Origin: Microbulbifer taiwanensis | GTDB taxonomy: Bacteria > Pseudomonadota > Gammaproteobacteria > Pseudomonadales > Cellvibrionaceae | Reading direction: 5' to 3' | DNA: 64,000 bases | Assembly (NCBI RefSeq): GCF_014904815.1 | Contig: NZ_JACZFR010000026.1 | Location: 1-64,000, forward strand | In this document: in pieces, positions 1 to 64,000 of the stretch | Layout: every line of letters begins with the position of its first letter | Numbering within the stretch: position 1 is the first letter of the stretch | Translations under genes and position numbers: made by a program | The notes under the pieces: model-generated | Database searches by the model: none | What the model was told of the DNA's origin: nothing | What the model saw: the letters and a program-made list of their open reading frames with translations, nothing else

Positions 1-140
1 AGGAGTCCATATACGCCTACAACCACTTGCGGCCGCACCTGAGCCTCGGCATGGAAACGCCGGAATCTGTGCACAAAAAAGCCAGCTCGGGGGTCGAGCT
101 GGCTTAGTTGAAAACCGTAAACCTATTTTAGGACGGGACA
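1..140 (+). mobile_element. Right end of an IS3-family insertion sequence (truncated by window edge)
   Basis: The window opens inside the transposase of an IS3-type element. Ten bases after the stop codon a terminal-repeat-like stretch runs from 117 to 140 (GTAAACCTATTTTAGGACGG and four more bases), reading toward TGTCCCGTCC at the outer end, which resembles ends of gammaproteobacterial IS3 elements. The left end, and so the target duplication, is outside the window. The element ends four bases before a chromosomal palindromic repeat. Confidence 0.75.
3..107 (+). CDS. IS3-family transposase OrfB, C-terminal fragment
   Basis: Only the last 34 residues are visible, in frame 3 from the window start to a TAG at 105-107. 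They contain the pattern YNHLRPHLSLGMETPESVHK, the very common C-terminal tail of IS3-family DDE transposases (family usually YN..RPH.SL...TP...). The catalytic DDE core lies upstream of the window. The protein would cut and join IS ends. Whether the element is intact cannot be judged from here. Confidence 0.85.
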   Translation, partial: ESIYAYNHLRPHLSLGMETPESVHKKASSGVELA

Positions 141-144
141 CCCC

Positions 145-219
145 GTAGGGTGCGCCGTGCGCATCGGGAAGCACTGAAGACAGTACCAACCTTCATTCGG
201 TGCGCACGGCGCACCCTGC
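145..219. repeat. Palindromic intergenic repeat, GTAGGGTGCGCC family, copy 1
   Basis: Inverted repeat with arms at 145-163 (GTAGGGTGCGCCGTGCGCA) and 201-219 (TGCGCACGGCGCACCCTGC). Related copies lie at 651-720, 7941-8017, 15784-15860 and 54885-54940, and a single arm at 62680-62700. It begins directly beyond the IS3 right end, between that element and the MAPEG gene. Confidence 0.9.
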
Positions 220-223
220 AAAC

Positions 224-619
224 TTACCCTGCCAGGGCAAAACCGATATCGATAACGGCCAGTACCAGGATTACCACCCAACTCAACGCCGTGCCCACAA
301 AGCGCCCCGGGTGATAGCCGCCCTGCCCCGCAGTGAGCCCGTAGGCGTGCATCAGCCGCGCCAGTACAAACAGGCCTCCGAGCAGATGCAGCCAGGTGGC
401 GGCGAGACCGCAAAGCTCTGCAATCAACATCAATACCAGCGCGATCGGGATATACTCGATCGCATTGGCGTGTACACGGACGCGGATCTCGCTATCGCGA
501 TCCTGGCCGCTGCCGAGCCCGACTTTTTTCGAGCGGCGGAACTGCACCACGCGAAATGCCAGGGCAATGATCAGGATGGCGCAGAGGCCTGCGTAGAGTG
601 CGGTTACATTGACAGCCAT
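224..619 (-). CDS. MAPEG-family integral membrane protein (YecN-like)
   Basis: A 131-residue protein with four probable membrane helices (about residues 5-22, 56-75, 77-95 and 108-129). It has the MAPEG pattern: a basic stretch after helix 1 (FRRSKKVG), then RVHANAIEYIPIALVLM, where the N/E-containing segment is the family hallmark, and a later RLMHAYGL. MAPEG proteins include glutathione-dependent membrane enzymes; bacterial members such as YecN have no firm function. The start has a strong Shine-Dalgarno (AGGGGGAG) a few bases upstream. It stands alone between two palindromic repeats. Confidence 0.85.
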   Translation of the reverse strand: MAVNVTALYAGLCAILIIALAFRVVQFRRSKKVGLGSGQDRDSEIRVRVHANAIEYIPIALVLMLIAELCGLAATWLHLLGGLFVLARLMHAYGLTAGQGGYHPGRFVGTALSWVVILVLAVIDIGFALAG

Positions 620-650
620 TATCTCCCCCTTCTGTAAATATCACTCCGCA

Positions 651-720
651 GGGGCGCCGTGCGCACCGAATACACCCAAACCAGTAATCAGGTCGGTGTG
701 GCGCGCACGGCGCACCCTAC
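651..720. repeat. Palindromic intergenic repeat, GTAGGGTGCGCC family, copy 2
   Basis: Left arm 651-667 (GGGGCGCCGTGCGCACC, somewhat diverged) and right arm ending GGCGCACCCTAC at 720. It lies upstream of the MAPEG gene and downstream of the amidohydrolase pair, so it could form a hairpin in either transcript. Confidence 0.8.
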
Positions 721-749
721 ATTGAGCGCCCTAATATTTGTAGTTCCAA

Positions 750-2042
750 CTAATGTTTGTAGCCGAAGCCATGCCCCTGCTCGGGCTTCAGGTAGCGGTC
801 GCGCAGGCGCGTGGAGCGATTGACCAGTGACTGGGGTACACCGTCGATCAGCACCTGTTCCGCGTGGCTGGTGACCTCCAGCGGGTCGCCGCTCCAGACC
901 ACGATATCCGCCACCGCACCCGGCTCTATGCTGCCGCCGTCGATACCGAACACCTGCGCCACATTGCGGCTGATGGACTTGAGCCCCTCTTCATACGGCA
1001 GGCCGTTGGCCACCGCATTGCCGGCGGACTGGCGCGACAGGAAGGCATCGTGGGTGGCGAGCCAACCCGGGCCGCGAATAATCACGGTCACACCCGCTTT
1101 GTGCATCAGTGCCGCATTGTCCAGGCGCGCGCCAAGGCTCTCGAAGGAGATGGGTAGGTTGTTCATCGCATCGATCACCACCGGCACCTTGGCCTCGGCC
1201 AGCTGATCCGCCACCATCCAGCCCTCTGCAGCTCCTTCAACCACCAGGCGCAGATTGAATTCCTGCGCCAGTTTGATCGCCTGCAGTATGTCACTCGCGC
1301 GATTGACCGCTACCAGCATGGGCTCGCGACCGCTGATCAGCGGTTGCAGCGCCTCCAGGTCGGCAACGGTCAGGCTCAGGTCGCGCCAGTCGCCGCGGCG
1401 AATCGCCTCGCGGTTGGCCGCATACTCGCGCGCCTCGCCCAGCGCCTGCCTGACCTGCCCGTAGGCCACGGCGCGGCTGCCGCCGGCCAGGTGCGCGCCG
1501 GCCTCACCCAGGTAGACCCGCTGCGCCAGGTCGGTGCCGACCACGCTGTCCATGGCGCCGTTCAGTTTGATGGCGAAACTGCGCCCGGCGAAGATCTTGT
1601 GCTGACTGCCCGGTATCACCAGGGCACGGGTAACGCCGCCGGCACGGTTGAACGGAATCAGTGTGGAGTGCGGGTTATAGGCCGGAAGCGGATCGTAGGC
1701 GGTGCCTATCTGCACCCCCCTGGTGTTCTCGCCCTCCACCGCGGCGTCATCATTGGTCGCCGCGGCAGCGCCGATTTCGGTGATACCCAGCTGGGTATCC
1801 GGCGCTATCACACCCGGAGTCACCACCTTGCCGCTCGCATCTATTACCTTGTCCGCGGACACATTGAGAGTCGGGGCAACCGACTCCACGCGACCGTCGC
1901 GCACCAGGATATCGGCGCTCTCCAGGGTGCCCGCATCGGCCAGGGTGTGCACCTTGCCGCCCTTGATCAGCAGGGTTTCCGCCTGCAGTGCCGGCGCCGC
2001 GAGCCCCAGTGCCAGGGTGCAGATCAGTGCGCTCTTTTTCAT
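750..2042 (-). CDS. Exported amidohydrolase-like protein lacking the HxH metal motif
   Basis: A 430-residue protein; the start is set at ATG 2042, where a signal peptide (MKKSALICTLALGLAAPALQA) begins, although the frame stays open further upstream. It has the amidohydrolase composite fold: N-terminal beta strands with LIKGGKVHTL, a barrel, and the C-terminal signature GSIEPGAVADIVVWSGDP. Where active members have HxH after TPG, this one has TPGVIAPDTQ, so the usual binuclear metal site looks lost. It follows the next amidohydrolase gene by 11 bases and is probably co-transcribed and partnered with it. A structural or chaperoning subunit is a guess; catalytic activity seems doubtful. Confidence 0.8.
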   Translation of the reverse strand: MKKSALICTLALGLAAPALQAETLLIKGGKVHTLADAGTLESADILVRDGRVESVAPTLNVSADKVIDASGKVVTPGVIAPDTQLGITEIGAAAATNDDAAVEGENTRGVQIGTAYDPLPAYNPHSTLIPFNRAGGVTRALVIPGSQHKIFAGRSFAIKLNGAMDSVVGTDLAQRVYLGEAGAHLAGGSRAVAYGQVRQALGEAREYAANREAIRRGDWRDLSLTVADLEALQPLISGREPMLVAVNRASDILQAIKLAQEFNLRLVVEGAAEGWMVADQLAEAKVPVVIDAMNNLPISFESLGARLDNAALMHKAGVTVIIRGPGWLATHDAFLSRQSAGNAVANGLPYEEGLKSISRNVAQVFGIDGGSIEPGAVADIVVWSGDPLEVTSHAEQVLIDGVPQSLVNRSTRLRDRYLKPEQGHGFGYKH

Positions 2043-2053
2043 GATTCTTCTAT

Positions 2054-3505
2054 TCACAGCCGCTCTCCCTCCGCATTCAGAATTCCCAGCTCGAAGTCGC
2101 TGTGGGGCTGGCGACTCCTGTCGCTGCGGTCGTACATCAGTTCGCCGTCGATAAAGACCTGGTCCGCGTGGCTGTAGACGCTGAACGGATTGCCGGACCA
2201 GACCACCACGTCGGCCATCTTGCCCTTCTCCAGGCTGCCGGTCAGCTCGTCGACACCCAGTGCCCTGGCCGGGTTCAGGGTCATCCACTTCACGGCGTCC
2301 CTGGGCTGAATATCGAATCCGGCGCGCTGTCCGGAAGCCATGGCCTTGGCCACTTCCTGGTTCAGGTGCTGTATGCCCACCGCATCGTCCGAGTGAATCA
2401 TCGCGCAGGCCTCGGCCTGGTCGACGATGGCGATATTGGCCTCGGTCATGTCGAAGGCCTCGTGCTTGAAGCCCCACCAGTCGGCCCACATGGCTGCACA
2501 GACATTGTTCTCAGCCAGCAGGTCGGCCACCTTGTAGGCTTCGACCGCGTGGTGGAAGGTGGAAATGTCGAAGTCGAATTCCTCGGCGATATCCATCATC
2601 ACCGCCATTTCCTCGCCGCGATAGCAGTGGTTATGCACCAGTATCTCGCCATTGAGCACACCCGCCAGGGTTTCCAGCTGCAGATCGCGATCCGGCTGGT
2701 CACCGCCCTTCTCGCGATAGTTATCCCACTTCTTCTTGTAGTTGCTGGCGGCGATCCAGGCGCTGCGGTAGCCGGCCACATTGCCCATACGGGTGGAGGG
2801 CAATGTGCCCTTGCCGCCGTAGACCCGCTTGGGGTTTTCGCCGCAGGCCATCTTCACGCCATAGGGCGCACCGGGAAATTTCATATCCTGTACGCGGCGA
2901 CCGGGGACATTCTTCAGGGTCACGCTGCGGCCACCGAACAGGTTGGCGGAGCCCGGCAGTATCTGCAGGGTGGTCACGCCGCCGGCCAGGGCCAGGGCAA
3001 ATTGCGGATCCTGGGTCCAGACCGAATGCTCCGCCCATACCTGTGCGGTATTGGGTGCGGTCATCTCGTTGCCGTCCTGGGAGGACTCGATGGCAGGCGC
3101 CGGGTAGTTACCCAGGTGTGAGTGCACGTCGATAATCCCCGGCGTCACCCACTTGCCCTTGCCGTCTACCACCAGGGCACCCTTGGGTGCCTTGAGATTC
3201 TCGCCAATCCCGGCGACCTTGCCCTCTTCCAGCAACAGGTCGGTGTTGTCCAGCTGTTCGCCGGTGCCGGTGAGCAGGGTCGCCCCCTGAATCAGCACAG
3301 GGCGGGACTGGGTTATGGAATAGGTAGAGGGGAAAGCGTCCTGGCGGGCGAAACTCACGGACTTCCCATCATCGCCGCCCTCCTCTTCTCCCCCGCAGCC
3401 CGGTATAAGCACTGCGGCCCCAACTAGAGTCGCGGCCCTGAGCAGTGCCGCGATACAGCGCCCGGCGGTTCGCCCGGGTTGCGCAAACAGAAATTGCAGC
3501 TGCAT
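2054..3505 (-). CDS. Amidohydrolase family lipoprotein (imidazolonepropionase-like)
   Basis: A 483-residue protein from ATG 3505, chosen because GGAAG stands 8 bases upstream and a signal peptide follows. The peptide ends at LIPGC, a plausible lipobox with Cys 37, so it may be membrane-anchored. Metal-site motifs are present: TPGIIDVHSHLG (HxH), later histidines in ILVHNH and STFHHAVEA, and MIHSDD supplying the last Asp. The C-terminus has GSLEKGKMADVVVWSGNP. It belongs to the broad imidazolonepropionase/prolidase-like amidohydrolases. The substrate is unknown. It is the first gene of a two-gene operon with the degenerate paralogue downstream. Confidence 0.85.
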   Translation of the reverse strand: MQLQFLFAQPGRTAGRCIAALLRAATLVGAAVLIPGCGGEEEGGDDGKSVSFARQDAFPSTYSITQSRPVLIQGATLLTGTGEQLDNTDLLLEEGKVAGIGENLKAPKGALVVDGKGKWVTPGIIDVHSHLGNYPAPAIESSQDGNEMTAPNTAQVWAEHSVWTQDPQFALALAGGVTTLQILPGSANLFGGRSVTLKNVPGRRVQDMKFPGAPYGVKMACGENPKRVYGGKGTLPSTRMGNVAGYRSAWIAASNYKKKWDNYREKGGDQPDRDLQLETLAGVLNGEILVHNHCYRGEEMAVMMDIAEEFDFDISTFHHAVEAYKVADLLAENNVCAAMWADWWGFKHEAFDMTEANIAIVDQAEACAMIHSDDAVGIQHLNQEVAKAMASGQRAGFDIQPRDAVKWMTLNPARALGVDELTGSLEKGKMADVVVWSGNPFSVYSHADQVFIDGELMYDRSDRSRQPHSDFELGILNAEGERL

Positions 3506-3623
3506 AGTCAATCTTCCATTTTTATATTGATGAGCAGGGAGGAAACGGAGCGCCCACCCCAATCAGTTATCGCGTTGCATGCTAACAGGTTGGCGCCCAT
3601 TGGCCATTACCAAAACTTCCACA

Positions 3624-3941
3624 TCACTCCGCGGCGGGCTTGCGCGGCGATGAGGCGCGCCGGCGCTGGTCCGCGGGATCGGCTCGTTCACCGGTCACGC
3701 CACCGGCCAACTGTGCAAAAAATGATTCAAACTGCTCCGCGCAACCCAGCGCCGACAACAACTGGACCAATGCCGCCAGGTTACAACCGCGGCCGACTTC
3801 CAGCCGCTTCAGTGTACTGAGGCCCACACCCGCATCGGCTGCCAGCGCATCCTGGGCAATATTGCGGGCAAGGCGCAGGCGGCGAAAGTCTTCACCCAAT
3901 TGCACCAGCAGTTTCTGTGACTTATTCGAGTTCAATTTCAT
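3624..3941 (-). CDS. XRE-type helix-turn-helix regulator
   Basis: A 105-residue protein. Residues about 17-70 form a helix-turn-helix of the Cro/CI type: FRRLRLARNIAQDALAADAG, then GLSTLKRLEVGRG as recognition helix region. The tail is basic and Ala/Pro-rich. Proteins of this shape often sit beside hipA kinases, but no hipA is present here. Its neighbours are the amidohydrolase operon (same strand, 118 bases downstream) and the divergent sensor kinase, either of which it could control; this is inference. Confidence 0.8.
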   Translation of the reverse strand: MKLNSNKSQKLLVQLGEDFRRLRLARNIAQDALAADAGVGLSTLKRLEVGRGCNLAALVQLLSALGCAEQFESFFAQLAGGVTGERADPADQRRRASSPRKPAAE

Positions 3942-4079
3942 TAACGCCCGATCGCCGAAATGGGAAATTATAGCTTCAGGTAGAGACGCGCAAAATGTGC
4001 GTTTCTTCCCAAAAGCGACCTGGACTTTGTCAATCCATCGTGATGGAATGATTGGCGAAAAAATATCCAGGAAGGATGG

Positions 4080-5741
4080 ATGAAAAGAAGAAAAAATAAT
4101 ATTTCCCCGCTTGAGGACACTGCGGAGCGGGAACCGGTCACCTCACCTGCGACAGCACAGGATTCGCGGCATATTTACGAGGCACTGCGCAAGAGTGAGG
4201 AGCGCTACCGCGAACTCGTCGAGCACGCCAATTCCATTATCCTGCGCTGGGATAAGACCGGCTATATCACTTTCTTCAATGAATACGCCCAGCAATTCTT
4301 TGGCTATACCGAGGCCGAGATCATCGGCCAGCATGTGGTCGGAACCATTGTGCCCGCCAGTGAGAGCACCGGCCGCGACCTGCGCCCGCTGATGGACCAC
4401 ATCTGCAATTACCCGGAAGAGCACCGCTACAACGTCAACGAGAATATCACCAAGAGTGGCGAGCGGGTGTGGATCGCCTGGACCAACAAGTTGTTGACCG
4501 ATGAAAATGGCAATGCCATCGGTGTGCTGAGTATCGGCTCTGATATCACCAAGCAGCGGCTACTCGAGGAGGAACTGCGCCAGGCGCAGAAGATGCAGGC
4601 CATCGGCGAGCTGGCCGGCGGTATCGCCCACGACTTCAATAATATGATCCACGGCATCACCGGCTACGCCGAGGTGATCCAGCAGTTGACCTGCGATGCA
4701 CGCATTGGCGAATACATCTCCCATATACTCACCACTGCCCACCACGCCGCCGAGCTCACCAAGCAGCTGCTCACCTTCGCGCGCAAGGGCAACTACCAGC
4801 TGAGCGAGTGCAATACCCACGAAATCATCCGCGATGTCTGCGCCATGCTCGAGCGCACCATCGACCGCCGCATCGATATCGAACGGCAGCTGGACGCCAG
4901 CCGCCCCCATGTCAAAGGGGATATCGCCCAGTTGAAGAGCGCCCTGCTGAATCTCGGTATCAACGCCAAGGACGCCATGCCCCAGGGCGGCACACTGCGA
5001 TTTGCCACCAGCAATATCGCCATTGACAGCTCGACCAAAATTTCCGACTTCGAGATAGAGCCGGGCCAGTACCTGCTGATCAACATCAGCGACAGCGGTA
5101 CCGGCATGTCCGCCGAAGTGCGCCGGCGTATCTTCGAGCCATTCTTCACCACCAAGGAGAGCGGCCGCGGCGCCGGGCTGGGGCTGGCGGCCGTGTACGG
5201 CACCACCCATCTGCACAAAGGCGCCATCCGCTGCCGCAGCAATGAGGGCGAGGGAAGCAGCTTCGATCTCTATCTGCCGATCATCAAGGACTGCGCCAGG
5301 CTCTCCAACCCCCAGGCCAGCCCCGTCATCGAGGAGAGAAATATCCGCATTATGGTAGTGGACGACGAAGCCATAGTACGCAGCTACTCGAAAACACTGT
5401 TCGAAATGCACGGTCACGATGTGATCACCTTCGCCAGCGCCGAAGAGGCCATCAATTTCTACCGCCAGGAATATGAAAATGTGGACCTGGTACTGCTGGA
5501 TATGATCATGCCGCGTATGGACGGCCAGCAGCTGTTCGCCTTTATGAAACGCATCAACCCCGATATCAAGGCGATTCTGTCCACCGGCTACAGTGTCGAC
5601 AGCAAGGTCCAGGAGATCCTCGCGGACGGCATCCTGGACTGCATCCAGAAACCCTTTACCTACGAGAAGCTGCAGAAAAAAATTGAGGCGTTGATTGCCG
5701 AAGGCCAGTTACCGGCAACAGCCGTTCCAGAGCCCGGCTGA
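4080..5741 (+). CDS. Hybrid sensor histidine kinase (PAS, HisKA, HATPase, receiver)
   Basis: A 553-residue soluble protein without obvious membrane segments. Domains in order: PAS (about 35-160, ERYRELVEHANSIILRWD), dimerisation/phosphoacceptor region with His 184 (GGIAHDFNN), ATP-binding domain with N box LLNLGINAKDAMP, G boxes SGTGMS and GRGAGLGLAAVYG and F box FEPFFTTKE, then a receiver from about 425 with DD pair MVVDDEA and phosphoacceptor Asp 474 (LLLDMIMPRMDG) and the conserved KP near the end. It should sense a cytoplasmic signal and relay phosphate to its own receiver; the output partner is not adjacent. GGAAGGA lies just before the ATG. Confidence 0.93.
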   Translation: MKRRKNNISPLEDTAEREPVTSPATAQDSRHIYEALRKSEERYRELVEHANSIILRWDKTGYITFFNEYAQQFFGYTEAEIIGQHVVGTIVPASESTGRDLRPLMDHICNYPEEHRYNVNENITKSGERVWIAWTNKLLTDENGNAIGVLSIGSDITKQRLLEEELRQAQKMQAIGELAGGIAHDFNNMIHGITGYAEVIQQLTCDARIGEYISHILTTAHHAAELTKQLLTFARKGNYQLSECNTHEIIRDVCAMLERTIDRRIDIERQLDASRPHVKGDIAQLKSALLNLGINAKDAMPQGGTLRFATSNIAIDSSTKISDFEIEPGQYLLINISDSGTGMSAEVRRRIFEPFFTTKESGRGAGLGLAAVYGTTHLHKGAIRCRSNEGEGSSFDLYLPIIKDCARLSNPQASPVIEERNIRIMVVDDEAIVRSYSKTLFEMHGHDVITFASAEEAINFYRQEYENVDLVLLDMIMPRMDGQQLFAFMKRINPDIKAILSTGYSVDSKVQEILADGILDCIQKPFTYEKLQKKIEALIAEGQLPATAVPEPG

Positions 5742-5747
5742 TGTGGA

Positions 5748-6053
5748 TCAGTAGTGAAAGAGTTTGATTACCGCTTCCCCGTTGTCGCACTCGCCGACCA
5801 CTTCCGGTTCGGAGATTTTCGCCCCGGCCTGGATGACCTTATTCGACGGATAGGAGACGAAACAGGCAAAATTGAAGTTGACCGCCCAGTTGCACAACAA
5901 GCGGCCGTCGTCCTCTTCGTAGAAACGCAGTTGGCAGAAGCTCAGCGTCGGACTCTGCCCCCCATCCGTCTGTGCGCCGGTAGTATCGTCGACGGCCAGG
6001 GCCAGCAGGGAGGCGGGCAATACCAGCCCGGCGACAAGCAACCACTGCCACAT
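5748..6053 (-). CDS. Small exported hypothetical protein with four cysteines
   Basis: A 101-residue protein that I do not recognise. It begins with a signal peptide (MWQWLLVAGLVLPASLLALA). The mature part has four cysteines (FCQLRF, LLCNWA, FACFVS, GECDNG), which could form two disulfides in the periplasm. It converges with the sensor kinase gene, whose stop is six bases away. The secretion signal and spaced cysteines argue that it is real. Confidence 0.6.
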   Translation of the reverse strand: MWQWLLVAGLVLPASLLALAVDDTTGAQTDGGQSPTLSFCQLRFYEEDDGRLLCNWAVNFNFACFVSYPSNKVIQAGAKISEPEVVGECDNGEAVIKLFHY

Positions 6054-6138
6054 AACCTCACCCGTGATTTCAACGACTGACTCCCGTTAAGCGTAGCAGT
6101 AGTTGGCGCATATATCCTTCCCCTGCCCCGGCAGACGC

Positions 6139-6690
6139 CTAGGAGCCCGCCGCCAGCGCCTCGAAGCGGCTGACCTCCGCGATCGACGGCTGCAGGCCAT
6201 ACTTCTGCACTATGGCCATAAAGCGTTGCACATAGATGCGGGAGACGGGCGCGTAGGGCGGCATCCACTCGTCCGGGCCGCGGTCGCCCTTGCTCTGGTT
6301 GCGGCCGTCGTCCACCAGCCACAGGTTGTCCGGGTCCTCGGCGAAGCGGCGCTTCTGCTCGCGACTCCAGTGGGCACCACCGCGTTCGTGGGCCCATTTG
6401 AGCGGTACAATATGCTCCACGTCCAGGTCCGATGCCTTGCTGTAGAAGTTGCCGGTGTAGGGATCCAGCCACAGGCCGGTGGCCACTTTGCAGTTGTCTG
6501 TGCGGGTAAATGTGATCGGGGCCAGGGAATAGCGGACCAGCAGTTCGTGCCGGGTATCCTGGCAGTCGCTGTCGAAGTCAGACCAGCGTGGCAGCCACTC
6601 CGCTCGCTCGTAGGAAGTCGCCGTTGCTGAAAGGCTGGCGAACAGGGATAAAAGAAAAACAAAACGTCGAGAAATTGATCGAATACACAT
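6139..6690 (-). CDS. Secreted HNH-type nuclease (DUF1524-like)
   Basis: A 183-residue protein from ATG 6690; the frame stays open to a TTG at 6720, but the signal peptide (residues about 8-25, FVFLLSLFASLSATATS) fits the ATG. The core DLDVEHIVPLKWAHE followed by NLWLVDDGRNQSKGDRGPDEW is the His-based catalytic and Asn/Lys metal-binding pattern of DUF1524/GmrSD-type HNH nucleases. An exported form suggests extracellular or periplasmic nucleic acid breakdown, for nutrients or against incoming DNA. It is a single gene between a hypothetical exported protein and an SGNH hydrolase. Confidence 0.8.
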   Translation of the reverse strand: MCIRSISRRFVFLLSLFASLSATATSYERAEWLPRWSDFDSDCQDTRHELLVRYSLAPITFTRTDNCKVATGLWLDPYTGNFYSKASDLDVEHIVPLKWAHERGGAHWSREQKRRFAEDPDNLWLVDDGRNQSKGDRGPDEWMPPYAPVSRIYVQRFMAIVQKYGLQPSIAEVSRFEALAAGS

Positions 6691-6784
6691 ACGACTACTA
6701 CCAACCAATGTTTGGCACAATCGTACAGAAATCTATCCTCGCAGAATATCGATCAATTCACTGTGACGGAAAGGTGTAGCGAAA

Positions 6785-7477
6785 TTATTCGAAGGCGCTC
6801 TCGCCCCGCTCCAGCACTGCCGCCACCGCACCGGACCAAAGTTCGTAGCCCTTTTCATTCAGGTGCAGCCCGTCTGCGATAAAGATATCCCTCCTCGGCC
6901 GGCTCTTCTCCAGCAGTGCGCTGGCCACATCGATATAGAAGAAATGCTCGCGCTCATCGCACAGTTTTTCGATCATGCGGTTGGTCTGCTGCATTTTTGG
7001 CCACAGGGACCAGCGCGCCAGGCTCGGCTTGATGGAAATAAAATAGATACGCAGCTCTGGGTTCTCCTTGCGCAGCTTGTCGGCCAGCGCCAAAAATTTA
7101 TCCACCACCTGCTGCGGCTCTATCCCCTGGACGATATCGTTGTCACCCTCATAGATGGCCACGGCCCTGGGTCGATGCCTGGAGATCAGCTGGTCCGAGT
7201 AATACAGCAGGTCGTTCATATTGCTGCCGCCAAAGCCGCGTGGAATCACCCGAATGCCGCCCAGGTCCCGTCGGATGCGCGGGTGCCACATGCGGATACT
7301 GGAGCTGCCGGTAACCACTACCCCGCCGGGCTCGATGGGCTGCCGCCCGCCCAGGCGGTTGAAGTTCGCCACTTCGCGCTCGAAGATCAGGGGGCTGGCA
7401 TAATCCGCAGCCCGGGCGGCGGCCGCACCGCCGGCGGCGATTAGCATTGCCCCCAAGAGGGCGAGGGGCTTCCACAT
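6785..7477 (-). CDS. Exported SGNH/GDSL-family hydrolase
   Basis: A 230-residue protein with a signal peptide (to about residue 24, ending AARA). It carries the SGNH blocks: block I VVTGSSSIRMW with nucleophile Ser, block II Gly in RGFGGSNM, block III Asn in YEGDNDI, and block V DGLHLNEKGY with Asp and His. These are esterases or carbohydrate acetyl-esterases; exact substrate unknown. GGAG lies 8 bases before the ATG. The gene is divergent from the YchJ-like gene, with 81 bases between starts for both promoters. Confidence 0.88.
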   Translation of the reverse strand: MWKPLALLGAMLIAAGGAAAARAADYASPLIFEREVANFNRLGGRQPIEPGGVVVTGSSSIRMWHPRIRRDLGGIRVIPRGFGGSNMNDLLYYSDQLISRHRPRAVAIYEGDNDIVQGIEPQQVVDKFLALADKLRKENPELRIYFISIKPSLARWSLWPKMQQTNRMIEKLCDEREHFFYIDVASALLEKSRPRRDIFIADGLHLNEKGYELWSGAVAAVLERGESAFE

Positions 7478-7558
7478 AGCGTTTCTCCGCTTTCATTGTT
7501 CAGATGGGGGCAAGCCTGCCACAATATCACCCCGACCGCATCAGCCCCCGGACCCGCC

Positions 7559-7945
7559 ATGATCCAACCCAACACCCAATGCCCGTGCAGCTCCGGAAAG
7601 CCCTTTGCTGACTGCTGCGACCTTTACCTTTCGGGCAAAGCCTACCCAAACAGCGCAGAAATCCTGATGCGCAGCCGTTTCAGCGCCTTCTCCACCGGCA
7701 ACCTGCCCTACCTGCGCAAGAGCTGGCATCCGGATACCTGCCCGGAACTGGTTGCGGGGGATCTGCAGACTCAGTGGACACGGCTGGAAGTGATCAGGAG
7801 CAAGCAGGGGCTGAAGAAATCGGTGGTGGAATTCAGGGCCTGGTACCTGGAAAACGACATAGAGCACTCGATGCACGAAGTGTCGCTATTCAAGCTGTAC
7901 AGGAAGCGCTGGGTGTATGTAGAGCCTATTTCCGGCTGGCCGTAG
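7559..7945 (+). CDS. YchJ-like (UPF0225) SEC-C domain protein
   Basis: A 128-residue protein. The start is placed at ATG 7559, where the SEC-C-type zinc ligand motif begins (CPCSSGKPFADCC, residues 8-20). The rest is the YchJ core (MRSRFSAFSTGNLPYL, then a beta-rich NTF2-like region with FRAWY). Function is unknown, although SEC-C motifs bind zinc and often mediate protein contacts. Its TAG stop (7943-7945) is provided by the left arm of the palindromic repeat that follows. Confidence 0.87.
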   Translation: MIQPNTQCPCSSGKPFADCCDLYLSGKAYPNSAEILMRSRFSAFSTGNLPYLRKSWHPDTCPELVAGDLQTQWTRLEVIRSKQGLKKSVVEFRAWYLENDIEHSMHEVSLFKLYRKRWVYVEPISGWP

Positions 7946-8017
7946 GGTGCGCCGTGCGCACCACATCAGGATGGATGCGGTTTTATACCTCTTTTGGTGC
8001 GCGCGGCGCACCCTACG
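7941..8017. repeat. Palindromic intergenic repeat, GTAGGGTGCGCC family, copy 3
   Basis: Arms at 7941-7962 and 7995-8017. Its left arm contains the TAG stop of the YchJ-like gene on the plus strand (7943-7945). Its right arm contains, on the minus strand, the TAG stop of the 58-residue ORF (8013-8015). The left arm and the adjacent loop are nearly identical to copy 4 (shared ACCACATCAG). Confidence 0.9.
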
Positions 8018-8189
8018 GGCATAATGGTGAGAACCCAAAAAAATCGCGGGAGCCTTTCCACTCCCGCGCCGCCTTCAACATTTTCTGTTTATTGGCGAAC
8101 CGCTCGCCGGACCTGGCCCTGACATGGGCGCCGCCCTTGCGAAGCAGTGGGTTAAGCGCAACGCGATTGCGCGGTCTGTTGTTTTTCAT
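8013..8189 (-). CDS. Small basic protein, 58 residues, unrecognised
   Basis: The ORF begins at ATG 8189 with a strong Shine-Dalgarno (GAGGAG) 8 bases upstream. The product is rich in Arg and Lys; its N-terminal half contains NRVALNPLLRKGGAHVRARS and then ERFANKQKMLK. I do not recognise the family; strong basicity suggests RNA or ribosome binding. It overlaps the last 38 bases of the RtcB-companion gene in another frame, so translation is probably coupled, and its stop codon is supplied by repeat copy 3. The overlap could still be chance. Confidence 0.55.
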   Translation of the reverse strand: MKNNRPRNRVALNPLLRKGGAHVRARSGERFANKQKMLKAAREWKGSRDFFGFSPLCP

Positions 8190-9135
8190 TGCTATGGCTC
8201 TCCTCAGTAAAATCCAATAAATACCACTGCTGATTATCTATCTTTCTCATCTTCCTCCTCGAAGACTTGTCGTCGTACAGAAATTGCGGACCGGCGGCAA
8301 CGCGACGGAAACAGAACTTTTCCGGCAGCGTCGAATAGACAGACCTTGGTGGTCTGCAGTTTTTCACCTTACAGCCGGTCTCCCAGCTGTGGAAATAGAT
8401 CCTGTGGATGCCTATCTCCGTCAGTAAAAACTCGACCGTTGCCGCGAGCATGGCTTCCGACCAGTGCCCCAGGTGAGGAGCTATGGCTTTCTCGAAATAT
8501 TCCACCGCCTGTTGCGGTGAGAAAGTCTCGTACCAGCGCCGCCTGCGCGCGCCTGGCCTTGATGCCAGGCACCGTTTCGCGTGCTTGAACAGCCAGGATG
8601 CCTCCCGCAGCCAATCGTTCTGGACCTCTTCGATCAGTGCCGTATCCGACTCCAGGTCCAGGTCGATCCGCGACCAGGCCAGGGTATTGCGCGTCCTGCT
8701 CGTCGGATGGCCGGCGAAATCAAACGGCGAAGCGTCAGCGTCGACTTTCAATTCGCGGTAAACCCTGTCGTGCTCATTGGAAAAGTTCAGCTGCAGAACC
8801 AGGTTGCGCCCCGCCCTCGATGTTTGGTGCCAGCTGCTCCTGCGCTCACTGCCCCAGAGGTCAAGGCTCAGGGTGTAGCAATGGAAATACTCCGGCCAAT
8901 AGCTGGAAAACACTTCCGGACGGGCTATCCCATCACCACAGGATCCCAGTACTTCCCTCACCAGAGGCTTGTCGAGCAGGCGCCGCATATGGCTCTGACG
9001 CAGGGCAGCAACCGGCCTGCCACCAGTACAGTAGTGCCCCAACAGCGTCAGGGCATATTTGTTCTTAAAATAGAAATACTTGGTGCGTCCCTGCGACAGG
9101 CACGCGATGATTTCCTCTGCCAGTTTGACGTCCAT
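8152..9135 (-). CDS. Unrecognised protein encoded directly downstream of rtcB
   Basis: A 327-residue protein starting at ATG 9135 (MDVKLAEEIIACL), 20 bases after the rtcB stop. I do not recognise the family. Visible features are an aromatic N-terminal region (TKYFYFKNKYALTLLGHYC), a central acidic patch (DLDLESDTALIEEVQNDWLR), an Arg-rich segment (RPGARRRRW), and a C-terminal region with HSWETGCKVKNCRPPRS and LPEKFCFRRV. No membrane segment or signal peptide is seen. The tight spacing suggests one operon with RtcB and so a role in RNA repair, RNA handling or its control, but that is inference from position only. Confidence 0.75.
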   Translation of the reverse strand: MDVKLAEEIIACLSQGRTKYFYFKNKYALTLLGHYCTGGRPVAALRQSHMRRLLDKPLVREVLGSCGDGIARPEVFSSYWPEYFHCYTLSLDLWGSERRSSWHQTSRAGRNLVLQLNFSNEHDRVYRELKVDADASPFDFAGHPTSRTRNTLAWSRIDLDLESDTALIEEVQNDWLREASWLFKHAKRCLASRPGARRRRWYETFSPQQAVEYFEKAIAPHLGHWSEAMLAATVEFLLTEIGIHRIYFHSWETGCKVKNCRPPRSVYSTLPEKFCFRRVAAGPQFLYDDKSSRRKMRKIDNQQWYLLDFTEESHSNEKQQTAQSRCA

Positions 9136-9155
9136 GTCTGCTACGCGGCTCCTCT

Positions 9156-10364
9156 CTAACCCTTGATACAAATAACCTGTCGCAGCGTATGCACCACATC
9201 CACCAGATCGGACTGGTTTTGCATGACCCGATCGATATCCTTGTAGGCCGCGGGTATCTCGTCGATCACGCCGCTGTCCTTCCTGCACTGGATACCTCGG
9301 GTCTGCTCCTCCAGGTCCTGGCGGGTGAAACGCTTGCGGGCCGCGGTGCGGCTCATCTTGCGCCCGGCGCCGTGAGCGCAGGAGCAAAATGAATCCGCGT
9401 TGCCGCGGCCGCGCACGATAGACGACTTGGCGCCCATGGAGCCGGGGATAATTCCCAGCTGGTCCCGCTGTGCGCTGATCGCCCCTTTGCGCGTCACGAA
9501 TACATCGCGTCCGAAATGCCGTTCCCGCACCACGTAGTTGTGGTGGCAGTTGATCGCCTCGGACGTCAGGGTGAATTCGGGCAGATGCGCGCGCAGGCAG
9601 CCTAACACCAGTTTCATCATCTCCTGGCGGTTTACCCGCGCGTATTCCTGGGCCCAGTTGACCGCCTCGATATAATCGTCGAAGTGGCCATTGCCCTCGC
9701 TGAAGTAGGCGAGATCCCGGTCCGGCAGATTGTGCATATACCCGGCCATATCCCTGCGTGCCAGCTGGATAAAGTGCTGGCCGATGGCATTGCCGATGCC
9801 GCGACTGCCGGAGTGCAGCATCACCCAGACCGCGTTGCTCTCATCGAGACAGATCTCGATAAAGTGGTTGCCGCTGCCGAGGGTACCCAGCTGGGTCACC
9901 CAGGTCTGCTGCGGCTGGCGCAGCTTTTTCAGCAGTTGCGGATGCTTGTCGAACAACCTGTCCGCTCCGGGAGCAAGATGTTTGCAGGCAGCTTCCCGGG
10001 CGTTAATCATCTTGTGACGACCAAAGCCCACGGGGACTTTCACCTCAATGGCGTCCCGCAGCGACTTCAGGTTGTCCGGCAACTGGTTTGCGCGCAGCGA
10101 TGTACGCACCGCGTTCATGCCGCAGCCGATATCCACCCCCACCGCAGCGGGAATGATCGCACTGACGGTGGGAATCACGGATCCCACGGTGGCCCCCTTG
10201 CCGAGATGCACATCGGGCATGGCCGCCACGTGCGAGTGCACTATCGGCAGCTGGGCAATATTCTTCAATTGTTGCAATGCTGCCGGCTCCACCTCTTCGG
10301 TGTAGATTTTTACCGGGACTGTTCCCGGCGGTGCATTATTGTTCAGTACCATTTTTACAGGCAT
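9156..10364 (-). CDS. rtcB: RtcB, tRNA-splicing/RNA-repair ligase
   Basis: A 402-residue protein of the RtcB family, which joins 2',3'-cyclic phosphate or 3'-phosphate RNA ends to 5'-OH ends using GTP and manganese. Family motifs are clear: MPDVHLGKGATVGSV, GVDIGCGMNAV with the metal-binding Cys, LHSGSRGIGN, and the guanylylation site region SCAHGAGRKMSR with the catalytic His. Length fits the bacterial group. The start is ATG 10364 with an AGGG 7 bases upstream; ATG 10352 is an alternative. No rtcA and no adjacent RtcR regulator are present, although an RtcR-like activator lies 33 kb away. Confidence 0.95.
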   Translation of the reverse strand: MPVKMVLNNNAPPGTVPVKIYTEEVEPAALQQLKNIAQLPIVHSHVAAMPDVHLGKGATVGSVIPTVSAIIPAAVGVDIGCGMNAVRTSLRANQLPDNLKSLRDAIEVKVPVGFGRHKMINAREAACKHLAPGADRLFDKHPQLLKKLRQPQQTWVTQLGTLGSGNHFIEICLDESNAVWVMLHSGSRGIGNAIGQHFIQLARRDMAGYMHNLPDRDLAYFSEGNGHFDDYIEAVNWAQEYARVNRQEMMKLVLGCLRAHLPEFTLTSEAINCHHNYVVRERHFGRDVFVTRKGAISAQRDQLGIIPGSMGAKSSIVRGRGNADSFCSCAHGAGRKMSRTAARKRFTRQDLEEQTRGIQCRKDSGVIDEIPAAYKDIDRVMQNQSDLVDVVHTLRQVICIKG

Positions 10365-10761
10365 AACGAATCCCTGGATTACTCCACGTTTTTATAAAAA
10401 TTGCCTTTCGAGGCCGGAAAAAAGAAAGCCCCGGCATTTGCCAGGGCTTCAGGAAGTTCTGGCTTGAAAGGCGATGTCACCTTTCAAGCGCGAGCACATG
10501 AAAGGCTTTTAGATAAACCGATTTTTTACTGGTTGATAGCGCATTTTATGGCTCCTTTTTCATGTGCTGCCGTAGCTGCGGACTACGGCGAATTGGAGAG
10601 TGATTGAAAGTTGTGGCGAGTCTAAACAGCGCCGACAGAATGTCAACAGAAAATCGTCGATTGACGTATTTTTTATAAAATACCATTCGAAGACTGTCGT
10701 GAAAGGCAGTTGCAGGCACCATATAATTCCGACGCAAGGTTTGCAGTCGATATGGAAGAGC
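10365..10761. promoter_or_regulatory. rtcB/truC divergent intergenic region with nested inverted repeats
   Basis: This 397-base gap holds several palindromes. A GC hairpin lies at about 10427-10452 (AAGCCCCGGCATTTGCCAGG). A perfect 10-base inverted repeat lies at 10462-10471 and 10480-10489 (GCTTGAAAGG with CCTTTCAAGC). An 11-base inverted repeat at 10493-10503 and 10558-10568 (AGCACATGAAA with TTTCATGTGCT) encloses a smaller AACC/GGTT stem. These could be regulator sites for rtcB or a small structured RNA. I found no properly spaced sigma-54 promoter here. Confidence 0.5.
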
Positions 10762-11490
10762 ATGTACCCGGAAATCATCTTTGAAGACGGCTGTCTCGTC
10801 GCGGCCTACAAGCCCGAAGGCTGGCTGGTGCACCGCTCGGATATAGATCCTCGCGAAGAGCGGGTCCTGCTGCAGTTCCTGCGCGACCTGGTCGGCTGCC
10901 ACCTGTACCCCATTCATCGGCTGGACAAACCCACCTCCGGCATCATCGTTTTCGGCAAGAGCGGGGAGATAGCCGCGCAGGTACAGGCGCAGCTGGAGGG
11001 CGAGGAATCGTTAAAAAAATATATCGCCGTCTGCCGAGGCTACTGCCCAGAGGAGGGCGTGATCGACTATCCGCTGCCGCCGGTGGCCGATTTCAAGCAT
11101 CAGCGCAAGCGTCCCAGGGCCGAGCTTCCCCGCCAATCGGCGGTCACCATTTACCGCAGGCTCGACACCATCGAAGTCCCCTACGCCGTAGACCGCTACC
11201 CCACCAGCCGCTACTCCCTCGTGGAAATTCAGCTGGTCACCGGCCGCCGGCACCAGATACGCCGCCACTTCAAGCATATCCACCACCCACTGATCGGTTG
11301 CCCCAAGTACGGCAAGTCAGTGCACAACCGCTTCTTCGCAGAGCACTTTGGCTGCAGCCGCCTGCTGCTGCACGCCCTGCAACTGCAACTGGACCACCCG
11401 GTGACCGGCGAGCGCCTGAATCTGGTCGCGCCGCCGCGGGGCCAGTTTCTCTCCCTGCTGCAGAATTTCGGCTGGCGCCTGCCCGAATAG
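10762..11490 (+). CDS. truC: tRNA pseudouridine(65) synthase TruC
   Basis: A 242-residue RluA-family pseudouridine synthase. The start is ATG 10762, after GGAAG, because the TruC N-terminus begins there (PEIIFEDGCLVAAYKPEGWL, then VHRS). The catalytic motif is HRLDKPTSGI with the conserved Asp, and a C-terminal ITGRRHQIRRH-like segment (VTGRRHQIRRHFKHI) follows. TruC forms pseudouridine 65 in the acceptor stem of some tRNAs. It is divergent from rtcB; whether the shared RNA theme is functional or chance is unclear. Confidence 0.92.
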   Translation: MYPEIIFEDGCLVAAYKPEGWLVHRSDIDPREERVLLQFLRDLVGCHLYPIHRLDKPTSGIIVFGKSGEIAAQVQAQLEGEESLKKYIAVCRGYCPEEGVIDYPLPPVADFKHQRKRPRAELPRQSAVTIYRRLDTIEVPYAVDRYPTSRYSLVEIQLVTGRRHQIRRHFKHIHHPLIGCPKYGKSVHNRFFAEHFGCSRLLLHALQLQLDHPVTGERLNLVAPPRGQFLSLLQNFGWRLPE

Positions 11491-11537
11491 GTCCGCTCGC
11501 ACCCGCCCCCCTCCCGTCACCGGTCGTTTGCACTCCT

Positions 11538-11555
11538 CAATAACAATTGTTATTG
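11538..11555. promoter_or_regulatory. 18-base perfect palindrome upstream of hydroxyproline genes
   Basis: CAATAACAATTGTTATTG is a perfect palindrome ending 31 bases before the dehydratase start and is followed by AT-rich sequence suited to a -10 region. It is a likely operator for a dimeric regulator of the two downstream genes. No regulator gene is adjacent. Confidence 0.55.
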
Positions 11556-11586
11556 TACTCAAAATAATTTTAAGCAGGTAACGATA

Positions 11587-12657
11587 ATGCCGAACAGCAG
11601 CTACCAGCGAATCCTGCAAAGCCGCCGGCTGCCCCCTCGGGAGGACCGGCTGGCGATAGACACCATCGACATGCACACCGGCGGCGAGCCGCTGCGGGTG
11701 ATACTGGACGGTTTTCCCGAAATCAGCGGCAAAGATGTGCTGGATTGCCGCAGCCGGGTGCGCGCGCAGTTCGATCACTTGCGCACCGCACTGATGTGGG
11801 AACCCCGCGGCCACGCGGATATGTACGGCTGCCTGCTGGTGCCACCCAACTCCGCAGAGGCGGACTTCGGGGTCATTTTCCTGCACAACGAGGGCTACAG
11901 CACCATGTGCGGTCACGCGGTGATCGCGCTGGCCACGCTGGCAGTGGAGATGGGCTGGGTGGATACCCGCGGTGCAGGCGAGGAAACAGCGGTGACCATC
12001 GATGCACCCTGTGGCCGCATACACGCCTTCGCCCGGCAGGGCGAAAACGAGCGGGTCGAAAGCGCACGCTTCCTGTGCGTGCCATCATTTGTGCTGGCCC
12101 GGAACCAGCGCGTTTCCGTGCCAGGGCTGGGACAGCTGAACTACGACATCGCCTATGGCGGTGCCTTCTACGCCTATGTGGATGCCGCACAGCTGCCCTT
12201 CTCGCTGAGCGCGGAAAACGCCACTCGGATTATCGATGCCGGGCGCGCAGTAAAGAAGGCGGTAGCGGAACAGGGCCCTGCGATAGAACACCCCTACGAG
12301 ACGGATCTCAGCTTCCTGTACGGCACCATTTTCCTCGACAGCTGCGCCACCGAATCGGCAGACAGTCGCAATGCCTGCGTGTTCGCCGACGGTGAGCTGG
12401 ACAGATCCCCCACCGGTTCCGGCGTAGCCGGGCGCATGGCGCTCCATCACGCCCAGGGCCTATTGCCCGCGGGCAAACCCCTGCGCATCGAGAGCATCCT
12501 GGGCAGTGTCTTTACCGGCAAAGTCGCGGACACCACCCATTACGGCGGGCACCCCGCGGTAATCCCGGAGATACAGGGCTCGGCCAGTATCACCGGGGAG
12601 CACCGGTTTCATATCGACCCGGCAGACCCGTTTAAACACGGTTTTTTTCTGCGCTGA
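11587..12657 (+). CDS. trans-3-hydroxy-L-proline dehydratase (proline racemase family)
   Basis: A 356-residue member of the proline racemase superfamily. The first catalytic position is Cys (STMCGHAVIAL), but the second, Cys in racemases and hydroxyproline epimerases, is Thr (DRSPTGSGVAGR). Cys/Thr pairing marks trans-3-hydroxy-L-proline dehydratases, which yield delta-1-pyrroline-2-carboxylate. The next gene encodes a likely reductase for that product, supporting the call. The start ATG 11587 follows an AGGTAA a few bases upstream and the 18-base palindrome. Confidence 0.88.
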   Translation: MPNSSYQRILQSRRLPPREDRLAIDTIDMHTGGEPLRVILDGFPEISGKDVLDCRSRVRAQFDHLRTALMWEPRGHADMYGCLLVPPNSAEADFGVIFLHNEGYSTMCGHAVIALATLAVEMGWVDTRGAGEETAVTIDAPCGRIHAFARQGENERVESARFLCVPSFVLARNQRVSVPGLGQLNYDIAYGGAFYAYVDAAQLPFSLSAENATRIIDAGRAVKKAVAEQGPAIEHPYETDLSFLYGTIFLDSCATESADSRNACVFADGELDRSPTGSGVAGRMALHHAQGLLPAGKPLRIESILGSVFTGKVADTTHYGGHPAVIPEIQGSASITGEHRFHIDPADPFKHGFFLR

Positions 12658-12674
12658 CCCGATTGAGGAGCTAT

Positions 12675-13649
12675 ATGAAAATGCAGTACCTGGACCACTG
12701 GCAGGTCGCCGAAGCCCTGAACTACCCCCAGCTGATCGAAGGCCTGCGCGCGGCGTTTCGCGAGCAGCAGATCCAGGTTCCCCCACGCCACCACCACCAT
12801 TACACCTATTCGCGCAGGCGCGATGGGGAGAACACCCTGCTGCTGATGCCCGCCTGGGAGGCAGATGGTTACCTGGGAGTAAAGACGGTCGTGGTCGCAC
12901 CGGACAATATCGATGAGCCGTCGATCCAGGGCCAGTACGCCCTCTACGAGGCCGCCACCGGCACCCCCAGAATCATCATGGACGCGGCCGCCCTGACGGC
13001 CCGGCGCACGGCCGCCGCCTCGGCCCTGGCTGCCGACTACCTGGCCCCGGCCGATGCCCGCACGCTGCTGATGGTCGGCACCGGCACCCTGGCCCCGCAA
13101 CTCATTCACGCGCACACCAGCGTGCGCCCGATCGAAAGAATTTTGATCTGGGGCAGAGACCATGGAAAGGCACAGGCACTGGCGCAGTCCCTGCAGTGCG
13201 AGGCCTACGCCACCGAAGCCTGCACCGACCTGGAGAAGAGTGTGCACCGGGCGGATATCGTCAGCTGCGCCACCCTGAGCAAAACCCCGCTGCTGCACGG
13301 CGACTGGTTGCGCCCCGATCAGCATATCGACTTGGTGGGTGCCTACCGCCCGGATATGCGCGAGGCGGACGATACGCTGATCAAACGCGTGGCGCTCTAT
13401 GCCGACGCACTCCCCCAGGCGCTGGCGGAAACCGGGGACCTGGCCATTCCCATCGCCAGCGGCCAGCTCAATCCGGAATCCGTACGCGGCGATCTGCCGA
13501 GCCTGTGCCGCAACCCAGCCCCACTGCCACGGGCGCAGGACAGCATCACCTGTTTCAAGTCCGTGGGCCACGCCCTGGAGGATCTGGTGGCGGCGCGACT
13601 GGTGTACGATAGGCACCGCCACTCGATGGCAGCATCCGGGCCGGATTAA
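12675..13649 (+). CDS. Delta-1-pyrroline-2-carboxylate reductase (ornithine cyclodeaminase family)
   Basis: A 324-residue protein from ATG 12675, with GAGGAG 5 bases upstream (a TTG at 12663 in the same frame is less likely). It belongs to the ornithine cyclodeaminase/mu-crystallin family: substrate-binding GVKTVVVAPDN region, NAD(P)-binding MVGTGTLAPQLI, and the later VGAYRPDMREADD. Together with the dehydratase 17 bases upstream it would turn trans-3-hydroxy-L-proline into L-proline. This two-gene pathway is known from other bacteria; an actual cyclodeaminase function is less likely in this context. Confidence 0.87.
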   Translation: MKMQYLDHWQVAEALNYPQLIEGLRAAFREQQIQVPPRHHHHYTYSRRRDGENTLLLMPAWEADGYLGVKTVVVAPDNIDEPSIQGQYALYEAATGTPRIIMDAAALTARRTAAASALAADYLAPADARTLLMVGTGTLAPQLIHAHTSVRPIERILIWGRDHGKAQALAQSLQCEAYATEACTDLEKSVHRADIVSCATLSKTPLLHGDWLRPDQHIDLVGAYRPDMREADDTLIKRVALYADALPQALAETGDLAIPIASGQLNPESVRGDLPSLCRNPAPLPRAQDSITCFKSVGHALEDLVAARLVYDRHRHSMAASGPD

Positions 13650-13890
13650 AAGTGGGGTGACCCAATCTGGCCGCCCGGCGGAGGCACGGATCCATCTCGA
13701 CATCCGTTAGTGAGACCCCGCCTGCGGTCGTGCTGCGCTTGTACTGCAACTCGAAGGCCTGACGGCACACGAGATTTTCGGCAGCCCGGATGATATAAAG
13801 CGCCGGTGGTCGACGCCCCGGTTTTCCGCCTTCGGCGGCGAGAACTGCGAGTTGAGATCAATCGCCCTTTCACTCTGGGAAGTATCCCTC

Positions 13891-15723
13891 ATGCTCAAAG
13901 TCACTAAGTTTGCAGGCTCCGCCCTCTTCGCCCACTGCCTGATGGCCGTCGCTACCTTTGCGTCCCACTCGGCCCAGAGTGACTCCCAGTTACAGGCGCC
14001 ACTGCCAAAACTGATTCCATGGCAGGGCGCTTCCGAACAACTGATCGTGCGCGAGGGCGACTGGGTGACGCCTGCAGAGGCCAACGACTTCCGCACCACG
14101 CCGAATTACCGGCAGACCCGCGCCTTTATCGATCGCCTGGCCGCGGACAGCGCGGATATCGAGATCATCGAAATCGGCACCTCCACCGGGGGACGGCAGG
14201 TGCAGCTGGTAACCCTGACCGAGGGCGGCAGCGATCCCAGAACAAATGGCAAACCGACCCTGCTGGTGCAGGCGGGTATCCATTCGGGCGAGATCGACGG
14301 CAAGGATGCCAGCCTGATGTTGCTGCGGGATTATGTTAATGGCGACCGGGAGCTGCGCCAGCTGATCGAGCGCACAAACCTGCTGTTGATTCCCATCCTC
14401 AATGTGGACGGCCACGAGCGCGCCGACCTGTATTCACGCATGAATCAACGGGGCCCGGACAACGCCGGCTGGCGGACCAACGGCAACAACCTGAACCTGA
14501 ACCGCGACTACGCCAAGCTCGACACACCGGAGATGCGCGCGGTAATGGGCGTGATCAACGCGTACAAACCCAGCCTCTACCTGGATATCCATGTCACCGA
14601 TGGTGAGGACTACCAGTACGATATCACCTACGGCTACAACGGTTCCTTCGCCACCGATTCACCGGCCAGCACAAAGTGGCTGGAAACCCGCCTGCAGAAG
14701 GACCTGGACTCAGCCCTGACCGCCAGTGGCCATATCCCGGGCCCGCTGGTGTTCGGTGTGAACCGACAGGACTTTGCCGAGGGTATCAACCACTGGACGG
14801 CCCCGCCCCGCTTCTCCAACGGTCTCGGCGACCTGCGCCACACCCCCACGGTGCTGGTGGAGAACCACTCGCTAAAACCCTATCGCCAGCGGGTACTGGG
14901 AACCTATGTATTGATCGACGCGGCCCTCAAAGCGCTGGCCGAGGACGGAGACAGGCTCAGCCAGGCCATTGCCGACGATCAGAAGCGCCGCCCGCAAAAC
15001 CAGGTACTCGCCTGGGCAACCAACAAGAAGCCCGACCTCTCGGTATTTGCGCAGAAGCCCTTCAAGGGCATCGCCTACCGGAAGGAAAAGAACCCCATCA
15101 GCGGCACCGAGCAGGTGGCCTGGCTCGGCGAGGCCCTGGATTACCCTTCCCTCCCCGTATTCGTCGATAACGTAAAAGCGGTGGAGGTACGAGTGCCCGA
15201 GGCCTTCTACCTGCCGAAAAATGAGACACTGGTGCTGGAGCGACTGCAAGCACACGGTATCGAGATTACCGAACCGCGGCGCAGGGCGGCCGCACTGACC
15301 CGCTTCAAAGTCGACAAGCACGAGTTCGCCGAAAGCCCTTTCGAAGGCCACTTCCGGGTCAAGGGAGAATTCGAGGAGGAGCAGATCGAGGCTCCGCTCG
15401 ATGGCTATGCCAAAATCAGCACCGACCAGCCATTGGGCAGCCTGGCGGTGGCCCTGCTGGACCCGCGCGGGCCCGACTCCTTCTTCCAGTGGGGGTTCTT
15501 TAACCGGATTTTCCAGCGCACCGAGTACTACGAGCCCTACGCGCTGGTGCCACTGGCGCAACAAATGCTGCAACGGGATCCGGCATTAAAAAAGGAATTT
15601 GAACAGCGCCTGCAGGACAAGGCGTTCGCCGAGGATCCGAAGGCGCGCCTGGACTTTTTCTACCAGCGCAGCCCTTACTACGACCAGGTCTACCTGATGT
15701 ATCCGGTGCTGATGGAGTATTGA
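13891..15723 (+). CDS. Exported M14-family metallocarboxypeptidase
   Basis: A 610-residue protein from ATG 13891 (GGGAAG upstream), followed by a signal peptide (to about residue 29). The peptidase domain carries the zinc motif AGIHSGEIDGKD (HxxE), the substrate-binding stretch NLNLNRDYAKLDTPEM, the third zinc His in YLDIHVTDG, and the likely catalytic Glu in VLVENHSLK. About 250 residues of beta-rich C-terminal region follow. It probably trims peptides in the periplasm or outside the cell. Such proteins are common in polymer-degrading marine bacteria. It stands as a single gene. Confidence 0.88.
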   Translation: MLKVTKFAGSALFAHCLMAVATFASHSAQSDSQLQAPLPKLIPWQGASEQLIVREGDWVTPAEANDFRTTPNYRQTRAFIDRLAADSADIEIIEIGTSTGGRQVQLVTLTEGGSDPRTNGKPTLLVQAGIHSGEIDGKDASLMLLRDYVNGDRELRQLIERTNLLLIPILNVDGHERADLYSRMNQRGPDNAGWRTNGNNLNLNRDYAKLDTPEMRAVMGVINAYKPSLYLDIHVTDGEDYQYDITYGYNGSFATDSPASTKWLETRLQKDLDSALTASGHIPGPLVFGVNRQDFAEGINHWTAPPRFSNGLGDLRHTPTVLVENHSLKPYRQRVLGTYVLIDAALKALAEDGDRLSQAIADDQKRRPQNQVLAWATNKKPDLSVFAQKPFKGIAYRKEKNPISGTEQVAWLGEALDYPSLPVFVDNVKAVEVRVPEAFYLPKNETLVLERLQAHGIEITEPRRRAAALTRFKVDKHEFAESPFEGHFRVKGEFEEEQIEAPLDGYAKISTDQPLGSLAVALLDPRGPDSFFQWGFFNRIFQRTEYYEPYALVPLAQQMLQRDPALKKEFEQRLQDKAFAEDPKARLDFFYQRSPYYDQVYLMYPVLMEY

Positions 15724-15783
15724 GCCGCACGGTTTTCGAATGCCCGCTGAAGGGCACCCCTAAATAGCCATTTGAACCGGTCC

Positions 15784-15860
15784 CGTAGGGTGCGCCGTGC
15801 GCACCACATCAGAGCTGATGCGGACTGCCGAGCCTTTCGGTGCGCACGGCGCACCCTACG
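15784..15860. repeat. Palindromic intergenic repeat, GTAGGGTGCGCC family, copy 4
   Basis: Arms at about 15784-15805 and 15838-15860, in the gap between the convergent M14 peptidase and E1 dehydrogenase genes. Left arm and loop start match copy 3. Here neither arm provides a stop codon. Confidence 0.9.
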
Positions 15861-15891
15861 ATCGCGATTAGTAAAGGGCCCTAACCCGTAT

Positions 15892-18597
15892 CTATCCAGG
15901 AAACTCGGCGTCTGCAGCGCGGGAAAACTCGTCGAAAACACCCAGCCCATCGCCCAATGATTTGAGCCTTTCCGAAGTGATCTCCCCCTGATCACGGAGA
16001 GCGGCAAGTGCGGCATAGGCGATACTGGCTGCATCCACCTCGAAGTATTTGCGCAAGTCTTGCCGCGATTCGCACACCCCGAATCCGTCGGTGCCGAGGG
16101 CGACAAAGTGCCCCGGCACCCAGCGCGCGATGCTCGCCGGCAGCGCGCGCATATAGTCGGTACAGGCGACTATGGGGCCATCAACCGATTCAAGCACCCG
16201 CTCCAGATAGGACTCATGTTGCGCCCCCGGCTGCATCCGCTGCAGGCGCTCTACCCTCTCCGCATCCCGCGCCAGCTCCGAGTAACTGGTCACGCTCCAC
16301 ACATCCGCGGAAATACCACGCTCGGCGAGCAGGGCCTGGGCGTCCAGCACCTGCTGCATGATGCTGCCGCTGCCGAACAGTTGCACCGTCGGCTGTGCGC
16401 CATCCGTGTTGTCCGACGGGCGGAAAAGGTAGATTCCTTTTTTCACTCCCTCCTCGATGCGCGCCTGCTCTCCACCGGGAATGGCCGGCATGGGGTAGTT
16501 CTCGTTGTAGACGGTCAGGAAGTAGAAGACCTGCTCGCCCCGCTCGTACATCACCTCGATACCGTCGCGCAGCAGCATCGCCAGCTCGTAGGCGAAGGCC
16601 GGATCGTAACTGCGCATATTCGGCACCGTCGATGCCAGTATGTGGGAGTGGCCGTCCTGGTGTTGCAGCCCTTCGCCGTTCAGCGTGGTGCGGCCGGCCG
16701 TGCCGCCGAGCAGGAAGCCGCGGCACATGCTGTCGGCGCAGCCCCAGATCATATCCCCCACCCGCTGGAAGCCGAACATGCTGTAGAAGATATACAGCGG
16801 GATGGTCGGCACCCCGTGGTTGGCGTAGGCGGTGCCGGCGGCGAGGAAGGACGCCATGGCACCGGCCTCGCAAATGCCCTCCTGCAGTATCTGCCCGTCC
16901 GCTGCCTCGCGGTAGGGCAACAGGCTGTCTGCGTCCACCGGCAGGTACTTCTGCCCACCGGGGGCGTAGATACCGGCCTCGCGGAACAGCGCCTCCATAC
17001 CGAAGGTGCGCGCCTCGTCCGGGACAATCGGCACTATGTACTTGCCGACACGCTTATCCTTGATCAGCTTGGCCATCATGCGCACCACCGCCATGGTGGT
17101 GGAGAGGGCCCGCTCCCCGCTGCCGCAATAGAACTCTTCAAACAGCGCCCTGTCCGGCGCCTGCAGCGGCGCACTGTCCACCCGCCGGTAGGGCATACCG
17201 CCGCCGAGTGAACGACGCCTGTCGCGCAGGTAGCGCAGCTCCTCGGAACCCTCGGCCGGGCAGTAGAAGCCGGCCCGCGCCAGCTCCTCGTCCGCCAGCG
17301 GAATGCCGAGCCTGCGGCCGATACCGACGCGCTCTTCCGTGGAAAACTGTTTTTTCTGGTGCGCGGTATTTTTACCCTGGGTGGACTCGCCCAGTCCATC
17401 GCCCTTCACCGTCTTGACCAGTATTACCGTCGGCCTGCCGTTGCTCTGCGCGGCGCGGGCAAAGGCGGCGTAGATTTTTTTCGGGTCCTGGCCGCCGCGC
17501 TTTATCTCCCGGACCTCTTCATCGGTGAGGCTGCTCATCAATGCCTGCAGCTCCGGGGAGTTTTCCACCCAGTGTTCACGCTGGGCGCCACCGGGCCGGG
17601 TGGAGTACATCTGGTAGTCGCCGTCCAGGGTTTCGTCCATGCGCCTTTGCAGCACGCCGTTGCGATCATTCTGCAGCAGTGTGTCCCAACCGCTGCCCCA
17701 GACCACCTTGATCACCTGCCAGTCGGCGCCGCGAAAGCTGCGCTCCAGCTCCTGAATGATTTTTCCGTTGCCGCGCACCGGGCCATCGAGGCGCTGCAGG
17801 TTGCAGTTGACCACCAGCACCAGGTTGTCGAGTTTCTCCCGCGCGGCGATATTGATGGTGCCCAGCACTTCCGGCTCGTCCGCCTCGCCATCGCCGATAA
17901 AATTCCAGACCTTGCCGCCGTTATCCGGCTTCAGTCCGCGTGCCTGCAGGTACTTGGCAAAGCGCGCCTGGTAGATGGCCGAGGGTGTGGACAGCCCCAT
18001 GGAGGCGGTGGGCGCCTGCCAGAAATCCGGCATCTGCCGCGGGTGCGGATAGGAAGGGAGGCCGCCGCCCGGCTGCAATTGGCGGCGGAAATTCTGCAGC
18101 TGCCGCTCCGTGAGCCGCCCCTCCAGAAAAGCCCGGGCATAGATACCGGGCGCCGCGTGCGCCTGCACGTTGACCAGGTCGCCGCCGTAGTCCGTATCCC
18201 GGCAGCGGAAGAAATGATGGAACCCCACTTCCAGCATGGTGGCGGCGGAGGCGTAGGTGGCGATATGACCGCCGACACCGGATCCGCTGTCGGCGGCCTG
18301 CAATACCATGGCGATGGCATTCCAGCGGATGATATTTTCGATGCGCTGCTCGAGCTTCAGGTTGCCGGGGTAAGGCGGCTGTTCGGACAGCGGTATCGTA
18401 TTGCGGTAGGGGGTGTTCAGCGGCGCCTGGTCCAATGGCACGCCGCGCCTGACGAGGCGCTCCTGCAGCGCGCGCAGTATTTCCTGGGCGCGGTCCCCGC
18501 CCTGGTAGCGCAGGATATCGTCCAGGGATTCCAGCCATTCCTGCAGCTCTGAATCCTGATCTGCAATTAAGTCGTGCGGATTGACTTGCATATTCAC
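15892..18597 (-). CDS. mdeB: Homodimeric 2-oxoacid dehydrogenase E1 (MdeB-like, AceE family)
   Basis: A 901-residue AceE-type E1 that decarboxylates a 2-oxoacid with thiamine diphosphate and passes the acyl group to a lipoyl E2. The ThDP motif region is FIGDGEADEPEVLGTINIAA with the later NCNLQRLDGPV. No aceF or lpd follows. It lies downstream of a methionine gamma-lyase and an Lrp-type regulator, as in the Pseudomonas mdeRAB genes, where MdeB acts on 2-oxobutyrate from methionine. I therefore prefer 2-oxobutyrate dehydrogenase over pyruvate dehydrogenase. The start is GTG 18597 with AGGGG 6 bases upstream; ATG 18591 is possible. Confidence 0.85.
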   Translation of the reverse strand: MNMQVNPHDLIADQDSELQEWLESLDDILRYQGGDRAQEILRALQERLVRRGVPLDQAPLNTPYRNTIPLSEQPPYPGNLKLEQRIENIIRWNAIAMVLQAADSGSGVGGHIATYASAATMLEVGFHHFFRCRDTDYGGDLVNVQAHAAPGIYARAFLEGRLTERQLQNFRRQLQPGGGLPSYPHPRQMPDFWQAPTASMGLSTPSAIYQARFAKYLQARGLKPDNGGKVWNFIGDGEADEPEVLGTINIAAREKLDNLVLVVNCNLQRLDGPVRGNGKIIQELERSFRGADWQVIKVVWGSGWDTLLQNDRNGVLQRRMDETLDGDYQMYSTRPGGAQREHWVENSPELQALMSSLTDEEVREIKRGGQDPKKIYAAFARAAQSNGRPTVILVKTVKGDGLGESTQGKNTAHQKKQFSTEERVGIGRRLGIPLADEELARAGFYCPAEGSEELRYLRDRRRSLGGGMPYRRVDSAPLQAPDRALFEEFYCGSGERALSTTMAVVRMMAKLIKDKRVGKYIVPIVPDEARTFGMEALFREAGIYAPGGQKYLPVDADSLLPYREAADGQILQEGICEAGAMASFLAAGTAYANHGVPTIPLYIFYSMFGFQRVGDMIWGCADSMCRGFLLGGTAGRTTLNGEGLQHQDGHSHILASTVPNMRSYDPAFAYELAMLLRDGIEVMYERGEQVFYFLTVYNENYPMPAIPGGEQARIEEGVKKGIYLFRPSDNTDGAQPTVQLFGSGSIMQQVLDAQALLAERGISADVWSVTSYSELARDAERVERLQRMQPGAQHESYLERVLESVDGPIVACTDYMRALPASIARWVPGHFVALGTDGFGVCESRQDLRKYFEVDAASIAYAALAALRDQGEITSERLKSLGDGLGVFDEFSRAADAEFPG

Positions 18598-18654
18598 CGT
18601 GCACCCCTAGCGGCTCGGTACTGATGGAAAACGCCAAATCGCGCCCGACACACG

Positions 18655-18684
18655 GGCGCCAATGAACGCGGGTTCAATGGCGCC
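18655..18684 (-). other. Hairpin between mdeA and mdeB
   Basis: GGCGCC(A) at 18655 pairs with GGCGCC ending at 18684 across AATGAAC/GTTCAAT, with one mismatch, and a second small GC palindrome lies just beside it. No T-run follows on the minus strand, so it may adjust readthrough or mRNA stability rather than terminate. Confidence 0.35.
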
Positions 18685-18733
18685 GGAAATCTTCGCGCGA
18701 CGGCGACTTATTATTGTCTAGCGAGTCCGGCGG

Positions 18734-19921
18734 TTAGCCGCCGATGCTGGCGAGGCCCTGGTCCAGGTCCGCCATAATGTCCTCGGCATTCTCCAGGCCC
18801 ACCGCGAGACGGATCAGCGTGCGGGAGATACCCGCCTCGGCCAGCTCCTCCGGCTCATAGGTGGAGTGGGTCATGGAGGCCGGGTGCTGGATCAGGGTCT
18901 CGGCGTCGCCGAGACTGACCGCGCGCTTGCACATCTTCAGCTGGTTGATAAAGGCCACCGCCTGCTCGAAGCTGCCCTTCACCTCAAAGGCCATGACCCC
19001 GCCGGCACCGCGCATCTGCCTGCCGAGCAGGCGATGGCCGGGATGCTCCGGCAGCCCCGGGTAGTAGACCTTCTCGATGGCGCCATGGCCCTGCAGGTAT
19101 TCCGCCACCACCTGCGCATTCTCGCTGTGGCGCTGCACGCGCAGGTGCAGGGTCTTGAGGCCGCGGATCACCAGCCAGGCGTCGTGGGGGCTCATCACTG
19201 CGCCCATATCCTTGCGCGTGGTCATCTTGATGTGATTGATCAGCTCGCTGGAGCCGCACAGAATACCGGCCACCACATCGCCGTGGCCGTTCAGGTACTT
19301 GGTGGCGGAGTGCAGCACCAGGTCGATACCGTGGGTGGCCGGGCGCTGCAGGATCGGCGACATAAAGGTGTTGTCCATCACCGTGGTGATGCCCTGCTCG
19401 CGCCCGATAGCCGCAATGCTGTCCAGGTCGATCACCGTCAGGCAGGGATTGATCGGCGTCTCGCCGTAAATCACCTTGGTATTCGGTTTGATGGCCGCGC
19501 GCACGGCCTGTTCATCGGCCAGGTCGACAAAGCTGACCTGGATACCCAGCGCCGGCAGCTGGTGATTGAACAGTGCAAAGGTGCAGCCGTAGAGGCGGTG
19601 GGAAGTGATCAGGTGATCGCCGGCCTTGAGCAGGGCAAAGATCGCCGCGGAAACCGCACCCATGCCGGAACCGAAAGCGGCCGCCGCCTCGGTCTCCTCC
19701 AGCACTGCCATGCGCGCTTCCAGCTCATCGACGGTGGGGTTGCCGAGCCTGGAATAGATATGCCCCTGGGCATCGCCGGCAAAGCGGTCCGCGCCCTGCT
19801 GTACATCGTCGAAGACAAAGGTCGACGTCTGGTAGATCGGCGTCGACAGGGGGCCGTGTTCGCCCTGGGATTTCTTGCCACCGTGAATGGTGTTGGTTTC
19901 AATATTTTTTGATTCCCACAT
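18734..19921 (-). CDS. mdeA: L-methionine gamma-lyase (PLP-dependent)
   Basis: A 395-residue Cys/Met metabolism PLP enzyme from ATG 19921 (AGAGG 6 bases upstream; the frame stays open further upstream). The PLP lysine is in HSATKYLNGHGD, tyrosine/arginine of the phosphate site in YSRLGNPT, and LYGCTFAL carries the Cys typical of methionine gamma-lyases, where most gamma-synthases and beta-lyases differ. It splits methionine into methanethiol, ammonia and 2-oxobutyrate, the proposed substrate of the next gene. An Lrp-type regulator gene lies directly upstream on the same strand. Confidence 0.9.
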   Translation of the reverse strand: MWESKNIETNTIHGGKKSQGEHGPLSTPIYQTSTFVFDDVQQGADRFAGDAQGHIYSRLGNPTVDELEARMAVLEETEAAAAFGSGMGAVSAAIFALLKAGDHLITSHRLYGCTFALFNHQLPALGIQVSFVDLADEQAVRAAIKPNTKVIYGETPINPCLTVIDLDSIAAIGREQGITTVMDNTFMSPILQRPATHGIDLVLHSATKYLNGHGDVVAGILCGSSELINHIKMTTRKDMGAVMSPHDAWLVIRGLKTLHLRVQRHSENAQVVAEYLQGHGAIEKVYYPGLPEHPGHRLLGRQMRGAGGVMAFEVKGSFEQAVAFINQLKMCKRAVSLGDAETLIQHPASMTHSTYEPEELAEAGISRTLIRLAVGLENAEDIMADLDQGLASIGG

Positions 19922-19988
19922 AAGTGCCTCTTTTATCGTTATCAATAGAAGCTGCTTCATCACTACTGCGCGGGTGTTGAAACAGCTT

Positions 19989-20020
19989 CTAGACGGGCAC
20001 ATATGTGCGTGCCCGCCTAG
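19989..20020 (-). other. Hairpin overlapping the mdeR stop codon
   Basis: An inverted repeat (CTAGACGGGCAC with GTGCCCGCCTAG, one mismatch) spans the TAG stop of the regulator gene and the leader of mdeA. It lacks a T-run; it may separate expression of regulator and lyase. Confidence 0.4.
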
Positions 20021-20499
20021 GGTTCCGGCAAATCCAGCTGCGTTGTCTGCTTCAATGCCTTCAACACAATGCTGGTATGTATCCGGGCAATGCCCGGTAG
20101 AGGTATCAGGCGCGTGGCGATGAAGTGGTCGAGTGCGCGGTTGTTCACGGTGGAGACTTTGATCATGTAGTCGTACTCACCGGTAACGTGATAGCACTCG
20201 AGGACTTCCGGCATGGCCACCAGGCGATCCAGTACCTCGGCGATTCGCTCGTGCTGGTGCAGCTCCAGGGCAATCTCGATCAGGGCCAGGTTGTCGTGGC
20301 CCAGCTTCTCCCGATTGAGCATCGCCGCGTAGCCGCTGATATAGCCCTCCTCCTCCAGCCGCCTGACCCGGGCCAGCGTGGCCGGCGGTGACAGGTGGAC
20401 GCGATCGGACAATTCCACATTGCTGATGCGCCCCTCGGCCTGGAGGACCCGCAGGATGGCGATATCCGTGCGATCCAGCGACGAAATCGAGTTTAACAT
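20017..20499 (-). CDS. mdeR: Lrp/AsnC-family regulator (MdeR-like)
   Basis: A 160-residue Lrp-type regulator. The N-terminal helix-turn-helix (LDRTDIAILRVLQAEGRISN, then SPPATLARVRRLEEEGYI) is followed by the RAM ligand-binding domain (ECYHVTGEYDYMIKV). Size and position match MdeR, activator of methionine gamma-lyase genes in Pseudomonas putida, though there mdeR is divergent and here it is upstream on the same strand. It probably senses methionine or a related amino acid. Upstream, 20520-20560 is AT-rich with a GAATAT direct repeat that could be its own site. Confidence 0.87.
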   Translation of the reverse strand: MLNSISSLDRTDIAILRVLQAEGRISNVELSDRVHLSPPATLARVRRLEEEGYISGYAAMLNREKLGHDNLALIEIALELHQHERIAEVLDRLVAMPEVLECYHVTGEYDYMIKVSTVNNRALDHFIATRLIPLPGIARIHTSIVLKALKQTTQLDLPEP

Positions 20500-20796
20500 T
20501 GGGAGACCTTTGCAGATTTAAATTAGGCAAAACTTAGAATATTCCGAATATAGTTAATCAGCAAGGTCGAAATCTGGTCAAAACTGAAGAATCTTTTGTC
20601 CCGGTATCCCCGCGCTTGCGGAATCTTAGGCGGGGTCAGGGTGGCCCAGAGGACACTGCCGGGCGGGAATCCCGAAGCGGCCGGTTTCGGTGCGGCCCGG
20701 GACCGCTCTGCCCGCTCGGGCAGCGCTGTTCAATACCCGGGCAAACGGCTACGCTGGCCCGGGTCAGCGGCCGGCAATAAAAATGACGGGGAAACC
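20500..20796. promoter_or_regulatory. Divergent promoter region of mdeR and the alpha/beta hydrolase
   Basis: The first 80 bases are AT-rich and include AGAATATTCCGAATATAG, with two GAATAT half sites, a plausible Lrp-family site. The remainder is GC-rich without coding signal that I can see. Confidence 0.4.
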
Positions 20797-21764
20797 ATGG
20801 GCCAGAAACTGGCTTACGGATTAGAGAACTACGGAATTCGCTTTCGCACCCAGGCCTGCAACGGCATCCACCTGAACCTGGCCGAGGCCGGCGAAGGCCC
20901 GCCGGTATTCCTGCTGCACGGCTTCCCCGAGTGCTGGGCCAGCTGGGGCCCGCAGATCAAATTCCTGGTGGACAAAGGCTACAAGGTGGTGGCCCCGGAC
21001 ATGCGCGGCTACGGCGACAGCGACGCCCCCGAAGACGTCGCCGCCTACGACACCGTCGAGCTGGCGGCCGACGTGATCGGCCTGCTGGACGCCTACGACC
21101 AGCAACAGGGGGTGATTATCGGCCACGACTGGGGCTGTATCGTCGCCTGGCACACCGCCTGGCTGCACCCCGAGCGCATCAAGGGCGTCGGCGGCCTGAG
21201 CGTGCCCTGGTTCGGGCGCGGCCAGACCGACACCCTGAGCGCGCTGAAGCGGCAGATGGGCGATAACTACTTTTACATTATCGACTTCCAGAAGGCCGCC
21301 GCCCACGAGGCCCTGAACCGCGATACCCCCTGTCCCTGGAAAAAATCCTCACCGGCCGCCTCGACCTGCTGGGCCAAAAGGCCGGCGACGCCGGCCTGCT
21401 GGAACGCATCACCCTGCCGGAACAGCGCCCCGAATATATGTCCCGGGACTTCCTCGACTATATCGCCAGCCGCTACCGGCGCCACGGCTTTGAGTCGCCG
21501 CTGAACTGGTACCGCAACTTCGAACGCACCTGGGAGCGCACGGCTGCACAGGGAGACAACACCATCACAGTACCGGCGATGTACCTGACCGGCAGCAAGG
21601 ACTGGACCCACCGCTATGCTGAGAGTATCGGACTGGATATGCACCGGCAGTGCAGCGATCTGCGCATCTGTGAAGTGATTGAGGCGGGGCACTGGATCGG
21701 GCAGGAGCAGGCGGAATGGGTCAACGGCAAGATTGCCGAATTCCTCGCGTCGACCGGCCACTGA
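20797..21764 (+). pseudogene. Alpha/beta hydrolase (epoxide hydrolase-like), broken by a frameshift
   Basis: The first frame from ATG 20797 gives HGFPECWASWGPQ, then nucleophile elbow IIGHDWGCIVAW with Asp, as in epoxide hydrolases and haloalkane dehalogenases. After NRDTP at about 21326 homology jumps to another frame, which continues LSLEKILTGRLDLLG through the acid region LTGSKDW and the catalytic His in EAGHWIGQE to the stop at 21764. One extra C in the five-C run at about 21326-21330 would restore a 323-residue protein. It may be a true recent mutation or a base-calling error in the homopolymer. Confidence 0.85.
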
Positions 21765-21921
21765 CGAATGGGGCCACCCGATCGGCGGCGCCAATTTCGG
21801 AAGCCAATGCATCACATAACAGCTGAATTTTTTGCCGCGCGATGTTCGCCAACCGATCGACAACTTCTACGGCAATATTAACGGCAACATGGCGCACAGC
21901 AGCCCGGAAAAGTTTTTTCAT
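21721..21921 (-). CDS. Possible small protein, 66 residues, unrecognised
   Basis: From ATG 21921 the product starts MKKLFRAAVRHVAVNIAVEV, a possible amphipathic helix, and ends basic. GGAGG stands 6 bases before the ATG, which is the main reason to list it. The 3' end overlaps the end of the opposite-strand hydrolase gene by 44 bases. I know no homologue; it may be chance. Confidence 0.35.
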   Translation of the reverse strand: MKKLFRAAVRHVAVNIAVEVVDRLANIARQKIQLLCDALASEIGAADRVAPFVSGRSTRGIRQSCR

Positions 21922-22145
21922 CGCCATCCTCCGACCCGATCAATACGGACTCCGCTCCAACTTCTGAAACGTATATTTTCCAGCCGAACTGTACATTTAA
22001 TCACCAATCAATATTCGACGCAGGGATTTTTCGGTCGAAACCCACCTGAAAAAGCGCACGCAATCAACGACTTGGACTACTATTCAATAGCTGCCGTAGG
22101 GCGCTTACTGTACGGCAGAATCTTTCAGCATGATTTGAGGGTTAC

Positions 22146-23519
22146 ATGTCTACGGATCTTATCGACGCACAAGTATCACCTACCGGGCAGTTCGACATTC
22201 TCTCCAAGTACGAAATCCACAAACTCAGCCACGAAAGCCGCGGCCCCCAACACCAGACTTTCCGCAACTGTTCCCTGGCCGTACTCAATAGCGGCGCGCA
22301 TATGGATGACGGCAAAGAGCTACTGGAAACCTATGCCGACTACGATATTTCCGTCGCGCCGACAGAGCGCAGCGTAAAACTCCAGGTTAAAAACGCTCCC
22401 GCCAATGCCTTTGTAGATGGCAAGATGATTCGCGGTATCGCCGAGCACCTCTTTGCCGTGCTCCGCGATATCATCTACGTGAACAGCGAAATCACCGGCG
22501 ACCCGCGCTACGACCTGGTATCCGCACAGGGTGTGACCGATGCGGTATTCCATATACTGCGCAACGCCGGCACCTTTAATCGCAACCGCGTACCCAGGCT
22601 GGTGGTCTGCTGGGGTGGGCACTCCATCTCTTCCGAGGAATACGATTACACCAAGGAGGTGGGCTACGAGATGGCACTGCGCCACCTCGACATCTGTACC
22701 GGCTGTGGCCCGGGTGCCATGAAAGGCCCGATGAAAGGCGCCACTATCGGCCACGCCAAACAGCGCGACCGCCACGGACAGTATCTCGGCATTACCGAGC
22801 CGGGCATCATCGCCGCCGAGGCACCGAACGCCATCGTCAACCAGCTGGTCATAATGCCGGATATCGAGAAACGGCTGGAGGCCTTTGTGCGCACCGGCCA
22901 CGGCATAGTGGTATTCCCCGGCGGCGCGGGTACCGCCGAAGAGATTCTCTACCTGCTGGGCATACTCCTGCACGAGGAAAACCGGGAACAGCCCTTCCCG
23001 GTAATATTTACCGGCCCGGCCAGCGCCGCGGACTACTTTATCCGCATCGACCAGTTTATTACCGAGACATTGGGCGAGGAAGCCAGGTCCAGGTACCAGA
23101 TCATTATCGACGATCCCCAGGAAGTGGCGCGACAGATGGCCGCGGGTATCCAGGAGGTGCGGGATCACCGCAAGGAAACCGGCGATGCCTATTACTTCAA
23201 CTGGCAGTTGAAGGTGTCGACCGAGTTCCAGCGGCCGTTCGCCCCCACCCACGAGAATATGCACAGCCTGGCATTACACAAGGATCAGGAGCCCTACCTG
23301 CTGGCCGCCAACCTGCGCCGGGCGTTTTCCGGGATTGTCTCCGGCAACGTCAAGGATGAGGGGATTCGGATCGTGGAGAAGCATGGACCCTATGAACTGC
23401 GCGGTGATCCGGCAATTATGCGCAGCATTGATGCCCTGCTGGAATCTTTTGTGAAGCAGCAGAGGATGAAGCTGCCGGGTAAGGCATATATTCCCTGTTA
23501 TCGGATCAGTGCAGGCTAG
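22146..23519 (+). CDS. ppnN: Pyrimidine/purine 5'-monophosphate nucleosidase PpnN (LOG family)
   Basis: A 457-residue protein, close to the 454 of E. coli PpnN. The central lysine decarboxylase-like (LOG) domain has GCGPGAMKGPMKGA and the signature FPGGAGTAEEILYLLG; the N- and C-terminal extensions are those of PpnN rather than of short LOG proteins. The enzyme cuts nucleoside monophosphates to free base and ribose 5-phosphate and in E. coli is controlled by (p)ppGpp. It is a single gene at the left border of the accessory island. Confidence 0.92.
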   Translation: MSTDLIDAQVSPTGQFDILSKYEIHKLSHESRGPQHQTFRNCSLAVLNSGAHMDDGKELLETYADYDISVAPTERSVKLQVKNAPANAFVDGKMIRGIAEHLFAVLRDIIYVNSEITGDPRYDLVSAQGVTDAVFHILRNAGTFNRNRVPRLVVCWGGHSISSEEYDYTKEVGYEMALRHLDICTGCGPGAMKGPMKGATIGHAKQRDRHGQYLGITEPGIIAAEAPNAIVNQLVIMPDIEKRLEAFVRTGHGIVVFPGGAGTAEEILYLLGILLHEENREQPFPVIFTGPASAADYFIRIDQFITETLGEEARSRYQIIIDDPQEVARQMAAGIQEVRDHRKETGDAYYFNWQLKVSTEFQRPFAPTHENMHSLALHKDQEPYLLAANLRRAFSGIVSGNVKDEGIRIVEKHGPYELRGDPAIMRSIDALLESFVKQQRMKLPGKAYIPCYRISAG

Positions 23520-23562
23520 AAGTTAAAGTCAGAGTAAAAGTTTGACGAACTACCCAATAGAT

Positions 23563-23584
23563 GGCGACTTCAGTGAAAGTCGCC
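23563..23584. terminator. Perfect 8-base-pair hairpin after ppnN
   Basis: GGCGACTT at 23563-23570 pairs with AAGTCGCC at 23577-23584, six-base loop. It lies 44 bases after the ppnN stop and 55 bases beyond the end of the opposite gene. No strong T-run follows on either strand, so terminator function is only plausible. Confidence 0.4.
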
Positions 23585-23638
23585 CCATCGCCCCCAATGC
23601 CTGGGTTTGAGTCGAAACAGGGAATTGATTCACTGGTG

Positions 23639-24199
23639 TCAGGCAGGCATATCAGCCAGGTCGACTGCGAATACTACGCCCGACAAGTCTGAGGACTCTA
23701 TCAGGTCTTTGACCTTTTCGGAGCAGTAAATGCCGCGATAGCTGTCTTGCTTGGTGCGGAATAGAGCGAAGTCACTCACTTTGCCATCATCAAACCCGAG
23801 TGAAACCAGCTCATTCCACTCGTTGCGCACGGTCAACCTGGAATTTATAGCATCGACAGTGTCGGCGCTATTGAGCACATTGACCAGATAGCCGCGCTCC
23901 CGGCCACAGGTTACGGGCAGAACCTCGCTACCACCATCGAGCGCTTCGGCCAATACTTTGTAAGCTTTTTCGCTCAAATAGAGGCGGCCATTCCACACGG
24001 AAATATCCGGTTGCGGCTTTGGTTTGGAATCGTAGTTATTAAAAAACTCGACCTCCAGCGGCTTCCAAGTGTCAAGGTAGCTCTTGGGTTTTTTCTCAAG
24101 ATGGAACCGGCATCCCTCGCCGAGCTTGGCCTCCACCTCGTCGGCGCTGACAAGGAAATGGAGGTATTCCTTAACATTCGGATGTATTCGATAAATCAC
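23639..24199 (-). CDS. Imm11/DUF1629-like immunity protein
   Basis: A 186-residue protein, GTG start at 24199. It fits the Imm11 (MXAN_0049/DUF1629) pattern as I know it: a WKPLEVEF segment, PDISVWNGRLYLSEKAYKVL in the middle, and a C-terminal FRTKQDSYRGIYCSEKVKDL followed by SGVVFAVDL. Such proteins protect against polymorphic toxins encoded next to them. The GTGA start overlaps the stop of a short toxin-like remnant directly upstream. A second, broken paralogue lies at 30224-30751. Confidence 0.65.
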   Translation of the reverse strand: MIYRIHPNVKEYLHFLVSADEVEAKLGEGCRFHLEKKPKSYLDTWKPLEVEFFNNYDSKPKPQPDISVWNGRLYLSEKAYKVLAEALDGGSEVLPVTCGRERGYLVNVLNSADTVDAINSRLTVRNEWNELVSLGFDDGKVSDFALFRTKQDSYRGIYCSEKVKDLIESSDLSGVVFAVDLADMPA

Positions 24200-24410
24200 T
24201 GCGGCAGCCCCACGCCCTTTTTGTTCATCACGTAGTTTGGCTGCGTTCCGGCCTGCAACCGCGTCTCAATCATCTTGAGCGCCTTTGTTAAATCTTCCAT
24301 ATCGTCTATCTGGTCGAAATCGATTACCGTATTCAGCCAGACTTAGTATCGACTCAAATCGCTGGGCAACCTCCTTCACTTCCGGATATTTCCGGCGCGC
24401 ATACAGCATC
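24196..24410 (-). pseudogene. Remnant of a gene ending directly before the Imm11-like gene
   Basis: Two successive reading frames look coding. The first gives LYARRKYPEVKEVAQRFESI and continues LSLAEYG. After a one-base shift near 24336 the second gives VIDFDQIDDMEDLTKALKMI and continues through a Lys/Gly-rich tail to GLPQ, with its TGA inside the GTGA start of the immunity gene. This is the expected position of a toxin C-terminus. The 5' part is missing and is replaced by the 3' end of the giant helicase gene, which overlaps it. Family not recognised. Confidence 0.45.
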
Positions 24411-27400
24411 CAACCTGGTTCTCATCTGCTGCGTCAGTCGCCCTACCCCAAGAGCCCGACAGAACTCAACAAGCTGGCCACTGTCATTACAAACATGGAG
24501 GATCTGGGCTAATTCCTCTGCGCAGATATAATCCAACTTTTTAGTCTCTTCATCTCTTCCCTCTGTGCGAGCAAATCGCATGGGGGAACTTCCATCCAGA
24601 TCCGGCCAGTAGAAACTGCCCACATCTTCTTGCGTACACTTCCGGTTGCCTTCGGCAGCCTGTGTCACCCTGTCCCGGATCTGTCGGCCGGCGCGCTGAA
24701 AACCGTGTTCGCGCGCAATTCTTCGCACCAGGAGCTCCTCATGTATTGGCCCTTCGCTATCGATCACATGCAGGACCATCTCCTTGAGCAGGGCATCATA
24801 AACAGGCAGATAGAACTGTTCCGGGTCGCTGGAAAAACCTGACAAATTTGTCCGGGAATAGCGGGTGACGATGCCGTCTTCATTGGTATCGAATTCTTCT
24901 CTAACGAGCCCTTCCAGCTTGGTCACAGGAGTGACATCCGCCACTGTCTCCTCGGCCAATACCGCCTCTTGAGCTTTTACTTCCCGCACCTTTTCGAGAT
25001 GTTGAGTCAAAGCGGCATGGAGCTCCTCGAGCGCTTTGGCGCGGTTGGTCCACCAGTCCGTGGACCAAACCCTGAACAGCGTCCATCCCAGGCCTTCGAG
25101 AACTGCCTGGCGGATTTTGTCCCGCTCGCGGGCGTATGCGGAGCTGTGGTACATGGCACCGTCGCACTCGATGCCCGCGAGATAGAGCCCCGGCGCATCC
25201 GGATGCACAATGCCCAGGTCTATACGGTAGGCAGACACGCCGATCTGGGGATGGACGGTCCAGCCCCTGTCCTGCAGCGCCCTCGCCACAGCCACTTCAA
25301 ACGGAGACTCGAAGTCGCCCATGGAACCGTGCACTGCGGCCCCCAGCGCCGAAGCGCCCCGCTCGGCGTACTCCAGGAAGTGCTTGAGGTCGGCGACGGC
25401 CCGGGCCTGCGTCCTGGCCAGGTCGATACGCTCCGGCGGCATGGTGGAAAACACCACCATCTCCGAACGCGCGCGGGTCATGGCCACATTCAGGCGGCGT
25501 TCGCCGCCATTTCGATTGAGCGGGCCGAAGTTCATAGTGACGTGGCCGGCCTCGTCGGGGCCGTAGGTGATACTGAACAGAATCACATCCCGCTCGTCGC
25601 CCTGCACCGTCTCCAGGTTCTTGACGAATACCGGCTCCAGAGTGGCCTCCTCCGAGAACGCCCACTCAATAGACGGGTCGTCCGCTCGGGCCTTGTCCAG
25701 CAAATCCTCGATCAGGGTCTGCTGTTCCGTATTGAAGGTCACCACGCCGATGGATTGGCCGCGCAGCGCCGGATCGGGGGATTTCAGGCGCCGCACTATT
25801 TCGGCCACGATCGCCTTGGCCTCGCCCTGGTTGTGACGCGCCTTGCCGCGGGCATAATAACCCTCCGGCCGCACCAGCGATACGCCCTTGTCGGGATGGA
25901 CCGGCGCCGGGAAAGTAATCAGCGAACTGTCGTAGTAGCGACTGTTGGAGAAAGCGATCAGGCTCTCCCGGCGCGAACGGTAATGCAGGTTCAGGACGCG
26001 CTGGGGAATACTGGCCCCGATCAGCTCGTCCAGAATGCTCTCCAGATCACCCTCGGAGTCTATATCGCCATCCGGATCATCGTCCGAGCGGGCAAAGAAG
26101 TTGGTGGGCGGCATCTGCTTGGGATCACCGGCGACGATCACCTGCCTGCCCCGCGCCAGCGAACCCACCGCATCCCAGACGGTAATCTGAGAGGCCTCGT
26201 CGAAGATCACCACATCGAACAGCGCCTGTCCCGCAGACAGGAACTGGGCAATCGACAGCGGCGACATCATTAGACAGGGTGCAAGATTGGTGACGACATC
26301 CGGAATCGTCTCCATCATCTCCCGAACCGGCTTGTGCCGGGTCTTCTTCTGCAGCTCGTGACGCAACACGCCCCAGGAGGAGCTGCGCTTGATGTCCTCG
26401 GGGTTCGGGATCTGGCCCGCGAGTTTGGCCGCGATGTACCGCGCCGTCAGGTCACTGAATTGCGTATCCAGCGCCCTGAAGTGCTGGATCGCCGATTCGT
26501 GTTCGGGCGAGGAGAATGTCCTCAGCACCTCGTCCTCGCCGATCACCGCCGACGACCACCAGGCGCAATAGGCGGCTTCGAAAACATCGGCCACCTCACC
26601 GGGCTCGACACCGCCGCTTTCAATCGCCTCGACCAGCGGCCCCAGCTGGCAGTCCAACGCCTCGGAACGCCTGCGCACCCAGGCGCACCAGTCCTTCAGG
26701 GAGGCGTGGTGTTCCACAATCTCCCGGCAAAGGCTACCGATGACGCCGAGCGCCGACATATCACCGGACAGATGGGCGTCCAGCGCGCTGCCGATCAGGC
26801 CCTCGAATTTCTCCTTGATTGCATTGAAGCGCTGCAATGATTCCAGGAACTCCGCAATCACCCGGCCGACGGATGCGTCCGGCGCGAGGAGGTCGTTGGC
26901 ATCGTAAAGCAGCGTCCTGATTCCGGAGCGCATCTCGGCCAGCGATGCCGCATCGTCCGCCAGCTTGCCCACGGCATTGCGGGCACGGGAGCCCAGCAAT
27001 TTGAGAGAGGCCATAGCCTGGGGATCGGAATCATAGGAATTCCAGCCGCGCAGCCCCTGCAATACACCGTCCAACCGGTCAATATTGCCGCCGATATCCC
27101 GCAGCTGCTTCAGTACGGCAATATCGTTATCGGGATCGGGCTCGCCCTGGGCGCCGTTCTGGCGCATCTGCTTCAGCAGTTTGCGTTTGGCGAAGAAACT
27201 CCTGGGCCACCAGGTCCGGTTGGCCTCGCCCCACTCCCGCTCGAGACTGTCGGCATCGAGTTTCTGCCAGGCCAGTGCCTCGTAGCTGCAGCTGAGGCGG
27301 GCCTGTTGGCCGATATAGGCTTTCAGCTGGGCAACGGCCTCTTCTAGCGCGTCCAGGCGATCCGGCGCGTCCGGCTCCAGCGCAAAAGCGGCCGGCTTGC

Positions 27401-30194
27401 GGTAGGAGTCCAGCAATACCTGGCCGAACTCCGCGACAGCCCCGAGCCTGGCCAGCCCGACATTTCCCAGGCTCAGCCCGGCGGCCTTTTCCAGCGCCGC
27501 CAGATTTCCGGCGACCTGATCCGCACTGGCCTTCAGCAGTCCTGCAGCCTTCACTACCGTTTCCTGCCACTGCGGCCGCCAGTCGTGATTGGCAACGATT
27601 TTCAAGGGGTGATCGACAAGCTCGCCCACCGCCCTGGCCTGCACACTCAACAGTTCGGCCGTTTCCCGCAATTTCTGCAGTTGCCCGTCATCGTGATAGT
27701 CGGCGTTGGGCCAGCTCAGTTTCACCTTGGCCGCCAGGTCGCCGTCGCGCACCTTGACGCCGATGGCGTGGTGGGCGGTCAAGCCATTGCGGCGGCGTTT
27801 GTGCAGGGCGTTGACCACCCGGTTCAGCCGGTCCCGCAGTGTTTTCAGGCGCTCCGCTTCCGCCTGCCAATCTCTTACCTTCGACTGAGAGAAGCTGTTC
27901 CAGGAGGTCCGCAACTGCTCCAGCACGTCGGCCTTTTTCGCCTTGTTGGAATGCAGCTCCAGGCAAAACTGCCCCAGTCCGATATCCTTCAGGCGGCGGT
28001 GCACCACCTCCAGCGCGGCGGTTTTCTCGGACACGAACAGCACCTTCTTGCCCTTGCCCATCATATGGGCAATCAGATTGCCGATGGTCTGGCTTTTGCC
28101 GGTGCCCGGCGGACCGATAATCACAAAATCCTTGCCGCGGTCCGCCGTGGCGATGGCGGACATCTGCGAGGAATCCGCCGGCAGGGGCGTCAACAGGTCC
28201 GCGGGCGTATACTCCCGGTCGATATCGCCGGGATCGACAAAGCGGATATCGCTCTCGTAGGGCTCCCTGGGGGTTTCCAGCAGGTGTTTTACCACCGGGT
28301 TTTCCTTCAACGCCTCGGCCCGGTCCACCAGGTCCTTCCACATCAGGTACTTGGCGAAGGAGAAATGGCCGAGTACCACCTCCTCGACCACCTCAAACCC
28401 CGGCACATCCTTGATCGCCTGCCGCACCCGGCTCCAGATCCCCGCAACATCGATGCCGCTGTGGTCCTGGGGCAATTCGCCGTGCAGGCCCTTGATGTCG
28501 ATGCCGAAGTCTTTCTTCAGCATCTCCAGCAGGGTGGTATTGAACCTGGGCTCATCGTCACTGGCGACCATCTTCACGCCACTGCGCACAGATTTCCGCT
28601 CCACGGAAACCGGCAGCAGGATCAGCGGCGCGCGATAGCGGCGGTCGTCCTTCTCCCGCTGTTTCCAGAACAGAAAACCGATGGCCAGAAACAGGGTGTT
28701 GGAGCCGCCCTCCTTCAGGGACGTCTGCGCCTTGCGATAGATTTCGACGGCGCGTTTCTCCAGCTCCTCCCGGGTCAGGTCGACCAGCACCTGCTTTTTC
28801 GACAGGGCATCCCGCGCGTACTCTTCCTTCAGATCCTGCCCGGTGCGCTGGCGATAGATCTCCTCGTCCTGGTCCTGTGTCTGGAATTTGGGAAAGGGCG
28901 CAATGGATATCCGCGCGCCCGTTGCCAGCACGTCTTCAAACGCGCCGGGATCGCCACAGGCAATAGTCAGGCTGGTTTTGCCGGGCTTGTGGTTGAGTAG
29001 CGGATTGCGGGCCGACAGGTCCAGCAATTTGCGCTGCCAGCGCTCCAGGCGACCGCTTGGTGTACTCTCGGCTATGTCGCCTTCCTCGATCACGGTATTC
29101 GAGGGCAGCTGCGGCGCGTCCTCCAGACCCGGCTCGACCGCCCCCCCTTCATTTTCGCTTCCAATGGTACTGGTTGAGAGAGATTTGAGACTGATCGGGT
29201 TGATGCGGTGCCCGCGCGCCCGACGAATATCAATCGCCGCGACAAATTCTTGGTCTTTATTCAGGGACACAACCTGGGCACCGACCTGAACCGCCTTGGA
29301 GAAGGGCACCGCCGGATGCGATGTGGCCAGCGTCGTCTCGATCAGGATCAGCTCGTTCAGGGGGATGCGCTGGCGGAGAATCTCCGCCTCCTCCACCACC
29401 ACGCTGGACAGGTCCTCCGGCTGCAGCCAGAGCCCCACCAGCGCGTGACCCTCGGTGATCACCACCAGCGGGTTGAGCCCCGCCTGCTCAAACGCGGCCG
29501 CGAACAGCAGCGTGGTATCCAGGCAGGTGGCCACCTTTCCGGTTTCAATCTGGTTGGGCAGGCGGATCTTCTGGCCGTTGCGCTCAAAACTGGAGGGCGG
29601 CAGGGCGTAGCCCAGCTGCATCCTGACAACGGCGGAGTAAACCGCGGACGCCATCAGCCATACCCGCTCCCGGCTGTTGGACTTGTAACCGTCGATGGCA
29701 TCCGGCTTGCCCGCTTTCCGCAATATCTGGCTGGCCTGCCCCAGCAGCCGATCCACCGCCGGATCATTGGGCGTGCAGAAGGCGGCCAGCAGCTCGGGCA
29801 TATATCCGGCACCGCCCCACTCGTTGCAGGCCAGCAGCTCCACCTCGATCACCCGCTCCACCAGGGGTTCACCGGCACGGCTTACGCGAATCGTCACCGC
29901 ACCGCGCATAGACTCCGTCAGCCCGAACAGAAAGCCGCCGTCCAGCTCGAGATCGCGGTCTTTCAGGGACAGCAGACCACCCGCGGCGAGCCGGTCCACC
30001 GTCCAGGTTTTCGGTTTCAGGAATGCCGGCGAAGCCTCCAGGGTCACCGACAGATCGGACAGGTCCTGCTCGGTGTCCGGGTTCTCGATCTTCAGCTCAC
30101 GCAGCACGGCGAAGGCGCTTTGGTGGCAGGCGAAGTTGATCTTTTCCACAAAGGTGGTGTGGATCTTGATTGTCGGTGCTTCCTGGTCAGACAT
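24354..30194 (-). CDS. Giant DUF4011-type SF1 helicase with Vsr-like nuclease domain
   Basis: A 1946-residue protein with GGAGG 8 bases before ATG 30194. Domains by eye: N-terminal region with a transglutaminase-like fold at about 215-255 (ATCLDTTLLFAAAFEQAGLN, then ITEGHALVGLWL); SF1 helicase with Walker A IIGPPGTGKSQTIGNLIAHM near 690, a long inserted helical region, Walker B VVIFDEASQI near 1330, AGDPKQMPP, and motif V/VI LNVAMTRARSEM; then a Vsr/DUF559-type nuclease near 1675 (ECDGAMYHSS); then a DUF3320-like C-terminus. Such proteins are typical of anti-phage islands. It would unwind and cut foreign nucleic acid. The last 12 or so residues run into a foreign gene remnant, so the native C-terminus may be altered. 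Confidence 0.88.
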   Translation of the reverse strand: MSDQEAPTIKIHTTFVEKINFACHQSAFAVLRELKIENPDTEQDLSDLSVTLEASPAFLKPKTWTVDRLAAGGLLSLKDRDLELDGGFLFGLTESMRGAVTIRVSRAGEPLVERVIEVELLACNEWGGAGYMPELLAAFCTPNDPAVDRLLGQASQILRKAGKPDAIDGYKSNSRERVWLMASAVYSAVVRMQLGYALPPSSFERNGQKIRLPNQIETGKVATCLDTTLLFAAAFEQAGLNPLVVITEGHALVGLWLQPEDLSSVVVEEAEILRQRIPLNELILIETTLATSHPAVPFSKAVQVGAQVVSLNKDQEFVAAIDIRRARGHRINPISLKSLSTSTIGSENEGGAVEPGLEDAPQLPSNTVIEEGDIAESTPSGRLERWQRKLLDLSARNPLLNHKPGKTSLTIACGDPGAFEDVLATGARISIAPFPKFQTQDQDEEIYRQRTGQDLKEEYARDALSKKQVLVDLTREELEKRAVEIYRKAQTSLKEGGSNTLFLAIGFLFWKQREKDDRRYRAPLILLPVSVERKSVRSGVKMVASDDEPRFNTTLLEMLKKDFGIDIKGLHGELPQDHSGIDVAGIWSRVRQAIKDVPGFEVVEEVVLGHFSFAKYLMWKDLVDRAEALKENPVVKHLLETPREPYESDIRFVDPGDIDREYTPADLLTPLPADSSQMSAIATADRGKDFVIIGPPGTGKSQTIGNLIAHMMGKGKKVLFVSEKTAALEVVHRRLKDIGLGQFCLELHSNKAKKADVLEQLRTSWNSFSQSKVRDWQAEAERLKTLRDRLNRVVNALHKRRRNGLTAHHAIGVKVRDGDLAAKVKLSWPNADYHDDGQLQKLRETAELLSVQARAVGELVDHPLKIVANHDWRPQWQETVVKAAGLLKASADQVAGNLAALEKAAGLSLGNVGLARLGAVAEFGQVLLDSYRKPAAFALEPDAPDRLDALEEAVAQLKAYIGQQARLSCSYEALAWQKLDADSLEREWGEANRTWWPRSFFAKRKLLKQMRQNGAQGEPDPDNDIAVLKQLRDIGGNIDRLDGVLQGLRGWNSYDSDPQAMASLKLLGSRARNAVGKLADDAASLAEMRSGIRTLLYDANDLLAPDASVGRVIAEFLESLQRFNAIKEKFEGLIGSALDAHLSGDMSALGVIGSLCREIVEHHASLKDWCAWVRRRSEALDCQLGPLVEAIESGGVEPGEVADVFEAAYCAWWSSAVIGEDEVLRTFSSPEHESAIQHFRALDTQFSDLTARYIAAKLAGQIPNPEDIKRSSSWGVLRHELQKKTRHKPVREMMETIPDVVTNLAPCLMMSPLSIAQFLSAGQALFDVVIFDEASQITVWDAVGSLARGRQVIVAGDPKQMPPTNFFARSDDDPDGDIDSEGDLESILDELIGASIPQRVLNLHYRSRRESLIAFSNSRYYDSSLITFPAPVHPDKGVSLVRPEGYYARGKARHNQGEAKAIVAEIVRRLKSPDPALRGQSIGVVTFNTEQQTLIEDLLDKARADDPSIEWAFSEEATLEPVFVKNLETVQGDERDVILFSITYGPDEAGHVTMNFGPLNRNGGERRLNVAMTRARSEMVVFSTMPPERIDLARTQARAVADLKHFLEYAERGASALGAAVHGSMGDFESPFEVAVARALQDRGWTVHPQIGVSAYRIDLGIVHPDAPGLYLAGIECDGAMYHSSAYARERDKIRQAVLEGLGWTLFRVWSTDWWTNRAKALEELHAALTQHLEKVREVKAQEAVLAEETVADVTPVTKLEGLVREEFDTNEDGIVTRYSRTNLSGFSSDPEQFYLPVYDALLKEMVLHVIDSEGPIHEELLVRRIAREHGFQRAGRQIRDRVTQAAEGNRKCTQEDVGSFYWPDLDGSSPMRFARTEGRDEETKKLDYICAEELAQILHVCNDSGQLVEFCRALGVGRLTQQMRTRLDAVCAPEISGSEGGCPAI

Positions 30195-30223
30195 TTTTTG
30201 TCCTCCGTAACGGGAAATTCTGT

Positions 30224-30751
30224 CTAAGCGACGTCCAACTCTTCGAACTCAAGGCCGCTGAAATTGTGGCTCTCGATCAGCGCTCGGAAAGTATCGCTGC
30301 AGTAGATACCGGTAAAGTTGTCTTCCTGCAGCTTGAACACAGCGTTATCGGCGACTTTGGCCGCGCTGAAGACCGGGTTTGCCACTCAGCCGAAATCGTT
30401 GAAGGCGCTACGCTCTTTGTCGAGGGCGCCGGCCACATTGGTGATATTCCACAGCCACAGGGTTCTGCTACCGTACTGCAACGGCAGCAACTGGCCGTAC
30501 TGTTCGGCAACTGCCTTGATAGCCGTATGGGCACCCTCGGTCATCACCAGCGAGCCGATAGTAAGCAGCCCGATATCTGATTCCGGAATACCGGTATCCT
30601 CTTCATCGGCGACGATTTCCAGCGGCGCGGGCCATTCGAGCGGCTGACCTTTACAGCGTGCGGAACCGTATTGCGCGCGGGCCTTTTCCTCGTCTTTTAC
30701 CAGGTAGCCTTTGTATTCGTCGTATTTGGGCTGGATTGCGTAAACTTTCAT
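30224..30751 (-). pseudogene. Imm11-like immunity paralogue with in-frame TGA
   Basis: From ATG 30751 (AGGGGG 8 bases upstream) the frame reads 121 residues, including ESDIGLLTIGSLVMTEGAHT, then a TGA at 30386-30388. The same frame continues for 53 codons with VFKLQEDNFTGIYCSDTFRA and SGLEFEELDVA before a TAG at 30224-30226. The second part matches the C-terminus of the intact paralogue at 23639-24199, so this is a nonsense-mutated gene of about 175 codons. No selenocysteine context is evident. It lies 30 bases upstream of the giant helicase gene on the same strand. Confidence 0.75.
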
Positions 30752-30753
30752 CG

Positions 30754-30842
30754 TTACACCCCCTTCGCAAACATCATGACTTCTTTAATCCGCAAGCGCC
30801 GGTCTATGGAGAAGTCCCCAATTACCTGTTTCTTCGTAAGGA
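30754..30842 (-). pseudogene. Possible toxin-gene scrap upstream of broken immunity gene
   Basis: An open frame without its own start ends with TAA two bases before the broken immunity gene and reads TNLLTKKQVIGDFSIDRRLR followed by IKEVMMFAKGV. Position and composition mirror the remnant before the intact immunity gene. At about 29 residues this is suggestive only. Confidence 0.3.
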
Positions 30843-30869
30843 GGTTTGTCTTACTTCAAGATTAGTTTT

Positions 30870-31139
30870 TCATTGCTCGCCGTGTTTACGCCCTTTTCTT
30901 TTATGCACCTTGAAGCGCTCTCGGCGCTCTTCCGGGGTGTACTCCTCTGTCTCATCAGGAAAAAGCTCGGCGTCGCTCTTATCAAGACTGTCGGCATCGC
31001 CATATATTGCCCCGCCCGTCTCGAAGTCAGCCGGCTCATGGTTTTCACCGAAAATGTCGTCGACATGGCGTTTTGACTTCTTCTTCAGCCATTCCTTGAA
31101 GTCCGGAGAGTCTATCGGCGGTTTCTTGTCATCGCTCAT
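30870..31139 (-). CDS. Small hydrophilic protein of unknown function
   Basis: An 89-residue highly charged protein from ATG 31139, one base after the stop of the upstream gene, with AGGGA 8 bases upstream. It starts MSDDKKPPIDSPDFKEWLKK, has an acidic centre (DSLDKSDAELFPDETEEYTP) and a basic tail (KVHKRKGRKHGEQ). No fold is recognised. The tight coupling to the gene before it and its place in a toxin/immunity region suggest an accessory or immunity role, by position only. Confidence 0.6.
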   Translation of the reverse strand: MSDDKKPPIDSPDFKEWLKKKSKRHVDDIFGENHEPADFETGGAIYGDADSLDKSDAELFPDETEEYTPEERRERFKVHKRKGRKHGEQ

Positions 31140-31140
31140 A

Positions 31141-31704
31141 TCAGAGATCCCTATAGCAGAAGTTGCCACGTTCATTGAACGAGAATCCCGGCTTGCTCAG
31201 ATAATGGTCTCTCACTGCTGTATTCACCGGATTCATGATTCGCAGCTGGGTAGCACCGATGGCATTGGCGTACACAACACCGGCTGCAACGCTTATATCG
31301 GTCACCAGTCCATCCAGTGGGGTTCCCATGGGATGAGACTCGATATAGTCCAGCCTCACCTTTCCACCGCTCCACGTTGGACGGCCTATGCTCGCACCGC
31401 TCAACTCCAGGTCCTTGAACCAAATGGATAATTCAAAGCGTTTGGGGTGAGTACGATAGCTTTTCGCAATCTCTTCCCAGTCCCAAGCCACCCGTCTCGA
31501 GCCGGACCTTTCCCAGCTCTTGAGCTTTCTCTGTGCTTCAAAGGTGAATCCGTCAAGGCCAATATTTCCTCTCAGGATAGCTTGCCCTAACCTGTTCTTC
31601 AGAACTGGGGACAGCTGCTCATACGCGGCTTCGCGAGAAATTTGACGAACCATTTCAAACTTCTCCTTTACTTCCTTGTACGATGGTTTCAGTTGAGCGG
31701 ACAC
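31141..31704 (-). CDS. GNAT-like protein of unknown role, first gene of the left island operon
   Basis: A 187-residue protein, GTG start 31704 with an excellent AGGAGG 5 bases upstream. The N-terminal half is helical and basic; the C-terminal half (VYANAIGATQLRIMNPVNTA, then YLSKPGFSFNERGNF) looks like the end of a GNAT acetyltransferase fold, without a clear acetyl-CoA loop. Such proteins occur in polymorphic toxin loci. The GNAT call is tentative. A 7-base inverted repeat GGAAACT/AGTTTCC at 31734-31751 just upstream may be an operator. Confidence 0.55.
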   Translation of the reverse strand: MSAQLKPSYKEVKEKFEMVRQISREAAYEQLSPVLKNRLGQAILRGNIGLDGFTFEAQRKLKSWERSGSRRVAWDWEEIAKSYRTHPKRFELSIWFKDLELSGASIGRPTWSGGKVRLDYIESHPMGTPLDGLVTDISVAAGVVYANAIGATQLRIMNPVNTAVRDHYLSKPGFSFNERGNFCYRDL

Positions 31705-32199
31705 GTTATCCTCCTTGTTTTATTTATGTAGCCGGAAACTGTAAAGTTTCCTCGCCATTCAACTTTCAGAAATTTGCTCCAGAAATTTTCTGAGCATCTT
31801 CCGAGGTTTTTAATACCACATTCATCCTCTGTGGATTTTTTCCTATAAATATGGTTTGGTGCACATTCCCACGCCTGGGCGATCAGATCGTCTCCCCAAA
31901 GGTCATCAAGCTACTTGACGGTGTAACCCCACTTTGGAGTCTTTGGGCAATCGGCAGAGATCTGGTTGGCAATCAGGCCACTTCTTTGACCGCGCCTTCT
32001 ATTCCATCTTGCAAAATGAAAGATCTGACCCTGTGCCTTTTCCATTCGATATCCGGAGAGCATCCATGGCGGCATCCTCAAGGGACGAATTTTGTGCCAT
32101 AAATAGATCCGCCCCCTTACTGTTACTATCCCCTTTTTTGTTACTAAAACTTTGTAAATTCTTACGAAAAAAATCGTATTCAAGTCGCCCCCAAAATCT
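31705..32199. other. Intergenic region with no gene that I recognise
   Basis: This 495-base gap separates the two parts of the island and holds the promoter side of the GNAT-like gene. It has a palindrome at 31734-31751 and an imperfect one near 31769-31792. Both strands have short open frames (for example 90 codons on the minus strand ending at 31911, rich in Arg and Trp), but I cannot support any as a gene. Confidence 0.5.
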
Positions 32200-32862
32200 T
32201 CATGCTTCTACTTCCTCCTGCCCAGCGGCAGTTTCTAATGGTATAAATGTATCTCGCGCAATATTCCCGACAGCATTTGTCGCGACAGAATCAAAAGCAG
32301 CGCCGATAACACCACCTATGAGTGGAACCGCTTTCCCAAGGTTGACAATCCCTTTTTCGCCAAACTTGGTAAGAAGACGAAAACCCACCTTCTGATTTAT
32401 TGCGACTATAGTTTTCCCACTGATATTTTTTATCGCACTCTCAGCCATTTTCTGACCAAATACAATTCCAGCATTCTTTAGAATGTCCTTTGCTGAATTC
32501 CCAGCCATACAGGCATACACAAGAGCTTTTACTCGGTCATCCTTAACATCGTAACCACCCATTAGTGCAATAGCAGCAACCATGCGAACTTGAACAAAAA
32601 GAACAACAGAAATATTTGCAGGGATTGCTATAGGCAGCGTAAGGAGGCCCCCGAGTCCAGTTAAAAACCCGGTGGTACCCGACTTTAGATTCTGCCACCG
32701 AATTAATGAATCAACACGATCCCTTAGCGACTCAGAATCTGATTTAGGCATATAGTCATTCGCCATGTCAGAAGCCGAGTCTAAACCCGCACCCCCTGCC
32801 ACAGCCGCCCCATAGGCCCAATCCAGGGTTTTCATGATTGCTTCTTGTGTTATTTTTTTCAT
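32200..32862 (-). CDS. EcsC-family protein
   Basis: A 220-residue protein from ATG 32862 (GGAG 7 bases upstream). It has the EcsC pattern: a charged helical N-terminus, SLIRWQNLKSGTTGFLTGLG, a hydrophobic run (GGLLTLPIAIPANISVVLFV) and a late Gly/Ala-rich hydrophobic segment (VPLIGGVIGAAFDSVATNAV). EcsC-like proteins are membrane-associated with unknown biochemistry and appear in defence islands. It follows the KAP NTPase gene by 79 bases. Base composition is clearly more AT-rich than the flanking chromosome, indicating transfer. Confidence 0.82.
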   Translation of the reverse strand: MKKITQEAIMKTLDWAYGAAVAGGAGLDSASDMANDYMPKSDSESLRDRVDSLIRWQNLKSGTTGFLTGLGGLLTLPIAIPANISVVLFVQVRMVAAIALMGGYDVKDDRVKALVYACMAGNSAKDILKNAGIVFGQKMAESAIKNISGKTIVAINQKVGFRLLTKFGEKGIVNLGKAVPLIGGVIGAAFDSVATNAVGNIARDTFIPLETAAGQEEVEA

Positions 32863-32941
32863 ACACTCGCTCCGAAGATAGACACTTTCTATTCCAACTT
32901 TAGAACCCAGACTGGAGGCATCTAGCTCGCCAACATAACCA

Positions 32942-34369
32942 TCACATTGAAATATTAATCTTTTCAACAAGCTCGACTCGATTACATACCATCTGAATTA
33001 ACTTGGCGCCGTCCCAACCATCCCCCTTTGCGGCGATATCACGCACACGCGCAGCCGTTTCATAGCGAACATCTTCCCCCTCATATTTATCTCTAAGCTC
33101 ACACCAATATCGGAATAGCTCATCTTTATAACTTTCCTCACTAAGGGCGCCCACCATAACACCGGCGACTACAGAAAATGCCTTCGAATAGATCCCCTCA
33201 TCAAAATCTCGACCTAGCAAGAACATGATCACTTCGTTTACAAGCCGCATATCATTTCGGAAGCTCTCATAGAGGCTTGGGTTTGCATCTCGCAATACAA
33301 GTAGCGCCACTAAAAGCTGAGGGTTAAAGGTGTGCTTATCTGGGATAGAGCGAAAAATTAGTCTCAGGCGCAACATCAACTGATTAATGTCTCTAAGTTG
33401 ATAATTGAAGCGTTCGCTGAGCCAAACAAAAGTCTCTATCAACCAGCTAAACTCTGCCTTTAACGCTTGATGCGCCTCAAATCGCCTCTGAAAATAGGGC
33501 TGGCGCAACTGAGCTTCCACATACGCCCTAACATCCGGCACTCGCAATTGATAATCAAGATCTACAAATCGCTTAAGGTACCTTTCGCCATCAAAATTAG
33601 GGCCATACACTCCTTGCAGGCTCTTCCCCAACTGCTCTCGATTGATAGCAAGCACAAACACTAACCGATCTATGTCGAAGATATGCTTAATTCTCTCTAG
33701 CAACTCGATGGCATAGCTTGGACGACAACGATCGAGTTCATCAATAAAGATGATCAGGTTCGACTGCTCCGCTGGAAGCGCTTCTAGCGCCGACGCAAGC
33801 AACTCTTTAAAGCGTTTGAGGGTATTAACCTTGCTCTTGAATGAATCGACTATATTCCCTGCCACGTCACCCGCCGATGACGCGATTGCGCCTTCGACCG
33901 CCTTGTCGAGATCTAGCGCCCCTAAAGTTCCTGCTTTGACGGCAGCTACTGCGCTTGCTTTAAGCAGACCTGGTGCCAATGTTTTAGCTTTCTTCCAGGC
34001 CTTACCTGCCACCCCTTCTTCACGCTGCTCAGACAACCAGTCATCTAGCACCGAAAGTAGCGGCATTAGGGGATCATCACAAAAATCGCTTTCCCATGCA
34101 TTCAGAGCCAGGGAGACATGCCCATTACATACAAGATACTGCCGCCACAGCTTAATAAAAGTGCTCTTACCTCCGCCCCACGGAGCCTCTAAAGCAAGCA
34201 CTAGTGGCGCTTGAGCATTGAGCAAGACAGGTGTGAGATTCTCAATCTCTGCTCGACGTTCCAACTTGTCATTAGGATTGGGCCAAACCCCCTCCTCAAT
34301 GGCTAGCTTCGGCAACCGCAACTCTATTTCTTGACGAGACACCGAAGACTCTTCCGCTTCTTGTAACAT
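32942..34369 (-). CDS. KAP-family P-loop NTPase
   Basis: A 475-residue protein starting 9 bases after hsdS, with AGGGGG upstream. Walker A is LEAPWGGGKSTFIKLW near residue 65 and Walker B is LIIFIDELDRCRPSYAIELL near 220, both diagnostic of KAP NTPases, with KHIFDIDRLVFVLAINREQL following. Between them lies an Ala/Gly-rich insert (about 125-180) of the sort that often associates with membranes in this family. KAP NTPases recur in phage defence and plasmid maintenance. With EcsC it forms an AT-rich two-gene cassette at the tail of the restriction operon. Confidence 0.87.
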   Translation of the reverse strand: MLQEAEESSVSRQEIELRLPKLAIEEGVWPNPNDKLERRAEIENLTPVLLNAQAPLVLALEAPWGGGKSTFIKLWRQYLVCNGHVSLALNAWESDFCDDPLMPLLSVLDDWLSEQREEGVAGKAWKKAKTLAPGLLKASAVAAVKAGTLGALDLDKAVEGAIASSAGDVAGNIVDSFKSKVNTLKRFKELLASALEALPAEQSNLIIFIDELDRCRPSYAIELLERIKHIFDIDRLVFVLAINREQLGKSLQGVYGPNFDGERYLKRFVDLDYQLRVPDVRAYVEAQLRQPYFQRRFEAHQALKAEFSWLIETFVWLSERFNYQLRDINQLMLRLRLIFRSIPDKHTFNPQLLVALLVLRDANPSLYESFRNDMRLVNEVIMFLLGRDFDEGIYSKAFSVVAGVMVGALSEESYKDELFRYWCELRDKYEGEDVRYETAARVRDIAAKGDGWDGAKLIQMVCNRVELVEKINISM

Positions 34370-34378
34370 ACTGCCCCC

Positions 34379-35428
34379 TTAAAGCCGACCAGAGAAAGCC
34401 TTTTGACTAGTCGATTCGGCCAACTCAACGTCTTGAAGAATGCCAGAATTTTGACTCGATCTAATACTGCTTATTTTTTCAAAAAATTCAACAAACCCCT
34501 TCTGCTTATCAGGCTCAGGAACTGGAAGCAGAGTCCTGCTCATAATTTCCATAGTTATATATTTAGTGTTGGACCCTTTTGAAAATCTTTTGAGGTTAGA
34601 CAACTGGTATTCGAGTGCAAACTTATAAAATGGATAACTCCAACTTTCATCCTTCAAGGACAGCACATATGTCCGCTGATAGGCGTTGAACTTTCCTTTG
34701 TAATGCTTCACGTCATAATCGGCTTGAGCATTATTTCCAGCCAACAAGAGAGACTCTTGATCAAATGCAAAGTCATCGATTGCATATATTTCTTTGGCAC
34801 AAGTGAAGAATGGATATTTTCCACTCTCTACTGCAGCATTAGAATTTAAGCTTCCGGTTTTTATGTTAAATATTTCTGTCATCGGCAAAACCTCAACATT
34901 CTGAGGATTCGCGTTTGGATCACCGAACATATCCAGAAATACCGCACGCAGGAATTCGTCGGCGAGGGCGATGGCCTGCTGGCGTTTGCGGCGGATGACA
35001 TCGGCCTTGTCGAGGATGGCGGCGATGCGTTGCTGTTCTTTTAGGGACGGCAGCGGCACTGTCACCTTCGTGAGACCTTGACGGGTGATCTGGGGCTGAG
35101 CAGAGCCAGAAATTACGTCAGAGAAACCACGTTTCTTGAAGAAATAATACAAGTAGCGAATATCAACCTTGCTATGATCTAAGTCATCTAGAGCCATAGC
35201 ATTCCCATTTATGTATGACTTCGGCTCTGAAATATGCACGTTCCCGCACGTTGCACCTCGACACGTAATCATCAGCGTCGGGTTTTCATGGGTAAACTCA
35301 GAGAAAAAACCGATCTTTCCATTCGCTCCGTAAACAGGAAAACCTTCTTCAAGCAAGGCCGAAGCAGAAATCGTTTTCCACTGTTTGGGCCAACAGATTT
35401 CACTCAAATTGACGACTGGATGACTCAC
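34379..35428 (-). CDS. hsdS: Type I restriction-modification specificity subunit HsdS
   Basis: A 349-residue specificity subunit with two target recognition domains, each about 150 residues, and a central conserved coiled helix (LPSLKEQQRIAAILDKADVI, then RRKRQQAIALADEFLRAVFL). Recognition domain 1 has FPVYGANGKIGFFSEFTHEN; domain 2 (about 175-330) is AT-rich and probably exchanged. The GTG start overlaps the hsdM stop (GTGA), so translation is coupled. Length is short for the family (often 380-450), but both halves are present. The target sequence cannot be read from the protein. Confidence 0.92.
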   Translation of the reverse strand: MSHPVVNLSEICWPKQWKTISASALLEEGFPVYGANGKIGFFSEFTHENPTLMITCRGATCGNVHISEPKSYINGNAMALDDLDHSKVDIRYLYYFFKKRGFSDVISGSAQPQITRQGLTKVTVPLPSLKEQQRIAAILDKADVIRRKRQQAIALADEFLRAVFLDMFGDPNANPQNVEVLPMTEIFNIKTGSLNSNAAVESGKYPFFTCAKEIYAIDDFAFDQESLLLAGNNAQADYDVKHYKGKFNAYQRTYVLSLKDESWSYPFYKFALEYQLSNLKRFSKGSNTKYITMEIMSRTLLPVPEPDKQKGFVEFFEKISSIRSSQNSGILQDVELAESTSQKAFSGRL

Positions 35429-37005
35429 AGCATCCCCTCCAGCACTTTCAGCTCAGTAATAATCTCGTCTTCCAGCCTCAACAGCCGCTCCAGAATCTCC
35501 TTGGGTGGATCGTACTGCTCCTCCTCGTACACCACCTCCTTATAGCGGTTGATGGAGAGGTCGTACTTGTTGCCGGCGACATCCTTCGCATCCACCACAA
35601 AGGCCTTTTGGGTCTTGTCGCCGAACCGCTTCCCAATCTCCTCTGCATCGGCATTAGCCAGCACCAGCTCGCGGTAGGCCCGCCACTGCTCCAAGGCATC
35701 CGGCAGGTCGTTGTCCTTGATCGGACTGCGCTTGTCGTCCAGGGAGTAGCCGTCCGCCTGCAGGTCGTAGAACCAGACTCTCTCGGTGCTGCCGCCCTTG
35801 GTGAACAGCAGCACGGCGGTGGAGACGCCGGCGTAGGGTTTGAAGACGCCGGACGGCAGGCTGACGATGCCCTCCAGCTGGTTGTTTTCCAGCAGTTCTT
35901 TTCTCAGTTGCTGGTGGGCCTTGGAGGAGCCGAACAGCACGCCATCCGGCACGATGACCGCGGCGAAGCCGCCGGGCTTGAGGGCGCGCAGGATATGGGC
36001 GACGAACAGCAGCTCGGTCTTCTTCGTCTTGACCATGCCGAGCAGGTCCGGGTTGGTGTTGCTCTCGTCCAGGCTGCCCTTGAACGGCGGGTTGGCGAGG
36101 ATCACATCGAAGAAATCCTGTTCCTGACGGGGGAAGTTCTCCCGGACGGACTTGTTGAGGCTGTCCTGGTAGTGGATATTGGCCCCGGCTACGCCATGCA
36201 GCAGCATGTTCATGCTGGACACGCGCAGCATGGTGGTGTCGAAGTCGAAGCCCCAGAACATGTCGCTGTTGATATGGTCGCGGTAGGGCTCCAGCAGGTC
36301 GCCGCTGTAGTGGGGGTTGCCGTCCTCGTCGGTAAAGGTGCCGGACTCGCTCGAGTGCTCCCGGTTCAGGTATTCCATGGTGCGGGCGAGGAAGCCGGCG
36401 GTGCCGCAGGCGGGGTCGCAGATCACCGCGTCCGGCTGCGGGTCGGCCATGGCGATCATGGTGTCGATGATATGGCGCGGGGTGCGGAACTGGCCGTTGA
36501 TGCCGGCGGTGGTGAGTTTGCTGAGCAGGTACTCGTAGATATCGCCCTTGACGTCGGACTCGGTGAGCGGCAGCTTGTCGATCATTTCCACCGCGGCCAC
36601 CAGTACGGATTCGTTCTTGATCTCGATATCCGCGTCCTGCATATATTCGCCGATGCCGGCCAGGGCGTGCGCGGCGGTGCCGTCTTCGCCGATTTCCTCT
36701 CGGCCCAAGCTGGCGAAGAAGGGGAAGACGTTTTTCTTCAGGTGCGCGAGCATCTCCTTGCCAGCCATGTTCTTGAAGTTCTTCCAGCGCAGCAACTGGC
36801 CTTTGTAATCTTCCGGAAAGAGGCGTTCCACCTGTTTGCCGGTTTTTGCGGCCTTGCGCTCGGCCACCTCTTCCTGAATATCGAGCATGCGCGCGAACAT
36901 CAGGTAGCTGATCTGCTCGATCACGGTGAGGGGGTTGGCGATACCGCCGGTCCAGAATTTCTCCCAGAGTTTGTCGATATCGTTGCGGATTTGTCCGGTT
37001 AGCAT
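35425..37005 (-). CDS. hsdM: Type I restriction-modification methyltransferase subunit HsdM
   Basis: A 526-residue N6-adenine methyltransferase. The N-terminal HsdM domain begins LTGQIRNDIDKLWEKFWTGG; the SAM motif is DPACGTAGFLARTM and the catalytic motif is ILANPPFKG (NPPF). It methylates adenine at the target recognised by HsdS and forms the nuclease with HsdR. The coding order is hsdM-hsdS. The 5' end has a damaged partner at 38451: the remnant there begins MPNGQIRNGLD after a similar upstream sequence. Confidence 0.94.
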   Translation of the reverse strand: MLTGQIRNDIDKLWEKFWTGGIANPLTVIEQISYLMFARMLDIQEEVAERKAAKTGKQVERLFPEDYKGQLLRWKNFKNMAGKEMLAHLKKNVFPFFASLGREEIGEDGTAAHALAGIGEYMQDADIEIKNESVLVAAVEMIDKLPLTESDVKGDIYEYLLSKLTTAGINGQFRTPRHIIDTMIAMADPQPDAVICDPACGTAGFLARTMEYLNREHSSESGTFTDEDGNPHYSGDLLEPYRDHINSDMFWGFDFDTTMLRVSSMNMLLHGVAGANIHYQDSLNKSVRENFPRQEQDFFDVILANPPFKGSLDESNTNPDLLGMVKTKKTELLFVAHILRALKPGGFAAVIVPDGVLFGSSKAHQQLRKELLENNQLEGIVSLPSGVFKPYAGVSTAVLLFTKGGSTERVWFYDLQADGYSLDDKRSPIKDNDLPDALEQWRAYRELVLANADAEEIGKRFGDKTQKAFVVDAKDVAGNKYDLSINRYKEVVYEEEQYDPPKEILERLLRLEDEIITELKVLEGML

Positions 37006-37029
37006 GGGTAACTCTTTCTATTGAATCGG

Positions 37030-37632
37030 TTATAAGTTGTTCAGCAGCAGCCTGGCCAGGTCGGCCTCCAACTGCGCCATGGTGATCTGTGGGTGAACTT
37101 TGCCGCACTGGTACAGGTGCAGCAGTTGTTGGTAGTGAACGCTGCTTCCTTCACGCTCACAAAACGCCTTAAAGGCCTCGGGAGCGAGCGAGTGTTTGAG
37201 CAATATGGCCGTGGCCTGCACCAGCGACTGCGTATCCCGCCAGTGGATGAACGCGGCGAGGCGGTCCTTGACCACATCCTCCGCCCGCAAAATCGGTATG
37301 CGGCCTTCCGGCAGCTCGGCGGTGGTGGTGCGCTGAATCAGTTCATTGCCCACCGACAGGGGCGCCGGCGGGAATTCCACGGTGATGTCCGTAGTGGCAT
37401 TGACATACACCCGCCCCTTTTTGGTAAAGCCGAGCTGGGCCATGGCGCGGTGCAGTTGAACGGGCGTCTGGTAGTTGGTGTTGACCATGTCGATGTCTTT
37501 GGTGAGGTAGAGGTTCTCACTGTAAATCTCTACGGCCAGGCCGCCGACCAGCACCACCTCGATACCCTGGTTGTGCAGGTGTTCGGCAACCCTGGCGGCG
37601 AGTTCGGTAATGGTCGCGCGGCTGAAATCCAT
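37030..37632 (-). CDS. Nucleotidyltransferase-fold protein, likely toxin-type partner
   Basis: A 200-residue protein of the minimal nucleotidyltransferase type: VVLVGGLAVEIYSENLYLTK followed by DIDMVNT gives the G-G and DxD pattern of the catalytic strand, and DITVEF may supply a third acid. A helical C-terminus follows. Its ATG lies in a TAATG overlap with the winged-helix gene upstream, a typical arrangement of AbiE-like or MNT toxin-antitoxin pairs. Activity, such as nucleotide addition to tRNA or protein, is inference. Confidence 0.75.
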   Translation of the reverse strand: MDFSRATITELAARVAEHLHNQGIEVVLVGGLAVEIYSENLYLTKDIDMVNTNYQTPVQLHRAMAQLGFTKKGRVYVNATTDITVEFPPAPLSVGNELIQRTTTAELPEGRIPILRAEDVVKDRLAAFIHWRDTQSLVQATAILLKHSLAPEAFKAFCEREGSSVHYQQLLHLYQCGKVHPQITMAQLEADLARLLLNNL

Positions 37633-38018
37633 TATTCGCCTTTACCCTTTTTCCCACCCTTGCCTTCCGCTTCCCGCACCGCCACCAGGGGCTTGCCGGC
37701 CTGGCGCGGGCGGGTGCGCTGCACCAGCAGGCGGTTGCGCAGCTCTGGCGGATAGGCGGCCACGGCGGCCTTCAGCAGGGCCTTGAGCGGCTCCATAAAC
37801 GGGTAGCGGGGATTCAGCTCGTAGTTCCTGACCTTGCCGATCAGCTGGCTGACCACAACGCCATCCTCCTCCAGCCGGGCCAGTTGCTTTTGCACCGGGT
37901 TGGTGGGTATACCGTAGAACTCGGCGATTGCCTTGCCGTAGCCCGCCCCGCGCAGGAGCAGGTACAGCAGCGCCTTTTCCTGGCTCTCTGCGCGGAGTAT
38001 GCCTTTGAGTACGAACAT
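37632..38018 (-). CDS. Winged-helix DNA-binding protein, likely antitoxin/regulator
   Basis: A 128-residue winged helix-turn-helix: ESQEKALLYLLLRGAGYGKA, recognition region IPTNPVQKQLARLEEDGVVV and wing LIGKVRNYELNPRYPF. The C-terminus is Lys/Gly-rich. Translationally coupled to the nucleotidyltransferase gene. Two inverted repeats just upstream (38033-38067) are probably its autoregulatory operators. The pair is inserted between rmuC and hsdM of the restriction operon. Confidence 0.78.
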   Translation of the reverse strand: MFVLKGILRAESQEKALLYLLLRGAGYGKAIAEFYGIPTNPVQKQLARLEEDGVVVSQLIGKVRNYELNPRYPFMEPLKALLKAAVAAYPPELRNRLLVQRTRPRQAGKPLVAVREAEGKGGKKGKGE

Positions 38019-38032
38019 GGCGGCCTCTATAT

Positions 38033-38067
38033 ACCAAATATTGGTTAATATAAACCATTTTATGGTT
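38033..38067. promoter_or_regulatory. Tandem inverted repeats upstream of winged-helix/NTase pair
   Basis: ACCAA-ATA-TTGGT at 38033-38045 and AACCAT-TTT-ATGGTT at 38053-38067 share the ACCA half site and sit 15-49 bases before the winged-helix start. They are good candidates for operators bound by that protein, and the AT-rich spacer would suit a promoter. Confidence 0.6.
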
Positions 38068-38233
38068 CATGAAAAACCAGCCAGCGGGGTGAAGTCATTT
38101 CTGGATAAGTGCCGAACCCTCCCCATACCGTAAATCTCTCTAACCATCTGTTTTTCATAACTTTTCAATGAAACCGAAGCCGCATTTTGTCAGGAAAAAG
38201 GTGGCCTTTTCCTGACATGGCGACACATCCCAG

Positions 38234-38275
38234 ATGATGGGCACGTCGCTGCGCTCCTTTGCCCATCCTACGGTC
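38234..38275. repeat. Palindromic intergenic repeat of a second kind
   Basis: GATGGGCA at 38234 pairs with TGCCCATC near 38271, with CGTCGCTGCGCTCCT between, followed by CTACGG. Elements with this core are common in gammaproteobacterial genomes. It lies just beyond the end of the hsdM/hsdR remnant. Confidence 0.5.
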
Positions 38276-38282
38276 GGACAGC

Positions 38283-38451
38283 TCACGCATCGGGCTGCCA
38301 GAAGGGCTTGAGCACAGCCACCAGCTCGGTTACGTCCTCGAGGCTGAATACACCGCCCCCCCTCGAGGGAAACGCTGGTAAAGGGCGCATCGTGGAGTTT
38401 TCCCTCGATGCCGCTACCGTCAAGGCCGTTGCGGATTTGGCCATTTGGCAT
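38283..38451 (-). pseudogene. Deletion remnant: hsdM start fused to hsdR end
   Basis: From ATG 38451 the frame reads MPNGQIRNGLDG, matching the HsdM start (LTGQIRND in the intact gene), then KLHDAPFTSVSLEG, matching the HsdR end (KLYDAPFTSVSHEG). After the G-run near 38355-38360 the frame shifts and continues GVFSLEDVTELVAVLKPFWQ to TGA at 38283-38285, matching the last part of HsdR (GVFQPDDVDDLVAVLKPFLK). Upstream bases GAGAGTTAAGC also resemble those before hsdM (GAGTTACCC). A type I locus was therefore once duplicated or exchanged here and then collapsed. Confidence 0.75.
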
Positions 38452-38453
38452 GC

Positions 38454-40175
38454 TTAACTCTCTACTTGTTCGCTGATTAATTCCTGTGTCACGGCTTCAC
38501 TCTCACCACTCTGCGGACGCTTCTCCTCATGGCTCCCGCTCTGGTCATCGCGGGGGATATAGTCGATCTCCAGCTCGGCCTTCTCGGTAAAGTAACCGGG
38601 CAGTTCGGCCCGGATGGCCGGCGCCAGATTCTTGAACTCGCCCACCTGCTTGACCAGGTTGCCGCGGCCGCTGACCAGTTGGCCCTCGGCCTTGGCATAG
38701 GCTTCGGAGGCCTTTTCCAGGCCTTTCTTGATGCCCTCGAAGCTGCCGAGAAAGCCATTGAGCTTTTTGAACACACTCTCGGCCTTGCTGGCCAGGGCGG
38801 CGGTGTGTTTGTTCTGGTCCTCGAAGCGCCACAGCTGGCGGACGATGTTGAGACTGGTGAGCAGCGTGGTGGGCGTGGCCACCAGTACGTTGTTCTCGAT
38901 CGCCATCTGGAACAGGCGCTCATCCGCCCTGAGCGCCTCGACGAAGGCGGATTCGATGGGGATAAACAGGAACACCATCTCCGGGGAGTTGAGTTCGTTG
39001 ATTTTGTAATAGTCCCGGTCCGCCAGTTCCTTGATACGGTCCGCCACCGCCTGCACGTGGTCTTTCAGGGCCAGCTGGCGTTCGGTCTCGTCCTCGCTGT
39101 TGACGTAGCGGGTATAGGCGTTGAGGGAGACCTTGGCGTCGATGATCAGGTGCTTGCCCTGGGGCAGGTTGACGACCACATCAGGGCGCTGCTTGCCGTC
39201 TTCGGTGTTGAAGGATTTCTCGCGCTCGTAGTCCCTGCCCTGCTGCAGGCCGGAGCGGTCCAGCACGCTCTCCAGCACCATTTCCCCCCAATTGCCCTGC
39301 AGCTTCTTCTGGCCGCGCAGGGCGGTGGAGAGTTCGTGGGCCTCGGTGGTGATCTGCTGGTTGAGCGCTTTCAGCTGTTCCAGCTCTTGGCGCAGCTCGC
39401 CGCGCTGGCTGGTTTCGCGGTGGTGGATGTCTTGCACTTCTTTCTTGAAGCTGTCGATGGACTCCTTGAAGGGGGCCATCAGAGCGGACAGGTTGCTCGA
39501 ACTGCTGTTCTGAAAGGCCTTGCTCTTCTGCTCGAGGATTTCATTGGCGAGCACCTTGAATTCCTCGCCCAGGGCTTTCTTTTGCTCCTCGAAGTGCGCC
39601 AGCTGCGCGCGGTGACTCTCGTCCCGCTCCGCCAGCGAGGTTTGCAGCTTCGCGTGTTCCGCGTTCAGCGCACTGTGCTGCCGTTGCAGCTGTTCGTATT
39701 TCTGCTCCAGGTTCTGGTACTGCTCGCGCGCATCCGCCAGTCGCTGCTGCAGGTCCCGCTGGGTTTCCTGCTGCTGTTCGCGACTCTGCTGTAGTTCGGT
39801 CCGGGTGGCGTGCAGGCTGTTTTCCGCGGTTCGCAGGTCCGCGCGGGTCTTTTCCAGGCTCTGCTCCAGTTGTTGGCTGCGCGCGCCGAGTTCGGCCTTG
39901 CCCATCTGTTCGGATTCCAGGCGCGTAGCCAGTGCGCGGTGCTCCAGGCGCAATGCGCCGAGCTCTTCGCTGGTGCTATCCAGCTGTTGCTGGATCAGAT
40001 TCTTTTGTTGCTCCAGTTGCTCCGCATTGGCGCGCGCCAGGGAGAGCTCCTGCTGCACCTGCGCTAGGGTTTTGCCAGCGCGCAGGCTGGCCAGCAGATA
40101 GGCGATGGCAGCCCCAATCAGGGCAATGGCAGCGGCGGCGATCCAGTATTGGTTCGGCAGTTCCTGTAATGTCAT
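38454..40175 (-). CDS. rmuC: RmuC-family DNA recombination protein
   Basis: A 573-residue protein: a membrane helix (about 12-30), a coiled coil of more than 150 residues rich in Gln/Glu/Leu, and the RmuC nuclease-like domain (GNWGEMVLESVLDRSGLQ, PDVVVNLPQGKHLIIDAKVS with Asp and Lys of the PD-(D/E)xK-like core, FLFIPIESAFVEAL). RmuC limits DNA rearrangement at repeats in E. coli. Here it sits between hsdR and hsdM, 38 bases downstream of hsdR, as part of the restriction operon, so it may help process or contain cut DNA. Confidence 0.9.
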   Translation of the reverse strand: MTLQELPNQYWIAAAAIALIGAAIAYLLASLRAGKTLAQVQQELSLARANAEQLEQQKNLIQQQLDSTSEELGALRLEHRALATRLESEQMGKAELGARSQQLEQSLEKTRADLRTAENSLHATRTELQQSREQQQETQRDLQQRLADAREQYQNLEQKYEQLQRQHSALNAEHAKLQTSLAERDESHRAQLAHFEEQKKALGEEFKVLANEILEQKSKAFQNSSSSNLSALMAPFKESIDSFKKEVQDIHHRETSQRGELRQELEQLKALNQQITTEAHELSTALRGQKKLQGNWGEMVLESVLDRSGLQQGRDYEREKSFNTEDGKQRPDVVVNLPQGKHLIIDAKVSLNAYTRYVNSEDETERQLALKDHVQAVADRIKELADRDYYKINELNSPEMVFLFIPIESAFVEALRADERLFQMAIENNVLVATPTTLLTSLNIVRQLWRFEDQNKHTAALASKAESVFKKLNGFLGSFEGIKKGLEKASEAYAKAEGQLVSGRGNLVKQVGEFKNLAPAIRAELPGYFTEKAELEIDYIPRDDQSGSHEEKRPQSGESEAVTQELISEQVES

Positions 40176-40213
40176 TCCATTTCCCGTCCTTGCTGTTCGT
40201 CAGTTACGTGGGA

Positions 40214-43200
40214 TCACTGGGCTTCGGTGGCGGTCGCGTCTTTGAGGAAGGGCTTCAACACTGCGACCAGATCGTCCACATCGTCCGGCTGGAAGACACC
40301 ATCCACCCCCTCGTGGGACACGCTGGTAAAGGGCGCATCGTAGAGTTTTTCCACGGTGATGGTGCCGTACTGGGCAATATGGTTCTTGAGCAGGTTCATA
40401 AACCGCACCTGCTTGTGGGTGAGCTGCGGGTGAGCGTGGAGGAAGCCGGTGAAGTGGGCCTCCACGGCCAGCGGGTCCATGCCCACCAGTTCGCGCAGGG
40501 TGAGCTGCAGTTCGCCGGCGGTGCGGCCGTAGAACTGGTTCAGGGCTTCCAGGCTGACGCCCGGGTGCTCGGTGAGAATGCTGGAGGCGAGGTTTTTCAG
40601 TTCGTCGTCCACGATGGGCTCGCCCTTGCGCAGCTTCTGCAGTACCGGGTTGCGCTCCAGCATCTGGTCGAGGATGGCTTTTACCCGGCGACGGTAGAGG
40701 GTGGCCTCATTGGCGCCGATGGTGACTTTGCGCTCCTTCTCCTGAATGCCGCCGTCGCTGGTGCTTGTGCCGGGCAGGATATAGCCGCCCCCGCCGCCGG
40801 ACTGGCGGTATTTCATGATGCCGCGCAGTTCGCGGCGGGCCTGCTCCAGGCGTTCGACGCTGGGGTTCTGCCAGAAGTCGGCGCTGCGCACCTCGTCGAT
40901 CAGTCTGTCTTTCTGGCGCACGGCCTGGATATTGACGGCGAGCGTGTCCAGCTCCTGCAGCAGTTGGTCGCGGCCATCGTCGAAACAGCTGGCCTGCTCC
41001 ACCAGGCAGCGCTGGATATTGGCAATCAGACGGTCGAGGGCGATGGCGATGGCGAATTTGTCCGGCAGCACGCGGGCGCCCATCAGCGGCGCGATGGTGG
41101 TTTTGAGGATATGCTGGGTATTGCCGTCCATGCGCTGCAGGGCGTCGGTCTGCTGCAGCTGGTGCACGCTGCGCAGTTCCCGGCGCACGGCGATGCTGTC
41201 TTCGGGCAGGTCGTTGATATCCGCCTTGAGCAGTGCCAGGGCTGTGTCGAAGCCCTCGCGGTGATTTTGCTTGAGGCTGGCCAGGGCCAGCTCCAGGCGG
41301 GCTTCGAACAAGGTCTGCAACAGAGATTTGCCACCCACGTCCTCGGCTTCCCGGTACTCCTCCTCGAAGAAGTCGAAGTTGCCGTAGTGGTCGAAGATCA
41401 GGAATTCAGTCTTGTGTTTGCCGGCGCCGAACAGGTTTTCCCGCAGGCGGGTGCCGCGGCCGATCATCTGCCAAAACTTGACCCAGGATTTCACCGGGCG
41501 CGCGAACACCAGGTTGACCACTTCCGGCACGTCGATGCCGGTGTCCATCATATCGACGGAGATAGCGATGCGGAAATCGTTGCCGGGCTTCTTGAAGTCG
41601 CCGATCAGGCTCTCCACCTTGGGCACGGCGTTGTGGATCACCTTGCAGACGCGGGTGCCGTACTGGGGGTAGAGTTTGCAGAAGAGTTTTTCCAGCTGTT
41701 CCGCGTGCTTCTGGTTCTGGGCGAAAACGATGCTCTTGCCCACCAGGGAGCCGGTTTCGTCCTGGATGCCGTTGTCGACCAGGTTTTCGAGGATGATGCG
41801 GTCGGTGTCTTCGCTGTAGATCCTGCGGCCGATATCCTTGCCGGCGAACTCTGCCCTCTTGGCCTCTTCCTCGCCGAGATCCTCTTCCAGCTGGCGGCGC
41901 TGCTCTTCGCTCAGATCCTGGTAGTGGATGCCCTCGCGCAGGAATTCGGTGGTGAGGTCCTTTACCCGGAAGGGCACCAGGTACGGCGGCTCGTTGTCAA
42001 TGGCTTCACTCAGGCCGAACTCGAAGGTGGGATCGGTGCTCTCGCAGCCGAACAGCTCGAAGGTGTTGCGGCTGATAAATTTCACCGGGGTGGCAGTGAG
42101 GCCCAGCTGCAGCGCATCGAAGTAGTCGAACAGGTCGCGGTATTTGTTGTAGATGCTGCGGTGGGATTCGTCGGCGATGACCAGGTCGAAAAAGCCCACG
42201 TCCAGCTGCGCGAAGCGGTTCATCATGCTGGGATAGGTGGCGACGTAGATGCGCACGGACTGGTCGATCTTGCTGGTCTCGCCGATCACACAGCGGGGCT
42301 CGCTGGGCAGATAGTCCTTGAAGGCGTTGTTGGCCTGGGTGCGCAGTTCCTTGCGGTCGCACAGAAAGAGTACGCGCTTGCCCCAGTTGGCGCTCAGCAA
42401 GAGTTCGCTGAGGGCGATGGCTACGCGGGTTTTGCCGGTGCCGGTGGCCTGCACGATCAGGGCGCTGCGGCGCTGCTCCTGGAAGCGGTTGGCCACGGCC
42501 TTGATGGCCTCAATCTGGTAGGGGCGGCCTGCGATATCGGTTTTGGGGTTTAGCTGCTCCGGGTGCGGCTGGCGGTACTGGCGCTGGTAGATCAGGTACT
42601 CGAGGCTGTCTTTGCTGTAGAAGCCATACACCGAACGGTAGGTGTTGTACTGCACATCGTCCCAGATAAAGGTTTCGTAGCCGTTGCTGTAGAAGATCAC
42701 CGGGCGGCGGTAGCCCATCTGTTCCAGGCCGTCGGCGTAGATGCGGGCCTGCTCGCGGCCGGCCTGCAGATTTTGCTCGCCGGACTTTTTGGCCTCGATC
42801 ACCGCCAGGGGCTGGCCGTCGTCGCCCCAGAGCACGTAGTCGGCCCTGCCCTTGCCGCTTTTATTGGAGGGCTCCGGCACCTCGAATTCGAGGGTAACCT
42901 GCTCGGGGTTATTGAGATCCCAATCGGCCTTGGCCAGAAGGGTATCGATCAGCAAGCGGCGGGTTTTGGCTTCGTCCCACTGCAGGGAGTCCGCTACCCG
43001 ATGGCTCTGGGCCTGCTTGCGCGCGGCATCCTGTTTGTGGGGCGCTTCGATGTTGGCGCTGTTGCGGGTGCGCTCTTTTTCCAGCTGCTCGATCACTTCC
43101 TCAAGCCGGGCAGCCTGCTCTTTGACTTCCGTCTGGTATTTGCTGACGGATTTTTTCAGCTGGCTCAGTTGCGCGGTGGGATCGGCTACCTCCTTGAACG

Positions 43201-43597
43201 GCGCTATGTCCGACTTGGTTTTGCCATAGTACTTGAGCGCCATATACAGGGCGAGCTGGTGGGCGGTGCCCAGGGCCATCTGTGCGCTGCGCAGTTCCCC
43301 TTTGGCGCCATGCGCTGTCTCGTTACCCTGTACGCGCAAGAAGTTGATCTGGTGGATCAGGGAGCGGTCGACGCAGTCCTCGTATACGCGGCTTTTTAAC
43401 AGCTCGTAGAAGCTGGCCTGGGGCAGGCGCGGCAGGTACTCCTCCTTGTAGATACTCTTGGTGACCTCTTCGGCGAAGCCTCGCAGGCGCGTGAGGGCGC
43501 TACCCGGGTCTACATGGAGCACCGCCTCGGCCAGGCCGGCGAGGTTGGCCAGGGTTTCGTTTTCCGGGCGGAGGAATTCGAAGTTCTGCGATTTCAT
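40214..43597 (-). CDS. hsdR: Type I restriction endonuclease subunit HsdR
   Basis: A 1127-residue motor and nuclease subunit. Domains: DUF4145-like N-terminus (about 10-125), coiled coil (about 140-180), nuclease domain with YVLWGDDGQPLAVIEAKKSG (D...ExK), SF2 helicase with VQATGTGKTRVAIALSELLL, DESHRSIYN and MIGRGTRLRENL, and an EcoEI-type C-terminal domain. It translocates DNA and cuts unmethylated targets with HsdM and HsdS. The start is ATG 43597 rather than 43624, because the predicted sigma-54 transcription start (about 43616) lies downstream of the latter. Confidence 0.93.
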   Translation of the reverse strand: MKSQNFEFLRPENETLANLAGLAEAVLHVDPGSALTRLRGFAEEVTKSIYKEEYLPRLPQASFYELLKSRVYEDCVDRSLIHQINFLRVQGNETAHGAKGELRSAQMALGTAHQLALYMALKYYGKTKSDIAPFKEVADPTAQLSQLKKSVSKYQTEVKEQAARLEEVIEQLEKERTRNSANIEAPHKQDAARKQAQSHRVADSLQWDEAKTRRLLIDTLLAKADWDLNNPEQVTLEFEVPEPSNKSGKGRADYVLWGDDGQPLAVIEAKKSGEQNLQAGREQARIYADGLEQMGYRRPVIFYSNGYETFIWDDVQYNTYRSVYGFYSKDSLEYLIYQRQYRQPHPEQLNPKTDIAGRPYQIEAIKAVANRFQEQRRSALIVQATGTGKTRVAIALSELLLSANWGKRVLFLCDRKELRTQANNAFKDYLPSEPRCVIGETSKIDQSVRIYVATYPSMMNRFAQLDVGFFDLVIADESHRSIYNKYRDLFDYFDALQLGLTATPVKFISRNTFELFGCESTDPTFEFGLSEAIDNEPPYLVPFRVKDLTTEFLREGIHYQDLSEEQRRQLEEDLGEEEAKRAEFAGKDIGRRIYSEDTDRIILENLVDNGIQDETGSLVGKSIVFAQNQKHAEQLEKLFCKLYPQYGTRVCKVIHNAVPKVESLIGDFKKPGNDFRIAISVDMMDTGIDVPEVVNLVFARPVKSWVKFWQMIGRGTRLRENLFGAGKHKTEFLIFDHYGNFDFFEEEYREAEDVGGKSLLQTLFEARLELALASLKQNHREGFDTALALLKADINDLPEDSIAVRRELRSVHQLQQTDALQRMDGNTQHILKTTIAPLMGARVLPDKFAIAIALDRLIANIQRCLVEQASCFDDGRDQLLQELDTLAVNIQAVRQKDRLIDEVRSADFWQNPSVERLEQARRELRGIMKYRQSGGGGGYILPGTSTSDGGIQEKERKVTIGANEATLYRRRVKAILDQMLERNPVLQKLRKGEPIVDDELKNLASSILTEHPGVSLEALNQFYGRTAGELQLTLRELVGMDPLAVEAHFTGFLHAHPQLTHKQVRFMNLLKNHIAQYGTITVEKLYDAPFTSVSHEGVDGVFQPDDVDDLVAVLKPFLKDATATEAQ

Positions 43598-43626
43598 ATA
43601 AAAAATTCTATCCATACCGGCCATAG

Positions 43627-43643
43627 TGCGAAGAGCGTGCCAG
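43627..43643 (-). promoter_or_regulatory. Predicted sigma-54 (-24/-12) promoter of the restriction operon
   Basis: On the minus strand CTGGCACGCTCTTCGCA matches the sigma-54 consensus YTGGCACGRNNNTTGCW at all but two of its defined positions, with GG (43641-43640) and GC (43629-43628) exactly 12 bases apart. It begins 3 bases after the stop of the sigma-54 activator gene, and the predicted start point (about 43616) is about 19 bases before the hsdR ATG. Confidence 0.75.
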
Positions 43644-43646
43644 CTT

Positions 43647-45131
43647 TCACTTGAGGCCGAGTTTTTCCATTAGATTGGTCAGCGTCTGGTAGTTGTTGAG
43701 ACCCAGCAGTGTCGCGGCGCGGGTCTTTTTGCCCTGTGCCGATTCCAGCGCGCGGGGGATATAGTGGCGCCAGATATCGTCGCAAAGTCCTTGTATATCA
43801 ACGCCTTTGGACAGATCCCGCCCCAGCAGGTCGCGCTCCTTCTCCGGCATATGGAACAGAGCCTGGCGCAGGTCCACAGCGTCTATGGAATCGGTTTGGC
43901 TCCACAGGGCGGCGCGCAGCAGGGTCGAGTGCAGTTCCCGCATATTGCCCGGCCAGGGGTGACACAGGATAAGATTTCTTGCCTCAACAGAAATTTTCTT
44001 ACCTTGCAGATGGGCGTCGTGAGCGGCGACGTTCGCCATTATGTGGTCGGTGAGAAGGTTGAGATCCCCTTCCCGCTCGCGCAGTTGCGGCAGGTGTAAT
44101 ACGCCCACCGCCACGCGGTAGAAGAGATCCTCGCGGAAGCTGCCCTCGGCCACCATCTGCATTAGGTCGCGGTTGGTGGCAGTGACAATGCGCACATCCA
44201 CCCGGCACTCCCTGCCACCACCAACCGGCGTGAAGCTGCCGTCCTGCAGCACCCGCAACAGCCGCACCTGAACCGCGGGCTCCAGCTCGCCAAATTCGTC
44301 CAGGAACAGGGTTCCGCCGTCGGCCTGCTGAAACACACCTTCCCTATCGCTGCTGGCGCCGGTGAAAGCGCCCTTCCTGTGGCCAAACAGAATGGAGTCG
44401 ATCAGTTCCGCGGGAAAAGCGCCGCAATTCACCGCGACAAATGGACGATCCGATCTTTCGCTGGCGTTGTGGATTGCGCGTGCAAACAGCTCCTTGCCGG
44501 TACCCGATTCGCCGTAAATCAGTACCGGGATATCCCGCGCGGCCAGGATACTGGCCTGGGACTTGAGGCGCTGCATTCTGGGATTCTGTGTGACTATGTC
44601 ATCAAAGGCGGCATCTGCGGGCGGAGCGGATGCCGCCAGTTGGGTCATGGAGCGGGACGAGACTTTATCCGCGACGGGCACATATTCGGCAGCGATATCA
44701 AAGGGTATCTGCGTTTGCTGAACCCCCTCCTCGCGCGAAACCTGCCAGAAAGTGGCGGGATGGCGGGTCTTGCCCAGCAGTATCCATACCGCCTGCATGG
44801 CCGGCGTCCCCGGGCTCAGCAATATGTGTATTTCGGCCTCAGAATTTTGCCCGCGCAGATCGAGCAGTACTTGATTAGCGGCTTGATAGATTTCTCCGAA
44901 ATTGACCGGAGAAGATAAGGTGATTTGGTGGCCGGTTACCGGAATCGAGGTGCGTTGCCGCAACCAATCGAGATAAGGGGCAATGTCAGAGGATGGATAA
45001 TTGTAGAGCAGCTCGACGCTGTTGAACCTTTCCTGTTCAAGAGCCTCCGCAATGGGTCCCAACTGGGGGTTCGCCGGCTGGCAGGCAGCGAGATCCTGGC
45101 CCCCGATCCAACTGATTAAAATTCGCTCCAC
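43647..45131 (-). CDS. Sigma-54-dependent activator with RtcR-like CARF sensor domain
   Basis: A 494-residue protein with a GTG start. Residues 1-150 look like a CARF Rossmann domain as in RtcR: ERILISWIGGQDLAA, then EAEIHILLSPGTPAMQAVWI. The AAA+ domain has Walker A YGESGTGKELFARAIHNAS, the sigma-54 loop HRKGAFTGASSDREG, Walker B GGTLFLDEFGEL, and an R-finger region. A Fis-type helix-turn-helix ends the protein (ARAATLLGLNNYQTLTNLME-like). Such proteins activate sigma-54 promoters on binding a ligand; RtcR responds to RNA ends. The hsdR gene with a sigma-54 promoter lies directly downstream, making it the likely target. Confidence 0.88.
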   Translation of the reverse strand: MERILISWIGGQDLAACQPANPQLGPIAEALEQERFNSVELLYNYPSSDIAPYLDWLRQRTSIPVTGHQITLSSPVNFGEIYQAANQVLLDLRGQNSEAEIHILLSPGTPAMQAVWILLGKTRHPATFWQVSREEGVQQTQIPFDIAAEYVPVADKVSSRSMTQLAASAPPADAAFDDIVTQNPRMQRLKSQASILAARDIPVLIYGESGTGKELFARAIHNASERSDRPFVAVNCGAFPAELIDSILFGHRKGAFTGASSDREGVFQQADGGTLFLDEFGELEPAVQVRLLRVLQDGSFTPVGGGRECRVDVRIVTATNRDLMQMVAEGSFREDLFYRVAVGVLHLPQLREREGDLNLLTDHIMANVAAHDAHLQGKKISVEARNLILCHPWPGNMRELHSTLLRAALWSQTDSIDAVDLRQALFHMPEKERDLLGRDLSKGVDIQGLCDDIWRHYIPRALESAQGKKTRAATLLGLNNYQTLTNLMEKLGLK

Positions 45132-45315
45132 AAAGCGCTCTCTTGCTTATTTTTCATTAGGCGCCAATCAACGCTCCATCCGAAAAGTGATGTTAATCAC
45201 ATTCATTTGGAATGGGTACCCTGGCGCGGTAAGCAATTGGAGAGCTCGGCAGTACAAGCCGAGACTTGGGACATCAGACAGCCCCAGATGTATTGGAAAA
45301 GGAGAGAGATTGAAA

Positions 45316-45392
45316 TGGTCGGGGTGGCCGGATTTGAACCGACGACCACCACACCCCCAGTGTGGTGCGCTACCAGGCTGCGCTACACCCCG
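45316..45392 (-). tRNA. tRNA-Pro (GGG)
   Basis: A 77-base cloverleaf with encoded CCA on the minus strand: acceptor CGGGGTG pairing with CACCCCG, D arm GCGCAGCCTGGTAGCGC, anticodon stem CCACA/TGTGG with loop CTGGGGG (anticodon GGG), and T arm with GGTTCAAATCC. Downstream of merR and ihfA as in pseudomonads. Its 3' end faces the accessory island. Confidence 0.96.
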
Positions 45393-45552
45393 ACATAGCT
45401 AAATCAAGCTGCTTTCTGATCGCCTTGATCGGCGCTAAGTGCTTGATTTATAAGGGACATCGCATTGCGATGAGGCGCAAATCATACATGAGTGGCGGGG
45501 GAATGCAAGCCCGGATTTGCGCCTTTTGGAGGCCCTTTCGGCGGGCCCCGCT

Positions 45553-45909
45553 TCAGGTCTCCAACAGGGTCAGCACGCTTTCCAGCTCGGCGATGACCTG
45601 GGGGATTATCTGTTGCACCTGCACCGTCTCGGCCTTGTCGCTGCCGTTCTCCATTTGCAGGCGGGCGCCGCCGATGGTGTAGCCCTCCTCGTACAGGAGT
45701 GCGCGAATCTGGCGGATCAGGATGACGTCCTGGTGTTGGTAGTAGCGGCGGTTGCCGCGGCGTTTGACGGGGCTGAGTTGCGGGAATTCCTGTTCCCAGT
45801 AGCGCAGCACGTGGGGTTTGACCGCGCACAGCTCGCTGACTTCACCAATGGTGAAATAGCGCTTGCCCGGAATTACCGGCAACTCGCTATTATGACTCGC
45901 TTCCAGCAT
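45553..45909 (-). CDS. MerR-family regulator downstream of ihfA
   Basis: A 118-residue MerR-type protein: helix-turn-helix [20 protein letters not shown], wing [20 protein letters not shown], then a helical dimerisation segment. It lacks the cysteines of metal-sensing members. The start overlaps the last 20 bases of ihfA, so it belongs to the pheST-ihfA transcript; this arrangement is widely conserved in pseudomonads, though the ligand is unknown. Confidence 0.9.
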
Positions 45910-46195
45910 CTTCTTCTACTCGTGCCTTGAGTTTTTGTCCCGGTTTGAAGGTCACTACCCTGCGCGCGGAGATGGGGATCTCCTCGCCTGTCTTGGGGTT
46001 GCGGCCCGGGCGCTGGCTTTTATCACGCAGGTCGAAATTGCCGAAACCGGACAGCTTTACCTGCTCGTTATTTTCCAGCGCATTGCGGATTTCCTCGAAA
46101 AAGAATTCGACGATTTCCTTGGCTTCGCGTTTGTTAAAGCCCAGCTCTTCGTACAACTTTTCGGCGAGCCCGGCCTTGGTCAGTGCCTCTGTCAT
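45890..46195 (-). CDS. ihfA: Integration host factor subunit alpha
   Basis: A 101-residue HU/IHF-family DNA-bending protein: [20 protein letters not shown], then [20 protein letters not shown] and [20 protein letters not shown], the beta-arm region that inserts into DNA. Residues fit IhfA, and it lies downstream of pheT as in many gammaproteobacteria. IHF bends DNA in replication, recombination and at sigma-54 promoters, which may matter for the sigma-54-driven restriction operon nearby. Confidence 0.96.
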
Positions 46196-46325
46196 TGGTT
46201 CCTACCAACAGATTCAGAGGCGTCGACTCCAGATCGGAAGCGGCCCAAACCGCGGCGGCTTCAACCCGGTAGCAGACGCTCTCGGGGTGCCAGACAACCC
46301 GCACCCCTGAGCGTCATGCTGCAGG

Positions 46326-48731
46326 CTAGCGCAAGCTGGCGTTGTATTTTTGTTCTAGTTTTCCGACCACCGCATCGACAGCGGCATTGATTTCGTCGTC
46401 GTTAAGGGTGCGCGACGGATGCTGAAAGGTCAACCCCATGGCGACACTTTTTCTATTGAAATCAATACCTTTGCCCTGATAGACGTCAAAAATCTTGAGG
46501 TCGGTCAAGGTTTCGCCGGCGGCCTCGATGGCGGCCTCCACCAGGCTGGCTGCGGCGACATCGGCGTCGATCAGCAGGGCCAGGTCGCGGCGCACTTCCG
46601 GGAACTTGGACAGCGGGCTGAAGGACGGCAGGCGCGCCTGGCCCAGGGCCTCCAGGCTCAACTCAAACACGAAGGCGGCCCTGGGCAGGTCCAGCTTCTT
46701 CTGCAGCTGCGGGTGCAGGGCCCCGACTACGCCGACCTCGACGTCGCCGCGCAGTATGCGGGCGCACTGGCCCGGGTGCAGGGCCGGGTGCTGGCCGGCT
46801 TCGAAGCGGAATTCGTCCTCTGCGCTAGCGGCCGCGCCTCCCGTGACATAGTGCGCCAGCAGGGCCTCGACGTCGGCCTTGATGTCGTAGAAATCGACCG
46901 TGTCCTTGCCGCCGGTCCAGTTCTCGTTGAAGCGGTTGCCGTAAATCAGGCCGGCCAGCATCGGCTCCTGCTTCAGTCCGGCCACGCTGTCGCCCGGAAC
47001 GAAACGCAGGCCGGATTCAAACAGGCGCACTCTGCCCTGCTGGCGGTTGAGGTTGTACTGCAGCGACTTGCACAGGCCCGGAATCAGGCTGGTGCGCATT
47101 ACCGCCAGTTCGGCACTGATGGGGTTCTGCAGGGCCACCGGCTCGGCCGCCGGGTCGAAGAGCGCGGCGGAGTCGCTGTCGATAAAGCTGTAGGTGATGG
47201 CCTCGTTGTAACCGCGGGCCAGCAGCGTCTGCTCCAGCGCATCCTGGGCTATCTCGCTCTCCTGCTGCGGCACTATGTCCAGGGAGGCATTGAAGCTGAG
47301 GCTGGGGATACGGTTGTAGCCGTAGACCCGCGCCAGCTCCTCGAGCAGGTCCGCCTCTATGGCGATATCGAAGCGAAAGCTGGGGGCCAGGAAGGTCCAG
47401 CCATCGGCGTTCTGGTCGATCTTCTCCAGGCCCAGGCGAGTCAGGATATCGACGATTTCGTCGTCGGCCAGGGTCACACCCAGGCGCTGGGGCACGCTCT
47501 GCTTGCGCAGGGTGATATGGCGCTCGGCGGGCATGACTTCGCTCAGCTCGCGCAGGTGCACCGGGCCCGGCTCGCCGCCGACCATGCCCAACAGCAGCTG
47601 GGTGGCGCGCTCTACGGCTTTTTCCTGCAGGCGGTAGTCGACGCCACGCTCGAAGCGGTGCGACGAATCGGTGTGCAGGCCATAGGAGCGGGCCTTGCCG
47701 GCGATGGCCAGCGGGTGGAAGAAGGCGCTCTCGAGGAAGACATCGCGGGTGTTTTTGCTCACCGCGGAGTCGAGGCCGCCCATGATGCCGGCCATGGCCA
47801 GGGGCTTCTGCTCGTCGGTGATCAGCAGCGTGCCCTCCTGCAGCTTGACTTCCTGGCCGTCGAGCAGGGTGAGTTCCTCACCCTTCTCGGCGTGGCGGAC
47901 CTTGATGCCGCCGCTGAGCTTGCTCAGGTCGAAGGCGTGCATCGGCTGACCCAGTTCGAGCAGCACATAGTTGGTGACGTCCACTACGGGGTCAATGGAG
48001 CGCAGGCCGCTGCGGCGCAGGCGCTCCTGCATCCACAGGGGCGTGGTGGCACTGATATCGATATTGCGGATCACGCGGCCCACGTAGCGCGGACAGGCGT
48101 CGCCGGCGGCCAGGGTGACCGGTAGGCTGTCGTCTATCTGCTGCGCCACCGGGGTGATTTCCGGGCCAACGACCTGGCAGCGGTTCAGTACGCCCACTTC
48201 GCGGGCGATGCCGGCGATGCCGAGGCAGTCGGAGCGGTTGGGGGTCAGGTCAACCTCGATGGTTTCGTCGTCCAGCTTCAGGTATTGGCGCAGGTCTTCA
48301 CCGGTAGGGGCGTCTTCGGGCAGTTCCCAGATGCCATCACTGTCCTCTCCCAGTTCCAGTTCTGTCTGGGCGCAGAGCATGCCGAAGCTCTCGACACCGC
48401 GCAGCTTGGCCTTCTTGATCTTGAAGTCGCCGGGCAGTTTGGCGCCTACCAGGGCAAAGGGGATCTTGATGCCGACGCGGGCATTGGGGGCGCCGCAGAC
48501 TACCTGCATTTCGCCGTCCGGGTGGCCGGCGACCTTGCACACGCGCAGCTTGTCGGCGTCCGGGTGCTGTTCGGCGGCGAGGATCTCACCCACCACCACG
48601 CCGGAAAATTCGCCCGCGACCTTTTCAACGCCGTCCACTTCCAGGCCAGCCATGGTGATCTGGTCGGCCAGTTCCTGTGCGGAGAGTTGCGGGTTTACCC
48701 ATTCCCGCAGCCAGGAGTTGCTGAGTTTCAT
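46326..48731 (-). CDS. pheT: Phenylalanyl-tRNA synthetase beta subunit
   Basis: An 801-residue subunit, start ATG 48731 (MKLSNSWLREWVNPQLSAQE); the open frame upstream is not coding. It shows the EMAP-like tRNA-binding domain (VVVGEILAAEQHPDADKLRV), B3/B4 editing domain (PMHAFDLSKLSGGIKVRHAE), B5 and the C-terminal anticodon-binding domain (FPEVRRDLALLIDADV). With PheS it charges tRNA-Phe and edits Tyr-tRNA-Phe. A REP-like palindrome lies between pheS and pheT. Confidence 0.97.
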   Translation of the reverse strand: MKLSNSWLREWVNPQLSAQELADQITMAGLEVDGVEKVAGEFSGVVVGEILAAEQHPDADKLRVCKVAGHPDGEMQVVCGAPNARVGIKIPFALVGAKLPGDFKIKKAKLRGVESFGMLCAQTELELGEDSDGIWELPEDAPTGEDLRQYLKLDDETIEVDLTPNRSDCLGIAGIAREVGVLNRCQVVGPEITPVAQQIDDSLPVTLAAGDACPRYVGRVIRNIDISATTPLWMQERLRRSGLRSIDPVVDVTNYVLLELGQPMHAFDLSKLSGGIKVRHAEKGEELTLLDGQEVKLQEGTLLITDEQKPLAMAGIMGGLDSAVSKNTRDVFLESAFFHPLAIAGKARSYGLHTDSSHRFERGVDYRLQEKAVERATQLLLGMVGGEPGPVHLRELSEVMPAERHITLRKQSVPQRLGVTLADDEIVDILTRLGLEKIDQNADGWTFLAPSFRFDIAIEADLLEELARVYGYNRIPSLSFNASLDIVPQQESEIAQDALEQTLLARGYNEAITYSFIDSDSAALFDPAAEPVALQNPISAELAVMRTSLIPGLCKSLQYNLNRQQGRVRLFESGLRFVPGDSVAGLKQEPMLAGLIYGNRFNENWTGGKDTVDFYDIKADVEALLAHYVTGGAAASAEDEFRFEAGQHPALHPGQCARILRGDVEVGVVGALHPQLQKKLDLPRAAFVFELSLEALGQARLPSFSPLSKFPEVRRDLALLIDADVAAASLVEAAIEAAGETLTDLKIFDVYQGKGIDFNRKSVAMGLTFQHPSRTLNDDEINAAVDAVVGKLEQKYNASLR

Positions 48732-48781
48732 AGTGCTGTCTCTTTCTGAATTCTGTTTTGCGCTGTCTGTTTTTCGCTTTT

Positions 48782-48862
48782 TGTAGGAGCGGCCCATGGC
48801 CGCGATCTATGTCTGTTCAGTGCCGTCGGCAAATTTGATCGCGGCCATGGGCCGCTCCTACA
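48782..48862. repeat. REP-like palindrome between pheS and pheT
   Basis: Perfect 25-base arms at 48782-48806 (TGTAGGAGCGGCCCATGGCC plus GCGAT) and 48838-48862 enclose a 31-base loop. It lies inside the pheST operon and would form a strong hairpin in the transcript. Elements with TGTAGGAGCGGCC cores are frequent in pseudomonads and relatives. Confidence 0.93.
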
Positions 48863-48882
48863 GGAGGGGCAATGGCCCAGAC

Positions 48883-49995
<1,113 letters not shown>

Positions 49996-50068
49996 TCAAA
50001 TTATTTTTGATCAGAGGGCGGGCATCGCCGTCTTAGCCGCCACCGGTTAAAAATAGCGGAATCTCCAT

Positions 50069-50109
50069 AAAAAAATAGGGAAGGGCCACAACAGCCCTTC
50101 CCTATTTTT
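50069..50109 (-). terminator. Strong intrinsic terminator/attenuator between rplT and pheS
   Basis: Perfect 15-base arms (AAAAATAGGGAAGGG at 50071-50085 with its complement at 50095-50109), 9-base loop, then a T-run on the minus strand. It ends the thrS-infC-rpmI-rplT transcript and could regulate entry into pheST. I looked for a Phe-rich leader peptide such as pheM and found none. Confidence 0.9.
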
Positions 50110-50139
50110 CGTATTCAGTTTTGCAACTGAAGTGGCAGC

Positions 50140-50499
50140 TTAAGCTGCCAGGGCTGCCTTGGCTTTTTCAACTACGGCAGCAAAAGCAGCTTTGTCGTAT
50201 ACAGCCAGGTCGGCCAGAACGCGACGGTCCAGGGCGATATCCGCCTTTTTCAGACCGGCGATCAGGCGGCTGTAGGACAGGCCTTCAGCGCGGGACTGGG
50301 CATTGATACGAGTGATCCACAGAGCGCGGAAGTTACGCTTCTTGACGCGACGGTCGCGGTAAGCGTACTGGCCGGCCTTGATCACCGCCTGCTTGGCTAC
50401 GCGGAATACACGCGAACGCGCACCGTAGTAACCCTTGGCCTGCTTCAGAATTTTCTTGTGACGACGACGCGCCTCTACACCACGTTTTACACGGGCCAT
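50140..50499 (-). CDS. rplT: 50S ribosomal protein L20
   Basis: A 119-residue basic protein typical of L20: [20 protein letters not shown], then [20 protein letters not shown] and [20 protein letters not shown]. Needed early in assembly of the large subunit; in E. coli L20 also represses rpmI-rplT translation. Last gene before the terminator. Confidence 0.98.
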
Positions 50500-50535
50500 A
50501 ACTCTATCCTCTTAAACCTTTTAGCGATGGGCCAA

Positions 50536-50730
50536 TTACTTGGCGCGCAACATGCGATCGACCAGGGTGGCATCAGACTTGTTCATGGTCTGGGTGCCGC
50601 GCAGCTGACGCTTACGCTTGGTGCTCATCTTGGTGAGGATGTGGCTCTTGTTGGCGTGCTTGTGCTTGTAGCCTGAAGCCGTCTTCTTGAAGCGCTTGGC
50701 GGCGCCACTGTGTACTTTTGCTTTCGGCAT
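50536..50730 (-). CDS. rpmI: 50S ribosomal protein L35
   Basis: A 64-residue basic protein from ATG 50730: [20 protein letters not shown], then [20 protein letters not shown]. Length and sequence are standard for L35. It is followed by rplT after 36 bases and probably translated together with it. Confidence 0.98.
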
Positions 50731-50869
50731 TTTGTACTCCAAAGTAAAAAATTGTCTGCGAACAGACTTCTTCAATGAACCGCCGGAGACCGGCGGCGTT
50801 ACGAGAGTGGGGGGGCAGCCGTCGCCCAACCACTTCTCCAAGGGAGATCCGCGGCATGCGCCGCGGGCC

Positions 50870-51409
50870 TCACTTTTTCTTCTTGCTGGGAGCAATCACC
50901 ATGATCATCTGGCGGCCTTCCAGCTTCGGCCGCTGCTCCACGGTGCCCAGTTCCTCCAGGTCCTTCTCGATGCGCTGCATCATTTCCAGACCCAGTTCCT
51001 GGTGCGCCATCTCGCGGCCGCGGAATCGCAGGGAGACCTTGGCCTTGTCGCCCGCCTCGAGGAAGCGGGTCAGGTTGCGCAGCTTGATCTGGTAGTCCCC
51101 GATATCGGTACCGGGGCGGAACTTCATTTCCTTGATCTGCTGCTGCTTCTGTTTCTTCTTGGCAGCGTTTTTGGCCTTTTTGGCCTCAAAAACGTGCTTT
51201 CCGTAGTCCATGATTTTACAGACTATCGGATCGGAGTCCGGCGCAATTTCAACGAGATCCAGATTGGCCTGCTGAGCAGCCTCCAGCGCTTCATTCAGGG
51301 AGACAACGCCCACCTGTTCGCCATCGGCGCCTATGAGACGCACTTCTGACGCCTCGATCTGATCATTGATGCGGGCCTTTTTGGACCGTCCCTTGCTCTC
51401 TCGTTTAAT
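50870..51409 (-). CDS. infC: Translation initiation factor IF-3, ATT start codon
   Basis: A 179-residue IF-3. Homology extends upstream of GTG 51343 through [20 protein letters not shown], and the only suitable start is ATT at 51409-51407 with GGAG 9 bases upstream, giving [15 protein letters not shown], as in E. coli infC. The rare start lets IF-3, which rejects non-standard initiation codons, control its own synthesis. Later motifs include [20 protein letters not shown]. It lies 14 bases after thrS in the usual operon. Confidence 0.95.
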
Positions 51410-51423
51410 AGCTATCGTCTCCG

Positions 51424-53352
51424 TTAATTATCAGAAATAGACAAACGGCCGCGGCGATCCACGTCCTGCCTGAGGATGTCCAGGAACGACTCGAAAGTCA
51501 TGGTTCCCAGGTCCTCACCGCTGCGTGTCCGCACGGCGACCGTCTGGCTCTCTACTTCCTTATCGCCGATCACCAGCAGATAAGGTACGCGCTGTAGCGT
51601 GTGCTCGCGGATTTTAAAGCCGATCTTCTCGTTTCTCAAGTCGGCCGAAGCACGGTACTGCTGGGCACCCAACCGGGCCTCCAGGTCACGGCAGTAGTCG
51701 GCCTGGCGATCGGTGATATTCAGGATCGCCACCTGCTGGGGGGCCAGCCAGGCGGGGAAGGCGCCCTCGTAGTTCTCGATCAGGATACCGATAAAGCGCT
51801 CGAAGGAGCCCAGGGTGGCGCGGTGCAGCATCACCGGGGTCTGGCGCGAGCCGTCTTCGGCCACATACTGGGCGTCCAGGCGGCCCGGCATGGAGAAATC
51901 CACCTGAATGGTGCCGCATTGCCACACCCGGCCGAGGCAGTCCTTCAGGGAAAACTCGATCTTGGGCCCGTAGAAGGCGCCCTCGCCCGGCAGCTCTTCC
52001 CACGGCAGTTCGGCGGCGTCCAGGGCGTCGGCCAGGGCCTTCTCTGCCTTGTCCCAGCTCTCGTCGGAACCGACGCGCTGTTCCGGGCGGGTAGACAGGC
52101 GGTAGATGACGTCCTCGAAGCCGAAATCCTTGTACACCGAGTGCAGCAGCTCCATAAAGTCGGACACTTCCGTCTGGATCTGGTCCTCGGCACAGAAAAT
52201 ATGGCCGTCGTCTTGCACAAAACCGCGCACGCGCATCAGGCCGTGCAGGGAGCCGGACGGCTCGCTGCGGTGGCAGGAGCCGAACTCCGCCAGGCGCAAT
52301 GGCAGGTCGCGGTAGCTGCGCAGGCCCTGGTTGAACACCTGCACGTGGCAGGGGCAGTTCATCGGCTTGATCGCGAACTGGCGCTCCTCACTGGTGAGGG
52401 TGAACATATCGTCGCCGAACTTGTCCGCGTGGCCAGATTTGCGCCATAGAGAGAAATCCACCAGTTGCGGCGTCTTGATCTCCCGGTAGCCGTACTCGCG
52501 CTGGCGGCGGCGCATGTACTGCTCGATGGTGCTGTAGACGGTCCAGCCGTTGGGGTGCCAGAACACCATGCCCGGCGCCTCTTCCTGGATATGGAAGAGA
52601 TCGTATTTCTTCGCCAGCTTGCGGTGGTCGCGCTTCTCCGCCTCTTCGATGCGGTGCAGGTAGGCCTTCAGCTCTTTCTTGTTGGCCCAGGCGGTGCCGT
52701 AGACACGGGTCAGCATCTCGTTGTTGGCGTCGCCGCGCCAGTAGGCGCCGGCCACCTTGGTCAGCTTGAACGCCTTCAGCCTGCCGGTGGAGGGCACGTG
52801 CGGACCGCGACACAGGTCCTCGAAATCGCCCTGGCGATACAGGGAGATATCTTCATTGGTGGGGATGCTGGCGATGATCTCCGCCTTGTACTCCTCGCCC
52901 ATCTCGCGGAAGTATTTCACCGCATCGTCGCGCGGTAACAGGCGGCGACTGACAGGAATATCTTCCTTGGCCAGCTCGCTCATGCGCTGCTCGATCTTCT
53001 CCAGATCCTCCGGCGTAAACTGGCGCTCGTAGGCGAAATCGTAATAGAAGCCGTCCTCGATCACCGGGCCTATGGTGACCTGGGCTGAGGGATAGAGCTG
53101 CTTGACCGCCTGGGCCAGCAGGTGCGCGGTGGAGTGACGGATAACCTCCAACCCTTCCGGCTGGCGGTCGGTAATAATGGCCAGTTCCGCGTCACGGTCG
53201 ATCACATGGCTGGTGTCGACCTCTTTGCCGTCGACCACACCGGCGAGCGCGGCTTTTGCCAGGCCGGGGCCGATATCGTTGGCGACATCGAATACGGAAA
53301 CAGGGTTGGAAAATTCGCGACGGGAGCCGTCGGGGAGAGTGACAACAGGCAT
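51424..53352 (-). CDS. thrS: Threonyl-tRNA synthetase
   Basis: A 642-residue class IIa synthetase, same length as E. coli ThrS. N-terminal TGS domain ([20 protein letters not shown]), editing domain with [20 protein letters not shown] (HxxxH), catalytic core with motif 2 [20 protein letters not shown] and zinc ligands in [15 protein letters not shown], motif 3 [20 protein letters not shown], and anticodon-binding domain. First gene of thrS-infC-rpmI-rplT. Confidence 0.98.
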
Positions 53353-53450
53353 TGTACTTCCTTTCTATCAGTGGCGATCCCTACCAAAGACCGCGTGAAT
53401 CAACTTGATTTGTCGGGCATCTGGCCCAAGTGCGGAAGGCACTTAAAAGA

Positions 53451-53527
<77 letters not shown>

Positions 53528-53902
53528 GTAACGCTTTTTCAGCAACTCTGCAGCGGGGAACCCCTTGCTGCGAAGAGCGCGAACTTTAGCACCGGATTTT
53601 AGTGTTTTCAACAACTTAGTGAGCTTTTCGAGCGGCGAATTTGAATCGTCGACCAGAGGGTGCGAACCCGCACCGGGGCCATGGACTCCCCCCGCTGTCC
53701 TGTGGCCTAATGACCCGGCATTTCCGCATACCGAGAAGACATGAATCCGACGCGAGTGAAATCCTTCGTATGGCCAGTGTGGCTATTCCGCTGCATCGGC
53801 CTGCTGTCGCCTGCCTGAGACTCACCTCCTCCGCAATGACAACAGCCGCACTGAAAGGCTGTTGTCCACACCCTTTCGACCCGGCGCCGATAAGGGACCA
53901 AC
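53528..53902. other. Intergenic region between tRNA-Val and EamA gene
   Basis: This 375-base stretch must contain the tRNA-Val promoter (minus strand) and the transporter promoter (plus strand). A small palindrome GGGAACCCC-like and repeated GAATTTGAATCGTCGACC wording similar to a tRNA 3' half occur near 53635-53655, but no second tRNA folds. I see no gene. Confidence 0.45.
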
Positions 53903-54889
53903 GTGAAATCCAGACAACTCAATATGACTCCGCTGCTGGGCAACGGCTATTTCCTCGCCTTCGCCGCCGCGGCCCTGTTTTCCGTCAAGGCGATCTTTAT
54001 CAAGCTGGCCTACCGGCACGGGGTGGATGTGGAGACCTTTATCCTGCTGCGCATGCTGCTGGCCCTGCCCTTCTACCTGGCGATTGTCGCGCTGCTGCGG
54101 AGCAGCGGCCAATGGCGCCCCGCCTCTCCGCGCCTGCTGCTGGTGACCGGGATTCTGGGCCTGTGCAGCTACTACCTGGCAAGCCTCCTCGACCTGCACG
54201 GGCTGCGCTATATCAGTGCCAACTTCGAGCGCCTGATCATCTACCTCTACCCGACCATGGTGCTGCTGCTGGGCTGGTGGTTCCTGCGCCAACCGGTGGC
54301 GCCGCGACAGCTGTTGTGCATCCTCGGCGCCTACGCGGGAATCCTGCTGATCTACTGGCAGGATCACAGCTTCAGCACCGGCGCGGCCGCACCGGAATGG
54401 GTGTCCCTGGCGCCGACTGCCTGGGGCATGCTGCTGACCCTCGGCGCCGCGCTGAGCTTTGCCATCTACGTGACCTTCAGTGAGGGCGCCATCCGGCGCC
54501 TGGGCAGCCGCCAGTTCACCGCCCTGGCGATGATCGCGGCCAGCGCGGCCATCGCCGTGCACTTCGCGCTGCAGGGGGACTGGTCCAGGGTGGCTCAACC
54601 CTGGCCGGTCTACGGCTACGCGCTGATCGTGGCCTTTGCCTGCACCGTGGTGCCTTCACTGCTGATGAGCGCGGCCATCCAGCGCATAGGTTCGGCGGCG
54701 ACAGGGGCCGTGGGCACCAGCGGGCCAGTGATTACACTGATCGCGGCAGCCTGGGTGCTGGGGGAGCCGTTTACGGCCTATCACCTCGGGGGAATGGCGA
54801 TCATTATTGGAAGCCTGGTGCTGCTGAAGAAGAGCGGGGAAGACAGGAAAGTGCGCCCGATGGTTAAGTCTCAGGGTGCCGCGTCGTAG
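53903..54889 (+). CDS. EamA/DMT-family transporter
   Basis: A 328-residue membrane protein with about ten helices in two EamA repeats (first around 14-145, second around 165-310; for example GTSGPVITLIAAAWVLGEPF). Members export or import amino acids, nucleobases or sugars; the substrate is unknown. The start is GTG 53903 with AAGGGA 5 bases upstream; ATG 53924 is an alternative. The TAG stop is contributed by the left arm of palindromic repeat copy 5. Confidence 0.9.
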   Translation: MKSRQLNMTPLLGNGYFLAFAAAALFSVKAIFIKLAYRHGVDVETFILLRMLLALPFYLAIVALLRSSGQWRPASPRLLLVTGILGLCSYYLASLLDLHGLRYISANFERLIIYLYPTMVLLLGWWFLRQPVAPRQLLCILGAYAGILLIYWQDHSFSTGAAAPEWVSLAPTAWGMLLTLGAALSFAIYVTFSEGAIRRLGSRQFTALAMIAASAAIAVHFALQGDWSRVAQPWPVYGYALIVAFACTVVPSLLMSAAIQRIGSAATGAVGTSGPVITLIAAAWVLGEPFTAYHLGGMAIIIGSLVLLKKSGEDRKVRPMVKSQGAAS

Positions 54890-54940
54890 GGTGCGCCGTA
54901 CGCACCGCTGCGGGGGATGGTGCGCGCGGCGCACCCTACG
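54885..54940. repeat. Palindromic intergenic repeat, GTAGGGTGCGCC family, copy 5
   Basis: Left arm CGTAGGGTGCGCCGTACGCA from 54885 and right arm ending GGCGCACCCTACG at 54940, with a short loop. The TAG at 54887-54889 in the left arm is the stop codon of the EamA gene. Confidence 0.9.
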
Positions 54941-54952
54941 GAAGCACTTTCT

Positions 54953-55028
54953 CGTCATTCCGGCACAGGCCGGAATCCAGGTGCCCCCCGCTCCCCGAAA
55001 CTGGATACCGGCCTGCGCCGGTATGACG
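54953..55028. repeat. Palindromic repeat with CGTCATTCCGGC arms
   Basis: Left arm 54953-54980 (CGTCATTCCGGCACAGGCCG continuing GAATCCAG) and right arm 55001-55028 form an imperfect palindrome around a GC-rich loop. This type of repeat is common across proteobacteria. It lies in the EamA/uvrB convergent gap, 12 bases after repeat copy 5. Confidence 0.85.
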
Positions 55029-55060
55029 AGTCAGTGATGACTCGACATGGAACGGAGTAT

Positions 55061-57067
55061 CTACTGCTCTTCCTTGAGGCGGGAGATTTCGTCGCGCAGC
55101 TTGGCGGCGGCCTCGAACTCCAGGTTCTTGGCGTGGTTGTACATCTGCTCCTCCAGCTCCTCGATACGCGCCCAGCGCTGCTTGTCGGACAGGGGCTTCT
55201 TGTCCGCCTTGTAAGCGCCCTTGCCTTCGGCCACCCTACGGCGCGATTTCGGCACACCGGGGGCAATGGCGCCCTCCATGATATCGGCCACACTCTTGCG
55301 AATACCCTGGGGCGTGATGCCGTGCTCGGCATTGAACTCCATCTGCTTATCGCGGCGGCGCTGGGTCTCGTCCAGGGCGCGCTGCATCGAGTCGGTCACC
55401 CTGTCTGCATAGAGTATCGCCCTGCCCTGCAGGTTGCGCGCGGCGCGGCCGATGGTCTGGATCAGCGAGCGCTCGGAGCGCAGGAAGCCCTCCTTGTCCG
55501 CGTCGAAGATGGCCACCAGGGACACTTCCGGCATGTCCAGCCCTTCGCGCAGCAGGTTGATACCCACCAGCACGTCGAACTCGCCGATGCGCAGGTCGCG
55601 AATGATCTCCACCCGCTCCACCGTATCGATATCGGAGTGCAGGTAGCGCACGCGCACGCCGCTCTCGCCCAGGTACTCGGTCAGGTCCTCCGCCATACGC
55701 TTGGTCAGCACGGTAATCAGCACCCGCTGATCCGCATCCACGCAGCGGTGGATTTCCGACAGGACATCGTCCACCTGGGTCGAGGCCGGGCGAATTTCCA
55801 CCTCCGGGTCCACCAGGCCGGTGGGACGCACCACCTGCTCCACCACCTGGCCGGTATGCTCGGCCTCATAGGGTCCCGGCGTAGCGGATACGAAGATGGT
55901 CTGCGGCGCCAGCTGCTCCCACTCCTCGAACTTGAGCGGGCGGTTGTCCAGCGCCGACGGCAGGCGGAAACCGTATTCCACCAGCGTCTCCTTGCGCGAT
56001 CGGTCGCCGCGGTACATGCCGCCGATCTGCGGCACAGTGACATGACTCTCGTCGATAAACAGCATGGCATCGTGGGGCAGGTAGTCGAACAGCGTCGGCG
56101 GCGGCTGGCCGGCATCGCGCCCGGACAGGTAGCGGGAATAGTTTTCTACGCCATTGCAGTAGCCCAGCTCCTGCATCATCTCCAGATCGTACTTGGTGCG
56201 CTGCTCCAGGCGCTGGGCCTCCAGCAACTTGCCGTTGTCGCGCAGCTGCTCGAGGCGCACGCGCAACTCCTCCTTGATCCGGTCGATGGCGCTGACAATG
56301 GTCTCCCGCGGTGTCACATAGTGGGACTTGGGGAAGATGGTGACCCGCGGCACCTTTTTCAGTTGCTCGCCGGTTAGCGGGTCGAAAATGGTGAGCTCTT
56401 CGATTTCCTCATCGAACAGGGAGACGCGCACCGCCTCCAGGTCCGAATCCGCCGGGTAGATATCGATGATATCGCCGCGCACCCGGTAGGTGGCGCGGCG
56501 GAAGTCGGCGTCGTTGCGGGTGTACTGCAGCTCGGCCAGGCGGCGCAAAATAGTGCGCTGGTCCACCAGGTCGCCGCGATCCAGGTGCAGCACCATCTTC
56601 AGGTACTTGTCCGGGTCACCCAGGCCGTAGATGGCGGAAACCGTCGCCACCACTATGACGTCGCGGCGCTCGATCAACGCCTTGGTCGCTGACAGGCGCA
56701 TCTGCTCGATATGCTCATTGACCGAGGCATCCTTCTCGATAAAGGTGTCCGATGACGGCACATAGGCTTCCGGCTGGTAGTAGTCGTAGTAGGAGACGAA
56801 ATACTCCACCGCATTCTTGGGAAAGAACTCCCTGAACTCGCCGTACAGCTGCGCCGCCAGGGTCTTGTTGTGGGCCATGACGATCGCCGGGCGCTGCAGC
56901 CGCTCGACGACATTGGCCATGGTGAAGGTCTTGCCGGAGCCGGTCACACCCAGCAAGGTCTGATGGCTGAGGCCGTCCCCCACACCCTCCACCAGCTGCT
57001 CTATCGCCGCCGGCTGATCTCCCGCCGGACTGTATTTGCACACCACCTGAAAAGGACGTGATTCCAT
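55061..57067 (-). CDS. uvrB: Excinuclease ABC subunit B
   Basis: A 668-residue UvrB. Motifs: Walker [21 protein letters not shown], beta-hairpin region [20 protein letters not shown], helicase motif [20 protein letters not shown], motif [22 protein letters not shown], and the C-terminal UVR domain [20 protein letters not shown]. It verifies damage loaded by UvrA and recruits UvrC in nucleotide excision repair. I see no LexA box upstream. It is divergent from tRNA-Asn. Confidence 0.98.
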
Positions 57068-57254
57068 AACTCCACCGCCAAAACCGATTTGAAAGGCAAT
57101 CCGCGATTGTAGATTCTCCCCGGGACGGCCACAAATGCCCGCGCAGTGCGCCGTGATCTAATGCGCCAGCGGCACCCGGTCGCCGCATTTTTAAACAACC
57201 AGGCGACAGAATTAAACTACTGACAAATCAATGAGTTAAAGTGCCAAAAAGGGG

Positions 57255-57281
57255 TTGACCTGCACCGACCCCCTCTATAAG
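57255..57281 (+). promoter_or_regulatory. Sigma-70-type promoter for tRNA-Asn
   Basis: TTGACC at 57255-57260 and TATAAG at 57276-57281, 15 bases apart, precede the tRNA by about 50 bases. A GC-rich discriminator follows, as is usual for stable RNA promoters. The spacer is short. Confidence 0.6.
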
Positions 57282-57331
57282 ATACGCGCCATCTGAACGG
57301 GACGGCACAACAGGCCGGACCGAAAAGATAT

Positions 57332-57407
57332 TCCGCCTTAGCTCAGTTGGTAGAGCAAATGACTGTTAATCATTGGGTCGCTGGTTCGAGCCCAGCAGGC
57401 GGAGCCA
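57332..57407 (+). tRNA. tRNA-Asn (GTT)
   Basis: A 76-base cloverleaf with encoded CCA: acceptor TCCGCCT/AGGCGGA, D arm GCTCAGTTGGTAGAGC, anticodon stem AATGA/TCATT with loop CTGTTAA (anticodon GTT) and T arm GGTTCGAGCCC. Followed by its own terminator. Confidence 0.97.
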
Positions 57408-57413
57408 AATACG

Positions 57414-57447
57414 AAAAAGGCCTCTAGCGCGAGCTAGAGGCCTTTTT
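57414..57447 (+). terminator. Intrinsic terminator after tRNA-Asn
   Basis: AAAAAGGCCTCTAGC pairs with GCTAGAGGCCTTTTT around a short GCGA loop, with the T-run on the plus strand. It starts seven bases after the tRNA. Confidence 0.92.
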
Positions 57448-57538
57448 GTTTGCTCGCCCACAAAGTGTCCACATACCCTCAAGGTAAACCGGGTGCTTAC
57501 GCTGCGTACTCGAACAGCCAATCTCCAGATATAAAAAA

Positions 57539-57560
57539 GCCCCGCCGATTTGGGCGGGGC
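57539..57560 (-). terminator. Intrinsic terminator of the O-antigen initiation operon
   Basis: GCCCCGCC and GGCGGGGC form an 8-base stem. On the minus strand a run of six Ts follows, 28 bases after the stop of the wbpM-like gene. Confidence 0.88.
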
Positions 57561-57587
57561 CTCTTAATTCAATAATACCAACCGATC

Positions 57588-59540
57588 CTAGCGACGGGCG
57601 CCATCCGTCGGCAGCGGCAGGCGCTTCACCTGCCCCACCTTGGGTGCAGGCTTGTTGTCGCGCTGCTGGGCCCAGACCACATCCACCAGGCTCTGCTTGG
57701 GCGAATAGTCTTTCACCGCCTCCAACAGAAGGCGATGCACTCCCTCACAGTCGTGTCGACTGCAGGCATCGCGAAGCTCTCCAACCAGCAACTGCAATCT
57801 CTCGCTGGGGAGCCGCTCCTCCTCGGCCCGCATGATCATCGGGTGATCGGTACCGGATACGTTGTCGCCGAGCAGAAGTTCTTCGTAGAGCTTTTCACCG
57901 GGGCGCAGCCCGGTGATCTGGATCTCGATATCCCCCTCCGGGTTCTCCTCATCCCGCACCGTGTGGCCCATGATCTGGATCAGGCGCCTGGCCAGATCGG
58001 AGATGCGCACCGGCTCCCCCATATCCAGTACGAACACTTCGCCGTTGCGCCCCATACTCCCGGCCTGCAACACCAGCTGTGCCGCCTCGGGAATGGTCAT
58101 GAAGTAGCGGGTGACCTTGGGGTGGGTCACGGTGACCGGTCCGCCGGCATTGATCTGGTCGGTAAACAGCGGGATCACCGAGCCGGATGAACCCAGCACA
58201 TTGCCGAAACGCACCATGCACACGCGGGTTTTGGCAAAGCGGCGACCGAAGTCCTGGCACACCAGCTCGGCGAAGCGCTTGGTCGCACCCATCACATTGG
58301 TCGGACGCACTGCCTTGTCGGTGGAGATCAGCACAAACTGTTCCACACCAAAGGCCTCGGCCGCCTCCAGTACCGACAGGGTGCCGAGCACATTGTTGTC
58401 GGCCCCCAGCACCACATTCTGCTCTACCAGAGGCACGTGCTTGTAGGCCGCGGCGTGGTAAATGGTATTGATGGAGAAACTCTCGATAATCTCCGCCATG
58501 CGCGCGCGGTCGCGCACATCGCCGAGCAGGGAAGTCACCTTCAACTGGTGCCCCTCGTCCTGCTGCTGTTGGTAGAGCTCCCGTTCGATCTGGTAAAGGG
58601 CGAACTCCGAGGACTCCACCAGCACCAGGTGCGCCGGCCCCCATTGGGCGATCTGCCGGCACAGCTCCGAACCGATGGAACCGCCGGCGCCGGTGACCAG
58701 CACCACCTTGCCACTGATGGAGCCGGCGATCAGGGCCTTTTCCGGCTCCACCGGCGCGCGGCCGAGAATGTTCTCGTAGATCTGCGAAACGTCGGCGACG
58801 CGCCCGGCACCGTCCACCAGTTCCTCAACCCCGGGAATCACCTTGACCACCAGGCCGCGCTCGCGCAGCCCGCGGGTAATCTCGCGGCGGCGGCGCTTGG
58901 GCACACCCGGCATGGCCAGCAGTACCTCGGCAATATCCCGCTCGGCGACCACATCGAGAATATTGGCCGGGTTGTAAACGAGCACACCATCGATCAGCGT
59001 ATTCTGCTTGGAGGCATTGTCGTCGAAGAAGGCCACCGGCTTGTAGATTTCGCCGTGTACCAGCGCCTTGTACATCTGCAGGCCCGCGGTGCCGGCACCG
59101 TAGATGGCGACGCGAGTCTTGTGGATTTCCAATGCCATCTGGTAGTAGATACGCACCAGCCAGCGGGAACCACCGACAGCGATCAGGGCGAAACACCAGT
59201 AGATGACCGGCACCGAGCGCGGCACACCGGCAAAGGTAAGGTAGGAAGCCACCGCGAGCACCACCGCGGAGGCGGTAACCCCCTGCAGCACTGCCACTAT
59301 GGCCTGCTGCCCCATATAGCGGATTACAGTGCGGTAGAGGCCCAGGCGCAGGAATATGAAACTACTGGAGCCCAGCGTCAGCGCGAGACAGACCAGCATT
59401 TCCGTCTGCAGCGCCGGAGTCAGGCCGTTGACCCGAATCGCCATCGCCATCATAAAGGCGAAGCCCAGCATCAACAGGTCGAATATCAGCATCAATACCG
59501 GCTTGTGATGTTTCTGTACGGTCCGCCAGATGCGTATCAC
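57588..59540 (-). CDS. wbpM: Membrane-bound nucleotide-sugar 4,6-dehydratase (WbpM/CapD family)
   Basis: A 650-residue protein from GTG 59540 (GGGGGAT upstream). Four N-terminal membrane helices, a first Rossmann-like domain (VAIYGAGTAGLQMYKALVHG), then the dehydratase domain with VTGAGGSIGSELCRQIAQWG, YHAAAYKHVPLVE and STDKAVRPTNVMGATKRFAE, characteristic of WbpM/FlaA1-type enzymes. It converts UDP-GlcNAc to the 4-keto-6-deoxy sugar for QuiNAc or FucNAc in surface polysaccharide. Last gene of a three-gene operon. Confidence 0.92.
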   Translation of the reverse strand: MIRIWRTVQKHHKPVLMLIFDLLMLGFAFMMAMAIRVNGLTPALQTEMLVCLALTLGSSSFIFLRLGLYRTVIRYMGQQAIVAVLQGVTASAVVLAVASYLTFAGVPRSVPVIYWCFALIAVGGSRWLVRIYYQMALEIHKTRVAIYGAGTAGLQMYKALVHGEIYKPVAFFDDNASKQNTLIDGVLVYNPANILDVVAERDIAEVLLAMPGVPKRRRREITRGLRERGLVVKVIPGVEELVDGAGRVADVSQIYENILGRAPVEPEKALIAGSISGKVVLVTGAGGSIGSELCRQIAQWGPAHLVLVESSEFALYQIERELYQQQQDEGHQLKVTSLLGDVRDRARMAEIIESFSINTIYHAAAYKHVPLVEQNVVLGADNNVLGTLSVLEAAEAFGVEQFVLISTDKAVRPTNVMGATKRFAELVCQDFGRRFAKTRVCMVRFGNVLGSSGSVIPLFTDQINAGGPVTVTHPKVTRYFMTIPEAAQLVLQAGSMGRNGEVFVLDMGEPVRISDLARRLIQIMGHTVRDEENPEGDIEIQITGLRPGEKLYEELLLGDNVSGTDHPMIMRAEEERLPSERLQLLVGELRDACSRHDCEGVHRLLLEAVKDYSPKQSLVDVVWAQQRDNKPAPKVGQVKRLPLPTDGARR

Positions 59541-59601
59541 ATGATCCCCCAATTTAACCCCCGGCCAGATTATCCCACCCCATTTACGGGATATTGGCCT
59601 T

Positions 59602-60489
59602 TCACGCCAGGTCGAGCCCGACCAGCGCAAGCGCCAGTATAGACATACTGACCATAAATCCCAGTTGCCAGTACAAAGTTTTTACAACCCCGATGCGCAG
59701 AGCGCTGCGCTGGTAGAGATGTTCCCGGTGCGCCTCCCACCAGCGCTTGCCTGTCAGCATACGGCGCAGCAGTGTCAACGTGGCATCCAACCAGAAAGGT
59801 GCGAAAACCAGGGCCGGCACCAGCAACCCAAAAGCGCCCCGCTGCCAGCCGTACAGGCTGACCGCCACCGAAGCCAGCCCCAGAGAAGTCGATCCCGCAT
59901 CGCCGAGAAAGATACTCGCCGAAGGCCAGTTGTAGCGCAGGAAAGCCAGTGCACAGATGACCAGCAGCGCGCAGACACCGGCCAGATCCCCCTGCCCTCG
60001 CCAGGCACAGGCCAGGCCGAGCGATGCGAAGCCGATCGCAGTCATACTGCCTGCCAGCCCATCCATACCATCCATAAAGTTGTACAGATTGATCATCCAG
60101 ACTCCGCCCGCCAGCAGCAGCGGATACCACCACCAGGCGAGGACCTGCGGCAGCCCCGCCAGCACCAGCGCCACCGCCAACAGGTGCACGGAAAAACGCA
60201 CCCGCGCCGAGACATGGTGCAAGTCATCGACGACAGATACCGCCAGCAAGAGCGCAAAACCCGCAAGCAGCGGAAGCGGGAGGGAAACGGGGCTCAAAAC
60301 CAACGCCACCGCACAGCCGGCCACCAGGGCCCAGCCGCCGGTGCGCGGCACCGGTATTTCGTGCATGGAGCGGTGATTCGGCAGATCCAGCGCGAACTCG
60401 CGCATACTGGTCAGCAGCACGGCGGTCAGCCCGTAACTCACCACTGCCGCCGCAAGAACCGGAATCAACCACTCCCCCATCAACACCAT
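59602..60489 (-). CDS. wbpL: Polyprenyl-phosphate sugar-1-phosphate transferase (WbpL/WecA-like)
   Basis: A 295-residue, highly hydrophobic member of the MraY/WecA family. Signatures: VDDLHHVSARVR in an early loop, NLYNFMDGMDGLAGSMTAIG with the DD-type catalytic Asp, IFLGDAGSTSLG, and a His-rich end (WEAHREHLYQR). It transfers sugar-1-phosphate to undecaprenyl phosphate, starting O-antigen synthesis; by neighbours the sugar is likely QuiNAc or FucNAc. Its ATG overlaps the stop of the upstream epimerase gene (TAATG). Confidence 0.92.
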   Translation of the reverse strand: MVLMGEWLIPVLAAAVVSYGLTAVLLTSMREFALDLPNHRSMHEIPVPRTGGWALVAGCAVALVLSPVSLPLPLLAGFALLLAVSVVDDLHHVSARVRFSVHLLAVALVLAGLPQVLAWWWYPLLLAGGVWMINLYNFMDGMDGLAGSMTAIGFASLGLACAWRGQGDLAGVCALLVICALAFLRYNWPSASIFLGDAGSTSLGLASVAVSLYGWQRGAFGLLVPALVFAPFWLDATLTLLRRMLTGKRWWEAHREHLYQRSALRIGVVKTLYWQLGFMVSMSILALALVGLDLA

Positions 60490-61412
60490 TACGAAACACC
60501 CCGCAAGAACTGGCTATAGCGCCCCTCAGCGCGCCAGGGCAGCGCCCGACGCAATCGGGCGGCACTATAGAGTTCGCTCCGTTCGAGCTCAAGCAGTGCG
60601 CGAGCGACCGGGTGGTTGCGCAATGGACGTACCGGCGCCAGCAACAGGCGCGCCAGCAGCCTGCTGCCCCGGGCGCGATCGCCGGTCAAGGCGGAAACGA
60701 TAGCGGCCAGATCGTAGAAACTCGGTTCCGCGGCGATAAAGACCTGCCGGTCGCAGTGCTCCGCCTGCGCCAGCAACTGAACCGCCTGCACCAGGTCCTC
60801 CAGGCCGATAAAGCTCCGCCTGCCACTCGCCGGCAGCACCGGCGCCAGGCGCCCGAGCAGGCGCAGGCGACTTCGCCAGCGCCCGGCCCGGCCGCCGGGC
60901 CCGGCGCCCTCCCCGAAACCATAAACGGATGCGGGGCGGATCAGGTTGACACGGCACTGGCAGAATTCCGCCAGCAGCTGCTGCTCGCCCAGCCACTTGC
61001 TTTGACCGTAGCTATCCGATGCCGGGGTGCCGGTGTCTTCATCGGCAACCTTACCCTGCGGCGGACACATCGCCTTGACGCTGGAGAGATAGGTAAAGGA
61101 TTCCGCACCCGCAGTATCTGCACAGCGCAGTAGCGCCAGGGGGCAGTCGCTGTTGAGCCAGCGGGCCAGCTCCGGGTGGCGCTCACAGTCGGATCGACTG
61201 GCAAGGCCGGCCGCGTAGATCACCCGATCGCCGGGCTGAAAGAGGGACGAAAAATCACTGTCGGCCGACAGTGACAGGGAAAGGTGTTCACAATCCGCCG
61301 GACCGCTGGGCGCACGAGATACGGAGAGCACCCGCTGCCCGCTCGCGCAGAGGCGACGACAGAGTGCCCCGCCAATATATCCAGTGCCGCCCACTACAAC
61401 CCAACGCGCCAT
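60489..61412 (-). CDS. NAD-dependent sugar epimerase/reductase (WbpV-like)
   Basis: A 307-residue extended SDR: VVVGGTGYIGGALCRRL for NAD binding, FTYLSSVKAM with the catalytic Ser and YGQSK with Tyr and Lys. In related loci the enzyme between WbpL and WbpM reduces the 4-keto product of WbpM to UDP-QuiNAc or epimerises it; I infer the same. First gene of the operon with the WbpL- and WbpM-like genes. Confidence 0.85.
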   Translation of the reverse strand: MARWVVVGGTGYIGGALCRRLCASGQRVLSVSRAPSGPADCEHLSLSLSADSDFSSLFQPGDRVIYAAGLASRSDCERHPELARWLNSDCPLALLRCADTAGAESFTYLSSVKAMCPPQGKVADEDTGTPASDSYGQSKWLGEQQLLAEFCQCRVNLIRPASVYGFGEGAGPGGRAGRWRSRLRLLGRLAPVLPASGRRSFIGLEDLVQAVQLLAQAEHCDRQVFIAAEPSFYDLAAIVSALTGDRARGSRLLARLLLAPVRPLRNHPVARALLELERSELYSAARLRRALPWRAEGRYSQFLRGVS

Positions 61413-61497
61413 CTGTTTTATTACCCAGCATTGTTCTTTTTCCGCACACTAGCCGGCAGTCACCTGCAAGACTGCCGACTGTGCACGGATTTTCGAT

Positions 61498-61806
61498 TCA
61501 GAGTTGAATCCTGTCGCGATTCTTCTCCAACGTGGCCGTCCCTATGCCCTTGATTTCCAGCAGCTGTTCAACCGAGGTAAAGGGCCCGTGTTCATCGCGG
61601 AATTTGACGATCATCTCCGCTCGCGCTACGCCGATACCGTCGAGCTTCTCTGCCAGCTCTTCAGACGAGGCGCTGTTCAGGTTAACGGTTGCGGAGGCCA
61701 TCTGCGCGGTATCCGCCTTTGCCTCGTCGGCAATTGCCAGTGTGGGCGAACAGACCAGCAGCAGGGCGGCAAACAGGATAGAAAGTGGTGTACGGAAAAG
61801 GTTCAT
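61498..61806 (-). CDS. ComEA-family helix-hairpin-helix protein
   Basis: A 102-residue protein from ATG 61806 with a signal peptide (MNLFRTPLSILFAALLLVCS to about residue 26). The C-terminal half has two helix-hairpin-helix motifs (NLNSASSEELAEKLDGIGVA and TSVEQLLEIKGIGTATLEKN). Such periplasmic proteins bind double-stranded DNA and help its uptake in competent bacteria. In Pseudomonas a comEA homologue also lies next to wbpM. Confidence 0.92.
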   Translation of the reverse strand: MNLFRTPLSILFAALLLVCSPTLAIADEAKADTAQMASATVNLNSASSEELAEKLDGIGVARAEMIVKFRDEHGPFTSVEQLLEIKGIGTATLEKNRDRIQL

Positions 61807-61939
61807 TATTGGACTCCCAGTGAAGTTGTCTAATTTCACGTCGGGACTGCTTTTACTCCCCCAAGCCGGCACACTTTACCAGCTCGCCAGCACCCATGGG
61901 CCGCGATCTGATTACACGCCATTACACGGCGCTATACAC

Positions 61940-62665
61940 TCACCCCTGCACGCCTATCTCGGCCAGCACCTGCCGCAGGGCTGCCATCGGGTCCGCCGCG
62001 GCGGTAATCGGTCGGCCGATTACCAGGTAATCCGCCCCCCACTCCAGCGCCTGGGCCGGCGTCACTATGCGCCGCTGATCGTCGGCGGCAGCGCCGGCGG
62101 GGCGAATTCCCGGCGTGACCAGTGCAAATTCCGCACCGCACTGCCGACGCAGCGCCTGAGCCTCGCGCGCGGAGCAGACAACGCCGTCCAGGCCGCAGTC
62201 TTTTGCCAGCGAAGCCAGGGTCAACACCTGTTCATCCAGCGCTCGCGTGACACCGACCGCCGCCAGCTCCTCCGGCGCCGTACTGGTCAGCACTGTCACG
62301 CCAATCAGCAGCGGTTTATTGTCGCCGTAGGGCAGCAAGGCTTCCGCGGCCGCCTCCATCATGCGTGCACCGCCACTGGCGTGAACATTGACCATCCATA
62401 CTCCCAGCTCCGCGGCCGCCTTGACCGCGGAGGCCACGGTATTGGGGATATCGTGGAACTTGAGATCAAGGAAGAGCTGGAAACCGCGCCCCACCAACTC
62501 CTTTACAAGCTGCGGACCGGCAACGGTAAACAACTCCTTGCCCACCTTGACGCGACAGAGGGAGGGGTCCAGCTTTTCCGCCATTGCCAGGGCGGCCGCG
62601 GCGTTGTCGTAATCCAGTGCGACGATCACCGGGGAAGAGACAGGGGAAGAAACCTGGGATTGCAA
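61940..62665 (-). CDS. pyrF: Orotidine 5'-phosphate decarboxylase
   Basis: A 241-residue OMP decarboxylase. Catalytic motif [20 protein letters not shown] (D-K-D network), substrate Asp/Lys in [14 protein letters not shown] and [10 protein letters not shown], and phosphate-binding VTPGIRP and [14 protein letters not shown]. It makes UMP in pyrimidine synthesis. The start appears to be TTG 62665, with GAGAGG 6 bases upstream. A single arm of the GTAGGG repeat lies 15 bases before the start, in the lapB-pyrF gap. Confidence 0.95.
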
Positions 62666-62679
62666 AAATACCTCTCAGT

Positions 62680-62700
62680 GGTGCGCGCGGCGCACCCTAC
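62680..62700. repeat. Half copy of the GTAGGGTGCGCC-family repeat
   Basis: GGTGCGCGCGGCGCACCCTAC is one arm only, with no partner arm nearby. It lies in the short gap between lapB and pyrF and so in the pyrF leader. Confidence 0.75.
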
Positions 62701-62728
62701 ACATATGCCATTGAAAACTTTCTGTTAT

Positions 62729-63919
62729 TCACTCGCCTTCGACACCCTTGACGGAGCGCACCGAATCCCAGTGCTTGCAGCTGGGGCAGAGCCAGTGGAG
62801 CTGATTGCCGGAGAAACCGCAATTACTGCAGCGGTAATGAGGCCGGCTGGCAATCAACTGGTCGATCAGGGTTTTCAGCAGCGACAGGTTTTCCCGCGCC
62901 CTACCCTGGGTGCTGTCGATATGCAGGTCGAGGAAATGCCCCAGCCCGCGCAGCGACGGGCGCAGAGCCAGCTGCTTACCCATAAAGGCCGCCGCGGCCG
63001 CCTCACTCTGCTGGTGATGGATTCTCTCGGTCAGCGCGATCAGGACACTGTTGGAGGGATGCTCCCTGAGCAGGGACTCGAGATACCGATCCAGCCCCTT
63101 TTCATCGTCGATTGCCTCGTAGCAGGTAATCAGCAGCTCGAGAATCTCGGGGATATAGTCCGGATTCTGTTTCGGAATCCGCTGCAGCACCTTGATCGCC
63201 TCGCGCGGGCGACTGAGCAGATACTCCAGCCGCCCCCAAAGCAGATTGGCACGCACGGAATTGCGATCGTAGCCGAGCGCCGCGTCGATATGTTTGCGCG
63301 CGCTCAGGTAGTCCTTGCCATTGATGGCCTCCTCCGCCAGCTCGCAGCAGAAATGCGCCTGCACCGGCGCCCACTCGGGGGAGAGGCGCTTGAAGCGGCG
63401 GCCGTGCAGCAGGTTGACCGCGTGGATGGCCTTGGCCCACTCCCGCTCATCCCGGTAGACCTCTACCAGGTACTCGAGGCTGGTATTGCGCAGTTCCGAG
63501 GAGGTTTCCACCAACTCCTGCAGCAATCGCTCTGCCCTGTCCAACCAGCCAGCGGCGATATAGTCCCGCGCCAGTTCCAGCTGCGCCTTTTGCTGGCTGG
63601 CGCGCGTCAGGCTGGGGCGCGCCAGCAGATTCTGGTGTACACGGATAGCCTGGTCGTGCTCACCGCGCTTGCGCAGCAGGTTGCCCAGCGCCAGATGGGT
63701 ATCGAAGGTGGCGCTGCTGACTTCGAGCGCGTCGATAAACTTGTCGATGGCATCATCGTGGCGCTCGCTCAACAGATAATTGAGCCCCTGCGCATAGGAG
63801 CGCGCAAGGGCCTGCTGCTGTTGACTGCAGTCCACTTTCTTTTTGGTGCTTCTGCGCCCGAGCCACCAACCGATGGCGATGGCGGCGAGCAGAAAAAAGA
63901 AAAAGGTTAGATCGCCCAT
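62729..63919 (-). CDS. lapB: Lipopolysaccharide assembly protein LapB (YciM)
   Basis: A 396-residue protein: N-terminal membrane anchor (FFFFLLAAIAIGWWLGRR), a series of TPR repeats (about 30-340), and a C-terminal rubredoxin-like zinc ribbon with CSNCGF and CPSCKHW. In E. coli LapB regulates FtsH-mediated turnover of LpxC and so balances lipopolysaccharide synthesis. It sits just after lapA, as usual. Confidence 0.95.
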   Translation of the reverse strand: MGDLTFFFFLLAAIAIGWWLGRRSTKKKVDCSQQQQALARSYAQGLNYLLSERHDDAIDKFIDALEVSSATFDTHLALGNLLRKRGEHDQAIRVHQNLLARPSLTRASQQKAQLELARDYIAAGWLDRAERLLQELVETSSELRNTSLEYLVEVYRDEREWAKAIHAVNLLHGRRFKRLSPEWAPVQAHFCCELAEEAINGKDYLSARKHIDAALGYDRNSVRANLLWGRLEYLLSRPREAIKVLQRIPKQNPDYIPEILELLITCYEAIDDEKGLDRYLESLLREHPSNSVLIALTERIHHQQSEAAAAAFMGKQLALRPSLRGLGHFLDLHIDSTQGRARENLSLLKTLIDQLIASRPHYRCSNCGFSGNQLHWLCPSCKHWDSVRSVKGVEGE

Positions 63920-63926
63920 CTAGGTC

Positions 63927-64000
63927 TCAATCCGCGGACACTTGTCGACGTACAGTGTGGAGCTCCCTTTCCAGCCGTTGCAACTGCCGTTCCAGCCCGC
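63927..64000 (-). CDS. lapA: LapA (YciS), C-terminal fragment
   Basis: The last codons before TGA 63929-63927 read LERQLQRLERELHTVRRQVS and AD, the coiled-coil tail typical of LapA/DUF1049 proteins, 7 bases before lapB. The membrane part lies beyond the window. Confidence 0.75.
   Translation of the reverse strand, partial: GLERQLQRLERELHTVRRQVSAD

Follow-up and report, generated by a model that had tools for sequence, protein, structure and literature searches.

The window, a stretch of 64,000 nucleotides from Microbulbifer taiwanensis, carries on its reverse strand a type I restriction-modification operon in which hsdR, hsdM and hsdS are all present, together with genes for an RmuC-family, a winged-helix and a nucleotidyltransferase-like protein (Table 1). 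The operon stands behind a gene for a sigma-54 activator, and the assignment of the next gene as hsdR in the initial annotation is confirmed by PADLOC (REase_I).

Table 1. Genes, domains and control sites of the activator-hsdR locus (positions within the window).
Feature	Position	Strand	Remarks
CARF-AAA+-HTH sigma-54 activator, PADLOC RtcR_PspF2	43647..45131	-	GTG start
CARF sensor domain, residues 1-150	44682..45131	-	
AAA+ sigma-54 interaction domain and lid, residues 179-432	43836..44597	-	PF00158, PF25601; Foldseek rows NtrC1, FleQ, others
Candidate enhancer (UAS), 36-bp inverted repeat, activator codons 377-388	43968..44003	-	synonymous constraint
IHF-like site TATCAACGCCTTT (+ strand), codons 442-446	43796..43808	.	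second synonymous-constraint peak
C-terminal Fis-type HTH region, residues 446-491	43659..43796	-	HTH_8 sub-threshold
Sigma-54 -24/-12 site CTGGCACGCTCTTCGCA	43627..43643	-	3 nt past activator stop
Conserved in-frame ATG, likely start codon of leaderless hsdR mRNA	43613..43615	-	12 nt past -12 C
Second in-frame ATG (MKSQNFEF)	43595..43597	-	start of two HsdR homologues unlinked to activator
hsdR, type I restriction subunit	40214..43615	-	PADLOC REase_I E 0
RmuC-family protein, ShdA-like place in operon	38454..40175	-	PF02646 E 1.7e-93; ShdA comparison from excerpts of PMC11090510
Winged-helix protein	37632..38018	-	weak Pfam wHTH matches; PADLOC PDC-M05A
Nucleotidyltransferase-like protein (DUF2204)	37030..37632	-	
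hsdM	35425..37005	-	PF02384, PF12161
hsdS	34379..35428	-	PF01420; PADLOC

The activator has 494 residues, including LLSPGTPAMQAVWI and GAFTGA. It matches the Pfam profile Sigma54_activat (E 4e-68) and, over its full length with the HTH included (residues 3-493), the PADLOC model PDLC01995, RtcR_PspF2--CARF_AAA_HTH (E 4.6e-210), in agreement with the CARF-like N-terminus, GAFTGA-bearing AAA+ domain and Fis-type helix first described from the sequence. Two Pfam profiles scored below threshold, HTH_8 (19.7 bits, cut-off 22) and RtcR (19.9 bits, cut-off 23.1); in a structure model of the activator the HTH region forms helices at residues 446-464, 469-475 and 481-491. Sequence comparison of the CARF part with solved structures gave no credible match. 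The structural check of residues 1-150 proposed in the initial annotation was run and returned a CARF fold with Csm6 proteins nearest, and the 50 best rows of a full-length Foldseek search were all AAA+ activators. The CARF fold and the sigma-54 AAA+ domain with its GAFTGA loop are those of the RtcR_PspF2 family. RtcR proper is a different protein: the activator reaches 331.5 bits against an NCBIfam equivalog cut-off of 650, and its neighbours are a tRNA-Pro gene and hsdR rather than rtcBA. The true RtcR of the same genome sits on another contig, divergent from a gene that is presumably rtcB. A tRNA-Pro attachment repeat was considered as an island mark and rejected, the 24-base stretch of the tRNA 3' end having a single occurrence in the window with up to 3 mismatches allowed.

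Just behind the activator stop, the site CTGGCACGCTCTTCGCA presents a -24 GG and a -12 GC at the spacing of what we take to be the sigma-54 consensus, exactly as previously reported for this DNA; its -12 element reads TCGC, not TTGC. The motif by itself is not rare: with scoring weights of our own, three sites in the 64-kb window, this one included, reach at least 28.5 of 30.5. It is through its position and conservation that the site stands out from chance. In the suggested search of other genomes, covering 58 full-length family loci (window included) that are related and whose counts are not independent, a best site of at least 25.5 starts between -5 and +30 nt from the stop in 51 of the 58, compared with 1 of 24 control rows (the genome's own RtcR, the truncated relative L058 and 22 other activators). 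The next gene is hsdR in 46/58, a set that includes L055 and not L010; a second set of 46 loci, defined by a regular expression for an hsdR-like start, takes in L010 (an hsdR stub) but not L055, and in all 46 of these the -24 GG and -12 GC are intact. The site is kept across gamma- to deltaproteobacterial chromosomes and also, by eye, on a betaproteobacterial plasmid (L123), and RpoN is encoded in the same genome. Sigma-54 control is, from this conservation, the likely wiring of hsdR. The breadth of retention makes it very unlikely that hsdR is expressed constitutively, through read-through or a sigma-70 promoter, behind a vestigial sigma-54 site; locus L115, where the site persists though only about 40 C-terminal codons are left of the activator, would fit such expression, but its site-to-ATG spacing is 18 nt, as might follow loss of control.

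Assuming the usual 12-nt rule, transcription of hsdR is expected to begin at about 43616. The initial annotation had set the start at this same base and counted a leader of about 19 bases, which does lead to the ATG at 43597 but passes over a conserved in-frame ATG at 43615, one base past the start. This in-frame ATG lies 12, 13 or 14 nt from the -12 C in 41 of the 46 loci with an hsdR-like start, and in these it precedes the second ATG by 15 or 18 nt, the only distances that the count accepted; the distinct 12-nt spacers average 48% identity despite the fixed spacing. Because the ATG keeps this distance, a sigma-54 mRNA should begin almost at the AUG, and the hsdR mRNA is likely leaderless, with the AUG one or two bases past its start. 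The arrangement is absent in L008, L009, L036, L042 and L046, and the Vibrio and Vitreoscilla plasmid members (L121, L123) have ordinary leaders.

It is also possible, though we doubt it, that HsdR is translated from the second AUG (43597) behind a leader of 18-20 nt; the 5' AUG would then only help translation or be there by chance, through the placement of the promoter. The second ATG is where two HsdR homologues with no activator (L124, L125) begin, whereas the first ATG is in frame in those 41 loci and stop codons occur in 0 of 38 translated 18-nt extensions. Counted in any frame, an ATG falls at 12-14 nt in 44 of the 46 loci, three above the in-frame count; in L008 and L009 it is followed directly by TAG and in L046 it is out of frame, and the 5' AUG thus seems to matter even where it cannot start HsdR. 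AGA stands as the third codon of the extension in 32/38, hinting at selection at the nucleotide level. By eye, on the other hand, the long-leader loci L036 and L042 have a Shine-Dalgarno-like sequence before the first ATG, and no good one precedes the second ATG of the window. We set aside as a candidate feature an inverted repeat that spans the -12 element and the place of a Shine-Dalgarno sequence: shuffling gives p < 0.05 in 22 of 39 distinct relatives, and the window is without it (stem 2.5, p 0.96).

Synonymous conservation was analyzed in 57 activator coding sequences (1265 pairs below 66% identity), from relatives fetched by a scan with six peptide patterns, none of which by our count overlaps codons 377-388 or 442-446. 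The top two patches, which lie about 370 and about 186 bp upstream of where hsdR transcription should start, are the 36-bp inverted repeat and the IHF-like site, respectively. The repeat shows a synonymous excess of z 5.0, with 313 of 398 consensus codons against 156.8 expected for a consensus drawn from the same sequences on which it was tested, and has no second copy in the genome, even with up to 3 mismatches allowed. The second patch, TATCAACGCCTTT, is one mismatch from WATCAANNNNTTR, which we take to be the IHF consensus; this consensus, drawn independently of the tested sequences, occurs exactly in 29 of 51 family coding sequences against 3.04 expected. Six loci with repeat-less coding sequences were removed before matrix building, and matches to the repeat in held-out coding sequences are partly expected from protein homology. 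In L029, L048, L049, L089 and L120 the repeat is absent from the coding sequence and it, or a similar palindrome, stands beside the stop; L043, L054 and L091 have it neither within the gene nor convincingly near it, and L047 only weakly near.

These patterns make the 36-bp repeat a likely enhancer for the activator. Frozen synonymous patches could also reflect codon usage within the activator gene, an antisense element or a structure in the RNA, and the repeat does lie within an ORF and could pair in RNA too. We judge this distinctly unlikely, given that the patch is palindromic as DNA, that similar GRTAA-N6-TTAYC sites occur at or after the stop in L029, L048, L049 and L120, and that in the second patch the fixed positions of the IHF consensus are kept while most of its N positions vary more.

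The operon behind the activator gene changes about ten times on a quick tree with long branches, and its labels are hardly clustered (10 changes, against a shuffled mean of 11.5). A kinase operon follows in several loci: at L060 the VWA, PP2C and kinase genes were recognized by Pfam and the fourth gene by PADLOC (MkoA), at L010 the fourth gene only, by Pfam, and at L119 and L120 the assignment comes from annotation; L029, L040, L047, L048 and L049 were labelled by roughly similar ORF sizes. No family member was found in E. coli genomes at E 1e-20 (DNA search with a Pectobacterium copy as query), and no phage-borne member at E 1e-80. The tally of 306/369 at E 1e-100 counts other activators too, and the figure of 6 there is our reading of a score gap and leaves out G122 (447.9 bits).

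Within the operon, hsdM lies at most 46 nt behind hsdR in 12 of 19 activator-linked loci with no gene between the two, and in L006 hsdM comes first behind the sigma-54 site. Such arrangements would suit an hsdRMS operon silent as a whole until alarm, whose induction meets an unmethylated chromosome and leads to self-restriction (abortive infection). We consider this unlikely, since M and S could come from activator read-through and the 435-bp gap upstream of hsdM in the window (38019-38453) could hold a separate promoter, though none above chance was found there. R alone may instead be induced, hsdM having a separate promoter, but no consistent promoter appeared among the loci compared.

As for the inducing signal, the structures nearest to the CARF model include Csm6 forms with bound cyclic hexa-adenylate analogues or cA6, which would favour a cyclic oligoadenylate or similar second messenger over RNA with a 2',3'-cyclic phosphate end. 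Such a ligand nonetheless seems rather unlikely: no Csm1, Cmr2 or SMODS synthase was found in the genome (the three families covered), and the family motif is SPGTPAM. In the literature, which is cited here by PMC number from excerpts of each paper, RtcR mostly lacks a basic residue after strand 4 and other ligands are considered possible (PMC4012209), though in the present family a lysine further on (K121) is invariant; the CARF domain of RtcR binds tRNA halves with cyclic phosphate (PMC7790460), and oligoadenylates fail to activate it (PMC9650030). The RNA-end model is not settled even for RtcR, as tRNA fragments bound the CARF domain, not the full-length protein, and were insufficient for activation in vitro; removal of the CARF domain makes RtcR constitutively active (PMC9650030).

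Taken together, these data suggest that the activator gene is probably a self-contained alarm cassette of sensor, enhancer, bend and promoter, from which hsdR is made on alarm as a leaderless mRNA. By analogy with RtcR, binding of a nucleotide or RNA-end ligand would release the AAA+ ring from inhibition by the CARF domain. The active protein would then bind the conserved inverted repeat in its own coding sequence, IHF would bend the DNA between repeat and promoter, and the ring would open RNA polymerase-sigma-54 poised just past the activator stop codon. As the fixed spacing suggests, hsdR, probably together with its downstream genes, would be transcribed from 1-2 bases before the AUG. Activator-dependent sigma-54 transcription would mean that this restriction defence is probably made on alarm rather than constantly, while the usual teaching is that type I restriction is constitutive and checked after translation. 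The same cassette appears to stand at the head of other defence operons elsewhere, and a portable-cassette layout would account for CARF sensors of a single kind standing before quite different operons of this sort. We can offer only tentatively the fuller reading, in which the cassette controls any operon behind it and alarm transcripts are the sole templates for HsdR, read with no Shine-Dalgarno sequence because they start at the AUG; ribosomes that the triggering RNA damage has altered might translate them best. Tying translation of a dangerous enzyme to a single promoter in this manner, with sigma-54 transcription set to start at the AUG, would be unusual. The altered-ribosome step is the boldest part, and the MazF stress-ribosome results were not reproduced by other laboratories, according to a review (PMC9031893).

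The claim in the initial annotation that no restriction system under such control had been described does not hold. RtcR-like CARF-AAA-HTH proteins are often associated with R-M genes, with sigma-54 activation predicted (Makarova 2014, PMC4012209), and RtcR homologues precede Type I RM and RmuC/ShdA genes in the CoCoNuTs paper, which proposes cyclic-phosphate tRNA fragments as the signal (PMC11090510). The excerpts of these two papers give no actual promoter or enhancer sequence. What is added here is the control anatomy (candidate enhancer, IHF-like site and AUG placement), the R-M link and the sigma-54 role having been predicted already; with the control sites of an inducible version named to the base, the published RtcR-like hypothesis becomes directly testable.

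Several known systems resemble this one in part. RtcR/rtcBA likewise combines a CARF-AAA+-HTH activator with a sigma-54 promoter and an upstream UAS and IHF site (PMC9650030), but the RtcR gene of this genome and the presumed rtcB are divergent, with a leader of 62 nt (by eye), a Shine-Dalgarno-like sequence and no AUG at the start site. The window activator is a member of the RtcR_PspF2 family with R-M neighbours (Makarova 2014; PADLOC), to whose description this analysis adds the candidate enhancer and IHF-like site within the ORF and the placement of the AUG. The RtcR-headed CoCoNuT/Type I RM/Shield superoperons (PMC11090510) also begin with an RtcR homologue, followed on the same strand by Type I RM and an RmuC-like gene; in contrast, no McrBC-type CoCoNuT gene was recognized among the 12 proteins scanned between 24354 and 45131 (Pfam; PADLOC of 2023). 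Type I R-M loci with a WYL-domain gene have an HsdR about 44% identical and the same hsdR-hsdM-hsdS order, whereas a WYL-domain gene stands beside hsdR (divergent in L124), no CARF activator is there, and their HsdR lacks the M(D)RIxF extension. Finally, the classical sigma-54 promoters of NtrC, NifA and PspF share the order of enhancer, IHF bend and -24/-12 element, with the enhancer some 100-150 bp away (PMC7057263), whereas here it would act from about 370 bp, within the activator's own coding sequence.

The sigma-54-type site that follows the activator gene precedes, on the minus strand, hsdR, an RmuC-family gene, genes for a winged-helix protein and a nucleotidyltransferase-like protein, hsdM and hsdS, with a 435-bp gap ahead of the hsdM group; hsdR and hsdM lie at most 46 nt apart in 12 of 19 activator-linked loci without an intervening gene. 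The genome (4.82 Mb, 115 contigs) contains rpoN and, on a different contig, a true RtcR, and the closest named relatives are from Microbulbifer. The winged-helix and nucleotidyltransferase-like pair resembles a toxin-antitoxin pair in its arrangement, and further candidate defence genes behind hsdS encode a KAP NTPase (PDC-S20), an EcsC-like protein (PDC-S29) and a 1946-aa DUF4011/MTES_1575 helicase-nuclease (PDC-S37).

Features of the restriction locus and its surroundings in the window
Feature	Position	Strand	Placement
tRNA-Pro gene	45316-45392	-	ahead of activator
Activator, 494 aa	43647-45131	-	downstream of tRNA-Pro
36-bp inverted repeat	43968-44003		within activator CDS
Sigma-54-type site	43627-43643	-	between activator and hsdR
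HsdR extension, codon 3	43607-43609		
Winged-helix/nucleotidyltransferase-like pair	37030-38018		between RmuC gene and hsdM
Further candidate defence genes	24354-34369		behind hsdS

The analysis covered 82 rows, namely 80 loci kept from a scan of genome contigs plus two from the window's own genome. Of these, 58 are full-length members of the family, scoring at least 380 bits against the window protein (the window itself counted), and 24 served as controls: the genome's own RtcR, 22 other activators and L058, a truncated relative. The order proposed by the initial annotation, activator and sigma-54 site ahead of hsdR, recurs elsewhere, hsdR being the next gene in 46 of the 58 family loci and the best site (at least 25.5 of 30.5, starting at -5 to +30 nt relative to the activator's stop codon) being present in 51 of 58, versus 1 of 24 controls. 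One of the 12 family loci without hsdR next, L006, has the order hsdM-hsdS-hsdR; L011 and L041 carry MoxR-vWA-HEPN genes (Pfam), followed by hsdR in L011, and the next genes of L043 and L054 are in opposite orientation. Seven loci (L010, L029, L040, L047, L048, L049 and L060) share another downstream set, comprising VWA, PP2C, Ser/Thr kinase and helicase-like proteins in L060, its domains having been checked there and partly in L010 and assigned from ORF size in the others. Among 369 genomes of the class, clear activator members, as read from the score gap, occur in six (the window's own G000, G134, G091, G249, G303 and G189, whose copy has an internal stop), and the HsdR family occurs in four at E 1e-200. 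The activator adjoins hsdR in three of these four; in the fourth (L115:1-1483) it is cut to ~40 C-terminal codons, and hsdR and the sigma-54 site are kept, with 18 nt from -12 to ATG.

Every one of the 46 loci that show an hsdR-like start keeps both the -24 GG and the -12 GC, and the -12 box reads TCGC (37), TTGC (6) or TGGC (3). Whereas the distance from stop to site takes nine values (0-13 nt) in these loci, the in-frame ATG stands at a near-constant distance from the -12 C (12 nt in 33 loci, 13 nt in seven and 14 nt in one). Five loci depart from this: L036 (36 nt), L042 (24 nt), L008 and L009 (ATG at 12, TAG immediately after) and L046, whose ATG at 14 is out of frame. Counting any frame, 44 of the 46 have an ATG at 12-14 nt, and among distinct leaders only, 34 of 39 have an in-frame one there. 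Mean identity of the 28 distinct 12-nt spacers is just 48%, and between the window and Microbulbifer litoralis 1395 of 1485 activator CDS positions and 5 of 12 spacer positions are identical, with spacer length unchanged. The usual sigma-54 +1 lies twelve bases past the -12 C; given the fixed spacing, the mRNA is therefore predicted to begin one or two bases 5' of the AUG. In contrast, where this genome encodes its true RtcR, the sigma-54 site precedes a leader of 62 nt that contains AAGGA (counted by eye), ahead of what is presumably rtcB. Ordinary leaders are also found at the activator-linked L121 and L123, and the HsdR homologues of L124 and L125, adjacent to a WYL-domain gene with no CARF activator, begin at the second ATG, without the six-residue extension; these two operons are on an E. 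coli and a Methylocella plasmid.

In 32 of 38 loci, the window and GC-rich Pseudomonas among them, the extension has AGA as its codon 3, a preference that suggests selection on nucleotides close to the predicted mRNA start. Separately, an inverted repeat covers both the -12 element and the position of the Shine-Dalgarno sequence in L012, L017, L045 and other relatives, its arms differing between lineages yet staying complementary. It reaches p<0.05 in 22 of 39 distinct leaders and is absent at the window hsdR promoter; where present, it could mask the Shine-Dalgarno sequence in read-through mRNA.

Synonymous identity, corrected for amino acid across 57 activator CDS (1265 pairs below 66% protein identity), is highest at codons 379-390 (excess 0.23, z 5.0), followed by codons 437-448 (excess 0.14); leaving aside a window that overlaps the first peak (0.08), the next-highest value is 0.05. 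The first patch, GATAAGAAAATTTCTGCTGATGCAAAAAATCTTATC, is a 36-bp inverted repeat in which consensus codons, drawn from the same genes as tested, are used 313 of 398 times versus 156.8 expected from the same amino acids and each gene's own usage. In the window it lies ~370 bp from the expected start and is the sole match in the genome at up to three mismatches. The second patch fits the IHF consensus: the match is exact in 29 of 51 CDS versus 3.04 expected, and 44 of 51 show no more than one mismatch, the window site having one.

Eleven held-out loci, outside matrix building, were scanned over the whole locus for the best repeat match, which lies 353-380 nt before the stop in eight (weakly in L086), at -4 from the stop in L089 and at +67 in L120; L091 had none. 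In 4 of the 11, an IHF-like site precedes the stop by 146-170 nt. Six further loci were set aside, their CDS lacking the repeat and none giving an exact IHF consensus match: L029 has the repeat at +9 from the stop, L048 and L049 carry palindromes of the form GGTAA-N6-TTACC at the stop and L047 a weaker one, and no convincing repeat was found in L043 or L054. CDS homology accounts in part for the held-out matches; it does not account for the non-coding ones. At the level of sequence, these comparisons demonstrate the gene order, the candidate control sites and their conservation.

Since the candidate control sites lie inside and directly after the sensor gene, their control would extend to an operon inserted downstream of it. 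On a quick tree, 10 changes of the downstream operon are counted, with some labels from ORF sizes, and at least 9 for hsdR by starred branches. In one genome, that of Marinomonas piezotolerans, two close activators (L032, L040) each head a different operon; one precedes hsdR and the other a VWA-PP2C-kinase-helicase operon, labelled from ORF sizes. In L010:7473-7802, a 20-codon hsdR stub stands after a decayed sigma-54 site and ahead of the new operon, and a second sigma-54 site lies 41 nt before that operon; stub and sites together appear to be the scar of operon replacement.

According to PMC9650030, RtcR without CARF is constitutively active, the rtc control region contains a UAS and an IHF site, tRNA fragments bind the RtcR CARF domain, not full-length RtcR, and are insufficient for activation in vitro, and RtcA and RtcB are required. 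The window activator would be an RtcR-like switch responding to some ligand, and its binding, DNA looping, RpoN dependence and the start site are predicted. Searches of the genome for Csm1, Cmr2 and SMODS families found none, a result that counts slightly against oligoadenylates as the ligand.

The initial annotation knew of no restriction system controlled in this way. The kind had been foreseen: in 2014 a link of RtcR-like activators to R-M systems and sigma-54 was already a prediction (PMC4012209), and in 2024 superoperons that begin with an RtcR homologue and include Type I RM and the RmuC-like ShdA were described, with a tRNA-fragment signal proposed for them (PMC11090510). Among the open-licence PMC papers listed by literature searches, none, judged by title and abstract opening, deals with an enhancer within the ORF of such an activator or with a leaderless hsdR transcript. 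The restriction locus in the window is real, conserved and probably regulated, and its kind had been predicted before; what is new is its control anatomy, namely a sensor gene with its own candidate enhancer, ending in a putative promoter driven by the sensor, and an AUG fixed at the expected start site of the hsdR mRNA.
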